Positions 1-53,081 of a DNA stretch of 53,081 bases are shown here, piece by piece. The stretch comes from Candidatus Oscillibacter pullicola (GTDB lineage Bacteria > Bacillota > Clostridia > Oscillospirales > Oscillospiraceae). Position numbers and translations under genes: made by a program. The DNA lies in assembly GCA_019118935.1 (NCBI GenBank), contig DWXY01000030.1, positions 1-53,081 of the forward strand. Reading direction: 5' to 3'. Within the stretch, counting starts at the first letter, position 1; each line of letters begins with the position of its first letter. The notes beneath the pieces are model-generated. The model did no database searches. It was not told where the DNA came from and saw only the letters and a program-made list of their open reading frames with translations.

Positions 1-207
1 GGGATCGTCAGGAAGAATCTCCATAATGTCATTGATTCCGCAGCCGAGCTTGAGGCATATTTTTTCTAGCACTTCAACAGTCGTATTCTCGCCTTTTTCC
101 AGTTTGCTCATTGTAGAATAGCTGATGCCGACGAAATCACGGAACTCTTTCTTCTTCATATCTCGGTCAATGAGAATCTTGAATAGCTTCTTATAGGATA
201 CTGCCAT
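1..207 (-). CDS. XRE-family HTH regulator (3' end outside window)
   Basis: Reading leftward from the ATG at 205-207 gives 69 codons without a stop up to the window edge. The N-terminus (MAVSYKKLFKILIDRDMKKK) runs into a clear Cro/C1-type helix-turn-helix (FRDFVGISYSTMSKLEKGE, then LEKICLKLGCGINDIMEI). This matches the small YozG/Cro-like XRE proteins of Firmicutes, usually 65-75 residues, so only a few residues should be missing. A GAGGTG ribosome site lies 5-10 bases before the start. Likely a DNA-binding repressor; target unknown. Confidence 0.85.
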   Translation of the reverse strand, partial: MAVSYKKLFKILIDRDMKKKEFRDFVGISYSTMSKLEKGENTTVEVLEKICLKLGCGINDIMEILPDDP

Positions 208-254
208 TTTTTGCACCTCTTCTTCAATACCACATAGTTGCAAAATACGATTTT

Positions 255-263
255 ATTATAGCA
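255..263 (-). promoter_or_regulatory. Extended -10 promoter of the XRE gene
   Basis: On the minus strand the string TGCTATAAT forms an extended -10 element about 50 bases before the ATG of the XRE gene. No good -35 is seen at 17 bases, as is usual for extended -10 promoters. The surrounding 100 bases are AT-rich. Confidence 0.5.
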
Positions 264-347
264 TATTTCAATGCCAAAAGCGAGAAAAATTATGTGAACG
301 CATTGTTTTTTGCCCAAAATTATTTATTTCAAAATAGCACCCACTTA

Positions 348-395
348 TTGCAAAAGCAAAACACCAGTGCTACACGATAGGTGATGGCACTGGTG
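348..395 (-). terminator. Probable Rho-independent terminator
   Basis: CACCAGTGC (362-370) pairs with GCACTGGTG (387-395). On the minus strand the stem is followed by a T-rich run (TGTTTTGCTTTTG). It lies downstream of the truncated HTH gene at 463-600. Confidence 0.5.
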
Positions 396-462
396 CTTCT
401 ATTATTAGTATTCTGTTACAAGGTTGAAGTCGTGTAAGCGTGGGTTTGGGTATATAGTATCT

Positions 463-600
463 TTAACTTTGGGAAACTCCCCGCTCCCATTTGGAGACCG
501 CCCGGTCCGACACATGCAGGGCCGCGGCTAGCTCCTTCTGGGTCATATTCTGTTCTTTCCGGGCCGCCGTGATCAGCGCCCCGGTCTTTGTCCGATCCAT
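463..600 (-). pseudogene. Truncated XRE-family HTH regulator remnant
   Basis: From the ATG at 598-600 the frame encodes 45 residues. They include an almost complete XRE helix-turn-helix: MTQKELAAALHVSDRAVSKW followed by ERG. The normal continuation of such proteins (LPDI...) is replaced by VSQS and a stop. XRE regulators with this SKWERG signature are usually 65 to over 200 residues, so this is the N-terminal stub of a deleted regulator. It could still bind DNA weakly, but I consider it non-functional. Confidence 0.6.
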
Positions 601-714
601 GCTTCATCACCTGGGGCCAGTATACCAAATCCGGCCCGCTCCCGCAACAAACGCTGCGTGGAACCGCCCCGGATCCCGCCGGGGCGCCGTGTCCTGCGGC
701 AGGGCCTTTCCATC

Positions 715-1602
715 TCACGGCTGCTCTCCGCCCAGGTGTTCCCGCAGCACCCGGATCACCCGCTTCATGCCGTCCGTCAGATACTTGCTGCGGTGGCGCA
801 CCAGGAAATAGCTCCTGTGAAACCCGCCGTCCTTCACAGCCAGCTCCCGAAGGTCTCCCCGCTCCAGGTCCGCCGCCACCAGAGACCGGGGCAGCAGTGT
901 GATCCCAAGCCCCGCCCGGGCGCAGGCCAGCAGGGCGGCGGTGCTGATGCTCTCCACCACCGGCTGCGCCGTGGCGCCCGCTCCCTGCAGGCCAGCGTCC
1001 ACGCTGTTCCGGGTGCCGCTGCCCCGCTCCCGCAGCAGCAGCCGCTCTTCCGCCAGCTCCGCCAGAGTCAGGGAGTCCTTTCCCGCCAGATAGCCGGGGG
1101 CGCACACCGCCGCCAGCTCCTCTCCGCACAGAGGCTCCACCAGATAGTGGGGCGAGACGGTGACGTTGTCCACCACAGCAAAATCCAGCTCGTTCTGCAG
1201 GATCATCCGCTCCGTCTCCCTGGAGTTGTGGACGCTGGCCCGAACCGTGATCTCAGGCAGCGCCTCTGCCAGATGGGTCAGAATGCCCGCCAGACGGGTC
1301 TCGCCCAGCGTCACGTGGACGCCGAAACGGCAGGCCCCCTGGGCGCCGCTCTCCCGCAGGACCTCCACCGATTCCTGAAACTGGGACAGAACGGTGTCCG
1401 CATACTGCCGCAGCGTGCGTCCCGCCTCTGTCAGATAGACCCGGCGGTTCATCCGCTCAAACAGCCGCACGTTGTAAAAGACCTCCAGCTCCCGGATGGC
1501 CAGGCTCACCGCCGGCTGTGCCATATTCAGCTTCTCCGCCGCCCGGGTGAAGCTCTCCTGGGCGCAGACGGCGGAAAAGATCTCCAGATGCCGCAGCGTC
1601 AC
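715..1602 (-). CDS. LysR-family transcriptional regulator
   Basis: About 295 residues, the usual LysR length. It has an N-terminal winged HTH (TLRHLEIFSAVCAQESFTRA, then LNMAQPAVSLAIRELE) and a periplasmic-binding-like effector domain from about residue 90. I prefer the GTG at 1600-1602 because GGGGGAG lies just before it, while the in-frame ATG at 1618-1620 has only AT-rich sequence upstream. It is divergent from the chromate transporter pair at 1723-2840 and probably controls it from the shared roughly 120-base AT-rich gap; this is inference from layout. A GC stem (666-672/679-685) after the stop may terminate it. Confidence 0.9.
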   Translation of the reverse strand: MTLRHLEIFSAVCAQESFTRAAEKLNMAQPAVSLAIRELEVFYNVRLFERMNRRVYLTEAGRTLRQYADTVLSQFQESVEVLRESGAQGACRFGVHVTLGETRLAGILTHLAEALPEITVRASVHNSRETERMILQNELDFAVVDNVTVSPHYLVEPLCGEELAAVCAPGYLAGKDSLTLAELAEERLLLRERGSGTRNSVDAGLQGAGATAQPVVESISTAALLACARAGLGITLLPRSLVAADLERGDLRELAVKDGGFHRSYFLVRHRSKYLTDGMKRVIRVLREHLGGEQP

Positions 1603-1722
1603 GGCACTCCCCCTATTCATAATTATTTTATTATATTTTTTATCTTATCATATAGATTGATGAATGTCACGAAAAAGCGTACGCTGAGGGAGAAATCCAA
1701 GAGCGCGAAAGGAGCGGTTTCC

Positions 1723-2280
1723 ATGCCCACAGATCTGACCAAAGCCCGTCAGCTGTTCGGGACCTTTTTCAAGATCGGCGCCTTCACCTTCGGCGGAGGC
1801 TATGCCATGATCCCCCTGATCCAGCGGGAGGTGACGGAGCGCCGCCGCTGGCTGGAGGACCGGGACATTCTGGACATCGTCGCCATTGCCGAGTCCACGC
1901 CGGGTCCCATTGCCATCAACTCCGCCACCTTCGTGGGGTATCAGGTGTGCGGCACCTTCGGCGCCTTCTGCGCCACGCTGGGCGTGGTGCTGCCCTCCTT
2001 CCTGGTGATCTACGCCGTCTCTTTTGTGCTGCGGCAGTTCTCGGAACTGGCGGTGGTCCAATACGCCTTCAACGGCATCCGGGCCGGCGTACTGGCCCTG
2101 CTTTTGAAGGCCCTGCTGTCCATGTACCGGCAGAGCCCCAAGGGCGCCGTGGCCTACGCCGTCATGGCGGGCGCGTTTGTGCTGACGGCCTTCTGCGGCG
2201 TGGATGCGGTGCTGGTGATCCTGGCCAGCGCGGCGGTGGGGCTGCTCTCTGCCCGCATGGCGAAAAGGAGGGCTGTGTGA
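1723..2280 (+). CDS. Chromate transporter, short-chain subunit 1
   Basis: 185-residue membrane protein of the CHR family. The hallmark is TFGGGYAMIPLIQREV near the N-terminus, followed by ESTPGPIAINSATFVGYQ, the motif conserved in ChrA proteins. Hydrophobic segments cover most of the rest. ATG 1723 is chosen because AAAGGAG lies 7 bases upstream; the open frame extends further upstream without homology. Short-chain CHR proteins work as pairs of half-length subunits, and the stop codon overlaps the next start by one base (TGATG), so the two are translationally coupled. Real substrate in a gut anaerobe is uncertain (chromate/sulfate-like oxyanion). Confidence 0.9.
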   Translation: MPTDLTKARQLFGTFFKIGAFTFGGGYAMIPLIQREVTERRRWLEDRDILDIVAIAESTPGPIAINSATFVGYQVCGTFGAFCATLGVVLPSFLVIYAVSFVLRQFSELAVVQYAFNGIRAGVLALLLKALLSMYRQSPKGAVAYAVMAGAFVLTAFCGVDAVLVILASAAVGLLSARMAKRRAV

Positions 2281-2840
2281 TGCTGTATCTGGAGCTGTTT
2301 TTGACCTTCTTTAAGATCGGCCTGTTCACCATCGGCGGCGGCTATGCCATGCTGCCGCTCATCCAGGCGGATGTCCAGGCCAAGGGCTGGATGACGGCGG
2401 AAGAGCTGGTGAACTTCATCGCCGTCAGCGAGAGTACGCCGGGCCCCTTTGCGGTGAACGTCTCCACCTACGTGGGGGCGGAGCTGGCGGGCCTGCCCGG
2501 CGCCTTCTGCGCCACGCTGGGGGTGGTGCTGCCCTCCTTCCTCATCATCCTGCTGGTGGCCCGGTTCTACGCCGCCTTCCGCTCCAGTGCCATCGTCAGC
2601 GGCGCCATGGGCGGCCTGCGTCCGGCGGTGATCGGCATGATCGGCGCCGCGGTGGTCTCCGTGGGGCAGACGGTGTTCCTGCCGGAAGGATTGGCGGCGG
2701 TGACGGCGTATCCCCTGGTCTGCTCTCTGGCCATCTTCGCCCTGATGGCGGTCCTGACCCACAAGAAGCTCCATCCCATCGTCATCATCCTGCTGTCCGC
2801 CCTGCTGGGCATCGTCACCGGCTGTCTGCAGCCGGCGTGA
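2280..2840 (+). CDS. Chromate transporter, short-chain subunit 2
   Basis: 186-residue second half of the CHR pair. It repeats the hallmarks of its neighbour: FTIGGGYAMLPLIQADV near the N-terminus and ESTPGPFAVNVSTYVGAE, then several hydrophobic helices. The start overlaps the preceding stop by one base and has AAAAGGAGGG upstream. In this family the two half proteins insert in opposite orientation and form the transporter. A strong terminator follows directly. Confidence 0.9.
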   Translation: MLYLELFLTFFKIGLFTIGGGYAMLPLIQADVQAKGWMTAEELVNFIAVSESTPGPFAVNVSTYVGAELAGLPGAFCATLGVVLPSFLIILLVARFYAAFRSSAIVSGAMGGLRPAVIGMIGAAVVSVGQTVFLPEGLAAVTAYPLVCSLAIFALMAVLTHKKLHPIVIILLSALLGIVTGCLQPA

Positions 2841-2844
2841 CCCC

Positions 2845-2885
2845 GGCCCGCCGCCCTGTTCCGGGGCGGCGGGCCTTTTCTTTGG
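2845..2885 (+). terminator. Rho-independent terminator after the chromate pair
   Basis: GGCCCGCCGCC pairs with GGCGGCGGGCC across a short loop, followed by TTTTCTTT, five bases after the second chromate gene. Confidence 0.85.
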
Positions 2886-2922
2886 CCGGACTGAAGACTT
2901 TCTAAAAATAGAATTTCCCCTC

Positions 2923-2953
2923 TTGACTTGGAGTGCGCTCCAAGTGCTATTCT
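2923..2953 (+). promoter_or_regulatory. MerR-type promoter with 19-bp spacer and operator
   Basis: TTGACT (2923-2928) and TATTCT (2948-2953) are separated by 19 bases, the overlong spacer typical of MerR-activated promoters. Inside sits the dyad CTTGGAG-TGCG-CTCCAAG (2927-2944). This arrangement is known for MerR regulators that untwist the promoter to activate. The start of the aldo/keto reductase lies 125 bases downstream. No MerR gene is present in the window. Confidence 0.75.
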
Positions 2954-3077
2954 TTTCACAGAAGGATTCCGCCCAAGGGCGGGCCGGGGATTTTCCCACT
3001 GTGGAGGCGGCTGGAGGCACCTCGTCTCCCGAAGAAGGCAGCATCCCCTTCCCAAATCTGAAAAAGGAGAAATGGTG

Positions 3078-4205
3078 ATGATCTACAAGGACTTTCAGGA
3101 CCTGAAGCTGTCCGCCCTGGGCATGGGCTGTATGCGCCTGCCCGTGGTCGGCGGCAACGACGCCGTGGTGGACGAGGCCGCCGCGGCGGAGATGGTGGAT
3201 TACGTCATGTTCAACGGCGTCAACTACTACGACACCGCCTGGGGGTATCACAACGGCAACTCAGAGATTGCCCTGGGCAAGGCCCTGGCCAAACATCCCC
3301 GGGAAAAATTTTACATTGCCGACAAATTCCCCGGTTACGATCTGGCCAACATGCCCAAGGTGAAGGAGATTTTTGAGGAACAGCTGAAGAAGTGCCAGGT
3401 GGACCATTTTGATTTCTATCTCTTCCACAACGTTTGTGAGATGAACATCGACGCCTACCTGGACCCGCAGTACGGCATCCACGACTATCTGATGGAGCAG
3501 AAGCGGAACGGCCGCATCCGCCACCTGGGCTTCTCCTGCCACGGGAACCTGCCGGTGCTGAAGCGGTTCCTGGACGCCTACGGCAAGGACATGGAGTTCT
3601 GCCAGCTGCAACTGAACTACATCGACTGGACCTTCCAAAACGGCCGCGAAAAGGTGGAGCTGCTGGACAGCTGGCACATTCCCGTCTGGGTCATGGAGCC
3701 CCTGCGGGGCGGCCGCCTGGCCCGCCTTTCCGACGAGGAGGCCGCCCCCCTGAAGGCCATGCGCCCCGATGAGCCCATCCCCGCCTGGGCCTTCCGGTTC
3801 CTGCAGTCCATCCCCAGCGTCACCATGATTCTCTCCGGCATGTCCGACCTGGAGCAGGTGAAGGCCAACATCGCCACCTTCCAGACGGATGCCCCCCTCA
3901 GCGGCAGTGAGATGGACAGCCTGCTGGCCCAGGCCCAGCGCATGGTCAGCAAGACCGCCCTCCCCTGCACCGCCTGCCACTACTGCGCCAGCCACTGTCC
4001 TCAGGGGCTGGATATCCCCTCCCTGCTGGCGCTGTACAACGAGCACGCCTTCACCGGCGGCGGCTTCCTGGCACCCATGGCCCTCTCTGCCCTGCCGCAG
4101 GACAAGTGGCCCAGCGCCTGCGTCGGCTGCCGCAGCTGCGAGGCGGTCTGCCCTCAGCAGCTGAAGATCTCCGAGGCCATGGCCGACTTTGCGTCCCGGC
4201 TGTGA
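3078..4205 (+). CDS. Aldo/keto reductase with C-terminal 4Fe-4S ferredoxin domain
   Basis: About 375 residues. The N-terminal TIM barrel carries the AKR signature MGCMRLPV, the catalytic Asp/Tyr region YDTAWGYHNGNSE, Lys in IADKFPG and His in YLFHNVCE. After about residue 290 two ferredoxin cysteine clusters follow (CTACHYCASHCP near residue 297, CVGCRSCEAVCP near 348), so the enzyme probably couples NAD(P)H or flavin chemistry to iron-sulfur electron transfer, as in the YhdN-like ferredoxin-AKR family. I choose ATG 3078 because AAGGAGA is 7 bases upstream; ATG 3072 is too close to it. Probably induced through the MerR-type promoter at 2923-2953. Confidence 0.88.
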   Translation: MIYKDFQDLKLSALGMGCMRLPVVGGNDAVVDEAAAAEMVDYVMFNGVNYYDTAWGYHNGNSEIALGKALAKHPREKFYIADKFPGYDLANMPKVKEIFEEQLKKCQVDHFDFYLFHNVCEMNIDAYLDPQYGIHDYLMEQKRNGRIRHLGFSCHGNLPVLKRFLDAYGKDMEFCQLQLNYIDWTFQNGREKVELLDSWHIPVWVMEPLRGGRLARLSDEEAAPLKAMRPDEPIPAWAFRFLQSIPSVTMILSGMSDLEQVKANIATFQTDAPLSGSEMDSLLAQAQRMVSKTALPCTACHYCASHCPQGLDIPSLLALYNEHAFTGGGFLAPMALSALPQDKWPSACVGCRSCEAVCPQQLKISEAMADFASRL

Positions 4206-4220
4206 AATCTGAGACGGGAG

Positions 4221-4258
4221 CGCCCCCGCCAAGAACTCTCCGGCGGGGGCGTTCGCTC
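4221..4258 (+). terminator. Terminator between convergent genes
   Basis: CGCCCCCGCC (4221-4230) pairs with GGCGGGGGCG (4242-4251), followed by TTCGCTCT. It lies 15 bases after the aldo/keto reductase stop and immediately before the end of the convergent HTH gene. Confidence 0.7.
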
Positions 4259-4742
4259 TCACGGGGCCTTGACGGTGTCCGGAAATGCGGCCCGGATGGC
4301 CTCCGGCAGGCGGGCCGGGTCCATCTGCTCCCGGCCGCACCGCTCCGCAAAGTGGCGGACCGCCTCTTTGTCCGGCGACAGCCCGGGGATGACGGTCAGC
4401 GCCACCGTCCGTTCCCCTTCCAGCTTCCGGACCAGGATACCGTACGCACAAGAACAGTCCGGCCGGAAGCTGCGGACGCGCACCGCCGCATACCGGTAGC
4501 CGGTCATGCCCCCTGCCCTCCGGGAGCAGAGAAAGGCATAGAGGTCACAGCCGTAAATCTCTGCCATGCGGACGACCATGTCGAACCTGGGCCGCGCTTT
4601 TCCCCGCTCATACTTTTGCAGCGTCCGTGTGGAAATTCCCAGGAGCTCCGCGGCCTTTTCCTGGGAAAGTCCCGCCAGTCTCCGCTCTCTCCGAAAGGGA
4701 TTCTTCTCCTGGATATCTCTTTTTTTTTTGATATTTTTCCAT
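4259..4742 (-). CDS. HTH regulator split by an A10 homopolymer (frameshift or slippage)
   Basis: A good start (ATG 4740-4742, with AAGGAGG 7 bases before) opens MEKYQKK. The downstream frame encodes an XRE-type HTH (RLAGLSQEKAAELLGIST, LQKYERGKARPRFDMVVRMA) and about 90 further residues ending at 4259. The two frames differ by one base. The only place to join them without losing sense is a run of ten A on the minus strand (4720-4729). With nine A the product would be one protein of about 160 residues. No start codon exists in the HTH frame before the run, and the first downstream ATG (4579) lies inside the HTH. Either a frameshift mutation, phase variation, or RNA-polymerase slippage at A10. 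The C-terminal domain is unrecognised. Confidence 0.65.
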
Positions 4743-4748
4743 AACTAG

Positions 4749-4766
4749 TCCTCCTTATATGGAGGA
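4749..4766 (-). promoter_or_regulatory. Hairpin that could hide the ribosome site of the A10 HTH gene
   Basis: Minus strand: TCCTCC-ATATAA-GGAGGA, a perfect 6-bp inverted repeat whose 3' arm is the Shine-Dalgarno sequence of the gene starting at 4742. In RNA the SD would be paired to an anti-SD just upstream, so translation may be low or conditional. Confidence 0.4.
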
Positions 4767-4866
4767 TTTTACATTATCTTCCAAATATTGAACACGAATA
4801 AAGATTCACTTTTTGGAAAAAACTGCCGAACAGTGTCGAATTTCGTCGATTTATCCAAAGAAAATA

Positions 4867-4893
4867 CAGGCCCCGCACATTCATACGGGGCCT
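4867..4893 (-). terminator. Rho-independent terminator after the amidase
   Basis: CAGGCCCCG pairs with CGGGGCCTG across a 9-base loop; on the minus strand it is followed by TATTTTCTTTGG. It lies 5 bases after the amidase stop. Confidence 0.8.
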
Positions 4894-4897
4894 GCGC

Positions 4898-5650
4898 TCA
4901 GACAAATCCTTCCAGCTTGGCGATCCGGTACTCCAGTACGGCGAACTGCCGGCGGGTCAGCGGCTGGTCCAGCATCAGGTCTCCCTCCGCATTTCCCTGC
5001 ATGATGCCGTTTTTCGTCAGCCAGTCCACGGCGGCCCTGACCTCTGCCTGGTAGTCCGTCTCCTCTGCGGTCTCCACCCAGGGGATGCTCAAATACTCCA
5101 GAATCCCCTTGGCCTCCGCCACCGCCAGCTTCTGGCGGTAGTCGGCCTGCCCCAGCAAGGCAGCCTCCTCCCGGTTGGTGTGGAAGCCGTTTTCCAGCAG
5201 GACGGCCGGGGCCTTTGTGTGCTTCAGCACATAGAGCTCCGGATCGTACACGATCGGCGTGGACCGCACGGCGATGCCCGCCGCCCGCACCTGCTCCAGG
5301 ATGTCCTGAGCCGCCCGTTCCCGGTCACCGCCGGGGCCGTAGAGATAGACGCTCCACCCTTTGGCGGAGGACCAGCCGCTCCCGGCGGCGGCATTGCTGT
5401 GAAGGCTGACGAACAGGTCCAGGTCCGGGATGCTGTTGGCGATCTCGCACCGTCTGGCCAGGCTCACCGCCCCGCCGCCGGTGCGGGTCATGGTCACGGA
5501 GACGCCCCGGTCTGTGAGCAGCTTCTCCAGCCGCTTCCCCAGGTCCAGGGTGAATGCATGCTCATAATAGGCCCCGTCCGGACTCTTGTTGGCCAGATTG
5601 CCCGCGTCATGCCCCGGATCCAGGCAGACGCGCTTTTCTCGTTCACTCAA
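4898..5650 (-). CDS. N-acetylmuramoyl-L-alanine amidase (Amidase_3)
   Basis: About 250 residues. Zinc-amidase motifs in order: CLDPGHDAG (His 14), YYEHAFTLDL with the zinc Glu, FVSLHSNAAA, and AVLLENGFHTN with the catalytic Glu. The C-terminal 50 residues (VRAAVDWLTKNGIMQGN, LTRRQFAVLEYRIAKL) resemble an S-layer-homology-like wall-binding repeat. Cleaves the amide bond between MurNAc and L-Ala. The start is TTG at 5648-5650: AGGGAGG lies 8 bases upstream and homology begins right there, while the longer open frame overlaps the divergent gene at 5801. No signal peptide, as in phage or spore-type lysins; it may be a prophage-derived lysin. Confidence 0.88.
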   Translation of the reverse strand: MSEREKRVCLDPGHDAGNLANKSPDGAYYEHAFTLDLGKRLEKLLTDRGVSVTMTRTGGGAVSLARRCEIANSIPDLDLFVSLHSNAAAGSGWSSAKGWSVYLYGPGGDRERAAQDILEQVRAAGIAVRSTPIVYDPELYVLKHTKAPAVLLENGFHTNREEAALLGQADYRQKLAVAEAKGILEYLSIPWVETAEETDYQAEVRAAVDWLTKNGIMQGNAEGDLMLDQPLTRRQFAVLEYRIAKLEGFV

Positions 5651-5800
5651 AGGCGTTTCCTCCCTCTGTACAGGCTCGGGGAGCGCAGGGCTCCCCTTCC
5701 AGTTTAGTGGGAGGACGCCTGTCCCGTTCCCCCGCCGGGGCCTTTCCGGAGCGAGCCGCATATCATGGAACAAATCCATCTGAAACAGGGAGGGGTCCCC

Positions 5801-6022
5801 ATGCCTGCCGCTCTGATCAAACGCCTGAGCAATCTCCTCTGCGTCAAAAGCATTGTGACGCTGATCCTCACCGTCGTATTTGCCGACCTGGCCGTCACCG
5901 GCCGTATCTCCAGCCACGATTTCCTGACTGTCTTCTCCGTCGTCATCGCCTTCTATTTCGGCACGCAGAGCGAACGCCTCAGCGGACAGCTGGAGAAGGA
6001 TGCCGGGCAGAAACAGTCCTGA
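5801..6022 (+). CDS. Small membrane protein (holin-like or hypothetical)
   Basis: 73 residues, ATG 5801 with AGGGAGGGG upstream. A short basic N-terminus is followed by two hydrophobic stretches (SIVTLILTVVFADLAV; FLTVFSVVIAFYFGTQ) and a polar C-terminal tail. Similar short proteins occur next to amidases in Clostridia prophage-like loci, so a holin-like or lysis accessory role is possible, but there is no diagnostic motif. It is divergent from the amidase. Confidence 0.6.
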   Translation: MPAALIKRLSNLLCVKSIVTLILTVVFADLAVTGRISSHDFLTVFSVVIAFYFGTQSERLSGQLEKDAGQKQS

Positions 6023-6025
6023 CCG

Positions 6026-6802
6026 TCATCCCAGGGCCACGTCCAGCACCATCATCACGCTGAAGCCCGCGGCAAAGGCCAGCACGCCGATGTGGGAGTG
6101 GCGTCCCTGGGACATCTCCGGAATCATCTCCTCCACCACCACATAGAGCATGGCCCCCGCGGCAAAGCCCAGCAGATACGGCAGGGCGGGCACCAGCAGC
6201 TCCGCCGCCAGGATCGTCACCAGGGCGCCGATAGGCTCCACAACCCCGGACAGCACGCCTCCGGCGAAGGCCCGGAGCTTCCCCTCGCCCTCCGCCCGCA
6301 GGGGCATGGAGACGATGGCCCCCTCCGGGAAATTCTGGACGGCGATACCCAGGGACAGCGCCAGCACGCCCATGGCGGTGATCTCCGTGTCTCCCGCCAG
6401 ATATCCGGCGCAGACCACGCCCACCGCCATCCCCTCCGGGATATTGTGGAGCGTCACCGCCAGCACCATCATGGTGGTCCGGCGCAGCCGGCTGGAGGGG
6501 CCCTCCGGCTGCGCGCTGCCCCAGTGCAGATGGGGAATGATGTGGTCCAGCGCCAGCAGAAACAGAAAGCCGAGCCAGAGGCCCGCGGCAGCCGGCGCAA
6601 AGGACCACTTCCCCAGCTCCGCCGACCGCTCAATGGCCGGGATCAGCAGGCTCCAGACCGACGCCGCCGTCATCACCCCCGCCGCGAAGCCGGTCAGCCC
6701 CTTCTGCAGGCCGTCCGACATCGCCTTTTTCATAAAGAACACGCTCGCCGCACCCAGGGAGGTGCCCAGGAACGGGAGCAGGAGTCCGTATAACGCTTCC
6801 AT
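6026..6802 (-). CDS. ZIP-family metal transporter
   Basis: 258 residues with about eight hydrophobic helices. Metal-site motifs of the ZIP family are visible: HNIPEG (residues 119-124) and QNFPEGAI in the next helix, plus an EE pair (VVVEEMIPE) near the C-terminus, as in ZupT-like proteins. A short histidine-containing loop (LDHIIPHLHWG) sits before helix 4. Expected to import zinc, iron or manganese. The gene is monocistronic behind a good promoter at 6850-6878. Confidence 0.9.
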   Translation of the reverse strand: MEALYGLLLPFLGTSLGAASVFFMKKAMSDGLQKGLTGFAAGVMTAASVWSLLIPAIERSAELGKWSFAPAAAGLWLGFLFLLALDHIIPHLHWGSAQPEGPSSRLRRTTMMVLAVTLHNIPEGMAVGVVCAGYLAGDTEITAMGVLALSLGIAVQNFPEGAIVSMPLRAEGEGKLRAFAGGVLSGVVEPIGALVTILAAELLVPALPYLLGFAAGAMLYVVVEEMIPEMSQGRHSHIGVLAFAAGFSVMMVLDVALG

Positions 6803-6849
6803 AATCTATCCTTTCTCATCTTGTGTCCGGAATCAGCATCTATGCGTTC

Positions 6850-6878
6850 AGAATACCGGATTCCCGCGCCGGTGTCAA
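6850..6878 (-). promoter_or_regulatory. Sigma-A promoter of the ZIP transporter gene
   Basis: On the minus strand TTGACA, a 17-base spacer and TATTCT precede the ATG at 6802 by about 45 bases; AAAGGA is the ribosome site. Confidence 0.75.
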
Positions 6879-7076
6879 ATTCATTTCCCGCCGGATGGCC
6901 TCTCACAAAGCCGGAAAACTGCTCCCGCTCTGGACAGCGGGGAGCAAGTCTGCTATGCTTGACACAGGGGACAGGCTGCCGGAAGGCCCCGTTTCCCCGC
7001 ATTTCAGGCTCATTTTAGCTTTTGGGTGTACCATGGCCCCATCATCAGAAAATAATCCCGGAATAGGAGGAACGCC

Positions 7077-8816
7077 ATGAGGGTCTCTCACCATGTAAAA
7101 CGGCCGGTGTGCCTGCTGCTCTCCCTGCTTCTGCTGGCGCAGGGCATGGCCCTGGGCGCAGCCGCTGCGGACACCGGCTCCGTCCCGGCGGAGACGTTCA
7201 TTCTGGATCCCGCCGCATACACCGGCGGCGAGGTCCTGGTCCTGTATGAGGACGGCAGGACCGAGGTGGTCGTCTACGAGGATGCCGCCTCCCTGGAGGA
7301 GGGCCTGCCGCGGCTGGCCCGGCAGGAGGGTGTGGCGCTGGTCCAACCTAACTACACATACACAAGCACCGCTCTCTCCACCACGGACCCGCTGCTGGCG
7401 GAGCAGTGGGCCCTGTATAACGACGGCAGCTTCCAGCTGGAGGAGCAGGAGAACCCCTATCCGGTCTTCAACGATCCCTTTGCGCTCCCCTCCGCCCCGT
7501 GGCAGTGGATCGCCCCCTGGTGGATGCAGTCCGGCGCATCTGCCGGGAGCGGCGGGACCGTGCAGGCCGCGGCCGGCGTGGACATCGGCGTGGAGGAGGC
7601 CTGGGCCCTGTACGACGGCGGAAGCCGGGATGTGGTGGTGGCCCTGGTGGACACCGGTATCGACTACACCCACGCTGATCTGGAGGGCCGCATCTGGGTG
7701 AACGAAGACGAGATCCCCGGCAACGGGGTGGATGACGACGGAAACGGCTATATCGACGATGTCTACGGCTGGAATTTCTACTCCGGCAGCAATCAGGTCT
7801 ATACGGGCAGCGAGGACAGCCACGGCACCCACGGCGCGGGCACCATCGCCGCCCATGCGGACAACGGCATCGGGATCGCCGGCATCGTCCGGAGCGACCA
7901 CGTCAAAGTCATGGCGGTCAAGGCTCTGGGCGGGTGGGACGGCAGCGGCTCCACGGCGTCCATCATCCGGGCCATTCAGTACGCGGAGGCCAACGGAGCC
8001 CAGATCTGCAACCTGAGCCTGGGCTCTTCCAGAAACGACCCCGCGCTGTACCGCACCATCGCGGCGTCGGATATGCTGTTCGTGGTGGCAGCGGGCAACG
8101 ACGGCGCCGATCTGGAGCTTGCCCCCAGCTACCCGGCCAGCTATCACCTGGATAACCTCATCACCGTGGCGAACCTCCGGTACGACGGAAGCCTGGATCC
8201 CACCTCCAGCTACGGTGCCTCCTCTGTGGACCTGGCCGCCCCCGGCACCCATATTTTAAGCACCACCCCCGGGGATTCATACAGCTACATGACAGGGACC
8301 TCCATGGCGGCGCCCATGGTCAGCGCCGCGGCGGCCATGCTCTACTCCCAGTTTCCGGATGCCACGCTGGCCGATGTGAAGGACATCCTGCTGTCCTCCG
8401 TCCAAAAGCTGGACAGCCTCACCGGCCTGACGGCTACCGGCGGGATGCTGGACCTGGGCGCCGCCATGGCATCCGGGGCCGCGGCCCAGAAGGGGCGGGC
8501 CTGGGCGGAGCCGGACCTGACGGCCTATACAGACAGTCCGCCCATTCTCTCCCTGTCTCTCTTCCAGTGGAGGGGGCAGCAGTATCTGACCGTTCAGGTC
8601 CAGGATCCGGACGGCGACTTCCGCTCCGCCGCTTATGCCGCCGGGACATACACGGCAGCGGATTTCCAGGGCGGCGCCGCGGGGACGCCCCTCCCCCTGA
8701 ATGCGTGGGGCTCCGCCACTTTGCTGGTGCGCAATGGCGGACCTTATACCTTTTACGCGGTGGACCGGGCCGGCAATGAGTCGGTCCGCACAGTGGATCT
8801 GCCCCAGGGCTCCTGA
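7077..8816 (+). CDS. Secreted subtilisin-like serine protease (S8)
   Basis: 579 residues, ATG 7077 with ATAGGAGGAA upstream. A cleavable signal peptide (residues 1 to about 30, LLLSLLLLAQGMALGAAAAD) is followed by an inhibitor-like propeptide and the S8 domain. The catalytic triad is visible: Asp 192 (ALVDTGIDYTHADL), His 249 (DSHGTHGAGT), Ser 409 (TGTSMAAPM). The last 100 residues form a beta-rich C-terminal domain ending in a YAVDRAGNES motif as in Ig-like folds. Expected to act outside the cell on proteins or peptides. Alone in its transcription unit, with a strong terminator after it. Confidence 0.93.
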   Translation: MRVSHHVKRPVCLLLSLLLLAQGMALGAAAADTGSVPAETFILDPAAYTGGEVLVLYEDGRTEVVVYEDAASLEEGLPRLARQEGVALVQPNYTYTSTALSTTDPLLAEQWALYNDGSFQLEEQENPYPVFNDPFALPSAPWQWIAPWWMQSGASAGSGGTVQAAAGVDIGVEEAWALYDGGSRDVVVALVDTGIDYTHADLEGRIWVNEDEIPGNGVDDDGNGYIDDVYGWNFYSGSNQVYTGSEDSHGTHGAGTIAAHADNGIGIAGIVRSDHVKVMAVKALGGWDGSGSTASIIRAIQYAEANGAQICNLSLGSSRNDPALYRTIAASDMLFVVAAGNDGADLELAPSYPASYHLDNLITVANLRYDGSLDPTSSYGASSVDLAAPGTHILSTTPGDSYSYMTGTSMAAPMVSAAAAMLYSQFPDATLADVKDILLSSVQKLDSLTGLTATGGMLDLGAAMASGAAAQKGRAWAEPDLTAYTDSPPILSLSLFQWRGQQYLTVQVQDPDGDFRSAAYAAGTYTAADFQGGAAGTPLPLNAWGSATLLVRNGGPYTFYAVDRAGNESVRTVDLPQGS

Positions 8817-8847
8817 GGGCGTCCCGCCGCCAACTCCAGCCCTGTTC

Positions 8848-8884
8848 AAAAGGACTCCGCAGGCACAGCCTGCGGAGTCCTTTT
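8848..8884 (+). terminator. Strong terminator after the subtilase gene
   Basis: AAAAGGACTCCGCAGGC (8848-8864) pairs with GCCTGCGGAGTCCTTTT (8868-8884), giving a 17-bp stem with A/T flanks; it could work in both directions. Confidence 0.9.
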
Positions 8885-8966
8885 CCCTGCGCCGGAAAAG
8901 CGGCCTCTCCCTCCGGTGGAGTCTCTCCGTCCGGAAAGCGGGCGCTTCAGGGGCGCGGGGCCTCCC

Positions 8967-9794
8967 TCAGCCCTTCAGAAGGTCCTCCAGTTCCCTGTCC
9001 ATCGTCACGGTCATGCGGGGCAGCTCATGCAGTCCCTTTCCCAGGTCGGCCGTGCCGTTTTTGGTGACCGCAGTGACCGGGAACAGCTCATGCACAAATG
9101 CCTCCGCGTCCGGCTCGGTGATACCGAAGGGATAGGCGAAGAAGGTGACGGGCTGGCCCACCTCCCGGGCAATGCGGTCGTGGCTCTTCTGAATATCCCC
9201 CAGCACCCTGGCCTCAAAGGCGCGGTCCGACTCCTCCGGATCCCTCTGGATGCCGTTGATGCCGCCCGGGTCAAAGTTTCCGCCTAGCTCTCCCAGATTG
9301 TGGAGAAAATAGGCATGGGACCCGATCTCTACCAGGCCGGATTCCGCCATCTCCCGGCACATGTCCCAGCTGAGGAAGCCATCGGCGGACACGTCCTGCA
9401 TATACACCATAATGGAGACCACGGCTTTCATCTGGTATTCCTGAAGCAGCGGGAAGAGCAGCTCGTAACTGCTCCGGTATCCGTCGTCAAAGGTGATGAG
9501 AACGGGTCTTTCCGGCAGCGGCGCTCCCCCTGCCAGCTCCCGCGGCAGCACGGTGTGGTAGCCATGTTCCGTCAGCCAGCGCAGGTCCTGTTCCATACGG
9601 CTCACAGTGATGGTCATGTCGTTGCACGGCTCGCCGTCCTCCACCACATGGTGGTACATCAGCACCGGGAGGGCCCGGTCCGCCGGAATGGGCATCTGCC
9701 ACGCTCCCCTGGCATAGAGATAAACGGCTCCCGCCGCGAAGCAGAGCGCCGCTGCGGCGGCCACTCCCAGGATTCCCACCCGAATTTTTTTCAT
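8967..9794 (-). CDS. Polysaccharide deacetylase family protein
   Basis: 275 residues from ATG 9794 (GGGAG upstream). An N-terminal membrane anchor or signal (IRVGILGVAAAAALCFAAGA) leads into a NodB/CE4 domain with VLMYHHVV and the metal-binding ITFDDGYRSSYE, then EIGSHAYFLHNL and FFAYPFG. These are the hallmarks of extracellular deacetylases of peptidoglycan or other N-acetylated glycans. The final 40 residues (VTAVTKNGTADL...) are typical of the PgaB-like subgroup. Expressed from the promoter at 9875-9902. Confidence 0.9.
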   Translation of the reverse strand: MKKIRVGILGVAAAAALCFAAGAVYLYARGAWQMPIPADRALPVLMYHHVVEDGEPCNDMTITVSRMEQDLRWLTEHGYHTVLPRELAGGAPLPERPVLITFDDGYRSSYELLFPLLQEYQMKAVVSIMVYMQDVSADGFLSWDMCREMAESGLVEIGSHAYFLHNLGELGGNFDPGGINGIQRDPEESDRAFEARVLGDIQKSHDRIAREVGQPVTFFAYPFGITEPDAEAFVHELFPVTAVTKNGTADLGKGLHELPRMTVTMDRELEDLLKG

Positions 9795-9874
9795 CTGTCT
9801 GTCATCTCCCGTGTGTTTTGGCGCTGCGGCGGTTTCACCGTGCGGCGTATGCCCGGAGAAAATTTGCAAATATT

Positions 9875-9902
9875 ATTCTATCAGATTAAGTTAAAATGTC
9901 AA
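9875..9902 (-). promoter_or_regulatory. Promoter of the polysaccharide deacetylase gene
   Basis: Minus strand TTGACA, 16-base spacer, TAGAAT, in an AT-rich intergenic region shared with the divergent XRE gene at 9952. Confidence 0.65.
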
Positions 9903-9951
9903 TTCATTAAATGAAAAGATTATCTTTGCTAGGATGTTTTAGGGTGATTGC

Positions 9952-10278
9952 ATGCCTTTGGATTATGCTGCGATTGGAGGCCGGCTGCAGGCGCGGCGGA
10001 AGGAACTGGGGATCACACAGGAGGACGCGGCGGAGCGGGCCGGCATCACTGTGGTCTACCTGTCCAAAATTGAAAACGGGCGGGTGCATCCGACGCTGGA
10101 CCTGTTGGACAGGCTCTTCTGTGTTCTGGAATACGACCTTGCCCGGGCCTTCACCGGCGCCCAGACGACCTCTCCCGACTACGGCCAGGAGCAGGTGCTG
10201 CGGCTTTTCAACGCCTGTGCGCCGCGTGTCAAGCCCATTGCCCTGCATCTGCTGGAGCAGCTGGCAACCTTAACGTGA
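9952..10278 (+). CDS. XRE-family HTH regulator
   Basis: 108 residues. The first 65 form a Cro/C1 HTH (GGRLQARRKELGITQEDAAE, then AGITVVYLSKIENGRVHPTL and LDRLFCVLEYDL). The C-terminal 40 residues (EQVLRLFNACAPRVKPIALH) resemble the conserved helical tail found in gut Clostridia XRE proteins of this size. ATG 9952 with AGGGTGAT upstream. Divergent from the deacetylase and may regulate it; target unproven. Confidence 0.88.
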   Translation: MPLDYAAIGGRLQARRKELGITQEDAAERAGITVVYLSKIENGRVHPTLDLLDRLFCVLEYDLARAFTGAQTTSPDYGQEQVLRLFNACAPRVKPIALHLLEQLATLT

Positions 10279-10322
10279 GCAGAAGCGGGAAAAGTATGCG
10301 CCATGTCTGTCCCGCAGAAAGC

Positions 10323-10346
10323 GGCCTCCGCACGCTGGCGGAGGCC
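10323..10346. terminator. Hairpin between convergent XRE and dha-operon ends
   Basis: GGCCTCCGC (10323-10331) pairs with GCGGAGGCC (10338-10346). It separates the XRE gene from the convergent VOC-like gene; T-tails are weak on both sides, so the assignment as a bidirectional terminator is tentative. Confidence 0.5.
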
Positions 10347-10359
10347 GGTGTTGAAGCCG

Positions 10360-10683
10360 TTATTTTTCCTCGTACAGCTCGATGATGGCGTCATCCAGGG
10401 TGATGAACGCCAGCCGGACCGTATCGCTGAGGGTCTCCGGCCCGAAGATCACCTGCTGGGCCTCCTTCAGGTAGGGGTCCATGTTGTCCACCTTGTAGGC
10501 CACATGGGGCTGTTTGGAGAGGATCTCCGGGAACCGGGTGCCCTCCTCGAATTTCAGGTACTCGATCTTGTAGTCGTAGGCATCCACGCTCTCATTGACC
10601 CAGAAGCCGCCCCACTCGTTGTAAACCATGTTGGGCTTTTTGTTCAGTACGGGGATCCCGATGTGCATATACTCCGCTGCCAT
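10360..10683 (-). CDS. VOC-like small protein, last gene of the dha/lsrF operon
   Basis: 107 residues, ATG 10683 with GGAGG upstream, 15 bases after the LsrF-like gene. The pattern (YMHIGIPVLNKKPNMVYNEW, EYLKFEEGTRFPEIL, PHVAYKVDNM, and a final DDAIIELYEE) fits one half of a vicinal-oxygen-chelate (glyoxalase-like) fold, where H and E residues bind a metal. Its constant position behind a kinase and an aldolase suggests an isomerase or lyase acting on the same sugar-phosphate. Specific reaction unknown. Confidence 0.7.
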   Translation of the reverse strand: MAAEYMHIGIPVLNKKPNMVYNEWGGFWVNESVDAYDYKIEYLKFEEGTRFPEILSKQPHVAYKVDNMDPYLKEAQQVIFGPETLSDTVRLAFITLDDAIIELYEEK

Positions 10684-10698
10684 GGAAAAAACCTCCTG

Positions 10699-11586
10699 TC
10701 AGTTGTCCTGGGCGGCCATCTCCTGATAGAACTGGAAGGCCTCCCGGTCGGTAAATTTCTCGTGCACGATCTTGGCCACCGCCTGGCACATGGCGGCGGG
10801 ATGCTCGCTCTGGAAGATGTTGCGGCCCATATCCACGCCCCGGGCGCCGTCGGAGATGGCCCGGTAGGCCATGGTCAGGGCCTCGTCCTCCGGCAGCTTC
10901 TTGCCGCCGGCGATGACGATGGGCACGGGACAGGCGGCCACCACCTTCTCAAAGTCGTCGCAGTAGTAGGTCTTGACGAAGGACGCCCCCAGCTCCGCCA
11001 GCATCCGGGTGGCCAGCAGGAAATACTGGGTGGTGCGGGCCATCTCCTTGCCCACGGCGGTGACGCCCAGAACGGGGATGCCGTACCGCTCCCCGGCGTC
11101 CACGGCGCGGCACAGGGTCTCCAGGGACCGGGCCTCGCCCGCTCCGCCGATGAAGCACTGGATGGCCACGGCGGAGGCGTTCATGCGGATGGCGGCCTCC
11201 ATATCGGCGCCCACGCCGTTGCCGGTGCTCATATCGTCGATGAGCACACTGGCGTCATAGGTGGCCCGGAGGCAGATGGCATTGTGGACCGTGGGGGGGA
11301 TGCAGGAGCGGATGGCCCCCCGGGTGGCCATCAGCACGTCCGCGTACCGGCACAGAGGGGCGATGGTCACGTCCATGCGCTCCAGGCCCGCGGTGGACCC
11401 CATGATATAGCCGTGGTCGAAGGCCAGCATCACCGTGTTGCCGCTCTTGGGGTTGAACAGGCGGGAGAGCCGATTCTTGGCTCCCCAGTCCCCGTGGCCC
11501 AGGCCCTTGGCGAAGAAGCCCTGCTCCGGGGCGGGCACGTCCAGGTGGTAGTCGTGGGCGGCCTTGTTTCCGATTGCGTCTGGCAT
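10699..11586 (-). CDS. lsrF: LsrF-type class I aldolase/thiolase
   Basis: 295 residues, close to LsrF over its full length: [54 protein letters not shown], the Schiff-base region SFVKTYY and the phosphate-site [15 protein letters not shown] plus [11 protein letters not shown]. In E. coli LsrF transfers an acetyl group from phospho-AI-2 breakdown product (3-hydroxy-5-phosphonooxypentane-2,4-dione) to CoA. Here it stands without lsrK, lsrR or an Lsr transporter, directly after dhaK (5-base gap), so the substrate may be a different phosphorylated ketose or dione. ATG 11586 with AAGGAG upstream. Confidence 0.85.
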
Positions 11587-11591
11587 AGCGC

Positions 11592-12590
11592 TTACTCCTT
11601 ACTGAACGCCGGGGTGTGGCAGGGGGTGTTCCACAGGCGGAGCGTCTCCTCGTCCCACTTGGCGATGTTCATCTGGAAGCCTGCGGCCTCCTGGACGGTG
11701 AGGATCTCACCCACCATGCTGGCCACAACCTCGATCCCCTTGGCCTTCAGGAACTCCACGGTGTCCTTGAACAGCACCAGCATCTCCATCATGGTGGTGG
11801 CGCCGCAGCCGTTGATCATCACGAAGGTCTTGTCCCCGGTCTTCAGGTCCAGGGCCTTGCACAGGGCCTCGGCCACGGTGGCCACAGTCTCCTTGGAGGA
11901 CATCATGGGCACCCGGACGCCGCCGCCCTCGCCGTGCTGGCCGGCGCCGATCTCCATCAGGTCGGTCTCTCCCAGGTCGCCGAAGGACATGCCGTTCTGG
12001 GGATGGGTGGCATCGGTGGACTTGACGGTGATGGAGGCCATGTTGTCCGCGTAGTGCTGGGCAATCTCCGCCACCTCGTCCAGGGTCTTGCCCTCCCGTG
12101 CGGCGGCCGCGGCGATGTGGTACAGCGCCACCGCGCCCGCCAGACCCCGCTTATTGTCCTCGCCATTGGGATCGTACTGGATCTCCTCGCCGGTGACCAC
12201 CTGGCGCACGTTGAGGCCGGCCTTCTTGGCCAGCTTCATGGCCTGCTTGCCCGCCAGCTGGTCGCCGGCGTAGTTCAGGGTCAGCAGCAGCACGCCGTGG
12301 CCCTTGTCCGCCATCTTCATGGCGTCGAACACCAGCTGGCCGTTGGGGGCGGCGAAGATATCTCCCACCGCCTGGATGTCCAGCATACCCTTGCCCACAA
12401 AGCCGGCCTGGGCGGGCTCATGGCCGGAGCCGCCGTAGGTGACGATGGTCACCCGGTCGGCGTCGGCCAGGTCCTTACTGATGACCAGGTGGCCGTCCAC
12501 ATTCAGAATATCCGGATAGGCCAGACCCAGGCCCACCAGCTCTTCGTCTGTGACCGTCTCCGGCGCGTTCATGAACTTCTTCATTTTCAT
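11592..12590 (-). CDS. dhaK: Dihydroxyacetone kinase, substrate-binding subunit DhaK-like
   Basis: 332 residues from ATG 12590 (GGAGG 8 bases upstream). DhaK features: YGGSGHEPAQAGFVG (residues 52-66), LNYAGD (105-110), and the IGAGQHGEGG loop whose His 219 corresponds to the histidine that covalently holds dihydroxyacetone. C-terminal MINGCGATTMMEM and a final WNTPCHTPAF also match. It differs from classical DhaK in replacing IHGEPG by QHGEGG, so the substrate may not be dihydroxyacetone. Works with DhaL encoded just upstream; no DhaM phosphotransferase is present, suggesting ATP use or an unlinked DhaM. Confidence 0.88.
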   Translation of the reverse strand: MKMKKFMNAPETVTDEELVGLGLAYPDILNVDGHLVISKDLADADRVTIVTYGGSGHEPAQAGFVGKGMLDIQAVGDIFAAPNGQLVFDAMKMADKGHGVLLLTLNYAGDQLAGKQAMKLAKKAGLNVRQVVTGEEIQYDPNGEDNKRGLAGAVALYHIAAAAAREGKTLDEVAEIAQHYADNMASITVKSTDATHPQNGMSFGDLGETDLMEIGAGQHGEGGGVRVPMMSSKETVATVAEALCKALDLKTGDKTFVMINGCGATTMMEMLVLFKDTVEFLKAKGIEVVASMVGEILTVQEAAGFQMNIAKWDEETLRLWNTPCHTPAFSKE

Positions 12591-12657
12591 ACAGCATTCC
12601 TCCAGTGATATTTGAATGGTGCATTGCCAATCCCGCTCCTGCGGGAGGAACAACAGA

Positions 12658-13266
12658 TTATTCCCGGGCCAGCCCCTGGAAGAAACAGGACATGGACACG
12701 GCGCCCGCGTCCGGGGTGCCGATGGTCTTGGTCCCGTAGCTCTTGGCCCGGCCGAATTTGGAGACATACTGCTTCGTGGCCTCCGCCCCCTGGGCGGCGG
12801 CATGGGCCGCGGCGGCAAACAGCTCGTCCGCGCTGTCTCCTGTATAGGCCGCGATGGCCTCGCTGGCGGGGATCAGGGCGTCCATCATGGTCTTGTCCCC
12901 CACCTTGGCGCCGGACATATCGTCCAGCTCCTCCAGGGCTTTGGCGAAGATGGCCTTGAGGCCCGCCACGTCGATCTCCTCCCCCTCCGGGGCCTCCTCC
13001 TGCAGGCCGTCCAGCCAGGTGTTCCACAGGGGGACGGCGCTGCCGCCGTTCAGGGACATGACGGCCATGGCCGCGTCGTCCAGCATGGACTGGATTCCCC
13101 CCTCGGCGGCGTCCACTGCTTCGGAGATGGCCCCGGCGATCTTCGCCATGGTCAGGCCGTGATCCGCGTCCCCGAATTTGGAATCGATCTCCGTCAGCTC
13201 CGCCTCAGCGGCGGTCACAGCGGCGCAGGCGTTTTTCAGGCGCGCCGCAAATTCTGCTTTTGTCAT
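12658..13266 (-). CDS. dhaL: Dihydroxyacetone kinase, nucleotide-binding subunit DhaL-like
   Basis: 202 residues, first gene of the operon, ATG 13266 with GAGGAGG upstream. The Mg-ATP site is visible (ELTEIDSKFGDADHG with Asp 28, 33, 35), as are SGAKVGDKTMMDAL and a C-terminal GTKTIGTPDAGAVSM. DhaL carries the nucleotide that phosphorylates the ketone bound to DhaK. The four-gene order dhaL-dhaK-lsrF-VOC on one strand with short gaps suggests a kinase-aldolase pathway. Confidence 0.9.
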   Translation of the reverse strand: MTKAEFAARLKNACAAVTAAEAELTEIDSKFGDADHGLTMAKIAGAISEAVDAAEGGIQSMLDDAAMAVMSLNGGSAVPLWNTWLDGLQEEAPEGEEIDVAGLKAIFAKALEELDDMSGAKVGDKTMMDALIPASEAIAAYTGDSADELFAAAAHAAAQGAEATKQYVSKFGRAKSYGTKTIGTPDAGAVSMSCFFQGLARE

Positions 13267-13491
13267 GGGATATTGGCCTCCTCTTTTGACAAAATAAACA
13301 AATTTTGGAAGACGCCTTTATTTTTACATAGCCATTCCGCTTTTTCAAGGCGCATTGGCCGCCTTTTCTCCCGGTCAGCGGGGACTCTCCGACGGCCTTT
13401 CCGCTCCCCCTCGGGCCGCTCCGCCCTCCATTGGCGGACAGGATTCCCTATTTTGTGTGTTTTGTATATGGATTTCCCACTGCGATTCTTG

Positions 13492-13523
13492 TAAAATACA
13501 ATCGTTGAAAAATGCAACGATTG
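13492..13523 (+). promoter_or_regulatory. Probable MarR operator overlapping -10 and ribosome site
   Basis: A perfect 9-bp inverted repeat, CAATCGTTG (13499-13507) and CAACGATTG (13515-13523), lies between a -10-like TAAAAT/TACAAT and the ATG at 13533, its right arm touching the ribosome site TTGGAG. Size and spacing fit a MarR dimer site and suggest autorepression of the marR-MATE operon. Confidence 0.6.
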
Positions 13524-13532
13524 GAGAATGGT

Positions 13533-13967
13533 ATGCCGAATCGGATCGAAATGTTTCGCCGCCTGGAGCGGCAGTATTTTCGGGACAGGCTTGGCACCCT
13601 GGGCCTGCAGCAGCTGGACGGCATGATCCTGCACCTGCTGGGGCGGGAGGGCCGCATGCGGCAGGAGGATCTGGCCGTCCGGCTGGCGGTGGACAAGGGC
13701 GCTGTGGCCCGGAGCCTGGCCCGTCTGGAAAAGCGCGGCCTGGTGGAGCGGCAGGTGAGCGCCCGGTGCCGCCGGGAGAAGCATGTCTCCCTGGCTCCCG
13801 CGGGGGAGGACGCGTATCAGGGCGTCCAGCGGATCCTGGAGGAGTGGGGGCACGTCAAATACCAGGGCTTCACCCCCGAGGAGCGCGCCCTGAACGAGGC
13901 GTTTCTGGCCCGCATCGCGGAGAATGTGATCGAATTTTGTCGAGGAGAGGGAAGCGAAAATGGTTAA
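13533..13967 (+). CDS. MarR-family transcriptional regulator
   Basis: 144 residues. Winged HTH of the MarR type (REGRMRQEDLAVRLAVDKGA, RSLARLEKRGLVERQV, CRREKHVSLAPAGEDAYQGV). ATG 13533 is preferred over 13512 because TTGGAG is 7 bases upstream. Its end overlaps the start of the first MATE gene by 8 bases, so the regulator and the efflux genes are cotranscribed. Such pairs normally respond to small toxic ligands and derepress the efflux pump. Confidence 0.9.
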   Translation: MPNRIEMFRRLERQYFRDRLGTLGLQQLDGMILHLLGREGRMRQEDLAVRLAVDKGAVARSLARLEKRGLVERQVSARCRREKHVSLAPAGEDAYQGVQRILEEWGHVKYQGFTPEERALNEAFLARIAENVIEFCRGEGSENG

Positions 13968-15324
13968 GAATCTGACAGAGGGCAGACCGCTGAATCTGCT
14001 GTTTTTCTTTGCCCTGCCCATGGTGGCGGGCAATCTGTTCCAGCAGCTCTACAATATGGTGGACACCGCGGTGGTGGGAAAATTTGTGGGCGAGGACGCA
14101 GTGGCGGCCGTGGGCTCCTCCTTCCCCATCGTGTTTTTGTCGGTGGCCGTGGCCTCCGGACTGTCCATGGGCTGCACGGTGGTGGTGTCCCAGCTCTTCG
14201 GCGCTGGGCGCATTCATGAGATGAAGACCACCGTCTCCACCGCCATCATCTCTCTGGGCGTCCTGGGCCTTCTCATCATGGGCCTGGGAACGCTGCTGGC
14301 CGGTCCCCTGCTGCAGCTGCTGGGCACGGACCCGGATATCATGGCCGACTCCCGGACGTATCTGCAGATCTATTTCGGCGGCGCGGTCTTCCTGTTCCTC
14401 TACAACACCCTCAACGGCATCTATAACGCCCAGGGGGACAGTAAGACGCCCCTGATCTTCCTGATGATCTCCAGCCTGACAAACATCGTGCTGGACCTGC
14501 TGTTCGTCATCCGGTTCGGCATGGGCGTGGCCGGCGTGGCGTGGGCCACACTGATCGCCCAGGGTCTCTGCGCCGTGGCCTCCCTGCTGGTGATGCTCCG
14601 CCGGATGCGGCGGATGCCCTGCGAACCGGAGAAGCAGGGCGTGAAGCTGCCCCTCTTCCACATGGTGGCGGTAAAGCGCATCGCCCAGATCGGCCTGCCC
14701 TCCATGCTCCAGCAGTCCCTGGTGTCCGTTTCCATGATGATGATGCAGGGCCTGGTCAACTCCTTCGGCAAAGTGCTGGTGGCCGGATACACCGCTGCCA
14801 CGAAGATCGACTCCCTGGCCATGCTGCCCAACATGAACATCTCCAACGCCATGTCCAGCTTCACGGCCCAGAACATCGGCGCCGGCAAGTATGAGCGGGT
14901 CAAGGAGGGCCTGAAGGCCTGCCTGCTGATGGTGGTGGTATTCTCCCTGCTGATCACCGTCATCATCTTCCTCTTTGGAAACCAGCTGCTGTCCCTGTTC
15001 CTGGACCCGGGGGACACCTCGGGCGCCATGGGGTACGGTCTGGCCTATATGCACACGGTCTCCCTCTTCTACATCCTGATGGGCCTGCTGTTCGTCCCCA
15101 ACGGGATGCTGCGGGGCGCGGGTGACATGGGAGCCTTCACCTTCAGCTCCATGGCCAACCTGTTCTCCCGGGTAGGCATCGCCTATGCGCTGGTGTATCT
15201 CACCCCACTGGGGGCCAACGCCATCTGGTGGTCCATCCCCGCCGGCTGGCTGATCGGTGCGGCGGTCTCCCTGCTCCGGGTCAAGAGCGGGAGATGGATG
15301 CGCAAGGCCGTGGCCGACCGCTGA
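13960..15324 (+). CDS. MATE-family efflux transporter 1
   Basis: 454 residues, the usual MATE length with about twelve hydrophobic helices. It shows the repeated family pattern in each half (LPMVAGNLFQQLYNMVDTAVVGKF; LPSMLQQSLVSVSM), and NALNG-like FLYNTLNGIYNAQGDSKTPL in the middle. ATG 13960 overlaps the marR stop. Exports drugs or metabolites in exchange for Na+ or H+; substrate unknown. Confidence 0.92.
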   Translation: MVKNLTEGRPLNLLFFFALPMVAGNLFQQLYNMVDTAVVGKFVGEDAVAAVGSSFPIVFLSVAVASGLSMGCTVVVSQLFGAGRIHEMKTTVSTAIISLGVLGLLIMGLGTLLAGPLLQLLGTDPDIMADSRTYLQIYFGGAVFLFLYNTLNGIYNAQGDSKTPLIFLMISSLTNIVLDLLFVIRFGMGVAGVAWATLIAQGLCAVASLLVMLRRMRRMPCEPEKQGVKLPLFHMVAVKRIAQIGLPSMLQQSLVSVSMMMMQGLVNSFGKVLVAGYTAATKIDSLAMLPNMNISNAMSSFTAQNIGAGKYERVKEGLKACLLMVVVFSLLITVIIFLFGNQLLSLFLDPGDTSGAMGYGLAYMHTVSLFYILMGLLFVPNGMLRGAGDMGAFTFSSMANLFSRVGIAYALVYLTPLGANAIWWSIPAGWLIGAAVSLLRVKSGRWMRKAVADR

Positions 15325-15367
15325 ACCCCGCAGGCGGTCCATTTCAGAAATCGCAGGTGCTGTGGAT

Positions 15368-16747
15368 ATGAAGAGGAAACAGAATCTGGAGGTCTTTGGG
15401 AAGGCGCCCATCCGAAAGGCTGTGCTGCTGCAGGTGGTCCCGGCCGTGGCCAGTCAGATGGTCACGCTGGTCTACAATCTGGCGGACACCTACTTTGTGG
15501 GGATGCTGAACGCCCCCCACGAGACTGCGGCCGTCACTGTGGCCTATCCCTCCTTTCTGATGCTGACCGCCATTTCCAACCTCTTCGGCGTGGGCGGGGC
15601 CAGCGCCATCGCCCAGGCCCTGGGCCGGCAGGACGAGGAGGGCGCCCGGCGGATCGCCGCGGTCTCTCTGGCTGGCGGCCTGCTGTCCGCCCTGCTCTTC
15701 TCCGCGGCGTTCTGGCTGCTGGCCGATCCCGTGCTGCACCTGTGCGACGCCACGGAGGACACCTATGCCATCGCCTACGGCTACGCCAAATGGGTCGTCA
15801 TGCTGGGCGGTCCCTTCACCATTCTCAACACCCTCCTGGCGAATCTGGTCCGGGCGGAGGGCGGCGCCGGAGCCGCCGCCTTTGGCGTCTCCTTCGGCGG
15901 CGTCCTGAATATCCTGCTGGACCCGCTGTTCGTCCTGCCCCAGTTCCTGGGCCTGGGCGCGGTGGGCGCGGGCATGGCCACAGCCCTCTCCAACGGGGCG
16001 GCGGTGGCCTGCTTTGCCGTCTATCTGATCCGCCGCCGGGGCGCCACCTATTTGAACCTGCTGCCGGAGAATCTGCGGTACGCCGCCCAGTACCTGCGCC
16101 CCATTCTAGCCATCGGCTTCCCCTCCGCCCTGCAGTATGCCCTGACAGTGGTGGCCACCGCCGCCCAGGCCGGATTTGTGTCCCAATACCCCACAGAGGC
16201 AGTGGCGGCCCTGGGCATCGTGAAAAAACTGGACCAGCTGCCCCTGTATTTCTCCATCGGCGTCTCCAACGGGCTTCTGCCGCTGCTGGCCTATAACCAC
16301 GCTGCCGGGAATCACCAACGGCGTACGCAGGCCTTCCGGATGGGGAGCCTGATGTCCTTCGGCTTCGCCGTGCTGTGTCTGGTCTGCTATGAGGCGTTCG
16401 CCACCCCTCTGGTCTCCCTGTTCATCGCGGACGCTGCGACGGTCCGCTACGGGGCCGTGTTCCTGCGGTGCATGGTGACGGCAATGCCCATGATGGCCCT
16501 GTGCTATCCCCTGATCATCCAGTTCCAGGCCATGGGCAGGGCCAGGGAGTCCCTGATCTGCTCGATCCTGCGCAAGGGCGTGCTGGACATTCCGCTGCTC
16601 TATCTCATGGACGCGCTCTTTCCCCTGTACGGCTGCATGTGGGTGCAGCCCATCGTGGACGCCATCTCGCTGGCCGCGGCCCTGTGGTTTTACCGGGCCA
16701 TCCAAAGGGGCGGCGCGGCGGGTGAAGCGGCCCCAGCCGGGGCCTGA
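15368..16747 (+). CDS. MATE-family efflux transporter 2
   Basis: 459 residues from ATG 15368. MATE signatures: VPAVASQMVTLVYNLADTYF, VGGASAIAQALGRQDEEGA, NLVRAEGGAGAAAFGVSFGG and FPSALQYALTVVATAAQAG. It follows transporter 1 after 43 bases with no terminator. It is not a close copy of transporter 1, so the cluster is not a recent tandem duplication. Confidence 0.9.
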   Translation: MKRKQNLEVFGKAPIRKAVLLQVVPAVASQMVTLVYNLADTYFVGMLNAPHETAAVTVAYPSFLMLTAISNLFGVGGASAIAQALGRQDEEGARRIAAVSLAGGLLSALLFSAAFWLLADPVLHLCDATEDTYAIAYGYAKWVVMLGGPFTILNTLLANLVRAEGGAGAAAFGVSFGGVLNILLDPLFVLPQFLGLGAVGAGMATALSNGAAVACFAVYLIRRRGATYLNLLPENLRYAAQYLRPILAIGFPSALQYALTVVATAAQAGFVSQYPTEAVAALGIVKKLDQLPLYFSIGVSNGLLPLLAYNHAAGNHQRRTQAFRMGSLMSFGFAVLCLVCYEAFATPLVSLFIADAATVRYGAVFLRCMVTAMPMMALCYPLIIQFQAMGRARESLICSILRKGVLDIPLLYLMDALFPLYGCMWVQPIVDAISLAAALWFYRAIQRGGAAGEAAPAGA

Positions 16748-16791
16748 GACCGGCGCGGGCAAACCGGAATTGTGAGGAGGAGAACGAATCC

Positions 16792-18159
16792 GTGGCAAGC
16801 AAAGAGCATGATTTTTCCGTCGGCAGCATTCCCCGCAACATCATTTCCCTGGCGCTGCCCATGACGGCCGCCCAGCTCATCAACGTGCTGTACAGCGTGG
16901 TGGACCGCATCTACCTGGGGCGGCTCCCCGGGCATCTGGCCCTGACGGGCCTGGGGCTGACGCTGCCCATCATCTCCATCGTGATGGGCTTCGCCAACCT
17001 GTGCGGCACGGGAGGCGCCCCCCTGTGCTCCATCTACCGGGGCAAGGGTGAGGAGGAAGAGGCCGAGCGGATCATGGGCAATGCCTTCACCCTGCTGCTG
17101 ATCTTTGGCGCCGCTGTCACGGGGGTGTTCCTGCTGTTCCGGCATCCCCTACTCTACCTGTTCGGCGCCAGCGACGCCACCTATCCCTATGCCGAGGCGT
17201 ACATGACCATCTATCTGCTGGGGACCGTCTTCGTCATGATCGGCCTGGGGATGAACCCCTTCATCACGTCTCAGGGCTTCGGCCGCACCGGGATGATGAC
17301 CGTGGGCCTGGGGGCAGTGGTCAACATCGTGCTGGACCCGGTCTTCATCTTCGCCCTGGACATGGGGGTGCGGGGCGCGGCGCTGGCCACCGTGATCGCC
17401 CAGGGCTGCTCCGCCGTGTGGGTGCTGAAGTTCCTCACCGGACGGAGGGCCATCCTGCGGCTCCGCCTGCGGAATCTGGCGCTGAGCGCCGGGCGGGTGA
17501 AGTCCATCGTGGCCCTGGGCCTGTCCGGCTTCTTCATGAATCTCACCAACAGTCTGGTGCAGGTGGTGTGCAACGCCACGCTCCAGGCATACGGCGGCGA
17601 CCTGTACGTGGGCGTGATGACCATCATCAACTCCCTGCGGGAGGTGTTCTTCATGCCGGTGCAGGGGCTGACCAACGGCGCCCAGCCGGTCACCGGGTAC
17701 AACTACGGCGCGGGCCGGTACAGCCGCGTCCGGAGCTCCATCCGCTTCAGCGTGGCGGTGACGGTTGGCTACGCCGCTGTCTTCTGGGCCGCCGCCATGC
17801 TGTTCCCCGGGCTTTTGATCCGGGTCTTCAACAGCGAGCCGGAGGTGGTGGCGGCCGGCATCCCCGCCCTGCGCATCTACTTCTGCCTGTTCATCCCCAT
17901 GTCCCTCCAGATGGCGGGGCAGGGTGTGTTCGTGAGCCTGGGGCGCTCCAAGCAGGCGGTCTTCTTCTCTCTGCTGCGCAAGGCCATCATCAACGCGCCG
18001 CTGACGGTCGTCCTGCCCATCTGGATGGGCACCACCGGCGTATTCGCGGCAGAGGCCGTCTCCCAGCTGGTGGGCGGCCTGGCCTGCAGCCTCACCATGT
18101 ATTTCACCGTGTACCGTCCCCTGGGCCGCCTGCCGGACCGCCCGCCGGAGAACAGCTGA
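16792..18159 (+). CDS. MATE-family efflux transporter 3
   Basis: 455 residues, GTG start at 16792 with GAGGAGGAG upstream. Typical features are ISLALPMTAAQLINVLYSVV, GTGGAPLCSIYRGKGEEEEA and MNPFITSQGFGRTGMMTVG. Third member of the putative marR-controlled operon, 44 bases behind transporter 2, with a strong terminator 58 bases after its stop. Confidence 0.9.
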   Translation: MASKEHDFSVGSIPRNIISLALPMTAAQLINVLYSVVDRIYLGRLPGHLALTGLGLTLPIISIVMGFANLCGTGGAPLCSIYRGKGEEEEAERIMGNAFTLLLIFGAAVTGVFLLFRHPLLYLFGASDATYPYAEAYMTIYLLGTVFVMIGLGMNPFITSQGFGRTGMMTVGLGAVVNIVLDPVFIFALDMGVRGAALATVIAQGCSAVWVLKFLTGRRAILRLRLRNLALSAGRVKSIVALGLSGFFMNLTNSLVQVVCNATLQAYGGDLYVGVMTIINSLREVFFMPVQGLTNGAQPVTGYNYGAGRYSRVRSSIRFSVAVTVGYAAVFWAAAMLFPGLLIRVFNSEPEVVAAGIPALRIYFCLFIPMSLQMAGQGVFVSLGRSKQAVFFSLLRKAIINAPLTVVLPIWMGTTGVFAAEAVSQLVGGLACSLTMYFTVYRPLGRLPDRPPENS

Positions 18160-18217
18160 GACCCGGCTGCCGCGCTGCCGTTCTCTCTCCCACTCCCACA
18201 GACCCGCGGGAAAAAGA

Positions 18218-18257
18218 GGGGCCGCTTTTGGAGGTTTTTCCAAAAGCGGCCCCCTTG
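18218..18257 (+). terminator. Terminator after MATE 3
   Basis: GGGCCGCTTTTGGA (18219-18232) pairs with TCCAAAAGCGGCCC (18239-18252) across a T-rich loop. It separates the marR-MATE1-3 unit from MATE 4. Confidence 0.8.
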
Positions 18258-18280
18258 CCTGTTCCGGCCCTCCGCACGTC

Positions 18281-18309
18281 TTGACAAACGGTTCCAGCCC
18301 GGCTATAAT
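18281..18309 (+). promoter_or_regulatory. Consensus sigma-A promoter of the MATE-DarA gene
   Basis: TTGACA (18281-18286), 17-base spacer, TATAAT (18304-18309): a perfect consensus promoter 75 bases before the start. MATE 4 is therefore an independent, probably strongly transcribed unit. Confidence 0.85.
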
Positions 18310-18383
18310 CTTGCCCGCAAGTCCCGGCCGCCCCCTGCGGGAGGCCGGAAGATCCCGGAACCTGTTAGGAGCACCGCCACACC

Positions 18384-20069
18384 ATGAGAGCATCCTCTGC
18401 ATACAGTCTCTTTGACACGGAGAGCGTCTGGGCCATCCTGATGCGGATCGCGCCTCCGGTCATGCTGGCCCAGCTGATCCAGGCCATGTACAACATCGTG
18501 GACAGCTATTTTGTGGGCCAGTTCTCCAGCGACGGCCTCACCGCCCTCTCCATCGTCTACCCTGTCCAGCTGATCGTCACCGCCATCGCCGTCGGCACCG
18601 GCGTGGGCGTCAATACCCTGATGTCCCGGTACGACGGCCAGGGGAACCACCACCTGGCGGACCGGACCGCCGGGACGGGGACGGTCCTGGCGCTGATCAG
18701 CTGGCTGATCTTCGCCGTATTGAGCGGCCTGCTGATGCGTCCCTTTGCCGCGGTCTCCACGGAGTCCTCCTCCGTGGCGGACCTTGCCGTGACATACGGC
18801 ACCATCGTCTGCGTGGGCAGTCCGGGGGTGTTTCTGGAGAGCACCTGGAGCAAGGTCCACCAGGCCCGCGGCAACATGCGCCTGCCCATGCTGGCCCAGA
18901 TCGCCGGCGCCGCGGCCAATATCGTGCTGGACCCGATCCTGATCTTCGGCCTGGGCCCGGCCCCGGCGCTGGGCGTGGCCGGTGCCGCCTACGCCACGGT
19001 GGCGGGCCAGGTGCTGGCAGCGCTCATCGTCGCCTCCGGATTCCGGAAGCCGCCCCCCATCCGGGTGTTCCGCTCCTATGCGGCCAAGATCTACCGGCTG
19101 GGATTCCCCTCCATCTTCATGCAGCTTCTCTTCACGGTCTACATCATGGCCCTGAACATGATCCTGGCCGGCTTCTCCGACGACGCCGTGACGGTCCTGG
19201 GCCTGTATTACAAGGTGCAGTCCTTCTTCTTCATCCCCCTCTCCGGACTCCAGACCTGCATCGTCCCCCTGCTGAGCTATACATATGCCAAGGGCGCCTA
19301 CGGCCGCTGCCGCCGGGTGGTGAAGGACTCCGTCCTGCTGGCCATGTCCTTCATGCTGGTGGGGATCGCCTGCTTCGAGCTGATCCCGGAACAGCTGCTG
19401 CGCATCTTCACCGCGGAGCCCGCGGTCCTGGAGATCGGCGTCCATGCCTTCCACATCATCGGCACCAGCTTTCTGCCCGCCGTGCTCTCCCTGATCCTGC
19501 CGGTCTTTTTCCAGGCCATCGGGGCGGCGCTGCCCAGCGTCCTGCTCTCCCTGACCCGGCAGATCTTCTGCCTGATCCCCGTATTCTGGCTCTTCTCCAG
19601 GATCGATCTGGCCTACACGTGGCTGGCCTTTCCCATTGCGGAGGTCGTGACTGGAGCGCTGGGCCTGTGCTTCTATCTCCACCGCATCCACATCTGGGAC
19701 CGCTACAAGGGCGCGGCCCTGAACCCCGAACGCAAAGGAGCGACTGCTATGAAACTCATCACCGCCATCGTCAACAGGCGGGACACCAGCGAGGTCTGCG
19801 CCGCCCTGACAGACGCCGGCTTTTACTTCACCCGCATGGCCTCCACCGGCGGTTTTCTCACTGGCGGCAACTCCACGCTGCTGATCGGCACGGAGGAGGA
19901 CCGGGTGCCCCAGGCCATCGCCATCATCCGCCAGAACTGCTCCCGCCGGACGGAGAAGATCTCCTCCAACGTGCAGCTGGCCACGCCCTCTGCGGCCTAT
20001 CCCACGGAGGTGACCATAGGCGGCGCCACGCTGTTCGTCTCCGATGTGACGCAGTTTGAAAAGATCTGA
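18384..20069 (+). CDS. MATE transporter fused to a cyclic-di-AMP receptor (DarA/PstA) domain
   Basis: 561 residues in one uninterrupted frame. Residues 1 to about 450 are a complete MATE transporter (RIAPPVMLAQLIQAMYNIVD, then FPSIFMQLLFTVYIMALNM). From Met 456 a full DarA/PstA domain (DUF970) follows: MKLITAIVNRRDTSEV, RMASTGGFLTGGNSTLLIG, PTEVTIGGATLFVSDV. Stand-alone DarA is about 109 residues and binds c-di-AMP as a trimer. The linker (NPERKGATA) is the translated ribosome site of what looks like an originally separate darA gene, so the MATE stop codon has been lost or both products are made. This would link a multidrug-type pump to the c-di-AMP signal that controls osmolyte and potassium balance. 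Confidence 0.88.
   Translation: MRASSAYSLFDTESVWAILMRIAPPVMLAQLIQAMYNIVDSYFVGQFSSDGLTALSIVYPVQLIVTAIAVGTGVGVNTLMSRYDGQGNHHLADRTAGTGTVLALISWLIFAVLSGLLMRPFAAVSTESSSVADLAVTYGTIVCVGSPGVFLESTWSKVHQARGNMRLPMLAQIAGAAANIVLDPILIFGLGPAPALGVAGAAYATVAGQVLAALIVASGFRKPPPIRVFRSYAAKIYRLGFPSIFMQLLFTVYIMALNMILAGFSDDAVTVLGLYYKVQSFFFIPLSGLQTCIVPLLSYTYAKGAYGRCRRVVKDSVLLAMSFMLVGIACFELIPEQLLRIFTAEPAVLEIGVHAFHIIGTSFLPAVLSLILPVFFQAIGAALPSVLLSLTRQIFCLIPVFWLFSRIDLAYTWLAFPIAEVVTGALGLCFYLHRIHIWDRYKGAALNPERKGATAMKLITAIVNRRDTSEVCAALTDAGFYFTRMASTGGFLTGGNSTLLIGTEEDRVPQAIAIIRQNCSRRTEKISSNVQLATPSAAYPTEVTIGGATLFVSDVTQFEKI
19734..19751 (+). promoter_or_regulatory. Internal ribosome site and ATG for free DarA domain
   Basis: AAAGGAG (19734-19740) stands 8 bases before an in-frame ATG (19749-19751) exactly where homology to DarA begins. 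A free 106-residue c-di-AMP receptor could therefore be translated in addition to the fusion. Confidence 0.6.
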
Positions 20070-20111
20070 GCCGCCCGCCACTCCGGCGGCCAGGCACAAG
20101 CAGGACGAAGC

Positions 20112-20150
20112 GCTCCGCCTCAGTGCATGCACTGAGGCGGAGCACTTTTT
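20112..20150 (+). terminator. 32-bp perfect palindrome terminator
   Basis: A perfect palindrome (20112-20143, centre TGCATGCA, arms GCTCCGCCTCAG/CTGAGGCGGAGC) is followed by ACTTTTTGCG. It lies between the ends of the MATE-DarA gene and the convergent apbE gene. Confidence 0.85.
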
Positions 20151-20163
20151 GCGTCAAGACCGA

Positions 20164-21114
20164 TCAGGCGGGGGTGAACGCCGCGCCCGGAGATGCGGCC
20201 ACAGTCCCATCCTCCCGTACGGCCACATATTCGATCATCTCGCCGCTGTCCCTGCGCAGCCGGTCCACCAGGGCGCCGCCCTCCTCTTCTCCCAGGATGA
20301 AAAAGGCAGTGGAGAGCAGGTCTGTGTAAACAGGCCGCGAAGACAGGATGGAGACGCTCTTCAGCGTCAGCGGCATGGGGTATCCGGTCCGCGGGTTCAG
20401 CAGATGGTGGTACACGGTCCCATTCTTCTGGAAGCTGTGCTCATACCAGGAGGATGTGGCGATGCCCGCGTCCTGGAGCTGCACCGTTCCAAACACCGAG
20501 CCGGTGTTGTCCGGGTCCCGGATCGCCACCTTCCACGGCCGGGCCCCGCCCTGCGCGTCCTGGTGCGCGCCGATCACAAACAGGTTCCCGCCGTAGTCCA
20601 GCACGGCCTGCCGGACGCCGCCCCGTCGCAGGCGGTCCACGGTCAGACCCAGAGCGAAGCCCTTTCCGGCTGCGCCCGGGTCCAAACCGATTCCAGAAAG
20701 ATCAAACGTCACGGTCCGCGTCTTCCGGTCCAGGCGGACGTGCTGATAGCCGACCCGGTCCAGCACCGCCTGGATGCGCTCCGCAGAGGGGATCCGGGGC
20801 GTCTGGGACAGAAAATCCCACAGCTTTACCACCGGCCCCACCGTGGGGTCGAATGCTCCGCCGGACAGGCGGCAGATCTCCAGGTTCTGCTCCAGAAAGG
20901 TGTACAGGGTCTCAGAGACCGGCACAGCCTCGCCGGGCCGGATGTCCCGGCAGAGCCTGGAGAGCTCTGAGTCGGGATCGAACATGCTGAGGGTGCGCTC
21001 CAGCCCATGGGCCTCCTCCTCGCACTGCTCCAGCAGCTGCTCCCCGTCCTCCGGGATTTCCGCCGCGATGCGGCAGAGGGTGTCGTACGCCAAAAACGCG
21101 CGGGTATGCTCCAT
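20164..21114 (-). CDS. apbE: FAD:protein FMN transferase ApbE, without signal peptide
   Basis: 316 residues with the full ApbE pattern: SMFDPDSELSRLCRD, GGAFDPTVGPVVKLWDF, LDPGAAGKGFALGLTVDRL, VLDYGGNLFVIG, YHHLLNPRTGYP and the Mg-binding YTDLLSTAFFILG. ApbE moves FMN from FAD onto a Thr or Ser of target proteins. Most ApbE proteins are lipoproteins or secreted; this one starts directly with MEHTRAFLAYDTL, with no signal or lipobox, so it should act in the cytoplasm. It is the last gene of the putative operon with three FMN-domain proteins, its likely targets. Confidence 0.92.
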   Translation of the reverse strand: MEHTRAFLAYDTLCRIAAEIPEDGEQLLEQCEEEAHGLERTLSMFDPDSELSRLCRDIRPGEAVPVSETLYTFLEQNLEICRLSGGAFDPTVGPVVKLWDFLSQTPRIPSAERIQAVLDRVGYQHVRLDRKTRTVTFDLSGIGLDPGAAGKGFALGLTVDRLRRGGVRQAVLDYGGNLFVIGAHQDAQGGARPWKVAIRDPDNTGSVFGTVQLQDAGIATSSWYEHSFQKNGTVYHHLLNPRTGYPMPLTLKSVSILSSRPVYTDLLSTAFFILGEEEGGALVDRLRRDSGEMIEYVAVREDGTVAASPGAAFTPA

Positions 21115-21141
21115 AACGGTTTTCCTTTCCGGTTCTTCTCT

Positions 21142-22083
21142 TTACTGGAAAACGCCGTCCTTGCGCATCTCTTCCAGGACGACCTTGGCCATCCGCAGGT
21201 AGTTGATGAACGCAGGATACATCGGCCGGTTCTTGGGATCCATATCCAGATGCTCGTGATCCGGGTTGGGATTGTCCCAGATCATGCCCATGTCCCGTCC
21301 GGCGGCGTGGGGCAGGCCGGTCAGATCCAGCATGTCCTGGGTGGCGCAGACCTTCAGGTTCAGGTTGTCCATCTGGGTGCGGAAGCCCACCAGGAAGGCG
21401 TGGCGGTCCCAGCCGGAGGGGAACGGATCCTCATAGGTGGGGCAGTCGTACTTAGACTGGCGGTAGTACTTCTTCAGCTCGGGGTGGACGATGTCCTCCT
21501 CGTTGTCCGCGAAGATCTCGTCGAAGCGGCAGGAGAGGATCTTGCCGTTCTCCACCACCACCTTCAGCCAGCCGGTGAGGCCGTAGCCATAGTCCTCGGA
21601 ATAGCTGTACAGCTTCTTGGAGGAGGGCTTGTCCAGCTCCTTGTCCAGCTTGGCCGCGAAGGTCAGCAGCTTCTTCACGCTGCCGGAGGCACTGGCCACC
21701 AGGTCGAAGTCTCCGCTCAGGCTCTGCTTCTCCAGCATCTGCTTCTCCACGTACTGCATGCCCATGGTCAGCACGGAGCCGGCCTTCTGCATCCGGGGCT
21801 TCGTGTACTGCCAGAAGCTGTAACTGGAGCGGCGCTTGGAGATGCCCTGGTACAGGTGGTTGTAATAGGAGGGGGCCGTGATCTCGTTGAGCTCCACAAA
21901 GATCAGCTTGCCGTCGGCCTTCACCGCCTCCACGATGCCCAGGTGGCCCGGATCGGCGGGGAACTCCCCCTCCACGCCGGGATAGTAGGGCGGGAACCGC
22001 TCCTCGATCCGATAGTAGTCGCCCTTCAGCATCCCCTTGGGGGGCTGGACAGACCAGACGGGCTTCTTTCCTGCGTTATCCAT
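21142..22083 (-). CDS. Tandem FMN-binding-domain protein A (degenerate flavinylation motif)
   Basis: 313 residues, no signal peptide. Two FMN_bind-like halves: the first around MLKGDYYRIEERF, GHLGIVEAVKADGKLIFVEL and FDLVASASGSVKKLL; the second around YGLTGWLKVVVENGKIL, CRFDEIFADNEEDI and KKYYRQSKYDCPTY, ending with MLDLTGLP. In paralogues B and C the first half carries TGAS-x-S, the ApbE acceptor motif; here it reads A-S-A-S-G-S (residues 130-135), so the acceptor Ser 133 remains but Thr-Gly are lost. The motifs DEIFAD and YRQSKY are shared by all three. Function unknown; probably a cytoplasmic flavoprotein. Confidence 0.8.
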   Translation of the reverse strand: MDNAGKKPVWSVQPPKGMLKGDYYRIEERFPPYYPGVEGEFPADPGHLGIVEAVKADGKLIFVELNEITAPSYYNHLYQGISKRRSSYSFWQYTKPRMQKAGSVLTMGMQYVEKQMLEKQSLSGDFDLVASASGSVKKLLTFAAKLDKELDKPSSKKLYSYSEDYGYGLTGWLKVVVENGKILSCRFDEIFADNEEDIVHPELKKYYRQSKYDCPTYEDPFPSGWDRHAFLVGFRTQMDNLNLKVCATQDMLDLTGLPHAAGRDMGMIWDNPNPDHEHLDMDPKNRPMYPAFINYLRMAKVVLEEMRKDGVFQ

Positions 22084-22095
22084 GTTCGTTCCTCC

Positions 22096-23091
22096 TTACT
22101 TCACGGCGCCGTCCTTGACCATCTCGTCGTGGACGATCTTGGCCAGGCGCAGATAGTTGTTCCACACGGGAGAGCGGGGACGGGTGACGGAGCGGGCGGT
22201 GGCGTCGCTGTTGGAGACGAGCGCTACGTCGTCCTTGTGGGGCTTGTCCCACACCACGCCCATGTCCGGGCCCTCCACGCAGGGCAGGCCGGTGATGTCG
22301 AACATGTCCTGCGTCTCGCAGACCTTCTTGTTGATGGCGTCGGACTGGTCCTTGAAGCACACCAGCCAGGCGTGCCGGTCCCAGCCGGAGGGGAACGGAT
22401 CCTCATAGGTGGTGGAGAAATACTTGGACTGGCGGTAGAACTGCTTCAGGTCGTCGTAGACGATGTCCTTGGTGTGGTCGGCGAAGATCTCGTCATAGAA
22501 GCACTTGACGATCTTGCCGTCCTCCACCACCACCTGGAGCCAGCCGGTGATGCCGTAGCCGTAATCCTCGGTGTAGCCGTAGTAGCGCTGCTTCTTGTGG
22601 TTGGGGTCCTTCCGCTGGGCGGACACGTCGTCCTTCAGGCCGATCATGTTCTTCATGGAGAAGGAGGCACCGGTCAGCAGGTCATAATCGGCGTCCAGGT
22701 CCTGCTTTTCCAGGATCTGATCCTCCACATACTTGAAGCCGTTGGCCAGCACCCGGCCGTAGGCCACGCTGCGGCGCTTGTCATGGAAGTCCTGGAAGAA
22801 CTGGAACTCCGTGCGGCGCTTGCTGACGTTCTGGAAGTGGCGGACATAGTAGTTGCCCATGGTGGTCTCGTTGAACTCGGCGAAGGCGATCTTGCCGTCG
22901 TCGTCAAACACCACGTCCAGCTCGCCCTTGTGGCCGGGATCGCCCCAGCGGCCGCTGTACCGCAGCTCGGCGTGATAGTAATCACCCTTGACCAGGCCCT
23001 TGTACTGGGGCTGCGCGGTCCAGTCGATCAGCTCGCTCTCGTTGTCCTCATGCCAGGGGCCCAGCCCCAGCCATCTCGTCTTGTCAGTCAT
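22096..23091 (-). CDS. Tandem FMN-binding-domain protein B, predicted ApbE target
   Basis: 331 residues from ATG 23091 (GGAGG upstream; the longer frame lacks homology). First FMN_bind half: LVKGDYYHAELRYSG, KGELDVVFDDDGKIAFAEFN, and DLLTGASFSMKNMIGL, in which T140-G-A-S143-F-S matches the flavinylation motif, with Ser 143 as predicted covalent FMN site. Second half: ITGWLQVVVEDGKIVKCFYD, EIFADHTKDI, QFYRQSKYFSTTYE, DMFDITGLP (motif lost). No export signal. Gap of 12 bases to protein A. Likely an electron carrier or reductase subunit in the cytoplasm; partner and substrate unknown. Confidence 0.82.
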   Translation of the reverse strand: MTDKTRWLGLGPWHEDNESELIDWTAQPQYKGLVKGDYYHAELRYSGRWGDPGHKGELDVVFDDDGKIAFAEFNETTMGNYYVRHFQNVSKRRTEFQFFQDFHDKRRSVAYGRVLANGFKYVEDQILEKQDLDADYDLLTGASFSMKNMIGLKDDVSAQRKDPNHKKQRYYGYTEDYGYGITGWLQVVVEDGKIVKCFYDEIFADHTKDIVYDDLKQFYRQSKYFSTTYEDPFPSGWDRHAWLVCFKDQSDAINKKVCETQDMFDITGLPCVEGPDMGVVWDKPHKDDVALVSNSDATARSVTRPRSPVWNNYLRLAKIVHDEMVKDGAVK

Positions 23092-23123
23092 GTGAATTTC
23101 CTCCTTGTATTTTATTGAATCCT

Positions 23124-24107
23124 TCACTCGGAAATGGATGGTTCATGAAGGGCGCCAGCCCGGCAGCAGGCGCAGAAGTGGCCGTTGCCGAAGCCCCGCA
23201 GCGCCAGATCCCGGCCGGTGCAGCCCTCCTGGGCGTACAGGCAGCGCTTGGCGAAGCGGCAGCCCGGCTCCGGGTCAATGGGGCTCTGAAGCTCGCCGAT
23301 GAGCTTCACCCGCTGCATCTTCTGCCGGCTGCTGGGGATGGGGATGGCAGACAGCAGGGCCTGGGAATAGGGGTGCATCGGCTGGCGGAACAGCTCCGCG
23401 GAATCCGCCGTCTCCACCAGCTGGCCCAGGTACATCACCGCGATCTTGTCGGAGAAGAACTTCACCACCGACAGGTCATGAGTGATAAAGAGATAGGTCA
23501 GGTGGAACTCCGCCTGCAGGTCCTTCAGCAGGTTCAGGACCTGGGCCTGGATGGACACGTCCAGCGAGGACACCGGCTCGTCGCAGACGATGAACTGCGG
23601 CTTGAGCGACAGGGCCCGGGCGATGCCCACCCGCTGGCGGCGGCCGCCGTCCAGCTCGTGGGGATAGGCGTTGAACAGCCGGGCAGAGAGGCCCACCACG
23701 TCCATCAGCCGGGAGACCTCCTTGTCCAGCTCCGTGCGGCTGTGGACCTTTCCGTGAATCCGCAGCGGTTCGCCGATGATCTCCCCAATGGACATCCGGG
23801 GATTCAGGGAGGAGAACGGGTCCTGGAAAATGATCTGCAGATCCTTGCGCAGGTCGTGAAGCTGCTGCTTGTTCATCTTGCAGATGTCCTGTCCGTTGAA
23901 CAGGATCTCGCCGCTGGTGGCCTGGTGCAGGCCCAGGATCAGCCGGCCGATGGTGGACTTGCCGCAGCCGGACTCGCCCACCAGGCCCAGCGTCTCGCCT
24001 CTCCGGATGGAGAAGTTGACGCCGTCCACCGCATGGAGGGTGCCGGTGGGGCTTTTGAAGTACTTCTTCAGGTCCCGGACTTCCAGGATCACATCCTTAT
24101 CTGCCAT
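23124..24107 (-). CDS. dppF: Oligopeptide/dipeptide-type ABC transporter ATPase (OppF/DppF-like)
   Basis: 327 residues. Walker A GESGCGKST (from residue 44), Q-loop IIFQDPFSSLNP, signature HELDGGRRQRVGIARAL, Walker B FIVCDEPVSSLD and switch His in LFITHDL. The C-terminal cysteine cluster (CRFAKRCLYAQEGC) is the iron-sulfur or zinc-type motif of Opp/Dpp ATPases. The signature has Asp for the usual Ser and Arg for Gln (LDGGR), a variant I recall from other Clostridia DppF proteins. Starts inside the end of the partner ATPase gene (11-base overlap). Confidence 0.92.
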   Translation of the reverse strand: MADKDVILEVRDLKKYFKSPTGTLHAVDGVNFSIRRGETLGLVGESGCGKSTIGRLILGLHQATSGEILFNGQDICKMNKQQLHDLRKDLQIIFQDPFSSLNPRMSIGEIIGEPLRIHGKVHSRTELDKEVSRLMDVVGLSARLFNAYPHELDGGRRQRVGIARALSLKPQFIVCDEPVSSLDVSIQAQVLNLLKDLQAEFHLTYLFITHDLSVVKFFSDKIAVMYLGQLVETADSAELFRQPMHPYSQALLSAIPIPSSRQKMQRVKLIGELQSPIDPEPGCRFAKRCLYAQEGCTGRDLALRGFGNGHFCACCRAGALHEPSISE

Positions 24108-25170
24108 GTCGCACCTCCTCCATCAGTTCGGGGGACTCGAAAACGCCCTGGTGGGCCAGACAGCGCACCATCTGGGTGCCGCCGACGCCGGTCATCTCCG
24201 GCTTGTGGGTACGGCAGGCCTCCGTTGCGTAGGGGCACCGGGGCGCAAAGGCGCAGCCCTCCGGCAGCTCCGTGGGATCCGGCATCTGGCCCTGGATGGG
24301 CTTGAGCTTCTCCGCCGTCTCATCCAAAGACGGGATGGAGCCGAACAGGCCGATGGTGTAAGGGTGATGGGGGTGGTCAAACACCTCCGCGATGGTGCCG
24401 CTCTCCACGATCTCGCCGGCGTACATGATGGCCACCCGGTCGCAGACCTGGGCCACGACGCCCAGGTCGTGGGTGATCAGCAGCAGGGAGGTGCGGAGCT
24501 TTTCCTTCAGCTCGTTCATCAGTTCCAGCACCTGGGCCTGGATGGTCACGTCCAGGGCGGTGGTGGGCTCGTCCGCCAGAATCAGCTCCGGTGAGCAGGC
24601 GATGCTCATGGCGATGACCACCCGCTGCTTCATGCCGCCGGAGAACTGGTGGGGATACTCGTCATAGCGGGCCCGGGGGATGCCCACCATCTCCAGCATG
24701 TCGCCGGCCTTTCTCCGGCCCTCCTCCTTGCTGCACTTTTCATGCTGGTGGATGACCTCCGCGATCTGGTCGCCCACGGAGTAGACCGGGTTCAGGCTGG
24801 TCATGGGGTCCTGGAAAATCACCGAGATCTTGCTGCCGCGGATCTCCCGCAGGCGGGCGGGCTTGGCCTGGAGCATGTCCTCGCCCTCGAACCAGATCTC
24901 GCCGCCCATGATCTTTCCGGGCGGGTCCGCGATGAGCCGCAGGACCGACAGGGCCGTGGTGGTCTTGCCGGCGCCGGTCTCGCCCACCAGGCCCAGGCTC
25001 TCGCCCTTTCCGATGGTCAGATCCAGGCCGTTGACGGCGTAGACCACGTCCTCGTCGGTGTGGTACTCCACCCGCAGGCCGCGGATATCCAGCAGGGCCT
25101 CCGGGGCCTGCGCGGAGGGGATGGGCTCCTTCTCTGGCAGAGCGGTCTTGTGCTGCTTTTTCTCTTCCAT
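24097..25170 (-). CDS. dppD: Oligopeptide/dipeptide-type ABC transporter ATPase (OppD/DppD-like)
   Basis: 357 residues. Walker A GETGAGKTT (from residue 63), VIFQDPMTSLNP, signature FSGGMKQRVVIAMSIA, Walker B LILADEPTTALD, LLITHDLGVVAQ, and the C-terminal Cys motif CAFAPRCPYATEAC typical of OppD/DppD. Energises uptake with the DppF partner. A short N-terminal extension (about 25 residues, Lys/Glu/Pro-rich) precedes the usual start. GAGG upstream; 16-base gap to the permease gene before it. Confidence 0.92.
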   Translation of the reverse strand: MEEKKQHKTALPEKEPIPSAQAPEALLDIRGLRVEYHTDEDVVYAVNGLDLTIGKGESLGLVGETGAGKTTTALSVLRLIADPPGKIMGGEIWFEGEDMLQAKPARLREIRGSKISVIFQDPMTSLNPVYSVGDQIAEVIHQHEKCSKEEGRRKAGDMLEMVGIPRARYDEYPHQFSGGMKQRVVIAMSIACSPELILADEPTTALDVTIQAQVLELMNELKEKLRTSLLLITHDLGVVAQVCDRVAIMYAGEIVESGTIAEVFDHPHHPYTIGLFGSIPSLDETAEKLKPIQGQMPDPTELPEGCAFAPRCPYATEACRTHKPEMTGVGGTQMVRCLAHQGVFESPELMEEVRHGR

Positions 25171-25186
25171 GTGGTGTCCTCCCTCC

Positions 25187-26074
25187 TCAGTTCTTCAGCT
25201 TGGGGTCCAGGGCATCCCGCAGGCCGTCTCCCAGCAGGTTCAGGGAGAGGATGGTCAGCATGATGGCAAGGCCCGGGAACGCGCATACCCACCAGGCCGC
25301 CCGGAAATACTGCCGGCCGGTGCTGACCATGGAGCCCCACTCCGGTGTGGGCGGGCTGATGCCCAGGCCGATGAAGCTGAGGCTGGCGATGGCCAGGATG
25401 GACCCGGCGATGGACAGCGTAGCCTGCACGATGATGGGGGCCATGCAGTTGGGCAGGATGTGCTTGAGGATGATGCGCTTGTCGCTGGCGCCGATGGCGC
25501 GGGCCGCCTCGATGTACTCCTCGTTCTTGATGGTCAGCACGGCGGAGCGGACGATCCGGGCAAAGGGCGGGATGTTGGAGATGCTGATGGCCAGCATCAT
25601 ATTGGTGACGCTGGTGCCCATGGCGGACACCAGGGCGATGGACAGCAGGATGCTGGGGATCGCCAGGAAGATGTCCATGACACGCATGATGACATCATCC
25701 ACCCGGCGGCTGCCATAGCCGGCGATCGCGCCCAGCAGCCCGCCCACCACCGTGGCGATGGCAATGGTGGCAAAGGCCACCGGCAGGGAGATCCGGGCGC
25801 CGTGGACGATCCGGGCCAGGATGTCGCGGCCCACCTCGTCAGTGCCCAGCCAGTGCTCGGCAGAGGGGGGCTGGAGCTTCAGGGATGCATTCTGCTGAAT
25901 CACCAGTGTTTCGTAATCAAAAAACACATCGGCAAAGACGGCGAAGAAGATAATGATTGCCAGAATGATGAGTCCCAGAACGGCCATCTTGTTTTTCTTC
26001 AGGCGGCGCCATACTGCGGCGGCCTGGGACTTTTTCTTGTTCTTGTTTTTCACTTTCCCAGTCATCCGCATCAC
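25187..26074 (-). CDS. dppC: ABC transporter permease, DppC/OppC-like
   Basis: 295 residues, an N-terminal anchor helix (KMAVLGLIILAIIIFFAVFA) preceded by a Lys-rich cytoplasmic start, then the BPD_transp domain with LGTDEVGRDILARIVHGARI and the EAA loop EYIEAARAIGASDKRIILKH. C-terminal GDGLRDALDPKL is the standard end of the DppC family. Overlaps the dppB stop by 4 bases (ATGA), so translation is coupled. Confidence 0.93.
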   Translation of the reverse strand: MMRMTGKVKNKNKKKSQAAAVWRRLKKNKMAVLGLIILAIIIFFAVFADVFFDYETLVIQQNASLKLQPPSAEHWLGTDEVGRDILARIVHGARISLPVAFATIAIATVVGGLLGAIAGYGSRRVDDVIMRVMDIFLAIPSILLSIALVSAMGTSVTNMMLAISISNIPPFARIVRSAVLTIKNEEYIEAARAIGASDKRIILKHILPNCMAPIIVQATLSIAGSILAIASLSFIGLGISPPTPEWGSMVSTGRQYFRAAWWVCAFPGLAIMLTILSLNLLGDGLRDALDPKLKN

Positions 26075-27009
26075 CTCTTTGCCGTTTTGTACTGGGCCCG
26101 GATTCTGGGGTCCAGAAATGCGTACAGGATATCAATGCACAGATTGATGATGGTGAACATCGTGGCCAGCACCAGCACGCAGGCCACCACCACGGGCGTG
26201 TCCTTCAGGCCGATGCGGTCCACCAGCAGCCGGCCGATGCCGGGCCAGGAGAACACCGTCTCCACCAGTACCGCGCCGCCCAGGGAGAAGCCGAACTGCA
26301 GTCCCACCGTGGTGACAATGGGGATCATGGCGTTGCGCAGGGCGTGGCGGATGGTGATGACGCTCTCCTTCAGGCCCTTGGCCCGGGCGGTACGGATGTA
26401 ATCCTGCCGGATCGTTTCCAGCATGGAGGAGCGGGTCATGCGGGTGATCATCGCCAGGGAGTTGGCGCTGAGGGTGATGGCCGGCAGCACCAAGGCGCCC
26501 CAGGTCTCAAAGTTGGAGGATGGGAACCACCCCAGCCCTGCGGCGAAGATCACGATCAGCATGAGGCCCAGCCAGAAGTTCGGCATGGAGACGCCGAACA
26601 GGGCTCCCACCATGGAGATGTTATCCACCGCCGAATACTGGTGGGTGGCGGAAATCACGCCCAGGGGAATTCCGATCAGAATGGCAAACAGCATGGCGCA
26701 GGCCGACAGCAGGATGGTATTGGGCAGTCGGGCGGCGATCTCCGCCGCCACCGGGTTTCCAGTGCTGTATGAGGTGCCGAAATCGCCCTGGACTGCGTTG
26801 ACAATGAATCGGCCGTACTGGACCAGGAAGGGATCGTCCAGTCCCAGTTCCGCCTGCAGGGCGTTATAGGCCTCTTCGGAATAATTGTCGCCCAGCATCA
26901 TCTGCACCGGATCGCCAGGCGTAAAGCTCAGGATGGTATAGACAATAAAGCTGACACCCAGCAGCACCGGGATCAGCATGAGCAGCCGTTTGAGAATAAA
27001 ACGGTACAT
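26071..27009 (-). CDS. dppB: ABC transporter permease, DppB/OppB-like
   Basis: 312 residues. Standard DppB start (MYRFILKRLLMLIPVLLGVS), TPGDPVQMMLG, and the EAA loop DYIRTARAKGLKESVITIRH; ends with YAFLDPRIR. Six hydrophobic segments. Pairs with the DppC protein to form the channel. Located 88 bases after the binding-protein gene, from which it is separated by a strong hairpin. Confidence 0.93.
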   Translation of the reverse strand: MYRFILKRLLMLIPVLLGVSFIVYTILSFTPGDPVQMMLGDNYSEEAYNALQAELGLDDPFLVQYGRFIVNAVQGDFGTSYSTGNPVAAEIAARLPNTILLSACAMLFAILIGIPLGVISATHQYSAVDNISMVGALFGVSMPNFWLGLMLIVIFAAGLGWFPSSNFETWGALVLPAITLSANSLAMITRMTRSSMLETIRQDYIRTARAKGLKESVITIRHALRNAMIPIVTTVGLQFGFSLGGAVLVETVFSWPGIGRLLVDRIGLKDTPVVVACVLVLATMFTIINLCIDILYAFLDPRIRAQYKTAKR

Positions 27010-27046
27010 CTGTCACTCTCCTTTTTCCGTGACGCAAGTTTGCGCA

Positions 27047-27076
27047 AGCGGGCGGCGGCTTTTGCCGCCGCCCGCT
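27047..27076 (-). terminator. 13-bp hairpin between binding-protein and permease genes
   Basis: AGCGGGCGGCGGC (27047-27059) and GCCGCCGCCCGCT (27064-27076) with a 4-base loop. On the minus strand no long T run follows, so it probably acts as a partial terminator or mRNA stabiliser giving more binding protein than permease, as known in other ABC importer operons. Confidence 0.6.
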
Positions 27077-27097
27077 CACTGGAATGCCTGAATGCGC

Positions 27098-28639
27098 TTA
27101 TTCAAAATAGGTGCCGTTGATGTAGTGGGACTTGCCCGGATACAGGCCGAAGCCCTTCACATTGGACTGCATGCCGGCGTTCAGGTGCTCCACCGCCAGG
27201 GGGACCAGGGGCGCGGCCTCCGCCACTTTGCTCTGGATCTCCGCATACAGCTCCATGGCACGCTCAGTGTCGGTGGTGGTGCTGGCCTCGTCGATCATGG
27301 CGTCCACCTCGGGCGTGGTCCAGAAGCAGCGGTTGCCGGAGGGGCCCAGAGCCTCCGTGTGGTACATGGACCGCAGCATGGAGTCGGGGTCGATGGAGGT
27401 CTTGGACATGATGAACATGTCATGGGCGCCGTTGCCGGTCTCGGACGTGAACTGGCCGTTCTCCAGGGTCTTGACCTCGGCGTTGATGCCCACCTGGCGC
27501 AGCTGCTCCTGGATGACCACGGCGGAGTCCCGCATCACCTGGCTGTCGGAGCACCAGAGGGTGGTGGAGAAGCCGTCGGGATAGCCGGCCTCGGCCAGCA
27601 GCTCCTTGGCCTTCTCCACGTTGTAGGAGTAGTCGGAGCAGTCGGAGACGTAGCCGTCCACGCTGGGGGGCAGCATGGTGTAGTTGGCGGGCGTGGCCTC
27701 GCCGCTGAACACCAGGTCGATGTAGCCCTGGGGATCCAGCGCGTAGGCGACAGCCTGCCGGACCTTCTCGTTGTCAAAGGGGGCCTTCTGCACGTTCATG
27801 CCCACGAACCACACGGTAGTGCTGGGAGAGGTCAGGGTGGTGACAGACTCGTTGCCCGCCAGGCTCTCCAGGTCGGTGATGCCCAGGTCATAGGCCAGAT
27901 CCACCTCGCCGGTCTCCAGGCCGATGGTGCGGTTCAGCGCCTCGGGGATGGTGCGGAAGATGATGCGCTTGACGGCCGGAGCGCCGCCCCAGTAGTCCTC
28001 AAATGCCTCCAGGACCACGTCGCCGCCCAGCTCCCAGGAGACGAACTTGAAGGGGCCGGTGCCCACGGGGTGCTTGTTGAACTCCTCCGCGCTGGTATCT
28101 GCGCTCTTGCAGATGATGGAGGCCGCGTCCAGGCTCAGGCGGTACAGCAGCGCGTTGAAGGGCTCGGAGGTCTTGATGGTGACAGTGTAGTCATCATCGC
28201 AGGTAATGCTGTCGATAATCAGGTAGTTGTAGTTCACGCCGGGGTTGGCGATGCAGCGCTCCAGGCTGTACTTGACATCCTCGGAGGTCATCTCCTCGCC
28301 GTTGTGGAACTTGACGCCCTGACGCAGATGGAACACGGTGGTGGTGTCGTCGATGACCTCCCAGCTTTCCGCCAGGGCAGGCACCAGGTTCATGTCGGTG
28401 TCCATCATCACCAGGCGGTCAAACATCTGGGTGGTGACCCGATAGGTTCCGATGGATGCTTGGACCATGGGGTCCATGTAGGTGGGGGACTCCGGGATGG
28501 CAACGATCAGGGTATCCTTGGTGCCGGTATCACCGGCACCATCTGAGGTAGTCGAGCTGGAACCGGTGGGGCCGCAGCCGGCCAGCATCCCGCAGAGCAG
28601 GAACATTGCGGTGAACAGTGCGAAAACTCTCTTCTTCAT
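27098..28639 (-). CDS. Lipoprotein substrate-binding protein, family 5 (DppA/OppA type)
   Basis: 513 residues. Lipoprotein signal with lipobox LAGC (Cys 22), a Ser/Thr-rich spacer and an SBP_bac_5 domain (ESPTYMDPMVQASIG, ESWEVIDDTTTVFHLRQGVK, FHNGEEMTSEDVKYSLER, KHPVGTGPFKFVSWE). It delivers a peptide or other organic solute to the DppBCDF complex encoded downstream. The ligand cannot be predicted: this family also binds nickel chelates, opines, glutathione and sugars. Its neighbours on both sides are FMN-domain proteins, suggesting the solute feeds a flavin-dependent reaction. ATG with CAGGAGGAG upstream. Confidence 0.92.
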   Translation of the reverse strand: MKKRVFALFTAMFLLCGMLAGCGPTGSSSTTSDGAGDTGTKDTLIVAIPESPTYMDPMVQASIGTYRVTTQMFDRLVMMDTDMNLVPALAESWEVIDDTTTVFHLRQGVKFHNGEEMTSEDVKYSLERCIANPGVNYNYLIIDSITCDDDYTVTIKTSEPFNALLYRLSLDAASIICKSADTSAEEFNKHPVGTGPFKFVSWELGGDVVLEAFEDYWGGAPAVKRIIFRTIPEALNRTIGLETGEVDLAYDLGITDLESLAGNESVTTLTSPSTTVWFVGMNVQKAPFDNEKVRQAVAYALDPQGYIDLVFSGEATPANYTMLPPSVDGYVSDCSDYSYNVEKAKELLAEAGYPDGFSTTLWCSDSQVMRDSAVVIQEQLRQVGINAEVKTLENGQFTSETGNGAHDMFIMSKTSIDPDSMLRSMYHTEALGPSGNRCFWTTPEVDAMIDEASTTTDTERAMELYAEIQSKVAEAAPLVPLAVEHLNAGMQSNVKGFGLYPGKSHYINGTYFE

Positions 28640-28676
28640 CGTACTCCTCCTGACGTGGTGGTGATATATTTCTGAA

Positions 28677-28694
28677 ACCGCCGCCCCCGGCGGT
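28677..28694 (-). terminator. Hairpin between FMN protein C and binding-protein gene
   Basis: ACCGCCG (28677-28683) pairs with CGGCGGT (28688-28694) around a 4-base loop. On the minus strand it is followed by TTTC. Possible weak terminator or attenuator inside the operon. Confidence 0.4.
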
Positions 28695-28713
28695 CACATT
28701 CCTGGTTGTGCGC

Positions 28714-29562
28714 TCAGCGCAAGCCGTCGGCCGCCAGGGCCTCCTCCATCCGCCTTGCCAGCTCCAGATAGTTGTCCCATTCCTTCGCCCGCTTGGGCTC
28801 CTCCGTGAAGGGAAGCCCGGTCAGGTCGGTGAGGCTCTGGGTCTCCAGCACCCGGGCGCTGAGCAGGTCGAAGATGCTGTTGAACCCGGCGCCGATGGTG
28901 GAGATGTAGTCGGGGCAGTGGTATTTGGACTGCCGGTAATAGGGCTTGAGCTCCGGGTCCTCAATCTCCTCCTGCCGGTCGGCGAAGATCTCGTCGTAGG
29001 CGCAGGAGATGATCTTTCCCGCCTCCAGCACGATCTGCAGCCGCCCGGTGACGCCGGGCTCCACCGCCTGGGCAAGGCCGTAATACACCTGGCCGGAGGG
29101 CTTGTCCAGCCGCCCCGCGATCTCCTCCGCCAGCGGGAGCATAGACCGCTTGATGCTGTTGGAGGCGCCGGTGAGCAGGTCAAACTCGCCTGTGAGGCGG
29201 TTCTCCGCCACCATCTGCTCTTCCAGATGGGTCAGGCCGTTCACCAGCACCACACCGGACTTGGCGGTTCGCTCCTTGGTGGCCTGCAGAAAGCCGTAGT
29301 CGGACAGCCGCTTGGAAACGCCCTGGTACCGCCTAATGTAATAGGTGGGGTTGTTGATCTCGTTGAACTCCACCATCTGCAGCGTTCCGTCCCGCCGGAC
29401 CACTTCCAGAATGCCGTGATACCCCTTGTCCCCCGGGAAATGCGGGGCAAACCAATTCTCGGCCCGGTAATAGTCTCCCTTTACCAGCCCCATGGGCGGC
29501 TGCACCGTCCAGAACAGCCGGTCCAGCACGTCAACGGACTTTTCGCGCTTCTTCTCTGCCAT
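28714..29562 (-). CDS. Tandem FMN-binding-domain protein C, predicted ApbE target
   Basis: 282 residues from ATG 29562 (GGAAGGAAGAGAGG upstream); first gene of the operon. Same two-half layout as A and B: LVKGDYYRAENWF, GILEVVRRDGTLQMVEFN, FDLLTGASNSIKRSMLPL with the acceptor motif T131-G-A-S134-N-S; then VTGRLQIVLEAGKIISCAYD, EIFADRQEEIEDPELKPYYR, QSKYHCPDY and LTDLTGLPF. It is shorter than B after YRQSKY, lacking the DPFPSGWDRH segment. No signal peptide. Together with ApbE at the other end of the operon it marks a flavinylated cytoplasmic system. Confidence 0.82.
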   Translation of the reverse strand: MAEKKREKSVDVLDRLFWTVQPPMGLVKGDYYRAENWFAPHFPGDKGYHGILEVVRRDGTLQMVEFNEINNPTYYIRRYQGVSKRLSDYGFLQATKERTAKSGVVLVNGLTHLEEQMVAENRLTGEFDLLTGASNSIKRSMLPLAEEIAGRLDKPSGQVYYGLAQAVEPGVTGRLQIVLEAGKIISCAYDEIFADRQEEIEDPELKPYYRQSKYHCPDYISTIGAGFNSIFDLLSARVLETQSLTDLTGLPFTEEPKRAKEWDNYLELARRMEEALAADGLR

Positions 29563-29616
29563 GCCTCTCTTCCTTCCCCTCATTTTGATCCGCATTCCAC
29601 CGCCGGGGTGCGGATC

Positions 29617-29645
29617 TTGTATTCTTTGAAAATTGGCGCTATAAT
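29617..29645 (+). promoter_or_regulatory. Possible plus-strand promoter with short terminator-like leader
   Basis: TTGTAT (29617-29622), 17 bases, TATAAT (29640-29645) point toward the LysR gene. About 15 bases downstream CGCCC (29663-29667)/GGGCG (29676-29680) followed by CTTTGTTTT forms a weak terminator-like hairpin. An 8-bp inverted repeat GATCCGCA/TGCGGATC (29587-29616) lies directly upstream. Confidence 0.4.
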
Positions 29646-29700
29646 GATTGACAGAATCTGAACGCCCTTCTGACCGGGCGCCTTTGTTTTGCCTGTTACG

Positions 29701-29709
29701 ATTATAACA
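29701..29709 (-). promoter_or_regulatory. Extended -10 promoter for the FMN/ABC/apbE operon
   Basis: On the minus strand TGTTATAAT forms an extended -10 element about 140 bases before the ATG of FMN protein C; no strong -35 is visible, which fits an activator-dependent (LysR) promoter. Confidence 0.45.
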
Positions 29710-29801
29710 TGCTCCCCCCGCTGTCGGATTATAGGGGATTTTGTTAAGCCTTCGCTATTTGGGATTAGGTCCCTCCGCCGTTTTGAGAAAGAGAGCGCGA
29801 C

Positions 29802-30710
29802 ATGAACACAGAACACCTCGTCTATATCCTGGAAGCGTACAAGTGCGGCTCTGTCAACAAAGCCGCCCGAAACTGTTATATCTCCCAGTCCCATCTCAGC
29901 ACCATCATCAAAAATGTGGAGCAGGAGATCGGCTATCCCCTGTTCCACAGGACGGCCAACGGCATCACCGCTACGCCGGAGGGACTGATCTTCATGAGCC
30001 ACGCTGAGAAGATCGTCACCGAGCGCAACAACATCCAGAAGATCCCGGAATCCATGTCCGAGAGCGACAGCCTCTCCATCATCTGCGCCCGCTCTGCCTT
30101 TGTGCTCCAGTGTTTCTTTGATTACAAAAACTGCTACCCCAACCTGAACAGAACCCACGACAAATTCCTGGAGGCCGGTCTCCGGGAAAACCTGAAAAAC
30201 GTCGTGGCCCAGACCTGCAGGCTGGGCATCCTGGTGCTGTTCGAACAGGTCATCCCCAAGTACATGGACCTGGCGGACCAGTACAATCTGGAGCTGACGA
30301 TCCTCCAGCGCTCCATCCCCGTCACCGCCCTGATGTCCAAGTCCCATCCCCTGGCCAACTCCGCCCGCGTCTCTCTCAAGGATCTGGCGGGGTACCCGTT
30401 CATCGCCGACGCGCACATCGATCCGGATGATACGCTGGATGTGCTGGGACTCCAGAGCCACACGGACCTGCTGTACATCTGTGACCGCGGCACGATCTTC
30501 GACGCGGTCCGCAAGGGCAATTACATTGCCATCGGCATCAGCATCCCGGAGGAGGACGCCCGGCGGATGGACTGCGTCTGCTGCCCCATCGCGGACGGCG
30601 CCCCCATGGCCGTGGCCCTGCTGCATTCCCGGACCTTTACGCTCCGCCCCAGAGAAAAGCACTTCATTCGGTATCTGACCGACCGCCTGCACAAGCGCTA
30701 TCCCGGATAA
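29802..30710 (+). CDS. LysR-family regulator, probable regulator of the flavinylation operon
   Basis: 302 residues, ATG 29802. N-terminal HTH (EHLVYILEAYKCGSVNKAAR, ISQSHLSTIIKNVEQEIGYP) and a LysR substrate-binding domain with a less usual central part (FDYKNCYPNLNRTHDKFLEA). Divergent from the operon starting with FMN protein C, with about 240 bases between starts, the classical arrangement for a LysR activator sensing the transported compound or its product. Confidence 0.88.
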   Translation: MNTEHLVYILEAYKCGSVNKAARNCYISQSHLSTIIKNVEQEIGYPLFHRTANGITATPEGLIFMSHAEKIVTERNNIQKIPESMSESDSLSIICARSAFVLQCFFDYKNCYPNLNRTHDKFLEAGLRENLKNVVAQTCRLGILVLFEQVIPKYMDLADQYNLELTILQRSIPVTALMSKSHPLANSARVSLKDLAGYPFIADAHIDPDDTLDVLGLQSHTDLLYICDRGTIFDAVRKGNYIAIGISIPEEDARRMDCVCCPIADGAPMAVALLHSRTFTLRPREKHFIRYLTDRLHKRYPG

Positions 30711-31640
30711 ACGGAGTACCGCTTCCCGCAGGGCGGCCCACCGGCGGATTTCGGCCCGCATCGGCACATATCCCCCCTGACAGGAAAGCTGAAAGCATTG
30801 GGGACGGCGTTTCGCGCGCTTTTCAAATACGACGATGCCAAAGAAACCGTACACTGGTTATTTGACCCTCTGGAACTCTGGGAAGAGGTGGGCACTTCTC
30901 TCACCCAGAACACATTTGGGGGAGCAAGGAATCCCCAATCCACGGGCAAGGACACCAAAATCTTCCTTTCTAATTACCGAATTGTGGAGACGCAGAGCCT
31001 GCGAAAATTGCTGCAAAAGCAGAAATGAGGATATTCGGGGCTACAAATCCGGTTTTGAGGAACGCTGTCTTGTCATCCAAAGCGGACACTTGGGCCTTCA
31101 ACCCCTCAATAGACCCCGAGCCGCTCTTTGGCCCATAACCAGAATTCGGAAATACGCAGTCCTGCCGCCGCATACAGTTCCATTGAGACGGAATATGTCA
31201 ACAGCCCCCTCAATGTGCAGCGTCTATATTCCGGCATTTGCAAACAAGGCCGCCCTTCTGAGAAGGGCGGCCTTGTTTTATCACTTCGCCCCCCAAATTG
31301 CCGGCGCCGGCATTCCAGGGGCCGTATGGAAGTCGATCGCTCTGTTGCCTGTTCTGTGCCGCAGCGGCCCTTTCAGGCGGAACAACGCCGGTCTGCTGAG
31401 ACCTTCCAGCCCGTTGTATAGGGCGTTGTACGGCGGCAGAGGGTTTCTGCATCCTCCGGCGCCACACGGCTGCCGGACTGCGCTTTCGTTTCCCTGACCA
31501 TGGTCCGCAGGCGCCTCGGGTTCTCCAGCATGGGGGCAGGGGCGGAGCATGTTCTCATTGTCAGGCTGTCGGCCGTGGGAGGCCAGAAAAATGCGGGATT
31601 TCAGAACATCCGCCAGCGTGCGGTCCCGTATGTTCACATT
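30711..31640. other. No recognisable gene
   Basis: About 930 bases after the LysR gene. Frames up to 220 codons are open on the plus strand but have no family resemblance, no matching ribosome site and unlikely amino-acid composition (rich in R, P, W, C). The only structure I see is the hairpin at 31242-31279. Probably decayed DNA. Confidence 0.6.
31242..31279. terminator. Bidirectional terminator-like hairpin
   Basis: AAACAAGGCCGCCCTT (31242-31257) pairs with AAGGGCGGCCTTGTTT (31263-31278), followed by TA on the plus strand and preceded by A-rich sequence, so it could stop transcription both ways. No gene directly upstream is recognisable; likely left from a lost gene. Confidence 0.65.
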
Positions 31641-31646
31641 CGCCCG

Positions 31647-32149
31647 CTATGCTAAATGCGCTGCCAAGGACGGGGTGCCGACGGACCTGCGGAGCGGTGC
31701 GCGATCCGGCTGTCCCGGGAAAACAAGCGCCTCCAGCGCCCAAAACAGGAACTGCTTGCCGGAAGGCGGCTTGGCATAAAAGGCCCGTTCCCGGTAAAAG
31801 TACTCACACAGAGCGGCGATGAATGTCCGCAGTTCGTTGGCGTGCGGCTGGGCCAGCGCCGTCATGAACTCTGCTTTGAAGAGCCGCTCCGTCAGAACGT
31901 ACTTATTCTGATCCTGAAAACAGGGCAAAACGCCGTGCAGTTGATGCCGCAGGTGTTGCAGCGCTCGCACACGCCGACCGTTTCAAGTCCCCGCTCCGCA
32001 TCATGCTCCCGCAGAGTTTGTGCCAGAAGGTGTTTTGGGGATTGGCATCTGCCATGTCTCCCCTCTGAACCGGAAGCGTGGACCGTTTTGGGGGAGCAGC
32101 ATGGTAAATTTCCATGCCTTGTACAAGCGGCAGCCCCCCGGCTCAGCAC
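31647..32149 (-). pseudogene. TetR/AcrR-family regulator (DhaS-like), frameshifted
   Basis: One minus-strand frame (31892-32149) shows a decayed TetR HTH (LREHDAERGLETVGVCERCN, CGINCTAFC). The next frame (31647-31970) continues where the family expects it: CFQDQNKYVLTERLFKAEFM, ANELRTFIAALCEYFYRERA, FYAK. The shift occurs near 31917-31930, and the C-terminal part loses resemblance after FYAK. TetR proteins of this kind are about 180 residues. At least one frameshift plus decay makes it non-functional. Confidence 0.6.
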
Positions 32150-32257
32150 ACAGTCTCCCCACTATGACCGGAGACAGTGGCCGCTGTCTTCCCGCCAGAG
32201 GCACGGCGATCCCGCAAGTTCTGCCCCAGCAGGTTCTCTGAGAAAGGAGGTGCTCCC

Positions 32258-33787
32258 TTGAGAAAGCGTTGGTTCCTCCAACTCCTGCGCCGCAGAGTCT
32301 TTGTCATACTGCTGCTGGTGGTGCAGGGGCTGGTCCTGATCGGGCTGATCTGCAATGCCGGCAGGCTGGCCCAGTGGGTCAGTTCCGCTTTCAAGGTGCT
32401 CAGCATCCTGGCCGGCCTGCGCGTGGTGAGCTCCGGGGACAAGCCCGCCTTCAAGCTGCTGTGGGTTGTCCTGTTCCTCCTGTTCCCCGTATTCGGCGGT
32501 CTCTTCTATCTGCTGGTCACCTTCCAGTCCTCCACGCTGCGAGTTGCCCGCCGGTTGCGGAATCTGGAGGCCGCAAGCCGGCCGTTTCTGTTTACCGGCG
32601 GCGGAGACTATGAAGCCGCCTGCCAGGCGGCCCCGGAGTGCTCCCCCCAGATCTCCTACCTGCAGCGGGCGGGCTTTCCGGTCTGCCGGCATACCAGCTG
32701 CCGGTATTTTCCCTCCGGAGAGCAGGTGTTTCAGGCCCTGCTCCCGGAATTGCGGAAGGCGGAGCGGTATATCTTCCTGGAATTTTTCATCATTCAGGAA
32801 GGCGTCATGTGGAATGCGGTCCACGATATCCTGCGGGAAAAGGCGGCCCAGGGCGTCACTGTCCGGGTGCTCTATGACGATATCGGCAGTTTTCTGACCC
32901 TGCCGAAGGGCTATGCGGACCGGCTCTGCCGGGAAGGCATTCAGTGCCGGGTGTTCAACCGCTTCCGGCCGGTGCTCTCTTCTCTGCAGAACAACCGGGA
33001 TCACCGCAAGATCATTTCCATTGACGGGAAGGTCGCCTTTACAGGCGGCTTCAATCTGGCGGATGAATACATCAACGCCGTGGAAAAGCACGGGCGCTGG
33101 AAAGACGCAGGCGTCCTCCTGCAGGGAGATGCCGCCCGGAGCCTGACGGTGATGTTCCTGCAGATGTGGAATCTGGGCAGCCGTGCCCCGGAGGACTTCA
33201 CCCCGTTCATGCCCGGCCCGGCGCCGCAGGATACGCCCTCGGACGGCCTGGTGCAGCCCTATGCGGACAGCCCGGTTGACCGGGAGAACGTGGGGGAGCA
33301 CGTCTATCTGCAGATCATCAGCCGCGCCAGGCGATACGTCTATATCTACACGCCCTATCTGATCGTGGACGACAGCATGCTCTCCGCCCTGTCCCTGGCA
33401 GCCAAAAGCGGCGTCGATGTGCGGATCATCACTCCACACCACTGGGACAAATGGATCATCCACACCGCCACGCGGGCTTACTACCGCCCGCTCCTGGATG
33501 CCGGTGTCAAAATTTACGAATATACCCCCGGGTTCCTGCACGCAAAGGTCTTTTTATCGGACGATACCACCGCCACGGTGGGGAGTATCAATCTGGACTA
33601 CCGCAGCCTCTATCTCCACTTTGAATGCGGCGTCTGGCTCTATCAGGGCCAAGCCATCCGCCAGATCAAGGAAGACTTTCAACAGACACTGGGCGTCTGC
33701 CAGGAGGTAACCGCCGCAGACTGCCGGCACGGACCGCTGTTCCGCCTGTTTCAAGGGCTTTTGCGGCTGCTGGCGCCGCTGCTGTGA
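32258..33787 (+). CDS. cls: Cardiolipin synthase (phospholipase D family)
   Basis: 509 residues. TTG start at 32258 with AAAGGAGG 7 bases upstream; the frame extends further up without homology. Two N-terminal membrane helices (VFVILLLVVQGLVLIGLI; LLWVVLFLLFPVFGGLFYLL) are followed by two HKD domains: RDHRKIISIDGKVAFTGGFN and FLHAKVFLSDDTTATVGSIN. This is the bacterial Cls architecture, condensing two phosphatidylglycerols to cardiolipin at the inner membrane face. Flanked on both sides by decayed DNA, so it stands alone. Confidence 0.93.
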   Translation: MRKRWFLQLLRRRVFVILLLVVQGLVLIGLICNAGRLAQWVSSAFKVLSILAGLRVVSSGDKPAFKLLWVVLFLLFPVFGGLFYLLVTFQSSTLRVARRLRNLEAASRPFLFTGGGDYEAACQAAPECSPQISYLQRAGFPVCRHTSCRYFPSGEQVFQALLPELRKAERYIFLEFFIIQEGVMWNAVHDILREKAAQGVTVRVLYDDIGSFLTLPKGYADRLCREGIQCRVFNRFRPVLSSLQNNRDHRKIISIDGKVAFTGGFNLADEYINAVEKHGRWKDAGVLLQGDAARSLTVMFLQMWNLGSRAPEDFTPFMPGPAPQDTPSDGLVQPYADSPVDRENVGEHVYLQIISRARRYVYIYTPYLIVDDSMLSALSLAAKSGVDVRIITPHHWDKWIIHTATRAYYRPLLDAGVKIYEYTPGFLHAKVFLSDDTTATVGSINLDYRSLYLHFECGVWLYQGQAIRQIKEDFQQTLGVCQEVTAADCRHGPLFRLFQGLLRLLAPLL

Positions 33788-33944
33788 GCGGTCCCCGCAG
33801 ACTCACAGGCTTCTTTGTGCGCGGGAGCAGAGATCCCCCTGCCGGTCAGGGGCCGGGAGCCATGCCTGTGGCGGACAGCCGCTCCCGGCCTCAGCCCCTC
33901 CAGCCCGTTTTCAAAAAATTCATAAACCGTTCACGAAGCAAACA

Positions 33945-33960
33945 TAGACGAGATCGTCTA
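33945..33960. promoter_or_regulatory. Possible TetR operator
   Basis: TAGACGA-GA-TCGTCTA is a perfect dyad with 7-bp arms, typical in size and centre for TetR-family operators, about 200 bases before the TetR N-terminal fragment at 34158. It may be the surviving operator of the lost regulator. Confidence 0.4.
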
Positions 33961-34157
33961 TAAAGTTTCCGGATAGAAGCCGCCGCGGGCTGCAAACCTG
34001 TCGGCGCGTGTCCGGTCTCATGCCGGCGCCGAATTAATTGGACGCCAAAACGGCCTGTCCATCCGGACGTTTTCCCGCTGCCCGCCCGGGTGTCTCCTTG
34101 ATTCCAGGCTTTGGCCGGGCCGGGGGATTTTGGATCGGCGGAAGGAGGATATGCAGC

Positions 34158-34205
34158 ATGACGCAGAAAGAGCGCCAGGAACGCAGCAAAAAAGAGATTT
34201 ATCAG
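34158..34205 (+). pseudogene. N-terminal fragment of a TetR-family regulator
   Basis: ATG 34158, with GGAGG upstream, opens MTQKERQERSKKEIYQAA, the typical first helix of TetR proteins. At about 34200 the sequence abruptly becomes the antisense of the glycerol dehydrogenase gene. The rest of the regulator (about 170 residues, including its HTH) is gone. This marks a deletion junction. Confidence 0.65.
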
Positions 34206-34813
34206 GCCGCAAGCCCCGTGGCAGCCCGGGTTGGCTTGCCGGCCGTCTGGTTGTCGCTGCCGGAGGCCCGGCAGGCGCGCGCCTCAAAATAGGTCGCCAT
34301 GGCGTCGCCCATTCCCGCCACCAGCAGCGCCACCAGTGCCTTGGCGACAACAGCCGTATCCACCACCATATCGGGGCAGCGGTTCAGGAACAGGTAATGG
34401 TCAAACTCCCCGCTGTCCAGGTAGACAACGCTCAAAGAGCTGCAGGGCGAATCCGTGGATGCCACGGTGGGCACGATCACTGCCGGCAAGGCCGCATAGT
34501 GGGCCACCGCCTTGGCCGTGTCCAGAATCTTGCCGCCGCCGATGCCCACGACTGCGGTACTCTTCTGCTCGCGGGCCACAGCCGTCAGCCGGTCGATCTG
34601 CGTCTGACTGCATTCGCCCTGGAATATTTCGTAGTGCAGCTCATAGTCCTTGCCCTGGAAGCAGGCATCCAGCGTCGGGCAGATGCGCTTTGTGCCGGCC
34701 TGGCTGATCAAGGTCAACAGCCGTCTGCCCATCCCCTGCAAATATTCATCAAGCTCTCCAAGGATACCCGCGCCCTGCACGTATTTCCCAGGACTCTTCA
34801 GGATTTTCCGCAT
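34202..34813 (-). pseudogene. gldA: Glycerol dehydrogenase GldA, C-terminal half deleted
   Basis: From MRKILKSPGKYVQGAG the protein follows GldA: FQGECSQTQIDRL, VVGIGGGKILDTAKAVAH, VPTVASTDSPCSSLSVVY, GMGDAMATYFEARACRASGS, GKPTRAATGLAA, then a stop formed at the junction near 34202. About 203 of roughly 365 residues remain. The C-terminal helical domain with the two zinc-binding histidines is missing, so the enzyme (glycerol to dihydroxyacetone with NAD) cannot work. Confidence 0.85.
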
Positions 34814-34831
34814 CTCACAATGCCCCTTCAA

Positions 34832-36009
34832 TCTGTGTCTTCTTTTTTAACGGTAAAAATCTCAGTCTATGCAATTAACCATACAATGGTATCCACGCGT
34901 TGTCAACATTCTTTGGCGTGCAGAATGCCGCTGCGGCAAATCCGCTGTCCGGGAAGGAAGCAAGATTCGCTCAAAGGCGGCAGAACATCTGCTTGCAATG
35001 CATTCAGGCATTAATATAGCAAAATTTATGCCACTATCTGCATTTTTGATAAATCAACGATTTTGGGGAATATTTGTCGAATATTTAAAATTTTTTCTCG
35101 TATTCCAACAATTTATTTTGAGAGCCGTCGCTTTTGCAAAGCTGTTTTTCGCATATAGCGCTCTATTTTATCCGCCGCATGTGTATGCAAAAATTCTGAG
35201 CGTTGCATATTTGCACACGATTTTTGGCTGATATTTTCCTTTCATTCTTGGCTTTTCGGTCCGCCGCATTTTCTCAATTGCCCATGAAAGGTGCCGCGGT
35301 GTCCGATGCATTTCCGCCATCCGTGAAGAAGCCGCCGAAGGGCGAGTCGATGAGCATTCCCAACAGGCAAATCCCCGACAGCATTACAACGATCACCACC
35401 CGGCACCTGGCGGCAATGGCTCCGGCCACGGCCGCGGCAGCGCCCCCTGCGGACCGCGCTGTCATGCGGGCAGTCCGGCCCGACGGTACACATAGAGCTT
35501 CCCGCCTGTTGAGGCCGTCTCAACCCACCGCCAGGCCGTTCTCATGTTTTTTCCGGGATATGCTCTGCGCTTTTTATGACTCAGGCCGCAACTTTTCCCG
35601 ACACTCCACGTCCAAACACGCCTTGATGCCGGTTCTTCCCGGCAGGAGGCTGCCCGGCTCCCCGTCTGCAAGGCGGATCAGCGGGATTCTCCCTCCAATG
35701 CTGTGATCTTCCTGCGGCAGGGGGGTATCGCACCCGCCAACTCTGCTGACTTCCGGCAGTCTCCGATTTGGCGCCCCGCTGCCGGAGCAGCGCCTCCTAT
35801 GCCGGCGGGGCAAAGGCCGGCATTATGAGCAGCGGTGCAAGGTCCAGGGGCTTTGCAGTTCCGGTGCCGGCAGGCGCTTCAAATTCGGAACAATCGACAT
35901 GGACGCGAGGATTGCCATTGTTAGAATGCAGCATCCTGATGACCATATGGGGAAAAGCGGCAAAATTCCAGCACCTTTCCAACTTTCTTTGGGGCAAACC
36001 AGCAAGAAC
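34832..36009. other. Decayed intergenic region
   Basis: About 1.2 kb without an intact gene. The first 400 bases (34860-35240) are markedly AT-rich, unlike the neighbours. The only recognisable coding trace is the mobile-element fragment at 35274-35465. Other open frames look random. Confidence 0.55.
35274..35465 (-). pseudogene. Fragment of a CD1108-type mobile-element cell-wall hydrolase
   Basis: The minus-strand frame reads AAAAVAGAIAARCRVVIVVM and LSGICLLGMLIDSPFGGFF, resembling the Ala-rich stretch and membrane helix (AAGGW-VVI-VICLIGLL-SPFGIFF type) found before the hydrolase domain in CD1108-family proteins of integrative conjugative elements. Only about 60 residues survive and the catalytic domain is missing. 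Recognition is by memory of the family pattern, so confidence is moderate. Confidence 0.45.
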
Positions 36010-36038
36010 TTGTGAAATTCGTATAAGTATGATACTAT
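36010..36038 (+). promoter_or_regulatory. Promoter of the LysR gene at 36068
   Basis: TTGTGA (36010-36015), 17-base spacer, TACTAT (36033-36038). The dyad AGTATGATACT (36026-36036) overlaps the -10, a possible autoregulatory site. Confidence 0.55.
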
Positions 36039-36067
36039 GAAAACAGCCACTCAGGAGGAGACGCTGT

Positions 36068-36955
36068 ATGGAGCTTCGCACTTTACGCTATTTTCTGGCG
36101 GCGGCCAATGAGGAAAATATCACAAGAGCGGCGGACATCCTCCACGTGACCCAGCCCACCCTGAGCCGCCAGCTGATGGATCTGGAGAAGGAGCTGGGCA
36201 CGACCCTGATGCTCCGGGGAAAGAAAGGCATGACCCTCACCGATGACGGCATCTATTTCCGGCAGCGGGCGGAGGAGATCGTGGAGCTGGCAGACCGCCT
36301 GGAGCAGGACTTTGTGGAGCGGAATACCGGCATCAGCGGCGTGATCTCCATTGGTGCCTCTGAGGCGGTGGGCAGCCGTCTGTTCGCCAAACTCATCGCC
36401 CAGTTCTCTGAAAAATACCCGCTGGTGCAGTTCAACCTGTACAACGAAATGGCAGATCAGATCAAGGACCGGCTGGACAAGGGCCTGGTGGACGTAGGCC
36501 TGCTGCTGGAGCCCGTGGACACGGCGAAATATGACTTTGTCCGCCTGTCTCAAAAAGAGACCTGGGGAATCCTGATGCGGAGGGACCACCCCCTGGCAGA
36601 GCGGACGTCTATCGAGCCTCAGGAATTGATCTCCTATCCGCTGATCCTGCCTCTGCGGGAACGGGTGCGCACGGAGATCATGAACTGGCTGAGGTGTGAG
36701 GAAAAGGATCTGAAAATTCCTCTCTATTACACGCTTCTGTCCAACACCGCACTCCTGGTGGAGGAGGGCCTGGGCTGCGCATTCTGTCTGGATGGCGCAC
36801 TGTCCATCCACAGCAGCCCGGACCTGCGTTTTGTCCCCATCTCACCGGAGCATACCACCCGCAGCGTGCTGATCTGGAAGAAGAATCACTTGTTCTCTCC
36901 TGCCACATCCCTCTTCATCCAGGAAATCAACCTGCTCCGAGCAAATATGGAATGA
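36068..36955 (+). CDS. LysR-family regulator of the flavin/oxidoreductase cluster
   Basis: 295 residues, ATG 36068 with AGGAGG upstream. HTH (LRYFLAAANEENITRAADIL, VTQPTLSRQLMDLEKELG) and effector domain (FNLYNEMADQIKDRLDKGLV, DVGLLLEPVD, GCAFCLDGAL). It belongs to the CynR/LrhA-like group often found beside flavodoxin and aldo/keto reductase genes in gut Clostridia. Same orientation as the cluster it precedes; the LysR-type dyad at 37000-37018 is its probable target. Confidence 0.92.
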   Translation: MELRTLRYFLAAANEENITRAADILHVTQPTLSRQLMDLEKELGTTLMLRGKKGMTLTDDGIYFRQRAEEIVELADRLEQDFVERNTGISGVISIGASEAVGSRLFAKLIAQFSEKYPLVQFNLYNEMADQIKDRLDKGLVDVGLLLEPVDTAKYDFVRLSQKETWGILMRRDHPLAERTSIEPQELISYPLILPLRERVRTEIMNWLRCEEKDLKIPLYYTLLSNTALLVEEGLGCAFCLDGALSIHSSPDLRFVPISPEHTTRSVLIWKKNHLFSPATSLFIQEINLLRANME

Positions 36956-36958
36956 TGC

Positions 36959-36991
36959 GGCCCCCAGCCAACCAGGCTGGGGGCCTTTTTT
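36959..36991 (+). terminator. Terminator after the LysR gene
   Basis: GGCCCCCAGCC (36959-36969) pairs with GGCTGGGGGCC (36975-36985), followed by six T. Confidence 0.9.
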
Positions 36992-36999
36992 GCTCAAAG

Positions 37000-37018
37000 C
37001 CATACGTTCTATGTATGG
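37000..37018 (+). promoter_or_regulatory. LysR-type operator (T-N11-A dyad)
   Basis: CCATAC-N7-GTATGG (37000-37018) contains T-N11-A and lies 21 bases before the -35 of the next operon, the normal place for LysR activation. Confidence 0.55.
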
Positions 37019-37039
37019 ATTGTGATAATTGATAGGTAT

Positions 37040-37068
37040 TAGACATTAAAAGCCTGCGCTTCTATAAT
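37040..37068 (+). promoter_or_regulatory. Promoter of the flavin/oxidoreductase operon
   Basis: TAGACA (37040-37045), 17-base spacer, TATAAT (37063-37068), about 60 bases before the GTG at 37129. Confidence 0.75.
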
Positions 37069-37128
37069 AAAGGCAACCAAAATGAAAGGATCCTTCCTTC
37101 CAACTGTGACGGAAATGGAGGTGCAGCT

Positions 37129-37534
37129 GTGAAAAAATGGTGTTTTCCGATAGCGGCCTTGGTGATCATGCTCTCGCTTGCAGCCTGTGGGAATCGCAGG
37201 GTGCAGGCGGACACATCCGCTTCCCGGCCCGCCGATGCCCCCCTGCACCTCGGAAATTCCGGCGGCAGGAACCCGGCGGATCCAGGCGGAATTTGACGGC
37301 GGGACTGTTGTCTATCAGCCGAATGACAGCGCCGCCGCAGACGCCCCTTTGGTGCAGCTCTCCCTCACCACGGAGGTGGAGGACTACAGCACCAATGAAA
37401 AGATCTTCTACCCGCCCCAGGTGCTGGACGCCACAGATACCCCGCCGGCCGAGGGCGGCGCCGGCTCCCCGGCCTACTACGCCCCCTGGGGAGACGTGGT
37501 GATGTTCTGTAAGGATCTACTGTCCGAACGGTAA
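37129..37534 (+). CDS. Cyclophilin-like fold lipoprotein, frameshifted in a C6 run
   Basis: GTG 37129, with GGAGG 7 bases upstream, encodes a lipoprotein signal (WCFPIAALVIMLSLAACGN, lipobox Cys 20). That frame ends at an early stop. The next frame gives a cyclophilin-like domain: EFDGGTVVYQPNDSAAADAP, QLSLTTEVEDYSTNEKIFYP, YYAPWGDVVMFCKD. Deleting one C from the run of six near 37229-37237 joins both into a protein of about 134 residues. Such cyclophilin-like lipoproteins often accompany flavodoxins in Clostridia. It is either a pseudogene, a phase-variable gene or a sequencing error. Confidence 0.65.
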
Positions 37535-37582
37535 ACCTCCCATCATAATCTCAAACATAATCTTCAAAATCAGGAGGAATCC

Positions 37583-37669
37583 ATGATGAATCAAACTAGA
37601 AATCTTCCCGAACCGGCCCTGGGCACCTGGGGCAATGTGTTCCGCTGCCGGGAAAAAGAACTGACGTAA
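37583..37669 (+). pseudogene. Short open frame with good ribosome site, unknown
   Basis: 28 codons (MMNQTRNLPEPALGTWGNVF plus 8 residues) behind AGGAGG. I recognise no family; GTWGN could be the start of an oxidoreductase collapsed by an internal deletion. It may also be a leader peptide for the flavodoxin gene 14 bases downstream. Confidence 0.3.
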
Positions 37670-37682
37670 GGAGGGCCGGATC

Positions 37683-38219
37683 ATGAAGATCGTACTGCTG
37701 GAGGGAAGCCCCAATCAGCACGGCTCCTCCAATCTGCTGGCAGACTGCTTCCGGCAGGGAGCAGAAGAGGCCGGTCACACAGTGGAGATCATCGATGCCG
37801 CCCATGCGGACATTCACCCCTGCACCGGCTGCATCCACTGCGGCTATGAAGGGCCCTGTGTGCAGAAGGACGAGATGGAGTCCATCCGTCCCAGAATCCT
37901 GGGCGCGGACATGATGGTGTTCGTGACTCCGCTGTACTACTACGGCATGTCCGCCCAGCTGAAGACCCTGATCGACCGGTTCTGCGCCTTTAACAGCAGC
38001 ATCCAGAGCAAGCACATGAAGTCGGCGCTGATCGCCGCCGCCTGGAACAGCGACAGCTGGACCTTTCAGGCCCTGGAGAGCCACTATCAGACTCTGGTCC
38101 GCTACTTGAATCTCACCGATATGGGCATGGTGCTGGGAAAGGGCTGCGGCTCGCCCGCTATGGCAACGCACTCATCCTGCACCCAGCGGGCCTATGAGCT
38201 GGGCAATCGGCTGAAATAA
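37683..38219 (+). CDS. NAD(P)H-dependent FMN reductase / flavodoxin-fold protein
   Basis: 178 residues, ATG 37683 with AAGGAGGG upstream. Flavodoxin fold start KIVLLEGSPNQHGSSNLLAD (FMN phosphate loop), then PCTGCIHCGYEGPCVQKDEM with cysteines as in iron-sulfur-flavoprotein-like enzymes, and FVTPLYYYGMSAQLKTLIDR. The C-terminal half is typical of the NADPH-dependent FMN reductase family. Probably supplies reduced flavin or transfers electrons for the neighbouring oxidoreductases. Confidence 0.88.
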   Translation: MKIVLLEGSPNQHGSSNLLADCFRQGAEEAGHTVEIIDAAHADIHPCTGCIHCGYEGPCVQKDEMESIRPRILGADMMVFVTPLYYYGMSAQLKTLIDRFCAFNSSIQSKHMKSALIAAAWNSDSWTFQALESHYQTLVRYLNLTDMGMVLGKGCGSPAMATHSSCTQRAYELGNRLK

Positions 38220-38258
38220 GCGGGACATCGGGCCTACATCGTGAAAAAGGAGGGCCGT

Positions 38259-38760
38259 ATGGTTATGGAGACCGTAGAACTGCGCAACGGCGCACAGATG
38301 CCGATGGCGGAGTGCGGGGTCTTTCAGAGGCGTGTGCAATTTCCTGCCGGACTGGCTGCTTGATCTCTGCTGCAATGGGGAGATCCTGCCCCCACATCAA
38401 CCGGCTCGAGCGCCATCTCTACTGCCAGCGGAAAGAGGAACTGTCCCTGATGAAGGAGTTGAAGGTACAGCCGGAGGCCTGGGCTCCCTTTGCGGAGGGG
38501 TTGAAGGGGATGCTCACCGAGCCGGTACTGATGAAGATCGCCCAAAAGCGCGGCAAGACGCCGTCGTGATCCCGAAGGCCGTCCACAGGGAACGGCTGGA
38601 GGAAAATCTGGCGATCCGGGACTTTGCTCTGAATCAGGAGGACATGGAGCGGATCGCGCCCCTGGACAAGGACTGTCCCTCCATGCCGGACACCCGGAAA
38701 GTCAGTGAGGTGAAGCAGGTATACGATTACTTGGGGAATCCAGTACTGACCGGTCTGTGA
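38259..38760 (+). pseudogene. Aldo/keto reductase with large internal deletion and frameshifts
   Basis: Three pieces in three frames match a 280-residue AKR. N-terminus from ATG 38259: METVELRNGAQMPMAECGVF (then stop). Middle (frame of 38312): MKELKVQPEAWAPFAEGLKG, LMKIAQKRGKT. C-terminus (frame of 38332): DAVVIPKAVHRERLEENLAI, FALNQEDMERIAPLD. The catalytic Asp/Tyr/Lys/His region is deleted. A further open stretch up to 38875 (GDGTFIWLAYTISQLFKKQY) may be a scrap of another gene. Non-functional. Confidence 0.8.
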
Positions 38761-38887
38761 TTTTGAATATGCGGCCTATGGCTATGCCATCTCCCCAGGG
38801 GACGGCACATTCATTTGGTTGGCGTATACCATCTCTCAGCTGTTCAAAAAGCAATACGAAAAGACTCGATCTTAGGAGGAATCCAGC

Positions 38888-39442
38888 ATGAAGAAACATA
38901 TAGGAACCACACTGGCCCTGTATCCCACGCCCCTGGTGGTCGTGGGCGCAATGGTGAACGGCAAGCCCAACTGGCTGCTGGCGGGCCACCTGGGCATTCT
39001 GGGCCACGACCACGTGATGGTGAGTCTGGCCAAGGCCCACTACACCAACCAGGGCATCAAGGAGAGCAGGATGCTGTCTGTCAACATCGTGGATGAAGCG
39101 CTGCTCCCCTTGGCGGACCGGGCCGGCTGTGTCAGCGGAGCCAAAGAGGACAAATCCGGGCTCTTCGACCTGGCCGTCAGCGAGAACGGCGTACCCTTGA
39201 TCTCCAACGCCCCGGTGACCATGGAGTGCAAGGTGGAGGATATCTATGTGACTCCCGGTTTTGAAAGTTTCATCTGTACCATCGCCAACACCTATGCTGA
39301 GGAGAGCGTTCTCACCCCAGAGGGGAAGATCGACTATCGCACCCTGAAGCCGGTGCTCTTTGAGATGCCTACCTACGAGTATCTGAAGACCGGCGGCATT
39401 TTGGGCAGGTGCATGTCCTTTGGAAAGGATGCGACGAAGTAA
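38888..39442 (+). CDS. Flavin reductase family protein (FMN-binding split barrel)
   Basis: 184 residues, ATG 38888 with AGGAGG upstream. Matches the flavoredoxin-like split barrel: LYPTPLVVVGAMVNGKPNWL, HVMVSLAKAHYTNQGIKESR, LSVNIVDEALLPLADRAGCV, and GILGRCMSFGK at the end. Binds FMN non-covalently and reduces flavins or acts as electron carrier. Same operon as the flavodoxin-like genes around it. Confidence 0.88.
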   Translation: MKKHIGTTLALYPTPLVVVGAMVNGKPNWLLAGHLGILGHDHVMVSLAKAHYTNQGIKESRMLSVNIVDEALLPLADRAGCVSGAKEDKSGLFDLAVSENGVPLISNAPVTMECKVEDIYVTPGFESFICTIANTYAEESVLTPEGKIDYRTLKPVLFEMPTYEYLKTGGILGRCMSFGKDATK

Positions 39443-39476
39443 AGTTGGTGTGTTATGTTGCAGGGAGGCGGTGTCC

Positions 39477-40010
39477 ATGAGGGCTGAAAGCGGAGGAGCC
39501 GGACAGGGCCGCTCCGTGGACCGGCCGCTGATCGCCTCCTACTCTTACTCCGGGCACACCCACCGGGCGGCGCAGGCGCTCCAGGGACTCACGGGAAGCG
39601 ACTGGTGCGAGATCTATCCCCGGCAGCCCTATCCCATGGCCTTCCCGGAGCTGCTGGCCCAGGTGAAGAGAGAACTCAAAACGGGGTACCGCCCCAAACT
39701 GCTCCCGCTCTCCCATCCCCCCCAGCGCTACTCGGTCATTTTTCTGGGCGCCCCCAACTGGTGCGGGACACTCCCGCCGCCGGTATCCGCCTGGCTGCGC
39801 CAGCACGACCTGTCCGGCAAGCAGATCCTGCCCTTCTACTCCCACTGCGGCGGTGTCCCCTGCGATATGCGGCGGGATATCCAAAAACTCTGCCCCAAGG
39901 CGGAGGTGGGGGAGGCCCTTGGAATTCTTGACGCCGAGGAGGACACCCTTCCGGAACTGCTTTCCCGATGGCTGGCCCGCATGGGGCTGGCCGTGGCTTT
40001 GAAATTCTAA
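39477..40010 (+). CDS. Flavodoxin family protein
   Basis: 177 residues from ATG 39477 (GGGAGG upstream). Flavodoxin_4-like: LIASYSYSGHTHRAAQALQG forms the phosphate-binding loop, EIYPRQPYPMAFPELLAQVK, SVIFLGAPNWCGTLPPPVSA, and LPFYSHCGG. The first loop has YSGHTH instead of the usual TGNT, a variation seen in this subgroup. Cytoplasmic. It is the intracellular counterpart to the exported flavodoxin domain at 41546-42691. Confidence 0.82.
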   Translation: MRAESGGAGQGRSVDRPLIASYSYSGHTHRAAQALQGLTGSDWCEIYPRQPYPMAFPELLAQVKRELKTGYRPKLLPLSHPPQRYSVIFLGAPNWCGTLPPPVSAWLRQHDLSGKQILPFYSHCGGVPCDMRRDIQKLCPKAEVGEALGILDAEEDTLPELLSRWLARMGLAVALKF

Positions 40011-40030
40011 GACAAGAAAGGATGTTTTAC

Positions 40031-40468
40031 ATGCGCATCAGCGACAGGGAACAATTTGACAAAACGAACGTATTCGGCCTGGGACAGGCCAACACCGCCT
40101 ATGCCCAGTATTTCACCGGCAGCTCCTATTTGAATCCCCTGACCGAGGCGGACAAGTGTCCGGTGTTCCTGGCCAACGTCACCTTTGAGCCGGGCTGCCG
40201 GAACAACTGGCACATTCACCGGGCCAGGAGCGGCGGCGGGCAGCTGCTGATCTGCACCGGCGGCGAGGGCTGGTATCAGGAGGAGGGGCAGGCGGCTGTC
40301 AGCCTGACACCCGGCATGGTCATCACCATTCCCGCCAATGTGAAGCACTGGCACGGTGCCAAAAAGGACAGCTGGTTCAGCCACATCGCCGTGGAGGTGC
40401 CCGGCGAGGAGACCTCCAACGAGTGGCTGGAGCTGGTGGATGGCGAGACCTACAACGGCCTGGAGTGA
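40031..40468 (+). CDS. Cupin-domain protein
   Basis: 145 residues, ATG 40031 with AAAGGA upstream. The cupin metal-site motifs are visible: NNWHIHRARSGGGQLLIC (motif 1 with two His and Gln in place of Glu) and IPANVKHWHGA (motif 2). Similar to small cupins next to carboxymuconolactone-decarboxylase-like and AKR genes. Enzymatic role unknown; possibly an isomerase or dioxygenase-like protein for the substrate handled by the AKR. Confidence 0.88.
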   Translation: MRISDREQFDKTNVFGLGQANTAYAQYFTGSSYLNPLTEADKCPVFLANVTFEPGCRNNWHIHRARSGGGQLLICTGGEGWYQEEGQAAVSLTPGMVITIPANVKHWHGAKKDSWFSHIAVEVPGEETSNEWLELVDGETYNGLE

Positions 40469-40478
40469 GGAGTTGAAT

Positions 40479-41522
40479 ATGCAGTACACAAAACTCGGCA
40501 ATTCTGATTTGACGGTTTCCCGCATCTGCATGGGGTGCATGGGCTTCGGCGACGCAAAGAACGGCCAGCACAGCTGGACGCTGGACGAGGAACACTCCCG
40601 GGAGATCATCCGGCGGGGACTGGAGCTGGGGGTCAACTTCTTCGACACTGCCATCGCCTACCAGAGCGGCACCAGTGAGCAGTATGTGGGCCGGGCGATC
40701 CGGGACTTTGCCCGGCGGGAGGATGTGGTGGTGGCCACCAAGTTCCTGCCCCGCACCCAGGAGGAGATCGCCGCGGGAGCTTCCGGGCAGCAGCACATCC
40801 AGCAGATGGTGAACACCAGCCTGAAGAACCTTGGACTTGACTCCATCGACTTGTATATCTATCACATGTGGGACTATGAGACACCTCTCTACGACATTCT
40901 GGATGGGCTGGACCGGGTAGTAAAGGCGGGAAAAGTCCGGTATATCGGCATCTCCAACTGCTTTGCCTATCAGCTGGCCAAGGCCAACGCCCTGGCAGAG
41001 AGGGAGGGCTTTCCCAAATTCGTCTCCATTCAGGGCCATTACAACCTGATTTTCCGGGAGGAAGAGCGGGAGATGGCAAAGCTCTGCGCTGAGGACAACA
41101 TCGCCATGACGCCCTACAGCTCCCTGGCCGGCGGACGGCTCTCCAAGCGCCCCGGCGAGACCTCCAAGCGGCTGGAAGAGGACAGCTATGCCAAATTCAA
41201 GTACGACGCCACCGCCGCCCAGGACAGCGTGGTCATCAACCGGGTGGCAGAGCTGGCGGACCGGCGGGGCGTCTCTATGACGGAGGTGTCCCTGGCGTGG
41301 CTGCTGACCCGTGTCACCGCCCCGGTGGTGGGAGCTACAAAGATGCACCACATCGAGGGCGCCGCCAAGGCCGTGGACCTGAAGCTGACGGCAGAGGAGT
41401 GTGCTTACCTGGAGGAACCGTATGTTCCCCATGCCCTGGTGGGCGTCATGGCCCAGAACACCCCGGCGGCCGCAAAGGAACAGCATGTGTGGTCCACCGG
41501 CAATCAAAAGATCCAAAAATAA
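40479..41522 (+). CDS. Aldo/keto reductase (YajO/voltage-channel-beta-like)
   Basis: 347 residues, ATG 40479 with GAGGAG upstream, 10 bases after the cupin gene. Full AKR catalytic set: GVNFFDTAIAYQSGTSEQYV (Asp, Tyr), VVVATKFLPR (Lys), DLYIYHMWDYETPLYD (His), and cofactor segment TPYSSLAGGRLSK plus VVGATKMHHIEGA. Reduces aldehydes or ketones with NADPH. It is the intact AKR of the cluster, while the one at 38259 is broken. Confidence 0.92.
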   Translation: MQYTKLGNSDLTVSRICMGCMGFGDAKNGQHSWTLDEEHSREIIRRGLELGVNFFDTAIAYQSGTSEQYVGRAIRDFARREDVVVATKFLPRTQEEIAAGASGQQHIQQMVNTSLKNLGLDSIDLYIYHMWDYETPLYDILDGLDRVVKAGKVRYIGISNCFAYQLAKANALAEREGFPKFVSIQGHYNLIFREEEREMAKLCAEDNIAMTPYSSLAGGRLSKRPGETSKRLEEDSYAKFKYDATAAQDSVVINRVAELADRRGVSMTEVSLAWLLTRVTAPVVGATKMHHIEGAAKAVDLKLTAEECAYLEEPYVPHALVGVMAQNTPAAAKEQHVWSTGNQKIQK

Positions 41523-41545
41523 CGGAAACGGGAGTGAACAAAAGC

Positions 41546-42691
41546 ATGAAAACTCTAAAACGACTGTCTGCTGTTCTGACTGCATCTGCTCTCGCCCTCG
41601 CTCTGTCCGCAACGGCCTTTTCCGCGGTGGAGGATACCGGCTTTTCTGATGTGGCAGCAGATGCCTGGTATGGGGAAGCGGTCATGTACTGCCGGGACAA
41701 CGGCCTGATGAACGGCACCTCCCAAACCACATTTACCCCCGACGCCACCATGACCCGGGCACAGCTGTGCGCCGTCTTTTACCGGATGGCCGGCAGCCCC
41801 GAGGTCTCCGGAGCGGATGCCTTTGCAGACACGCCGGCAGGCGCCTGGTATGAAGACGCTATCCTCTGGGCAGGGCAGAACGGCATCATGAGCGGGTACA
41901 CCGCCGCCAGCTTTGGCCCCAATGATCCGGTGACCAGGGCGCAGATCGCCGCCATCCTCTGGCGCTATGCCGGGCAGCCGGATTCGGATGCTGCGGAAAA
42001 CTATACTGATGAGACATCGATCCCAAGCTGGGCGGATACGGCCGTGGATTGGGCGCAGGCCAGCGGGACCATCACCGGAATGGCCGACGGCAGCTTCCAG
42101 CCGAATGGCCGTGCAACCAGGGCACAGGTGGCCGTCATCCTCATGCGCTATGACAGCCGGACGGCCCCAACCCCGGCCCCCCCGCCCGAGGCAGGCACAG
42201 ACGTGCTGGTGGCCTATTTCTCCGCCACCGGCAACACGGAAACCATTGCCGGCCATCTTCAGGGCATTCTGGACGCCGACCTCTATGAGATCATGCCCGA
42301 GGTCCCCTACACCTCTGCCGACCTGGATTACACGGACTCCAACAGCCGTTCTCAGGTGGAGGGGCGGGATCCTGACGCCAGGCCCGTCATCTCCGGCAGT
42401 GTTGAAAACATGGAGGATTACGAGGTGATCTTCCTGGGATACCCCATCTGGAACGGACAGGCTCCGAAGATCATCTCCACCTTCCTGGAGCGCTATGATT
42501 TCTCCGGCAAGGTCATCGTACCCTTCTGCACTTCCGGCTCCAGCGGCATCGGCTCCAGTGCCCGGAACGTGGAAGGACTGGCCCCCGGCGCCACCTGGCT
42601 GGACGGGCAGCGGTTCGCGGGTTCCGCCGGCCAAGAGACTGTGGCGCAGTGGGTGGATTCTCTGGACCTTGATCTGGATGCTGTTGCCTGA
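41546..42691 (+). CDS. Exported S-layer-homology protein with flavodoxin domain
   Basis: 381 residues from ATG 41546. Signal peptide (1-26), then three SLH repeats (about 32-80, 92-140, 155-201; e.g. FSDVAADAWYGEAVMYCRDN, TFTPDATMTRAQLCAVFYR), a Pro-rich linker (TAPTPAPPPEAG) and a flavodoxin domain from residue 218: VLVAYFSATGNTETIA, FLGYPIWNGQAPKIISTFLE, IVPFCTSGSSGIGSS. The SLH repeats would fix the protein to the cell wall, putting an FMN electron carrier outside the membrane. It ends the LysR-controlled cluster. Confidence 0.88.
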   Translation: MKTLKRLSAVLTASALALALSATAFSAVEDTGFSDVAADAWYGEAVMYCRDNGLMNGTSQTTFTPDATMTRAQLCAVFYRMAGSPEVSGADAFADTPAGAWYEDAILWAGQNGIMSGYTAASFGPNDPVTRAQIAAILWRYAGQPDSDAAENYTDETSIPSWADTAVDWAQASGTITGMADGSFQPNGRATRAQVAVILMRYDSRTAPTPAPPPEAGTDVLVAYFSATGNTETIAGHLQGILDADLYEIMPEVPYTSADLDYTDSNSRSQVEGRDPDARPVISGSVENMEDYEVIFLGYPIWNGQAPKIISTFLERYDFSGKVIVPFCTSGSSGIGSSARNVEGLAPGATWLDGQRFAGSAGQETVAQWVDSLDLDLDAVA

Positions 42692-43996
42692 AAAAGGCCG
42701 ACAAGGCGTTTTCAATGCAAGCAGCTTGCAGCCGCCCCTTCCGATGCCGTCAGCCAGCCTCTTGGGCCTCTTGCTGCTCACCGCCTGCGGCGGGCAGGAG
42801 AGGCGTGCGCATCAGGCAGTACGGCAGCCCCCCCGATGGCCCCATGAGATATTGGCGGCAGATGGGGACAGTCCGGCAGACGTGCCTTCCGTCTTCATGG
42901 CTCCCTCGCCGGAGGATCTCATGGCGGCATGAGGCGCTGGGAGCCAGTGGCCTTTAGGGTCCGAGTTCTCAGACTGTCAAAGGGGAAGGCGTTGGCGCAC
43001 AAGGATTTTTGGCGAAGCCGCCCTGTTTTACAGGAGAATCAAATGCATCCGGAGCCTTTGCAGCGCAATGGCTCCGAATGTTTTGTAAATAGCCGTCAGT
43101 ATCTTTTAGGGATGCTGGCGGCTTCATGAATCCTGGGGCAGCCGATTGGCGCAGCATAGCTGTCATCTGCTCCGCAACGGTCATCTTCCCCCACCCCTTA
43201 GGCTCTTCGGTCAACAGGCCCGTTTCCTTTCAGCCTACGCCGCAGGATATCATCCGCAATTCACTTGCGGTACTGCTTCCCCTCGATGCCCCAGTCTTCC
43301 ACTATCTCTGGCCCCCTCCATCCGTACGTGCAGCACAAAACCGGATAGTTGGTGAAATCTCCTGCCGCAGTTGCCGGATCTGTCCCAGGGGCAGTCCGCC
43401 GTCCCGGGCTGGGGCCCGCCCCGGAGCATGGGGCTTCTGCCGGGAAGTCTCCATCCCCATGGAAGCGCGGCCGTTCTATAGCGGATTTTGTGATCATCAT
43501 GTTCAGTTCCCCCTTCAAATCTGAATCGGCATCAGCGGGTTGGAATTCAGGCCCGTGCTAAAAAGCAAAAATTTTCTCCGCAATGCACGCCGGGCTTTCC
43601 TGCGGGGCAGCAAACGGGAGGGTTCTTCCGCAAAGGAAGGACCTTCCCGTTATCACCTGGCCTCAATTCCCGCAGGTCTGGCAAAATTTCTGGTTCTCTG
43701 CTGCGGAAGGCAGACCACGGAGGCAATGTCTGGCATGGCCCAGGCTTTGCCTACAGGAGCCGGGCCTTTCGAACGCCCCATTCTGCGTCATCTTTTTTTG
43801 CAAAATTTTTCCCTCCTATAAAACCCAGCAGGTTTCAGCTGTGTCTCATCCACAGGAAGGCTCCGATGGACGCAATTTTTTCACAGCCCTAAATGCCCCC
43901 GCCTCAATCCGATCCCCGGCTGGGAAACCCGCCGACATCGTTCCATTGTCTTCCAGATTACCGATCCAGCAAAGATATATAGGAGGAGGATTTTCC
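42692..43996. other. Gene-poor decayed region
   Basis: 1.3 kb without an intact gene. It holds a lipoprotein-like scrap (42744-42932) and, on the minus strand, a decayed coding trace with an in-frame stop (43261-43518 continuing to about 43200: TNYPVLCCTYGWRGPEIVED, GIEGKQYRK, stop, IADDILRR), which I cannot assign. The stretch 42960-43130 has the look of a dispersed repeat. The last 60 bases lead into the ribosome site AGGAGGAGGA of the next gene. Confidence 0.5.
42744..42932 (+). pseudogene. Lipoprotein-like scrap
   Basis: 62 codons beginning MPSASLLGLLLLTACGGQE, a plausible lipoprotein signal with lipobox LTAC, followed by low-complexity sequence ending DVPSVFMAPSPEDLMAA. No ribosome site and no basic N-terminus, so most likely the remnant of a lost lipoprotein gene. 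Confidence 0.3.
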
Positions 43997-46414
43997 ATGA
44001 AACGACAACACCATTTCTTCCAGGCCGTCAGCCTGCTGCTGACCGTGAGCCTCTCTGCCGGTACGCTGGCGATGCCGGCTGCCGCGGCCGGTTGTCCCCA
44101 CACGGTCACCGGCACCCGCTCTGAACAGCTCTCCTGCACAGAGATGGGCGCCACCGTCACCACCTGCCTGGACTGCGGCGAGGAACTCAGCCGGGTATAT
44201 GACCAGCCCCCGCTGGGGCACCTCTACAAATCCGCCGTCACCCAGGAGGCCACTGCGGAACAGGACGGCGTGCGGACCTATACCTGCATCCGCTGCAGCG
44301 ACACCTATACCGAGTCCATCCCCAAATTGGAGGCGCCGGCCAAGGGAACTGACGGCGGGGCCTCTTCCCTGCCGGATGCAGACCTTCCCGACGGGCAGCA
44401 GCCGGAGGACCCTTCCCTAACTGCCCCGGGCGGCGAAGGCAACGGGAGCGGCGGTGAAAGCCAGGACGGCAGCGAAGAACAGGATCCCAGCGGGGGCATG
44501 GACAATCCGTCCGACACCGAAGGAGGCCAGCAGGAGGCCTGCCGCCATGTCTGGGAGCCCATCAGCCGCGCCACCCCCGCCACCTGCACGGAGGAGGCCC
44601 GCTACTACCATACCTGCAAGCTCTGCGGCCTGGAGGAAGTGGATTTCACCTCCCCCGCCCTGGGGCACAAGTACACCTCTGAAATCACCCGCAGCGCCAC
44701 CGTGGAGCGGGAGGGAGAACGGACCTACACCTGCATCCGGTGCGGGGACTCCTACACCGAAGCCATCCCCAAACTCCCCCAGGCGGAGGTGGCTCTCAAG
44801 ACCGGGAATCGGGACAGCGGGAGTCTGGACATGGAAAAACTCTCCCAAAAGGAGATCCAGAGCCTGCTGGCGGACAATCCCCTGACGCTGCCGGAGGAGG
44901 TCTTCGACGTGAAGCCCTCCGTCACCGCTCCCTTCTCCGCCGGCAAGGTGAAGGCCGGCGCTCTGCAGGCGGCGGTGGACCGGCTCAACGCGCTGCGGCG
45001 CATCGCCGGTCTCCCCAGTGTCTCCCTGGACCTGTCCCTGTGTGAGAGTGCGCAGTACGGCGCGGTGATCCAGGCGGCCAACGGCAGCCTGAGCCACTCC
45101 CCCAGCCGTCCCGCCGGTATGGACAGCGCCTTCTACCAGCAGGCGAAGAGCGCCGCTTCCAGCAGCAACCTCCACTCCGGCAGGACCCTCACCGGAGCGG
45201 TGGACGGCTTCATGGATGACAGCGGCAGCAACAATCTCTCCTCCGTGGGGCATCGCCGCTGGCAGCTGAACCCCACCATGGGGAAAGTCGGCTTCGGCTA
45301 CGCCCAGGGTGTCCGCGGCGGGGGCTACGTGGCAGAGAAGGTCTTTGACCGGAGCGGCGCCGGGTGCGACTACGATTTCATCGCCTGGCCCGCCTCCGGA
45401 AATTTCCCGGCCCAGCTCTTCGGCGGCGACATCGCCTGGAGTATCACGCTGAATCCCGCGGAATACCAGACGCCCAGCAAATCCACGATCACGGTAACGC
45501 TCACCCGGGAATCCGACGGCCGGACCTGGAGCTTCTCCTCCCACGGCAGCGACGGTTACTTCAATGTGGATACCAGCGGCTACGGCGTGGCCAACTGCAT
45601 CATCTTCCGCCCGGATGGCATCGACGGTTACGACGGTGCCTACACCGTCCGCATCGACGGCCTGCGGGCGAAGAACGGTCAGAACGTTGCGGACTTCACC
45701 TATCAGGTGGACTTCTTTGGCGGCGAGGCTGCCGACCAGGGCAATGCGGCGGAACAGCCGGGCCAGGCGCAGACAGGGACCCAGACCGGTGCTCAAACCG
45801 GCGGGCAGACGATCTCCCAGACCGGCGGCACGCAGGCCCAGGGCAGCGTCTTCCGGGATGTACCAGCCTCCTATTGGGCGGCTGACGCCATCAGATCCGC
45901 TGTGGACCGCGGCATCGTCAACGGATACGCGGACGGGACCTTCCATCCCACGGCGTCCGTCACCTACGCCCACTTCAACGCCATGATGGCCCGGACCTTC
46001 TACCCCGGCCAGGCGGAAGACGGCCAAAGCGGCCGCTGGTGGAGCCAGTATGTGGCCCTCAACCGGGAACACGGCATCCTGAATGGCACCACGCTTCAGT
46101 ATACCCAGGTGCGGGACGGTTCTTACGATGGGCTCATCAACGAGAGCATCGACCGCTACAATATGGCGGCGATGATGTACAACCTCCTGCTGGATCAGGA
46201 CGCGCCGCTTCCCAGCAGTACCGCCTGCACGGCTGCGCAGGAATCCATCGGAGACTGGGCGTCCATTCCTGTTACATACCGGGACGCCGTGAGCACCTGC
46301 TATGCACTGGGCCTGCTGAATGGCCAGAAGGATGGAAACTTCGGCGGCCGCAATCCCATGACCCGGGCGCAGGGCTGCGTGGTGCTTGCCAGATTGGCAG
46401 ACTGCCTTGCCTGA
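43997..46414 (+). CDS. Large surface protein: Cys-repeat, CAP domain and SLH repeats
   Basis: 805 residues, ATG 43997 with AGGAGGAGGA upstream. Signal peptide (1 to about 31). Two copies of an about 75-residue repeat with paired CxxC motifs (TTCLDCGEE, GHLYKS, YTCIRCSDTYTESIPKL; HTCKLCGLEEVD, GHKYTS, YTCIRCGDSYTEAIPKL) separated by a Gly/Ser/Asp/Glu-rich linker. A CAP/SCP domain follows (LQAAVDRLNALRRIAGLPSV, SLSHSPSRPAG, SSVGHRRWQLNPTMG), then a beta-domain, a QTGTQTGAQTGGQT linker and SLH repeats (FRDVPASYWAADAIRSAVDR, NPMTRAQGCVVLARL). Cell-wall-attached, possibly binding or cleaving a surface ligand. Confidence 0.88.
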   Translation: MKRQHHFFQAVSLLLTVSLSAGTLAMPAAAAGCPHTVTGTRSEQLSCTEMGATVTTCLDCGEELSRVYDQPPLGHLYKSAVTQEATAEQDGVRTYTCIRCSDTYTESIPKLEAPAKGTDGGASSLPDADLPDGQQPEDPSLTAPGGEGNGSGGESQDGSEEQDPSGGMDNPSDTEGGQQEACRHVWEPISRATPATCTEEARYYHTCKLCGLEEVDFTSPALGHKYTSEITRSATVEREGERTYTCIRCGDSYTEAIPKLPQAEVALKTGNRDSGSLDMEKLSQKEIQSLLADNPLTLPEEVFDVKPSVTAPFSAGKVKAGALQAAVDRLNALRRIAGLPSVSLDLSLCESAQYGAVIQAANGSLSHSPSRPAGMDSAFYQQAKSAASSSNLHSGRTLTGAVDGFMDDSGSNNLSSVGHRRWQLNPTMGKVGFGYAQGVRGGGYVAEKVFDRSGAGCDYDFIAWPASGNFPAQLFGGDIAWSITLNPAEYQTPSKSTITVTLTRESDGRTWSFSSHGSDGYFNVDTSGYGVANCIIFRPDGIDGYDGAYTVRIDGLRAKNGQNVADFTYQVDFFGGEAADQGNAAEQPGQAQTGTQTGAQTGGQTISQTGGTQAQGSVFRDVPASYWAADAIRSAVDRGIVNGYADGTFHPTASVTYAHFNAMMARTFYPGQAEDGQSGRWWSQYVALNREHGILNGTTLQYTQVRDGSYDGLINESIDRYNMAAMMYNLLLDQDAPLPSSTACTAAQESIGDWASIPVTYRDAVSTCYALGLLNGQKDGNFGGRNPMTRAQGCVVLARLADCLA

Positions 46415-46528
46415 CAGCGATCCCTTACCGGGGGACGCCTGTCTTCTGCATCTGCGCCGGCCAGGGTGTTTATTGCAGCACCCAGCATACTTTTTGAACT
46501 TCTTAGAGAAGTTTGCCTATTCAGGAGT

Positions 46529-46556
46529 CAACGGTTAAACTGCAGGTAAACCGTTG
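46529..46556. promoter_or_regulatory. Inverted repeat upstream of the sigma-factor gene
   Basis: CAACGGTT (46529-46536) and AACCGTTG (46549-46556), perfect 8-bp arms spaced by 12 bases, end 41 bases before the -35 of the sigma gene. Could be an operator or a leftover terminator (no T tail). Confidence 0.4.
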
Positions 46557-46597
46557 TGTGAGGCCCGGATTTTTCCGGTTTCTGAGTGTTTCGTCCA

Positions 46598-46626
46598 TTG
46601 ACAGGTTCTTTCAGTCGGCATAGAAT
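46598..46626 (+). promoter_or_regulatory. Sigma-A promoter of the ECF sigma gene
   Basis: TTGACA (46598-46603), 17-base spacer, TAGAAT (46621-46626), about 60 bases before the ATG at 46688. Basal transcription therefore seems independent of the encoded sigma factor. Confidence 0.75.
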
Positions 46627-46687
46627 AAGGGCGAAATATTTTGAAAACGGGTACCTGGAGCGGTTTTTAGGAGAAAGGAGCGGGCTC

Positions 46688-48361
46688 ATGGCAATGCCAA
46701 GCATGACGCCGGTGATCCGGCGGTGTCTGTCCGGAGAACAGCAGGCCCAGGAGGAATTGGTTCTGGCGGCGCAGAACCGGGTGTACTACCACTGCAAGAA
46801 GATGCTGAAACACGAGGAGGATGCCCTGGATGCCACCCAGGAGATCCTGATCTCCATGCTCACCAGGCTGGACAGGCTCCAGGACCCGGAGGCCTTCTGG
46901 GGCTGGCTCTCCGCCATGACAGCCAACCACTGCCGGAACGTCCTCACCCGGGGACACCGGGAGGCCCAGATTCCGGAGGACGACGAAGGCAACAGCCTGT
47001 TGGACGCCTTTGAGAACCTGGACGAGCAGTCGGTGCCGGACAAGGCCCTGGACAATGACGAGACCCGGCGGATGATCGTAGATCTGGTAGACCAGCTGCC
47101 GCCGCCCCAGCGCCAGTGTGTGCTGATGTTTTACTATGAGGAAATGAGCGTCCGGGATATCGCCGCGGCCCTGGAGACGTCGGAAGGCACCATCAAGAGC
47201 CGCCTGAACTACGCCCGGAAGGCCATCAAGGCGGGCGTGGACGCTTACGCGGCCCAGGGCATCAAACTCTACAGTGCGGTGCCGTTCCTGGTGTACTTCC
47301 TGCAGAAGGACGCCCTCTCCGGCGGCCTGAGTGCCTCCGCGGCAGAGGCCCTGGCCCACACGGTGCTGGCCGGGGCAGCAGGCACTGCCGCGGTCGAGAC
47401 GGCAGCCGCGGGCACCGCTGCCGGAGGTGCCGCCGCTTCCGCCGGATCGGCCGCAGCCGCTTCGGGCGGGGCCGCATCCCACGCGCTGGGGGGCCTGCTG
47501 GCCCACAAGGCGGCGCTGGGACTGGCGGGACTGGCAGTGGTGGGCGCCGTGGCCGGCGGCGCATCCCTCTACCAACCGGAGCCGGAACCGGTGGAGACCA
47601 CCGCCCCCATCGTGGAGGCGGTGGAGCCGCAGCCCATTCCGGAGCCCGTTGTGGAGCCGGAGCCTGTCCCAGAGCCTGAGCCGGAACCGACGCCATATCC
47701 GGAGCCTGTCGTTGTGCCGGGGCCGGAGCCGGAACCGACGCCAGTGTCCGAGCCGGAGCCCGAACCAGAGCCTGAGCCGGTTGTGGAGCCCCAGCCTGTC
47801 TCCACCCCTGAGGTTCGGATGAACTTTTCAAGTTACTCCGCCGGATACGGCGACAACGTAGCCTTCCCCATCAGCATGATCAGCGGGGCCAATACCCCCT
47901 ATGACGGCATCGTCTACTCCTCCACCACCCCCGCGGTGGCGGATGTCAGCGCCATCGGCGGGATCGCCCTTTTGAGCCCCGGCACGGCGGAGATCGTCGC
48001 CACCTTCCCGGATGACAACAACTATCAGGTCCGTTTGCCCGTGACGGTGGAGGACCATTACGAGTGGAGCCACCAGTGGGCCGACGATCCTCTCGATCTG
48101 TCGGTGGGTGAGCAGGGCTCCAACTATCTCCAGCAGTACAGCCTGGGCCGCGACAGCACCCTGACGGGTACTGAGTGGAGCAGCAGCAACCCCGCGGTGG
48201 CGTCGGTCTCCGCCAGCAGCGGCAGCTCCAACTTCTGCAACGTGACCGCCCTCTCCCCCGGCACTGCCACCATTACCGGCGTTTACCATTTTGACGCCTG
48301 GACCAACGTCGGCACCTTCCCCATGACGGATACAGTCTCTTTCCAGGTCATTGTATCGTGA
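46688..48361 (+). CDS. ECF sigma factor fused to membrane helix and extracellular Ig-like domains
   Basis: 557 residues, ATG 46688 with AAAGGAG 7 bases upstream. Residues 1-85: sigma region 2 ([38 protein letters not shown]). Residues 125-185: region 4 ([40 protein letters not shown]). Then an Ala/Gly/Ser-rich segment, a hydrophobic helix (about 273-293, [16 protein letters not shown]), an about 80-residue Pro-Glu-Pro spacer, and from 375 two bacterial Ig-like domains (ending with [12 protein letters not shown] and [12 protein letters not shown] patterns). Predicted topology: sigma inside, Ig domains outside. No separate anti-sigma gene of known type is next to it. Confidence 0.88.
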
Positions 48362-48386
48362 CGGCAGCCAGTTGATTGATGCATAT

Positions 48387-48425
48387 CAGCCCACCGGAGC
48401 CCTCGGTTCCCGGTGGGCTGGTCTT
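48387..48425 (+). terminator. Terminator after the sigma gene
   Basis: CAGCCCACCGG (48387-48397) pairs with CCGGTGGGCTG (48410-48420), followed by GTCTT. The T tail is short. Confidence 0.65.
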
Positions 48426-48550
48426 ACTGTCCCCCAAATTTTCTGATATTTTTTCTTCACCGGTAAAACCCGGCGTCTGTCTCCTGTGTCTCATTCCTTG
48501 AAAGGGCCCGGCGGGCCGCTTACAACGACATGAGAAAAGGAGAAATCACC

Positions 48551-49099
48551 ATGAAATGCTATTATCACGAAGACCGGGAAGCCGTTGCCACCTGCCAGCA
48601 CTGCGGAAAAGCTCTGTGCAAGGCCTGCGCCGGTCTCTACAATCCCTGTCTGTGCGAGGAGTGTGCGCAGATCCTCCGGGACCAGCAGGTGGAACAGGCC
48701 AGAACGGCCGAGGAAGCCCGCCGTCAGAGGTATCTGGACGCGCTTGTGGACACCCGCTCCGAATTCCTGCGCACCTGCGTGTACGGCGTGATCACGGCGC
48801 TGATCCTGCGGTACATGCTGGCCCAGGGCAATGCCTCCGGCGCACAGCTGATGCTCTACACCGCGTGGTTCTTCTTCATTCCCTTCGGCTGGAAGCTGAT
48901 CACCTACCTGCAATCCTTTATGCCCCTTACGATCTTCGGCACCCTCTGGTTCTGGGTGTTCTGGGCGCTGGTAAAGGGGACCATCAGTATTCTCATCGGT
49001 ATCCCCGCCTTCCTGTATCAGCTGGTGAAGACGTTTTTCGTCCAGCGGAAGATCCAGGCCGTCAGTCAGGTCCGTCCGCAGGATGCGGAAAGAATATGA
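48551..49099 (+). CDS. Zinc-finger (B-box-like) membrane protein
   Basis: 182 residues from ATG 48551 (AAAAGGAG upstream). The N-terminus forms a zinc-binding B-box-like finger (CYYHEDREAVATCQHCGKAL, CKACAGLYNPCLCEECAQ), then a charged helix (QQVEQARTAEEARRQRYLDA) and three to four hydrophobic segments (TCVYGVITALILRYML, LMLYTAWFFFIPFGW, LTIFGTLWFWVFWALV, ISILIGIPAFLYQLV). Zinc-finger membrane proteins often control sigma factors, so it might be a partner of the preceding membrane sigma factor; that is inference from position only. Confidence 0.75.
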   Translation: MKCYYHEDREAVATCQHCGKALCKACAGLYNPCLCEECAQILRDQQVEQARTAEEARRQRYLDALVDTRSEFLRTCVYGVITALILRYMLAQGNASGAQLMLYTAWFFFIPFGWKLITYLQSFMPLTIFGTLWFWVFWALVKGTISILIGIPAFLYQLVKTFFVQRKIQAVSQVRPQDAERI

Positions 49100-49139
49100 G
49101 ATGCGGCGCCAATGCCCTCTCTGATCGGAGGTGGTGCCG

Positions 49140-49253
49140 ATGCGCAGGCTATCCCGCAGTTTCCAATCCGCCTGCCCGCTGCCGGGAGCAGGTCGTGATG
49201 TCCAATGTCAGAATATCGCCGGACCCTGTCAGGGGGGTGGCCAGCCTCCATGA
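49140..49253 (+). CDS. Possible small ORF
   Basis: 37 codons (MRRLSRSFQSACPLPGAGRD and more) with CGGAGG 7 bases upstream, overlapping the next small ORF by 4 bases (ATGA). The sequence shows no family and might be non-coding; kept because of the good ribosome site and coupling. Confidence 0.25.
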   Translation: MRRLSRSFQSACPLPGAGRDVQCQNIAGPCQGGGQPP

Positions 49254-49381
49254 CCTATGCTGAGCTTCTGCGCCGCAGCCTGGAGGCGGATGCCGCAGGA
49301 ACGCTTCCTCCCCGGGACCTGGTGCAGGCAGTGCTGGAACAGGCCCGGCGCAGGGCCGGCGGCAGATCCCCGCCCCACTGA
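49250..49381 (+). CDS. Possible small helical protein
   Basis: 43 codons (MTYAELLRRSLEADAAGTLP, RDLVQAVLEQARRRAGG). Composition and predicted amphipathic helices look like a real small protein, but there is no ribosome site of its own; translation would depend on coupling with the ORF before it. Unknown function. Confidence 0.35.
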   Translation: MTYAELLRRSLEADAAGTLPPRDLVQAVLEQARRRAGGRSPPH

Positions 49382-49488
49382 GGTCCCCAATGTCCCCCCC
49401 CCGCCTACAGTTTGCGGCCGGCCGCCATCCCGGCCTCCGCCCGCAGGACGATCCCTTATCAAAACCTGACAGAAAAGGAGAGAACTTT

Positions 49489-50691
49489 ATGAAACACAGA
49501 GTATTCGCACTTCTTCTGACGCTGGCACTGGCCCTGGGCCTCAGCGTCCCGTCCCTGGCCGCCGGGCCCTTTACCGACGTGCCGCCGGACTACTGGGCAT
49601 ACGATGCCATCATGCGGGTGACGGATGACTCCCGTTGGCCCGCCACCTTCAACGGCACCAGCGCCACCACCTTCTCCCCGGAGGGAAACATCACCCGCGG
49701 CCAGTTCATCGCCGCCCTGAACCGCAGCATGAACAACGAATACTGGGCCTCCCTGGACGGCCCTGCCCCCTATGCGGATGTGCCGGAGAGCGCCTACTAC
49801 TACCAGGCCATGATCTGGGCCAAGCAGGAGGGGATCCTCCCCAGCTGGCTGATCGACGGGGACCGGATCTATCCCAACATCCCCCTGACCCGGGCGGAGT
49901 TCTGTGTCATCCTGCGGAACTTTGACCGCTGGGAGTGCGGCCGGAGCCTCGATGAGATGACGGATATGTACCTGGACGTCTTCACGGACCTGGATGACGC
50001 GACGCTGGGCGCCAATGCCCAGGACATCCGCAACGCCATGCTGGGCTGGGGTTACCATCTGTACGTCCTCAACGGCACGGGAGATCACACCATGTCCCCC
50101 AATTCGCCGGTGACCCGGGCCCAGGCGGCGGTGATGCTCACCCGCTACTGGGACACGCCGAAGGCCAAGAACCAGCTCTTCTACGACGAGCGGCGGCCAG
50201 ACCCCGGTACGCCGGGCGCCTCCACCGCCCCTTGGGCCGATGAGGAGGAAGCCGGTGCGGAGGGTCCCGGCACGGTGACCGTCCCCGACGAGACAACATC
50301 AGAAGAGACCACGCCCCAAACGCCGGAGGAAGCCGACTACATCAGTGAGGTGATCCGTCTGGTGAACCAGGAGCGGGCCAAGGAGGGACTGGCCGCGCTC
50401 CAGACCAATGATGCCATCTCCGAGGCCGCCCAGGTCCGGGCAGCGGAACTGCCCGCCCTCTTCGATCACACCCGGCCCGACGGCAGCAGCTGCTTCACCG
50501 CTCTGGATGAGGCCGGGGTCCGCTACTGGACCGCCGGAGAGAACATCGCCGCAGGCTATTCCACGCCGGAGCAGGTGGTGGAGGGTTGGATGAACTCCAC
50601 CGGCCACCGGGCCAATATCCTCAGCAGCAGCTTCACCACCATCGGCGTGGGCCGGGAGGGGCGGTACTGGGTCCAGCTCTTCACCGCATAA
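49489..50691 (+). CDS. Secreted SLH-CAP domain protein
   Basis: 400 residues, ATG 49489 with AAAAGGAG upstream. Signal peptide (1-25, ALLLTLALALGLSVPSLAAG), three SLH-type repeats (FTDVPPDYWAYDAIMRVTDD, ITRGQFIAALNRSM; ITRAEF-like LTRAEFCVILRNF; VTRAQAAVMLTRYWD), an acidic Pro/Thr/Glu linker (about 245-300) and a C-terminal CAP/SCP domain with its conserved His/Glu residues (LPALFDHTRPDGSSC, YWTAGENIAAG, VEGWMNSTGHRANIL). Wall-attached. It mirrors the protein at 43997 with the domain order reversed, and both flank the membrane sigma factor. Confidence 0.92.
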   Translation: MKHRVFALLLTLALALGLSVPSLAAGPFTDVPPDYWAYDAIMRVTDDSRWPATFNGTSATTFSPEGNITRGQFIAALNRSMNNEYWASLDGPAPYADVPESAYYYQAMIWAKQEGILPSWLIDGDRIYPNIPLTRAEFCVILRNFDRWECGRSLDEMTDMYLDVFTDLDDATLGANAQDIRNAMLGWGYHLYVLNGTGDHTMSPNSPVTRAQAAVMLTRYWDTPKAKNQLFYDERRPDPGTPGASTAPWADEEEAGAEGPGTVTVPDETTSEETTPQTPEEADYISEVIRLVNQERAKEGLAALQTNDAISEAAQVRAAELPALFDHTRPDGSSCFTALDEAGVRYWTAGENIAAGYSTPEQVVEGWMNSTGHRANILSSSFTTIGVGREGRYWVQLFTA

Positions 50692-50708
50692 GGCCGTGCA
50701 GATCAGTT

Positions 50709-50744
50709 CCAACTGCCGGGGATGGGGCCATCCCCGGCAGTTGG
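50709..50744 (+). terminator. 17-bp hairpin after the SLH-CAP gene
   Basis: CCAACTGCCGGGGATGG (50709-50725) pairs perfectly with CCATCCCCGGCAGTTGG (50728-50744), though without a T tail. Probably a terminator or mRNA end protector. Confidence 0.6.
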
Positions 50745-50764
50745 GGCAAACGGAGGGGACCGGT

Positions 50765-50932
50765 TTGAGCACGGTCTTCAAGTGCCTGCTGTTCGGTGTG
50801 ACAGCCGCCGCCATGTGTCTCTGCATGGCCGTGCTCCCGCCTGAAGGCGAAACCACTTTCCATCTCGCCGCTGCAGCTCCCCCAATCCCGCGGCGCGTGA
50901 TTCTTGCTTTTGTAGAAAATGGCTTTCTCTGA
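50765..50932 (+). CDS. Possible small membrane protein
   Basis: 55 codons from TTG 50765 with GGAGG 9 bases upstream: TVFKCLLFGVTAAAMCLCMA forms one hydrophobic helix, followed by a short polar tail. No family recognised. Its start follows the hairpin at 50709 closely, so it may not be expressed. Confidence 0.3.
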   Translation: MSTVFKCLLFGVTAAAMCLCMAVLPPEGETTFHLAAAAPPIPRRVILAFVENGFL

Positions 50933-51028
50933 AAGTTCCAATGCCTTTGGACACGTGCCAGCAGTATGTCATGTTTACAAAAATGATCTCAGCTGAAATG
51001 CGGCCGGGGAACGTGGCGTGAACACAAC

Positions 51029-51193
51029 ATGGCAACTATCCCAAAACGCGGAAACAGCTACCTGCCGGTAGTCTCCATGGGCTGCGACTGCAAGGGAAAC
51101 CGTATCAAGCCCAAGCAAAAACCATTCATCCCCCGGAGAAGCGGCATTCGGACCCCTTTAAATATCCCGCCGTTTTCTTACAAAGCCAGCTGA
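51029..51193 (+). pseudogene. N-terminal scrap of a tyrosine integrase
   Basis: From ATG 51029 the frame reads MATIPKRGNSYLPVVSMGCD and CKGNRIKPKQK, the typical beta-hairpin arm domain (MATI-KRGNSYL-VSCGYD-KG) of phage/ICE tyrosine recombinases. After about 35 residues the match is lost and a stop follows at 51193. The catalytic domain is absent. It meets the foreign tail of the threonine dehydratase gene coming from the other strand. Confidence 0.6.
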
Positions 51194-51879
51194 ATAGCAG
51201 GTTCATTTGGCGCTCTTGTAAGGACTTCCCACGGTTCCCGAGAACGTTCAAATTCCATTTGGAGCCTCGTCAGCAGCTCCGCGATACGGATGTCCGGCTT
51301 CAGGGCCTTTGCCGCCACCGCGATGCCCGTGATCAGTCCGCCGCCGATGGGGACCACGATGGTGTCGATGTCCGGATTCTGCTCCAGGAGCTCGATGCCG
51401 ATGGTCCCCTGGCCGCCGTAGCTCTTGGGATCGTCATAGTAGGCGTCGATATAGGTCAGGCCGTGCCGGCGGATGTAATCCAGGCCCAGCCGGTGGGCCT
51501 CGTCATAGCTTTTGCCCATCTGCAGCACCTCAGCGCCGAAATAGCGGATCCGGTCGATCTTGCTCTGGGGCGTGCCCTCGGGCACAATGACCTTTGCATT
51601 CTGAATGCCCAGCAGGGACGCCGCATAGCTGACCGAACTGCCGTGGTTCCCGGAGGAGACGGTGGCAACGCCCCGGGCCGCCTCCTCCGCCGTCAGCGTC
51701 AGCATCTTGTTCAGCGCCCCCCGGATTTTGAAGCTCTTGGCCCGCTGGAGGGATTCCAGCTTGAAGAAGTAGCGGCGCTCCCCGTCCCCCAGGTAGAAGG
51801 ACTCCTCCAGAAGGGTCTTCCGGACGTAGGGGCGGATGCGCTCGTAGGCGGCCCTCACCTCATTGAAATCAAATGTCAT
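51178..51879 (-). pseudogene. Threonine/serine dehydratase, truncated with a foreign C-terminus
   Basis: Residues 1-199 follow PLP-dependent threonine dehydratases (IlvA/EutB type): FFKLESLQRAKSFKIRGALN with the PLP lysine, TVSSGNHGSSVSYAASLLGI, VPEGTPQSKIDRIRYFGAEV, GGQGTIGIELLEQ, VVPIGGGLITGIAVAAK. After KPDIRI the family sequence stops, and 34 unrelated residues (AELLTRLQMEFERSREPWEV, LTRAPNEPAIQLAL) finish the frame. The normal enzyme has over 310 residues. The break lies at about 51282, beside an integrase scrap. ATG 51879 with GAGG upstream, 15 bases after the cyclodeaminase gene. Confidence 0.75.
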
Positions 51880-51894
51880 GGGTACTCTCCTCTC

Positions 51895-52911
51895 TCATAG
51901 TGTGACAACGGTGCCCAGGTTCTTCTCCTCCGCCAGGGCCAGGGCGGCCTTCGCGGCGGCGATGTCCAGCAGCGCCATGCCGGTGGAGTCGTAGATGGTG
52001 ATCTCGTCCTCCCGCTGCCGGCCGGGGACTTTGCCCAGGATCAGGTCGCCGATCTCTCCGGCGATGTCCCCCTGGGAGATCACCCCCTGCTTGAGGGGAA
52101 TCTCCATCTCTCCTGCGGCAATGCAGTGCTCCAGGTCGTCCGCGAAAATCCGCGCCCCCGCCAGAAGGGCGCTCTCCAGCTCCTGCTTGCCGGCCATATC
52201 CGCCCCCATGCAGGAGAAATGGGTGCCGGGCCGGACCCAGTCCTTTCGGACCAGGGGCGTTTTGGAGGGCGTCGCCGTCACCACAATGTCCGCGTCGGAG
52301 AGCGCGGCCTCCAGGTCCCCGGATGCGGCCAGCGTGACGCCCGCAAGATCCAGGCCGAATTGGTCCGCCAGCATCCGGGGCAGCGCCGCGGTGAAGCGGG
52401 CGGCGTGGTCCGGCGTCCGCACGTTGACCACGGTGATCTTCCGCAGCCCCGGGAAGAGGGTCCCCATGGCCGCGATCTGAAAGAGGGCCTGGTTGCCGGA
52501 GCCCACCAGCACAAAGTTCCGGGAATCCGCCCGGGCCAGATACTTGGCCCCGATGGCGCCCGCCGCGCCGGTGCGGATGCCGGTGATGTAGGAGGCGTCC
52601 AGAATCCCGATGGGCATTCCCGTTTCCGCGCTGTACACGGCGATGAGCCCCGCCAGATCCGGCAGGCTCCTGTCCCGGTTGGCCTCAAACCAGGAGACGG
52701 TCTTGTGTCCATACAGCTTCGCCTAGGGGAAGTAGCCGGATTTGATGTCCATGTCCGCGTGGCCGGGGTCAAACTCATAAAAGGTGGTGGGCCACACTAC
52801 CGTCTGCCCATCGCTCTTCTGCCGGTACACCTCCTCCACGCAGTCGATGATCGGCTGCATCTCCGTGACCCGGATCACATCCTCCCGGCTCAAAATTCGA
52901 ATGTTCGCCAT
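51895..52911 (-). pseudogene. Ornithine cyclodeaminase / mu-crystallin family gene with in-frame TAG
   Basis: From ATG 52911 (AAAGGAG upstream) the product reads IRILSREDVIRVTEMQPIID, DIKSGYFP, then TAG at 52723-52725, and continues in the same frame AKLYGHKTVSWFEANRDRSL, TGIRTGAAGAIGAKYLARAD, VLVGSGNQALFQIAAMG, DIVVTATPSKTPLV, ISQGDIAGEIGDLI. Without the TAG it would be a normal protein of about 338 residues. A CAG-to-TAG change is the simplest cause. OCD-family plus threonine-dehydratase pairs occur as eutC-eutB in ectoine use and in other amino-acid routes. Internal starts could give only a dimerisation-defective fragment. Confidence 0.8.
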
Positions 52912-53081
52912 AGAAACGGCTCCTTTCTCGGTGAGTGGCGCCCTGAAACGGAAATGGACATTGAACCTCATCCCTCTGCCCTGCAGCAGCCCTAGCGGAA
53001 TGAAGTTCAATGCCCATCGGCCCTGCCCCCGGGGGAGCAGGCGGCACCATTGATTGGATTTGGGATGATCATATCATGGGG
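52912..53081. other. Upstream region of the cyclodeaminase gene
   Basis: 170 bases to the window end; apart from the ribosome site AAAGGAG just before 52911 I see no clear gene, promoter or repeat. Confidence 0.5.

Follow-up and report, generated by a model that had tools for sequence, protein, structure and literature searches.

A candidate import-and-redox operon with predicted cytosolic flavinylated FMN_bind proteins in Candidatus Oscillibacter pullicola

The window (the whole stretch of 53,081 nucleotides analysed here) carries a compact run of minus-strand genes headed by a tandem FMN_bind paralogue with a predicted acceptor serine in the motif DLLTGAS (FB3, 28714..29595). This gene is followed by those for a family-5 solute-binding lipoprotein (SBP_bac_5, 27098..28639; PF00496, E 7.5e-99), a DppB/OppB-type permease (26071..27009; PF00528 and PF19300), a DppC/OppC-type permease (25187..26074; PF00528 and PF12911), a DppD/OppD-type ATPase (24097..25170) and a DppF/OppF-type ATPase (23124..24107; both PF00005 and PF08352), then by a second paralogue whose predicted flavinylated serine, again within DLLTGAS, is residue 155 (FB2, 22096..23127), a third with a degenerate acceptor motif (FB1, 21142..22083), and a signal-less FAD:protein FMN transferase of 316 aa (apbE, 20164..21114). 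Adjacent genes of the run overlap in three pairs and gaps do not exceed 88 bp, the largest lying between the B permease and solute-binding protein genes; FB2 starts with GTG, an in-frame ATG being found 12 codons downstream. A LysR-type regulator is encoded divergently on the plus strand (29802..30710; PF00126, E 8.5e-16; PF03466, E 1.8e-08), and the FB3-lysR intergenic region (29596..29801) holds a block common, by alignment, to the related loci L003 and L056 (TTCGCTATTTnnGATTAG). Open reading frames and Pfam matches bear out the coordinates and gene content given in a preliminary description of this DNA, which saw one minus-strand unit with a divergent LysR gene. A promoter scan found no sigma-70-type sites between 20000 and 31000 (1.9 expected), and terminator-like sites (10, with 5.9 expected) were dropped as evidence.

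The importer is of the Dpp/Opp type, as first described, its genes matching SBP_bac_5, BPD_transp_1 (twice) and ABC_tran with oligo_HPY (twice) in Pfam. The best models for these genes are OppF (E 5.2e-117) and OppD (E 2.1e-107), both under the model cut-off, along with Opp4C, Opp2B and GsiB; among the listed rows, Opp2B alone passes its curated cut-off (352.4 bits for the B permease, cut-off 350). The solute-binding protein has a lipobox-like N-terminus (LLCGMLAGC), and its nearest structure is 5u4o (E 4.3e-95), followed by YliB, 1uqw (E 1.6e-65); no ligand could be selected from its PDB relatives (an unnamed solute-binding protein, YliB, a heme/AI-2-binding protein and DppA). A divergent lysR match also stands next to the run at L003, L005, L047 and L056, and L004 is without one.

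The three FB proteins are indeed paralogues, FB2 being 51% and FB3 46% identical to FB1, and the motifs DEIFAD and YRQSKY, reported earlier as common to them, are present in all three and also in exported relatives (L018 and L013, for example). None of them belongs to a Pfam family: the best matches (E 0.18 and 0.53) are under cut-off, PF04205 (FMN_bind) is absent at E <=1, and a genome search likewise found none on the window's contig, so that FMN_bind is not visible in these proteins by sequence. A lipoprotein related to them (L010) reaches 16.9 bits to PF04205, the cut-off being 22. In a fold comparison, both FB repeats match the fold of solved FMN_bind proteins, and the family profile has a single PDB match at E <=1, to 3O6U (E 0.0038 for the whole sequence, 0.11 for the best stretch). 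The FMN_bind assignment made in the preliminary description is thus upheld by fold and by this weak profile match, not by Pfam. By hhalign, one repeat is related to the other (93% in the global and 85% in the local comparison), and phmmer of FB2 against the PDB gave chance-level rows alone (best E 0.1). A phage origin was rejected: FB3 has two weak PHROGs matches (best E 0.0023) and FB2 none, and no viral fold match was found at E <= 0.001.

Cellular location was called by a rule of our own, the highest 10-residue hydropathy within the first 60 residues, which is not SignalP. The maxima are 0.92 for ApbE, 1.24 for FB1, -0.42 for FB2 and 0.57 for FB3, against 2.5 for the solute-binding lipoprotein, in agreement with the earlier claim that ApbE and the FB proteins carry no signal peptide; by the same rule, the signal peptide or lipidation site on FMN-binding protein or ApbE that marks extracytosolic systems is absent. 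The window's ApbE (PF02424, E 5.5e-71; PDB ApbE 4xdt, E 1.1e-41) retains the motifs DPGAAGKG, HHLLNPRTG and DLLSTA, and the two other ApbEs of the genome both read as lipoproteins. Beyond the window, a hydrophobic N-terminus is found on the ApbE at none of 12 cytosolic FB loci (highest 1.46; L004, L005 and L008 were scored from the homologous start, at 1.07, 0.92 and 1.26, their ORF-caller starts being over-extended), and at all 21 exported-type loci (lowest 1.91). At L075 and L076, the ApbE and FB genes are separated by about 7 kb. Phylogenetic analysis splits 12 signal-less ApbEs (the window's and 11 others, the split ApbE of L047 being left out) from 11 exported ones chosen among those at hand, with a support of 0.999. 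This comparison backs a separate group of signal-less ApbEs alongside cytosolic FB proteins, in line with the cytoplasmic system first proposed. Rows P0130, P0158, L011 and L003 are labelled exported and fall on the cytosolic side of the tree; we attribute the L003 label to a start-codon artefact and consider the Vagococcus protein, L011, to be a genuine lipoprotein.

The gene neighbourhood, whose conservation had been left to be checked, is kept in five genomes: that of the window, G700 (L003, with coordinates identical to those of the window), G730 (L056), G368 (L004) and G1171 (L005). Gene order is altered in two of them, as FB3 comes first in three genomes and eighth, still within the gene set, in L004 and L005. 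Neither of the two sequence-based outcomes that the preliminary description named as refuting it, loss of the neighbourhood in relatives and a fold other than FMN_bind, was observed. The FB family is rare and patchy even inside the genus (3/61), and no description of the gene set appears in the titles and abstract openings of the open-access journal papers listed.

FB proteins and ApbE could form a general cytosolic unit of flavin electron transfer, with the importer as a passenger or taking up something unrelated, nutrient peptides for instance. Bacteria of this kind have many ABC importers per genome, so some co-location of importers and FB genes is expected. The importer family, moreover, is not constant between FB loci, being family-5 SBP/Dpp in the window, L003-L005 and L056, with a family-5 SBP at L047 and an SBP_bac_1-type importer at L006-L009 and L074-L076 (some of these by homology), a variation that makes a single common solute unlikely. 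However, importer genes are found at all 13 cytosolic FB loci, forming a co-directional run with FB in 11 of them (not L075 and L076), whereas 26 exported-type loci (L048 and L057 being short) have no homologue of the solute-binding proteins and permeases of the cytosolic loci, the families searched for, within 5 kb. In the window itself the importer genes sit amid FB genes, flanked by FB3 and FB2. We regard this general-unit reading as unlikely.

A candidate enzyme for an imported compound is seen in relatives, where PyrK-like and PyrD-like genes adjoin FB at eight loci (L006-L009, L047, L074-L076). The PyrD-like profile matches 1ep1_A (E 1e-54) and the PyrK-like profile 5ksw_B (E 1.2e-10), the four cluster cysteines being present in 8/8 rows, and FB is fused to PyrK at L075, at L076 and in at least five protein clusters (P0121-P0125; 7996 candidates scored). 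The preliminary description had the FB proteins process the imported compound, and the evidence from these eight loci changes this reading. Here the likely enzyme is a PyrD-like protein distinct from FB, accompanied by an iron-sulphur subunit of the PyrK-like kind, while the FB proteins probably carry electrons.

Genomes of the window type differ in this respect. A genome search gave no PyrK-like match in the window's genome, G700 and G730, and in G368 and G1171 only a 40-position iron-sulphur match beside an ordinary PyrD. The best PyrD of each window-type genome scores 168-178 bits (120 + 43 in G730, where it is split), against 530-592 for dedicated ones; no dedicated PyrK/PyrD pair was found in the window genome, which is 91% complete and has a lone PyrD at 177.7 bits, and the single-contig G730 (97%) gives the same negative. 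As the pair is missing from the window type, either FB1-FB2-FB3 would itself be the reductase or the oxidoreductase would be encoded elsewhere. It could then be asked whether the system is a cytosolic counterpart of the ApbE-dependent reductase of Klebsiella, its flavinylated proteins merely feeding an ordinary reductase encoded elsewhere. In Klebsiella pneumoniae, a soluble, flavinylated fumarate reductase is reported to depend on a signal-less ApbE (PMC12052999), and the authors of PMC8238504 have no doubt that flavinylation takes place in the cytosol, many of the proteins concerned being likely involved in cytosolic electron transfer. Yet FB1-3 have no match to a fumarate-reductase-like domain in Pfam, and the neighbours observed are PyrK/PyrD-like genes and importers; we regard such a counterpart as quite unlikely.

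The flavin acceptor site was compared across aligned FB proteins, 23 of 271 sequences with too little core being dropped before the tree; the homologue lists give the best 120 of 351 and the best 120 of 162 matches. The remaining 248 rows, drawn from databases (198 proteins), from locus ORFs (47) and from the window (3), comprise 242 distinct sequences, with more near-duplicates among them (L045 repeats L004); they include FB3 of L004 and L005 and leave out FB3 of L045 and the FB proteins of L021 and L026-L028, these last four being lipoprotein-like by the hydropathy rule (2.05-2.31). The TGAS-x-S motif reported for two paralogues is present in FB2 (TGASFS) and FB3 (TGASNS), with ASASGS instead in FB1; the full ApbE-substrate motif, D-x-x-[S/T]-G-A-[S/T], is likewise found in FB2 and FB3 but not in FB1 (DLVASAS). 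It occurs in 43/53 rows of the FB2 clade and 31/48 of the FB3 clade, being missing from 10 and 17 respectively. Its glycine is present in 52/53 and 48/48 rows, the acceptor Ser/Thr in 51/53, 48/48 and, for the Hungatella-type clade, 41/41, and a Ser/Thr at +2 in 52, 47 and 41 rows of the same three clades (of 53, 48 and 41). In the FB1 clade the acceptor serine is kept in 51/51 rows and the glycine in none, and FB1 occurs, without the canonical motif, at all five window-type loci. The motif is confined to repeat 1: the matching place of repeat 2 in FB1-3 reads D-[IL]-T-G-L-P, and [ST]GA[ST] appears there in 1/248 rows. A structural or sensory role for the FB proteins, with non-covalent FMN or none and with another target for ApbE, would fit the FB1 clade and repeat 2, but is very unlikely given the conservation of the acceptor and +2 residues in the FB2, FB3 and Hungatella-type clades, the agreement between FB location and ApbE location, and the position of the genome's two classical FMN_bind proteins on other contigs.

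We favour, with a probability of roughly 0.55, the reading that the window holds a solute-inducible import-and-redox operon with predicted cytosolic flavinylated FB carriers. LysR would sense the solute, which the Dpp/Opp-type importer would take up. The dedicated cytosolic ApbE would attach FMN, via phosphate, to the last serine of DLLTGAS in FB2 and FB3, as motif, fold and pairing with ApbE suggest. These two proteins, FMN_bind domain pairs with one predicted flavin each, may act as soluble electron carriers through which the imported compound would be reduced or oxidised; FB1, having lost the motif glycine, probably serves as a partner subunit and bears hardly any flavin, if any. Neighbourhood and fusion suggest that in relatives the carriers exchange electrons with the PyrK-like [2Fe-2S] subunit and the PyrD-like FMN enzyme, and the tie of these loci to a redox enzyme pair hints, at the level of sequence, at an undescribed import-and-redox pathway. 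More tentatively, flavinylated tandem FMN_bind proteins might replace the FAD/NAD(H) side of a DHODB-like complex, linking an ABC-imported compound to electron pools, with FB1-FB2-FB3 of the window as a stand-alone reductase made from FMN_bind domains only, a proposal that we regard as possible, if doubtful.

PMC11334425 argues that the main role of ApbE flavinylation is to prevent flavin loss outside the cell. Such flavinylation is mostly discussed as extracytosolic, and cytosolic carriers with their own signal-less ApbEs raise other purposes for the bond. The FB-PyrK fusion gives a concrete partner and suggests how, in an enzyme class already known, a covalent flavin could stand in for a cofactor that dissociates, and the FB operon marks a candidate route of solute conversion in anaerobes.

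Among known systems, dihydroorotate dehydrogenase B has PyrD and PyrK, which resemble the partner genes at related FB loci, but the LRRPIS and GGGIGVPP motifs of PyrK, which we take to have roles in FAD and NAD binding, are missing from the PyrK-like rows, and the surroundings of the PyrD active site are altered in the PyrD-like proteins, at residues presumably with roles in that site. All five components of Dpp/Opp/Gsi peptide importers (SBP, B, C, D and F) are present in the window, although Opp2B alone, among the models listed, passes its curated cut-off and the substrate is not readable from sequence. PplA of Listeria and the 'major membrane immunogen' lipoproteins are, like the proposed carriers, FMN-binding electron-transfer proteins; FB3 matches the NCBIfam PplA model weakly (E 0.015, 14.5 bits; cut-off 325 bits) and the immunogen name is borne by at least three FB relatives among the matches listed, but PplA is an extracellular lipoprotein according to its NCBIfam name. 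The FMN-bind2 pairs of PMC11334425 are paired FMN_bind variants of ~160 residues, comparable to the two FB repeats of ~130-170 residues; compared by description only, they differ in belonging to extracytosolic electron transfer, whereas the FB proteins lack signal peptides, and in having two flavinylated sites, whereas the FB acceptor lies in repeat 1 only. The ApbE of Klebsiella pneumoniae, as presented in PMC12052999, is likewise signal-less and acts in the cytosol; its target is a fumarate reductase, whereas the predicted targets in the window are tandem FMN_bind proteins that have no further known domain, with an importer alongside.

The window carries a minus-strand run of nine genes (29595 down to 20164), in the order FB3, SBP, B, C, D, F, FB2, FB1 and ApbE, where FB1 to FB3 are tandem FMN_bind-fold proteins and SBP to F the importer parts, with a lysR gene starting at 29802 and divergent from it. 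This run is likely a single transcript, as its intergenic gaps do not exceed 88 bp and three gene pairs overlap. ApbE, the five importer parts and LysR, as named in the preliminary description, were all borne out by Pfam; the best-fitting importer models are of Opp, Dpp and Gsi types, Opp2B being the only one above its cut-off among the rows shown. A MATE-like gene converges with the run, and four consecutive MATE-like transporter genes (13960-20069) adjoin the operon (names by eye), homologues of MATE1 and MATE2 lying at the corresponding place in the related locus L056.

FB proteins are rare and patchy: at E <= 1e-10, in overlapping genome samples, they occur in 3/61 genomes of the genus, 3/300 of the family, 1/391 of the class and 3/398 of the phylum (the window's genome counted in each), and at the same threshold in 5/397 genomes of the Hungatella effluvii family and 2/45 of the family of G386. 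The forms in G386, G576 and G755 are lipoproteins. The window-type gene set was found in five genomes, those of the window, L003 (G700), L056 (G730, on one contig), L004 (G368) and L005 (G1171). L004 and L005 have the order SBP-B-C-D-F-FB2-FB1-FB3-ApbE, and the gene set has therefore outlasted rearrangement. An Anaerolineaceae-named MAG has, among the matches listed, FB3-like, FB1 and FB2 proteins (VB029_07070, 07075 and 07080). The SBP of L056 (L056:13375-14909) lies in two reading frames, a broken gene or a sequencing error, as does the ApbE of L047 (L047:4194-5137).

In an FB tree of 248 rows, 55 exported rows group apart from the remaining 193 (support 1.0), and 4 of these 193 are labelled exported by our own hydropathy rule. 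By that rule, ApbE has no hydrophobic N-terminus in 12/12 cytosolic FB loci and in the window, and has one in 21/21 loci of exported type, which come from Shewanella, Ferrimonas and a Marinobacter-titled record. A tree built from 12 signal-less ApbEs and 11 exported ones separates the two sets (support 0.999), and the other two ApbEs of the window's genome, on contigs C125 and C115, are lipoprotein-like. By N-terminus and tree position, the predicted cytosolic ApbE of the window is thus a member of a lineage of signal-less ApbEs associated with cytosolic FBs. The motif D-x-G-x-x-[AG]-K-G reads G-K-G in 12/12 signal-less and A-K-G in 11/11 exported ApbEs, making G-K-G a possible marker of cytosolic ApbE.

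ABC importer genes are present in 13/13 cytosolic FB loci (window, L003-L009, L047, L056, L074-L076), in FB's own co-directional run in 11 and on the opposite strand in L075 and L076; a family-5 SBP is the sole importer gene seen in L047. The type is Dpp in five and SBP_bac_1 in seven, with L006, L008, L009 and L076 typed by homology to scanned loci. Homologues of these SBPs or permeases were found within 5 kb of 0/26 exported-type loci (stretches short in L048 and L057); in L011 an SBP of 20% identity lies 5.2 kb from FB, and in L048 an ATPase match lies 3.6 kb away.

In L012-L032 (Shewanella, Ferrimonas and the Marinobacter-titled record), an exported FB lipoprotein with an additional N-terminal FMN_bind domain (by Pfam in L018) adjoins exported ApbE. 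A sensor kinase and response regulator are likewise found in L018 (where Pfam gives a PhnD-type sensor) and L013, and a porin-like gene in L018 (by Pfam) and L021; the whole looks like a periplasmic respiratory module under sensor control. In L010, L046 and L057 the FB lipoprotein directly follows a response-regulator-like gene, with a sensor kinase too in L010 and L046 (by Pfam in L046) and no ApbE match within the stretch covered. Two RNF-like clusters (C45 and C115, named by eye) in the window's genome both encode a PF04205 protein containing DAITGAT.

DLLTGAS in FB2 and FB3 fits the ApbE acceptor motif D-x-x-[S/T]-G-A-[S/T], as given in an excerpt of PMC12052999. Among 248 core-bearing rows of 271 gathered, the motif Gly is present in 52/53 FB2-clade, 48/48 FB3-clade, 41/41 Hungatella-type and 55/55 exported rows, and the complete motif in 43/53, 31/48, 30/41 and 28/55. 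Where the motif departs, FB3 and exported rows have Ala in place of the first S/T, six FB2 rows have His, and 10/41 Hungatella-type rows have no Asp. The FB1 clade has the acceptor Ser in 51/51 rows, the Gly in 0/51 and the complete motif in 0/51; by analogy with a Klebsiella target, in which Gly to Ala lowers flavinylation to about half (same excerpt), FB1 may be a poor substrate or none. Repeat 2 has [ST]GA[ST] in 1/248 rows.

PyrK-like and PyrD-like genes accompany FB in L006-L009, L047, L074, L075 and L076, their profiles matching 5ksw_B (E 1.2e-10) and 1ep1_A (E 1e-54), respectively. The four cluster cysteines of PyrK are kept in 8/8 PyrK-like rows, but its LRRPIS and GGGIGVPP stretches, which we take to bind FAD and NAD, are not: W-x-x-P-x-x stands at the place of the former, and GGGxG is kept in 0/8 (two Gly in L074, one in L006). 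FB and PyrK-like are fused in L075 (539 residues) and L076 (527), and also in the five protein clusters P0121-P0125 (476-536 residues, 66-100% identical over 88-98%; 7996 candidates scored); the protein of Hungatella effluvii is itself P0121. Fusion and lost cofactor stretches together suggest that the predicted covalent FMN of FB takes over PyrK's own FAD/NAD side. L047, from the window's own family and with lysR divergent as in the window, connects these loci with the window type. In L074 a FAD_oxidored protein (PF12831) and a GDSL-type hydrolase adjoin FB, PyrK-like and PyrD-like (L074:5183-7565), which hints at the substrate of this variant.

We favour, at a probability of about 0.55, the reading that the FB proteins would carry electrons when the imported solute is converted. 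A dedicated PyrK-like subunit sought in window-type genomes gave no match in G000 (the window's genome), G700 and G730, and in G368 and G1171 only a 40-position iron-sulphur stretch beside ordinary PyrD; no dedicated PyrD-like protein was found in window-type genomes. That the FB1-FB3 set would itself be the reductase is a bolder and rather improbable reading.

Word searches of the literature found no publication that combines an importer or PyrK with cytosolic FMN_bind pairs, and the novelty claimed is confined to those words and the literature they covered. FMN-bind2 domains occurring in pairs are described in PMC11334425. The survey of PMC8238504, as excerpted, discarded genes that had neither a signal peptide nor a lipidation site, its authors stating that cytosolic flavinylation, though omitted, undoubtedly occurs.
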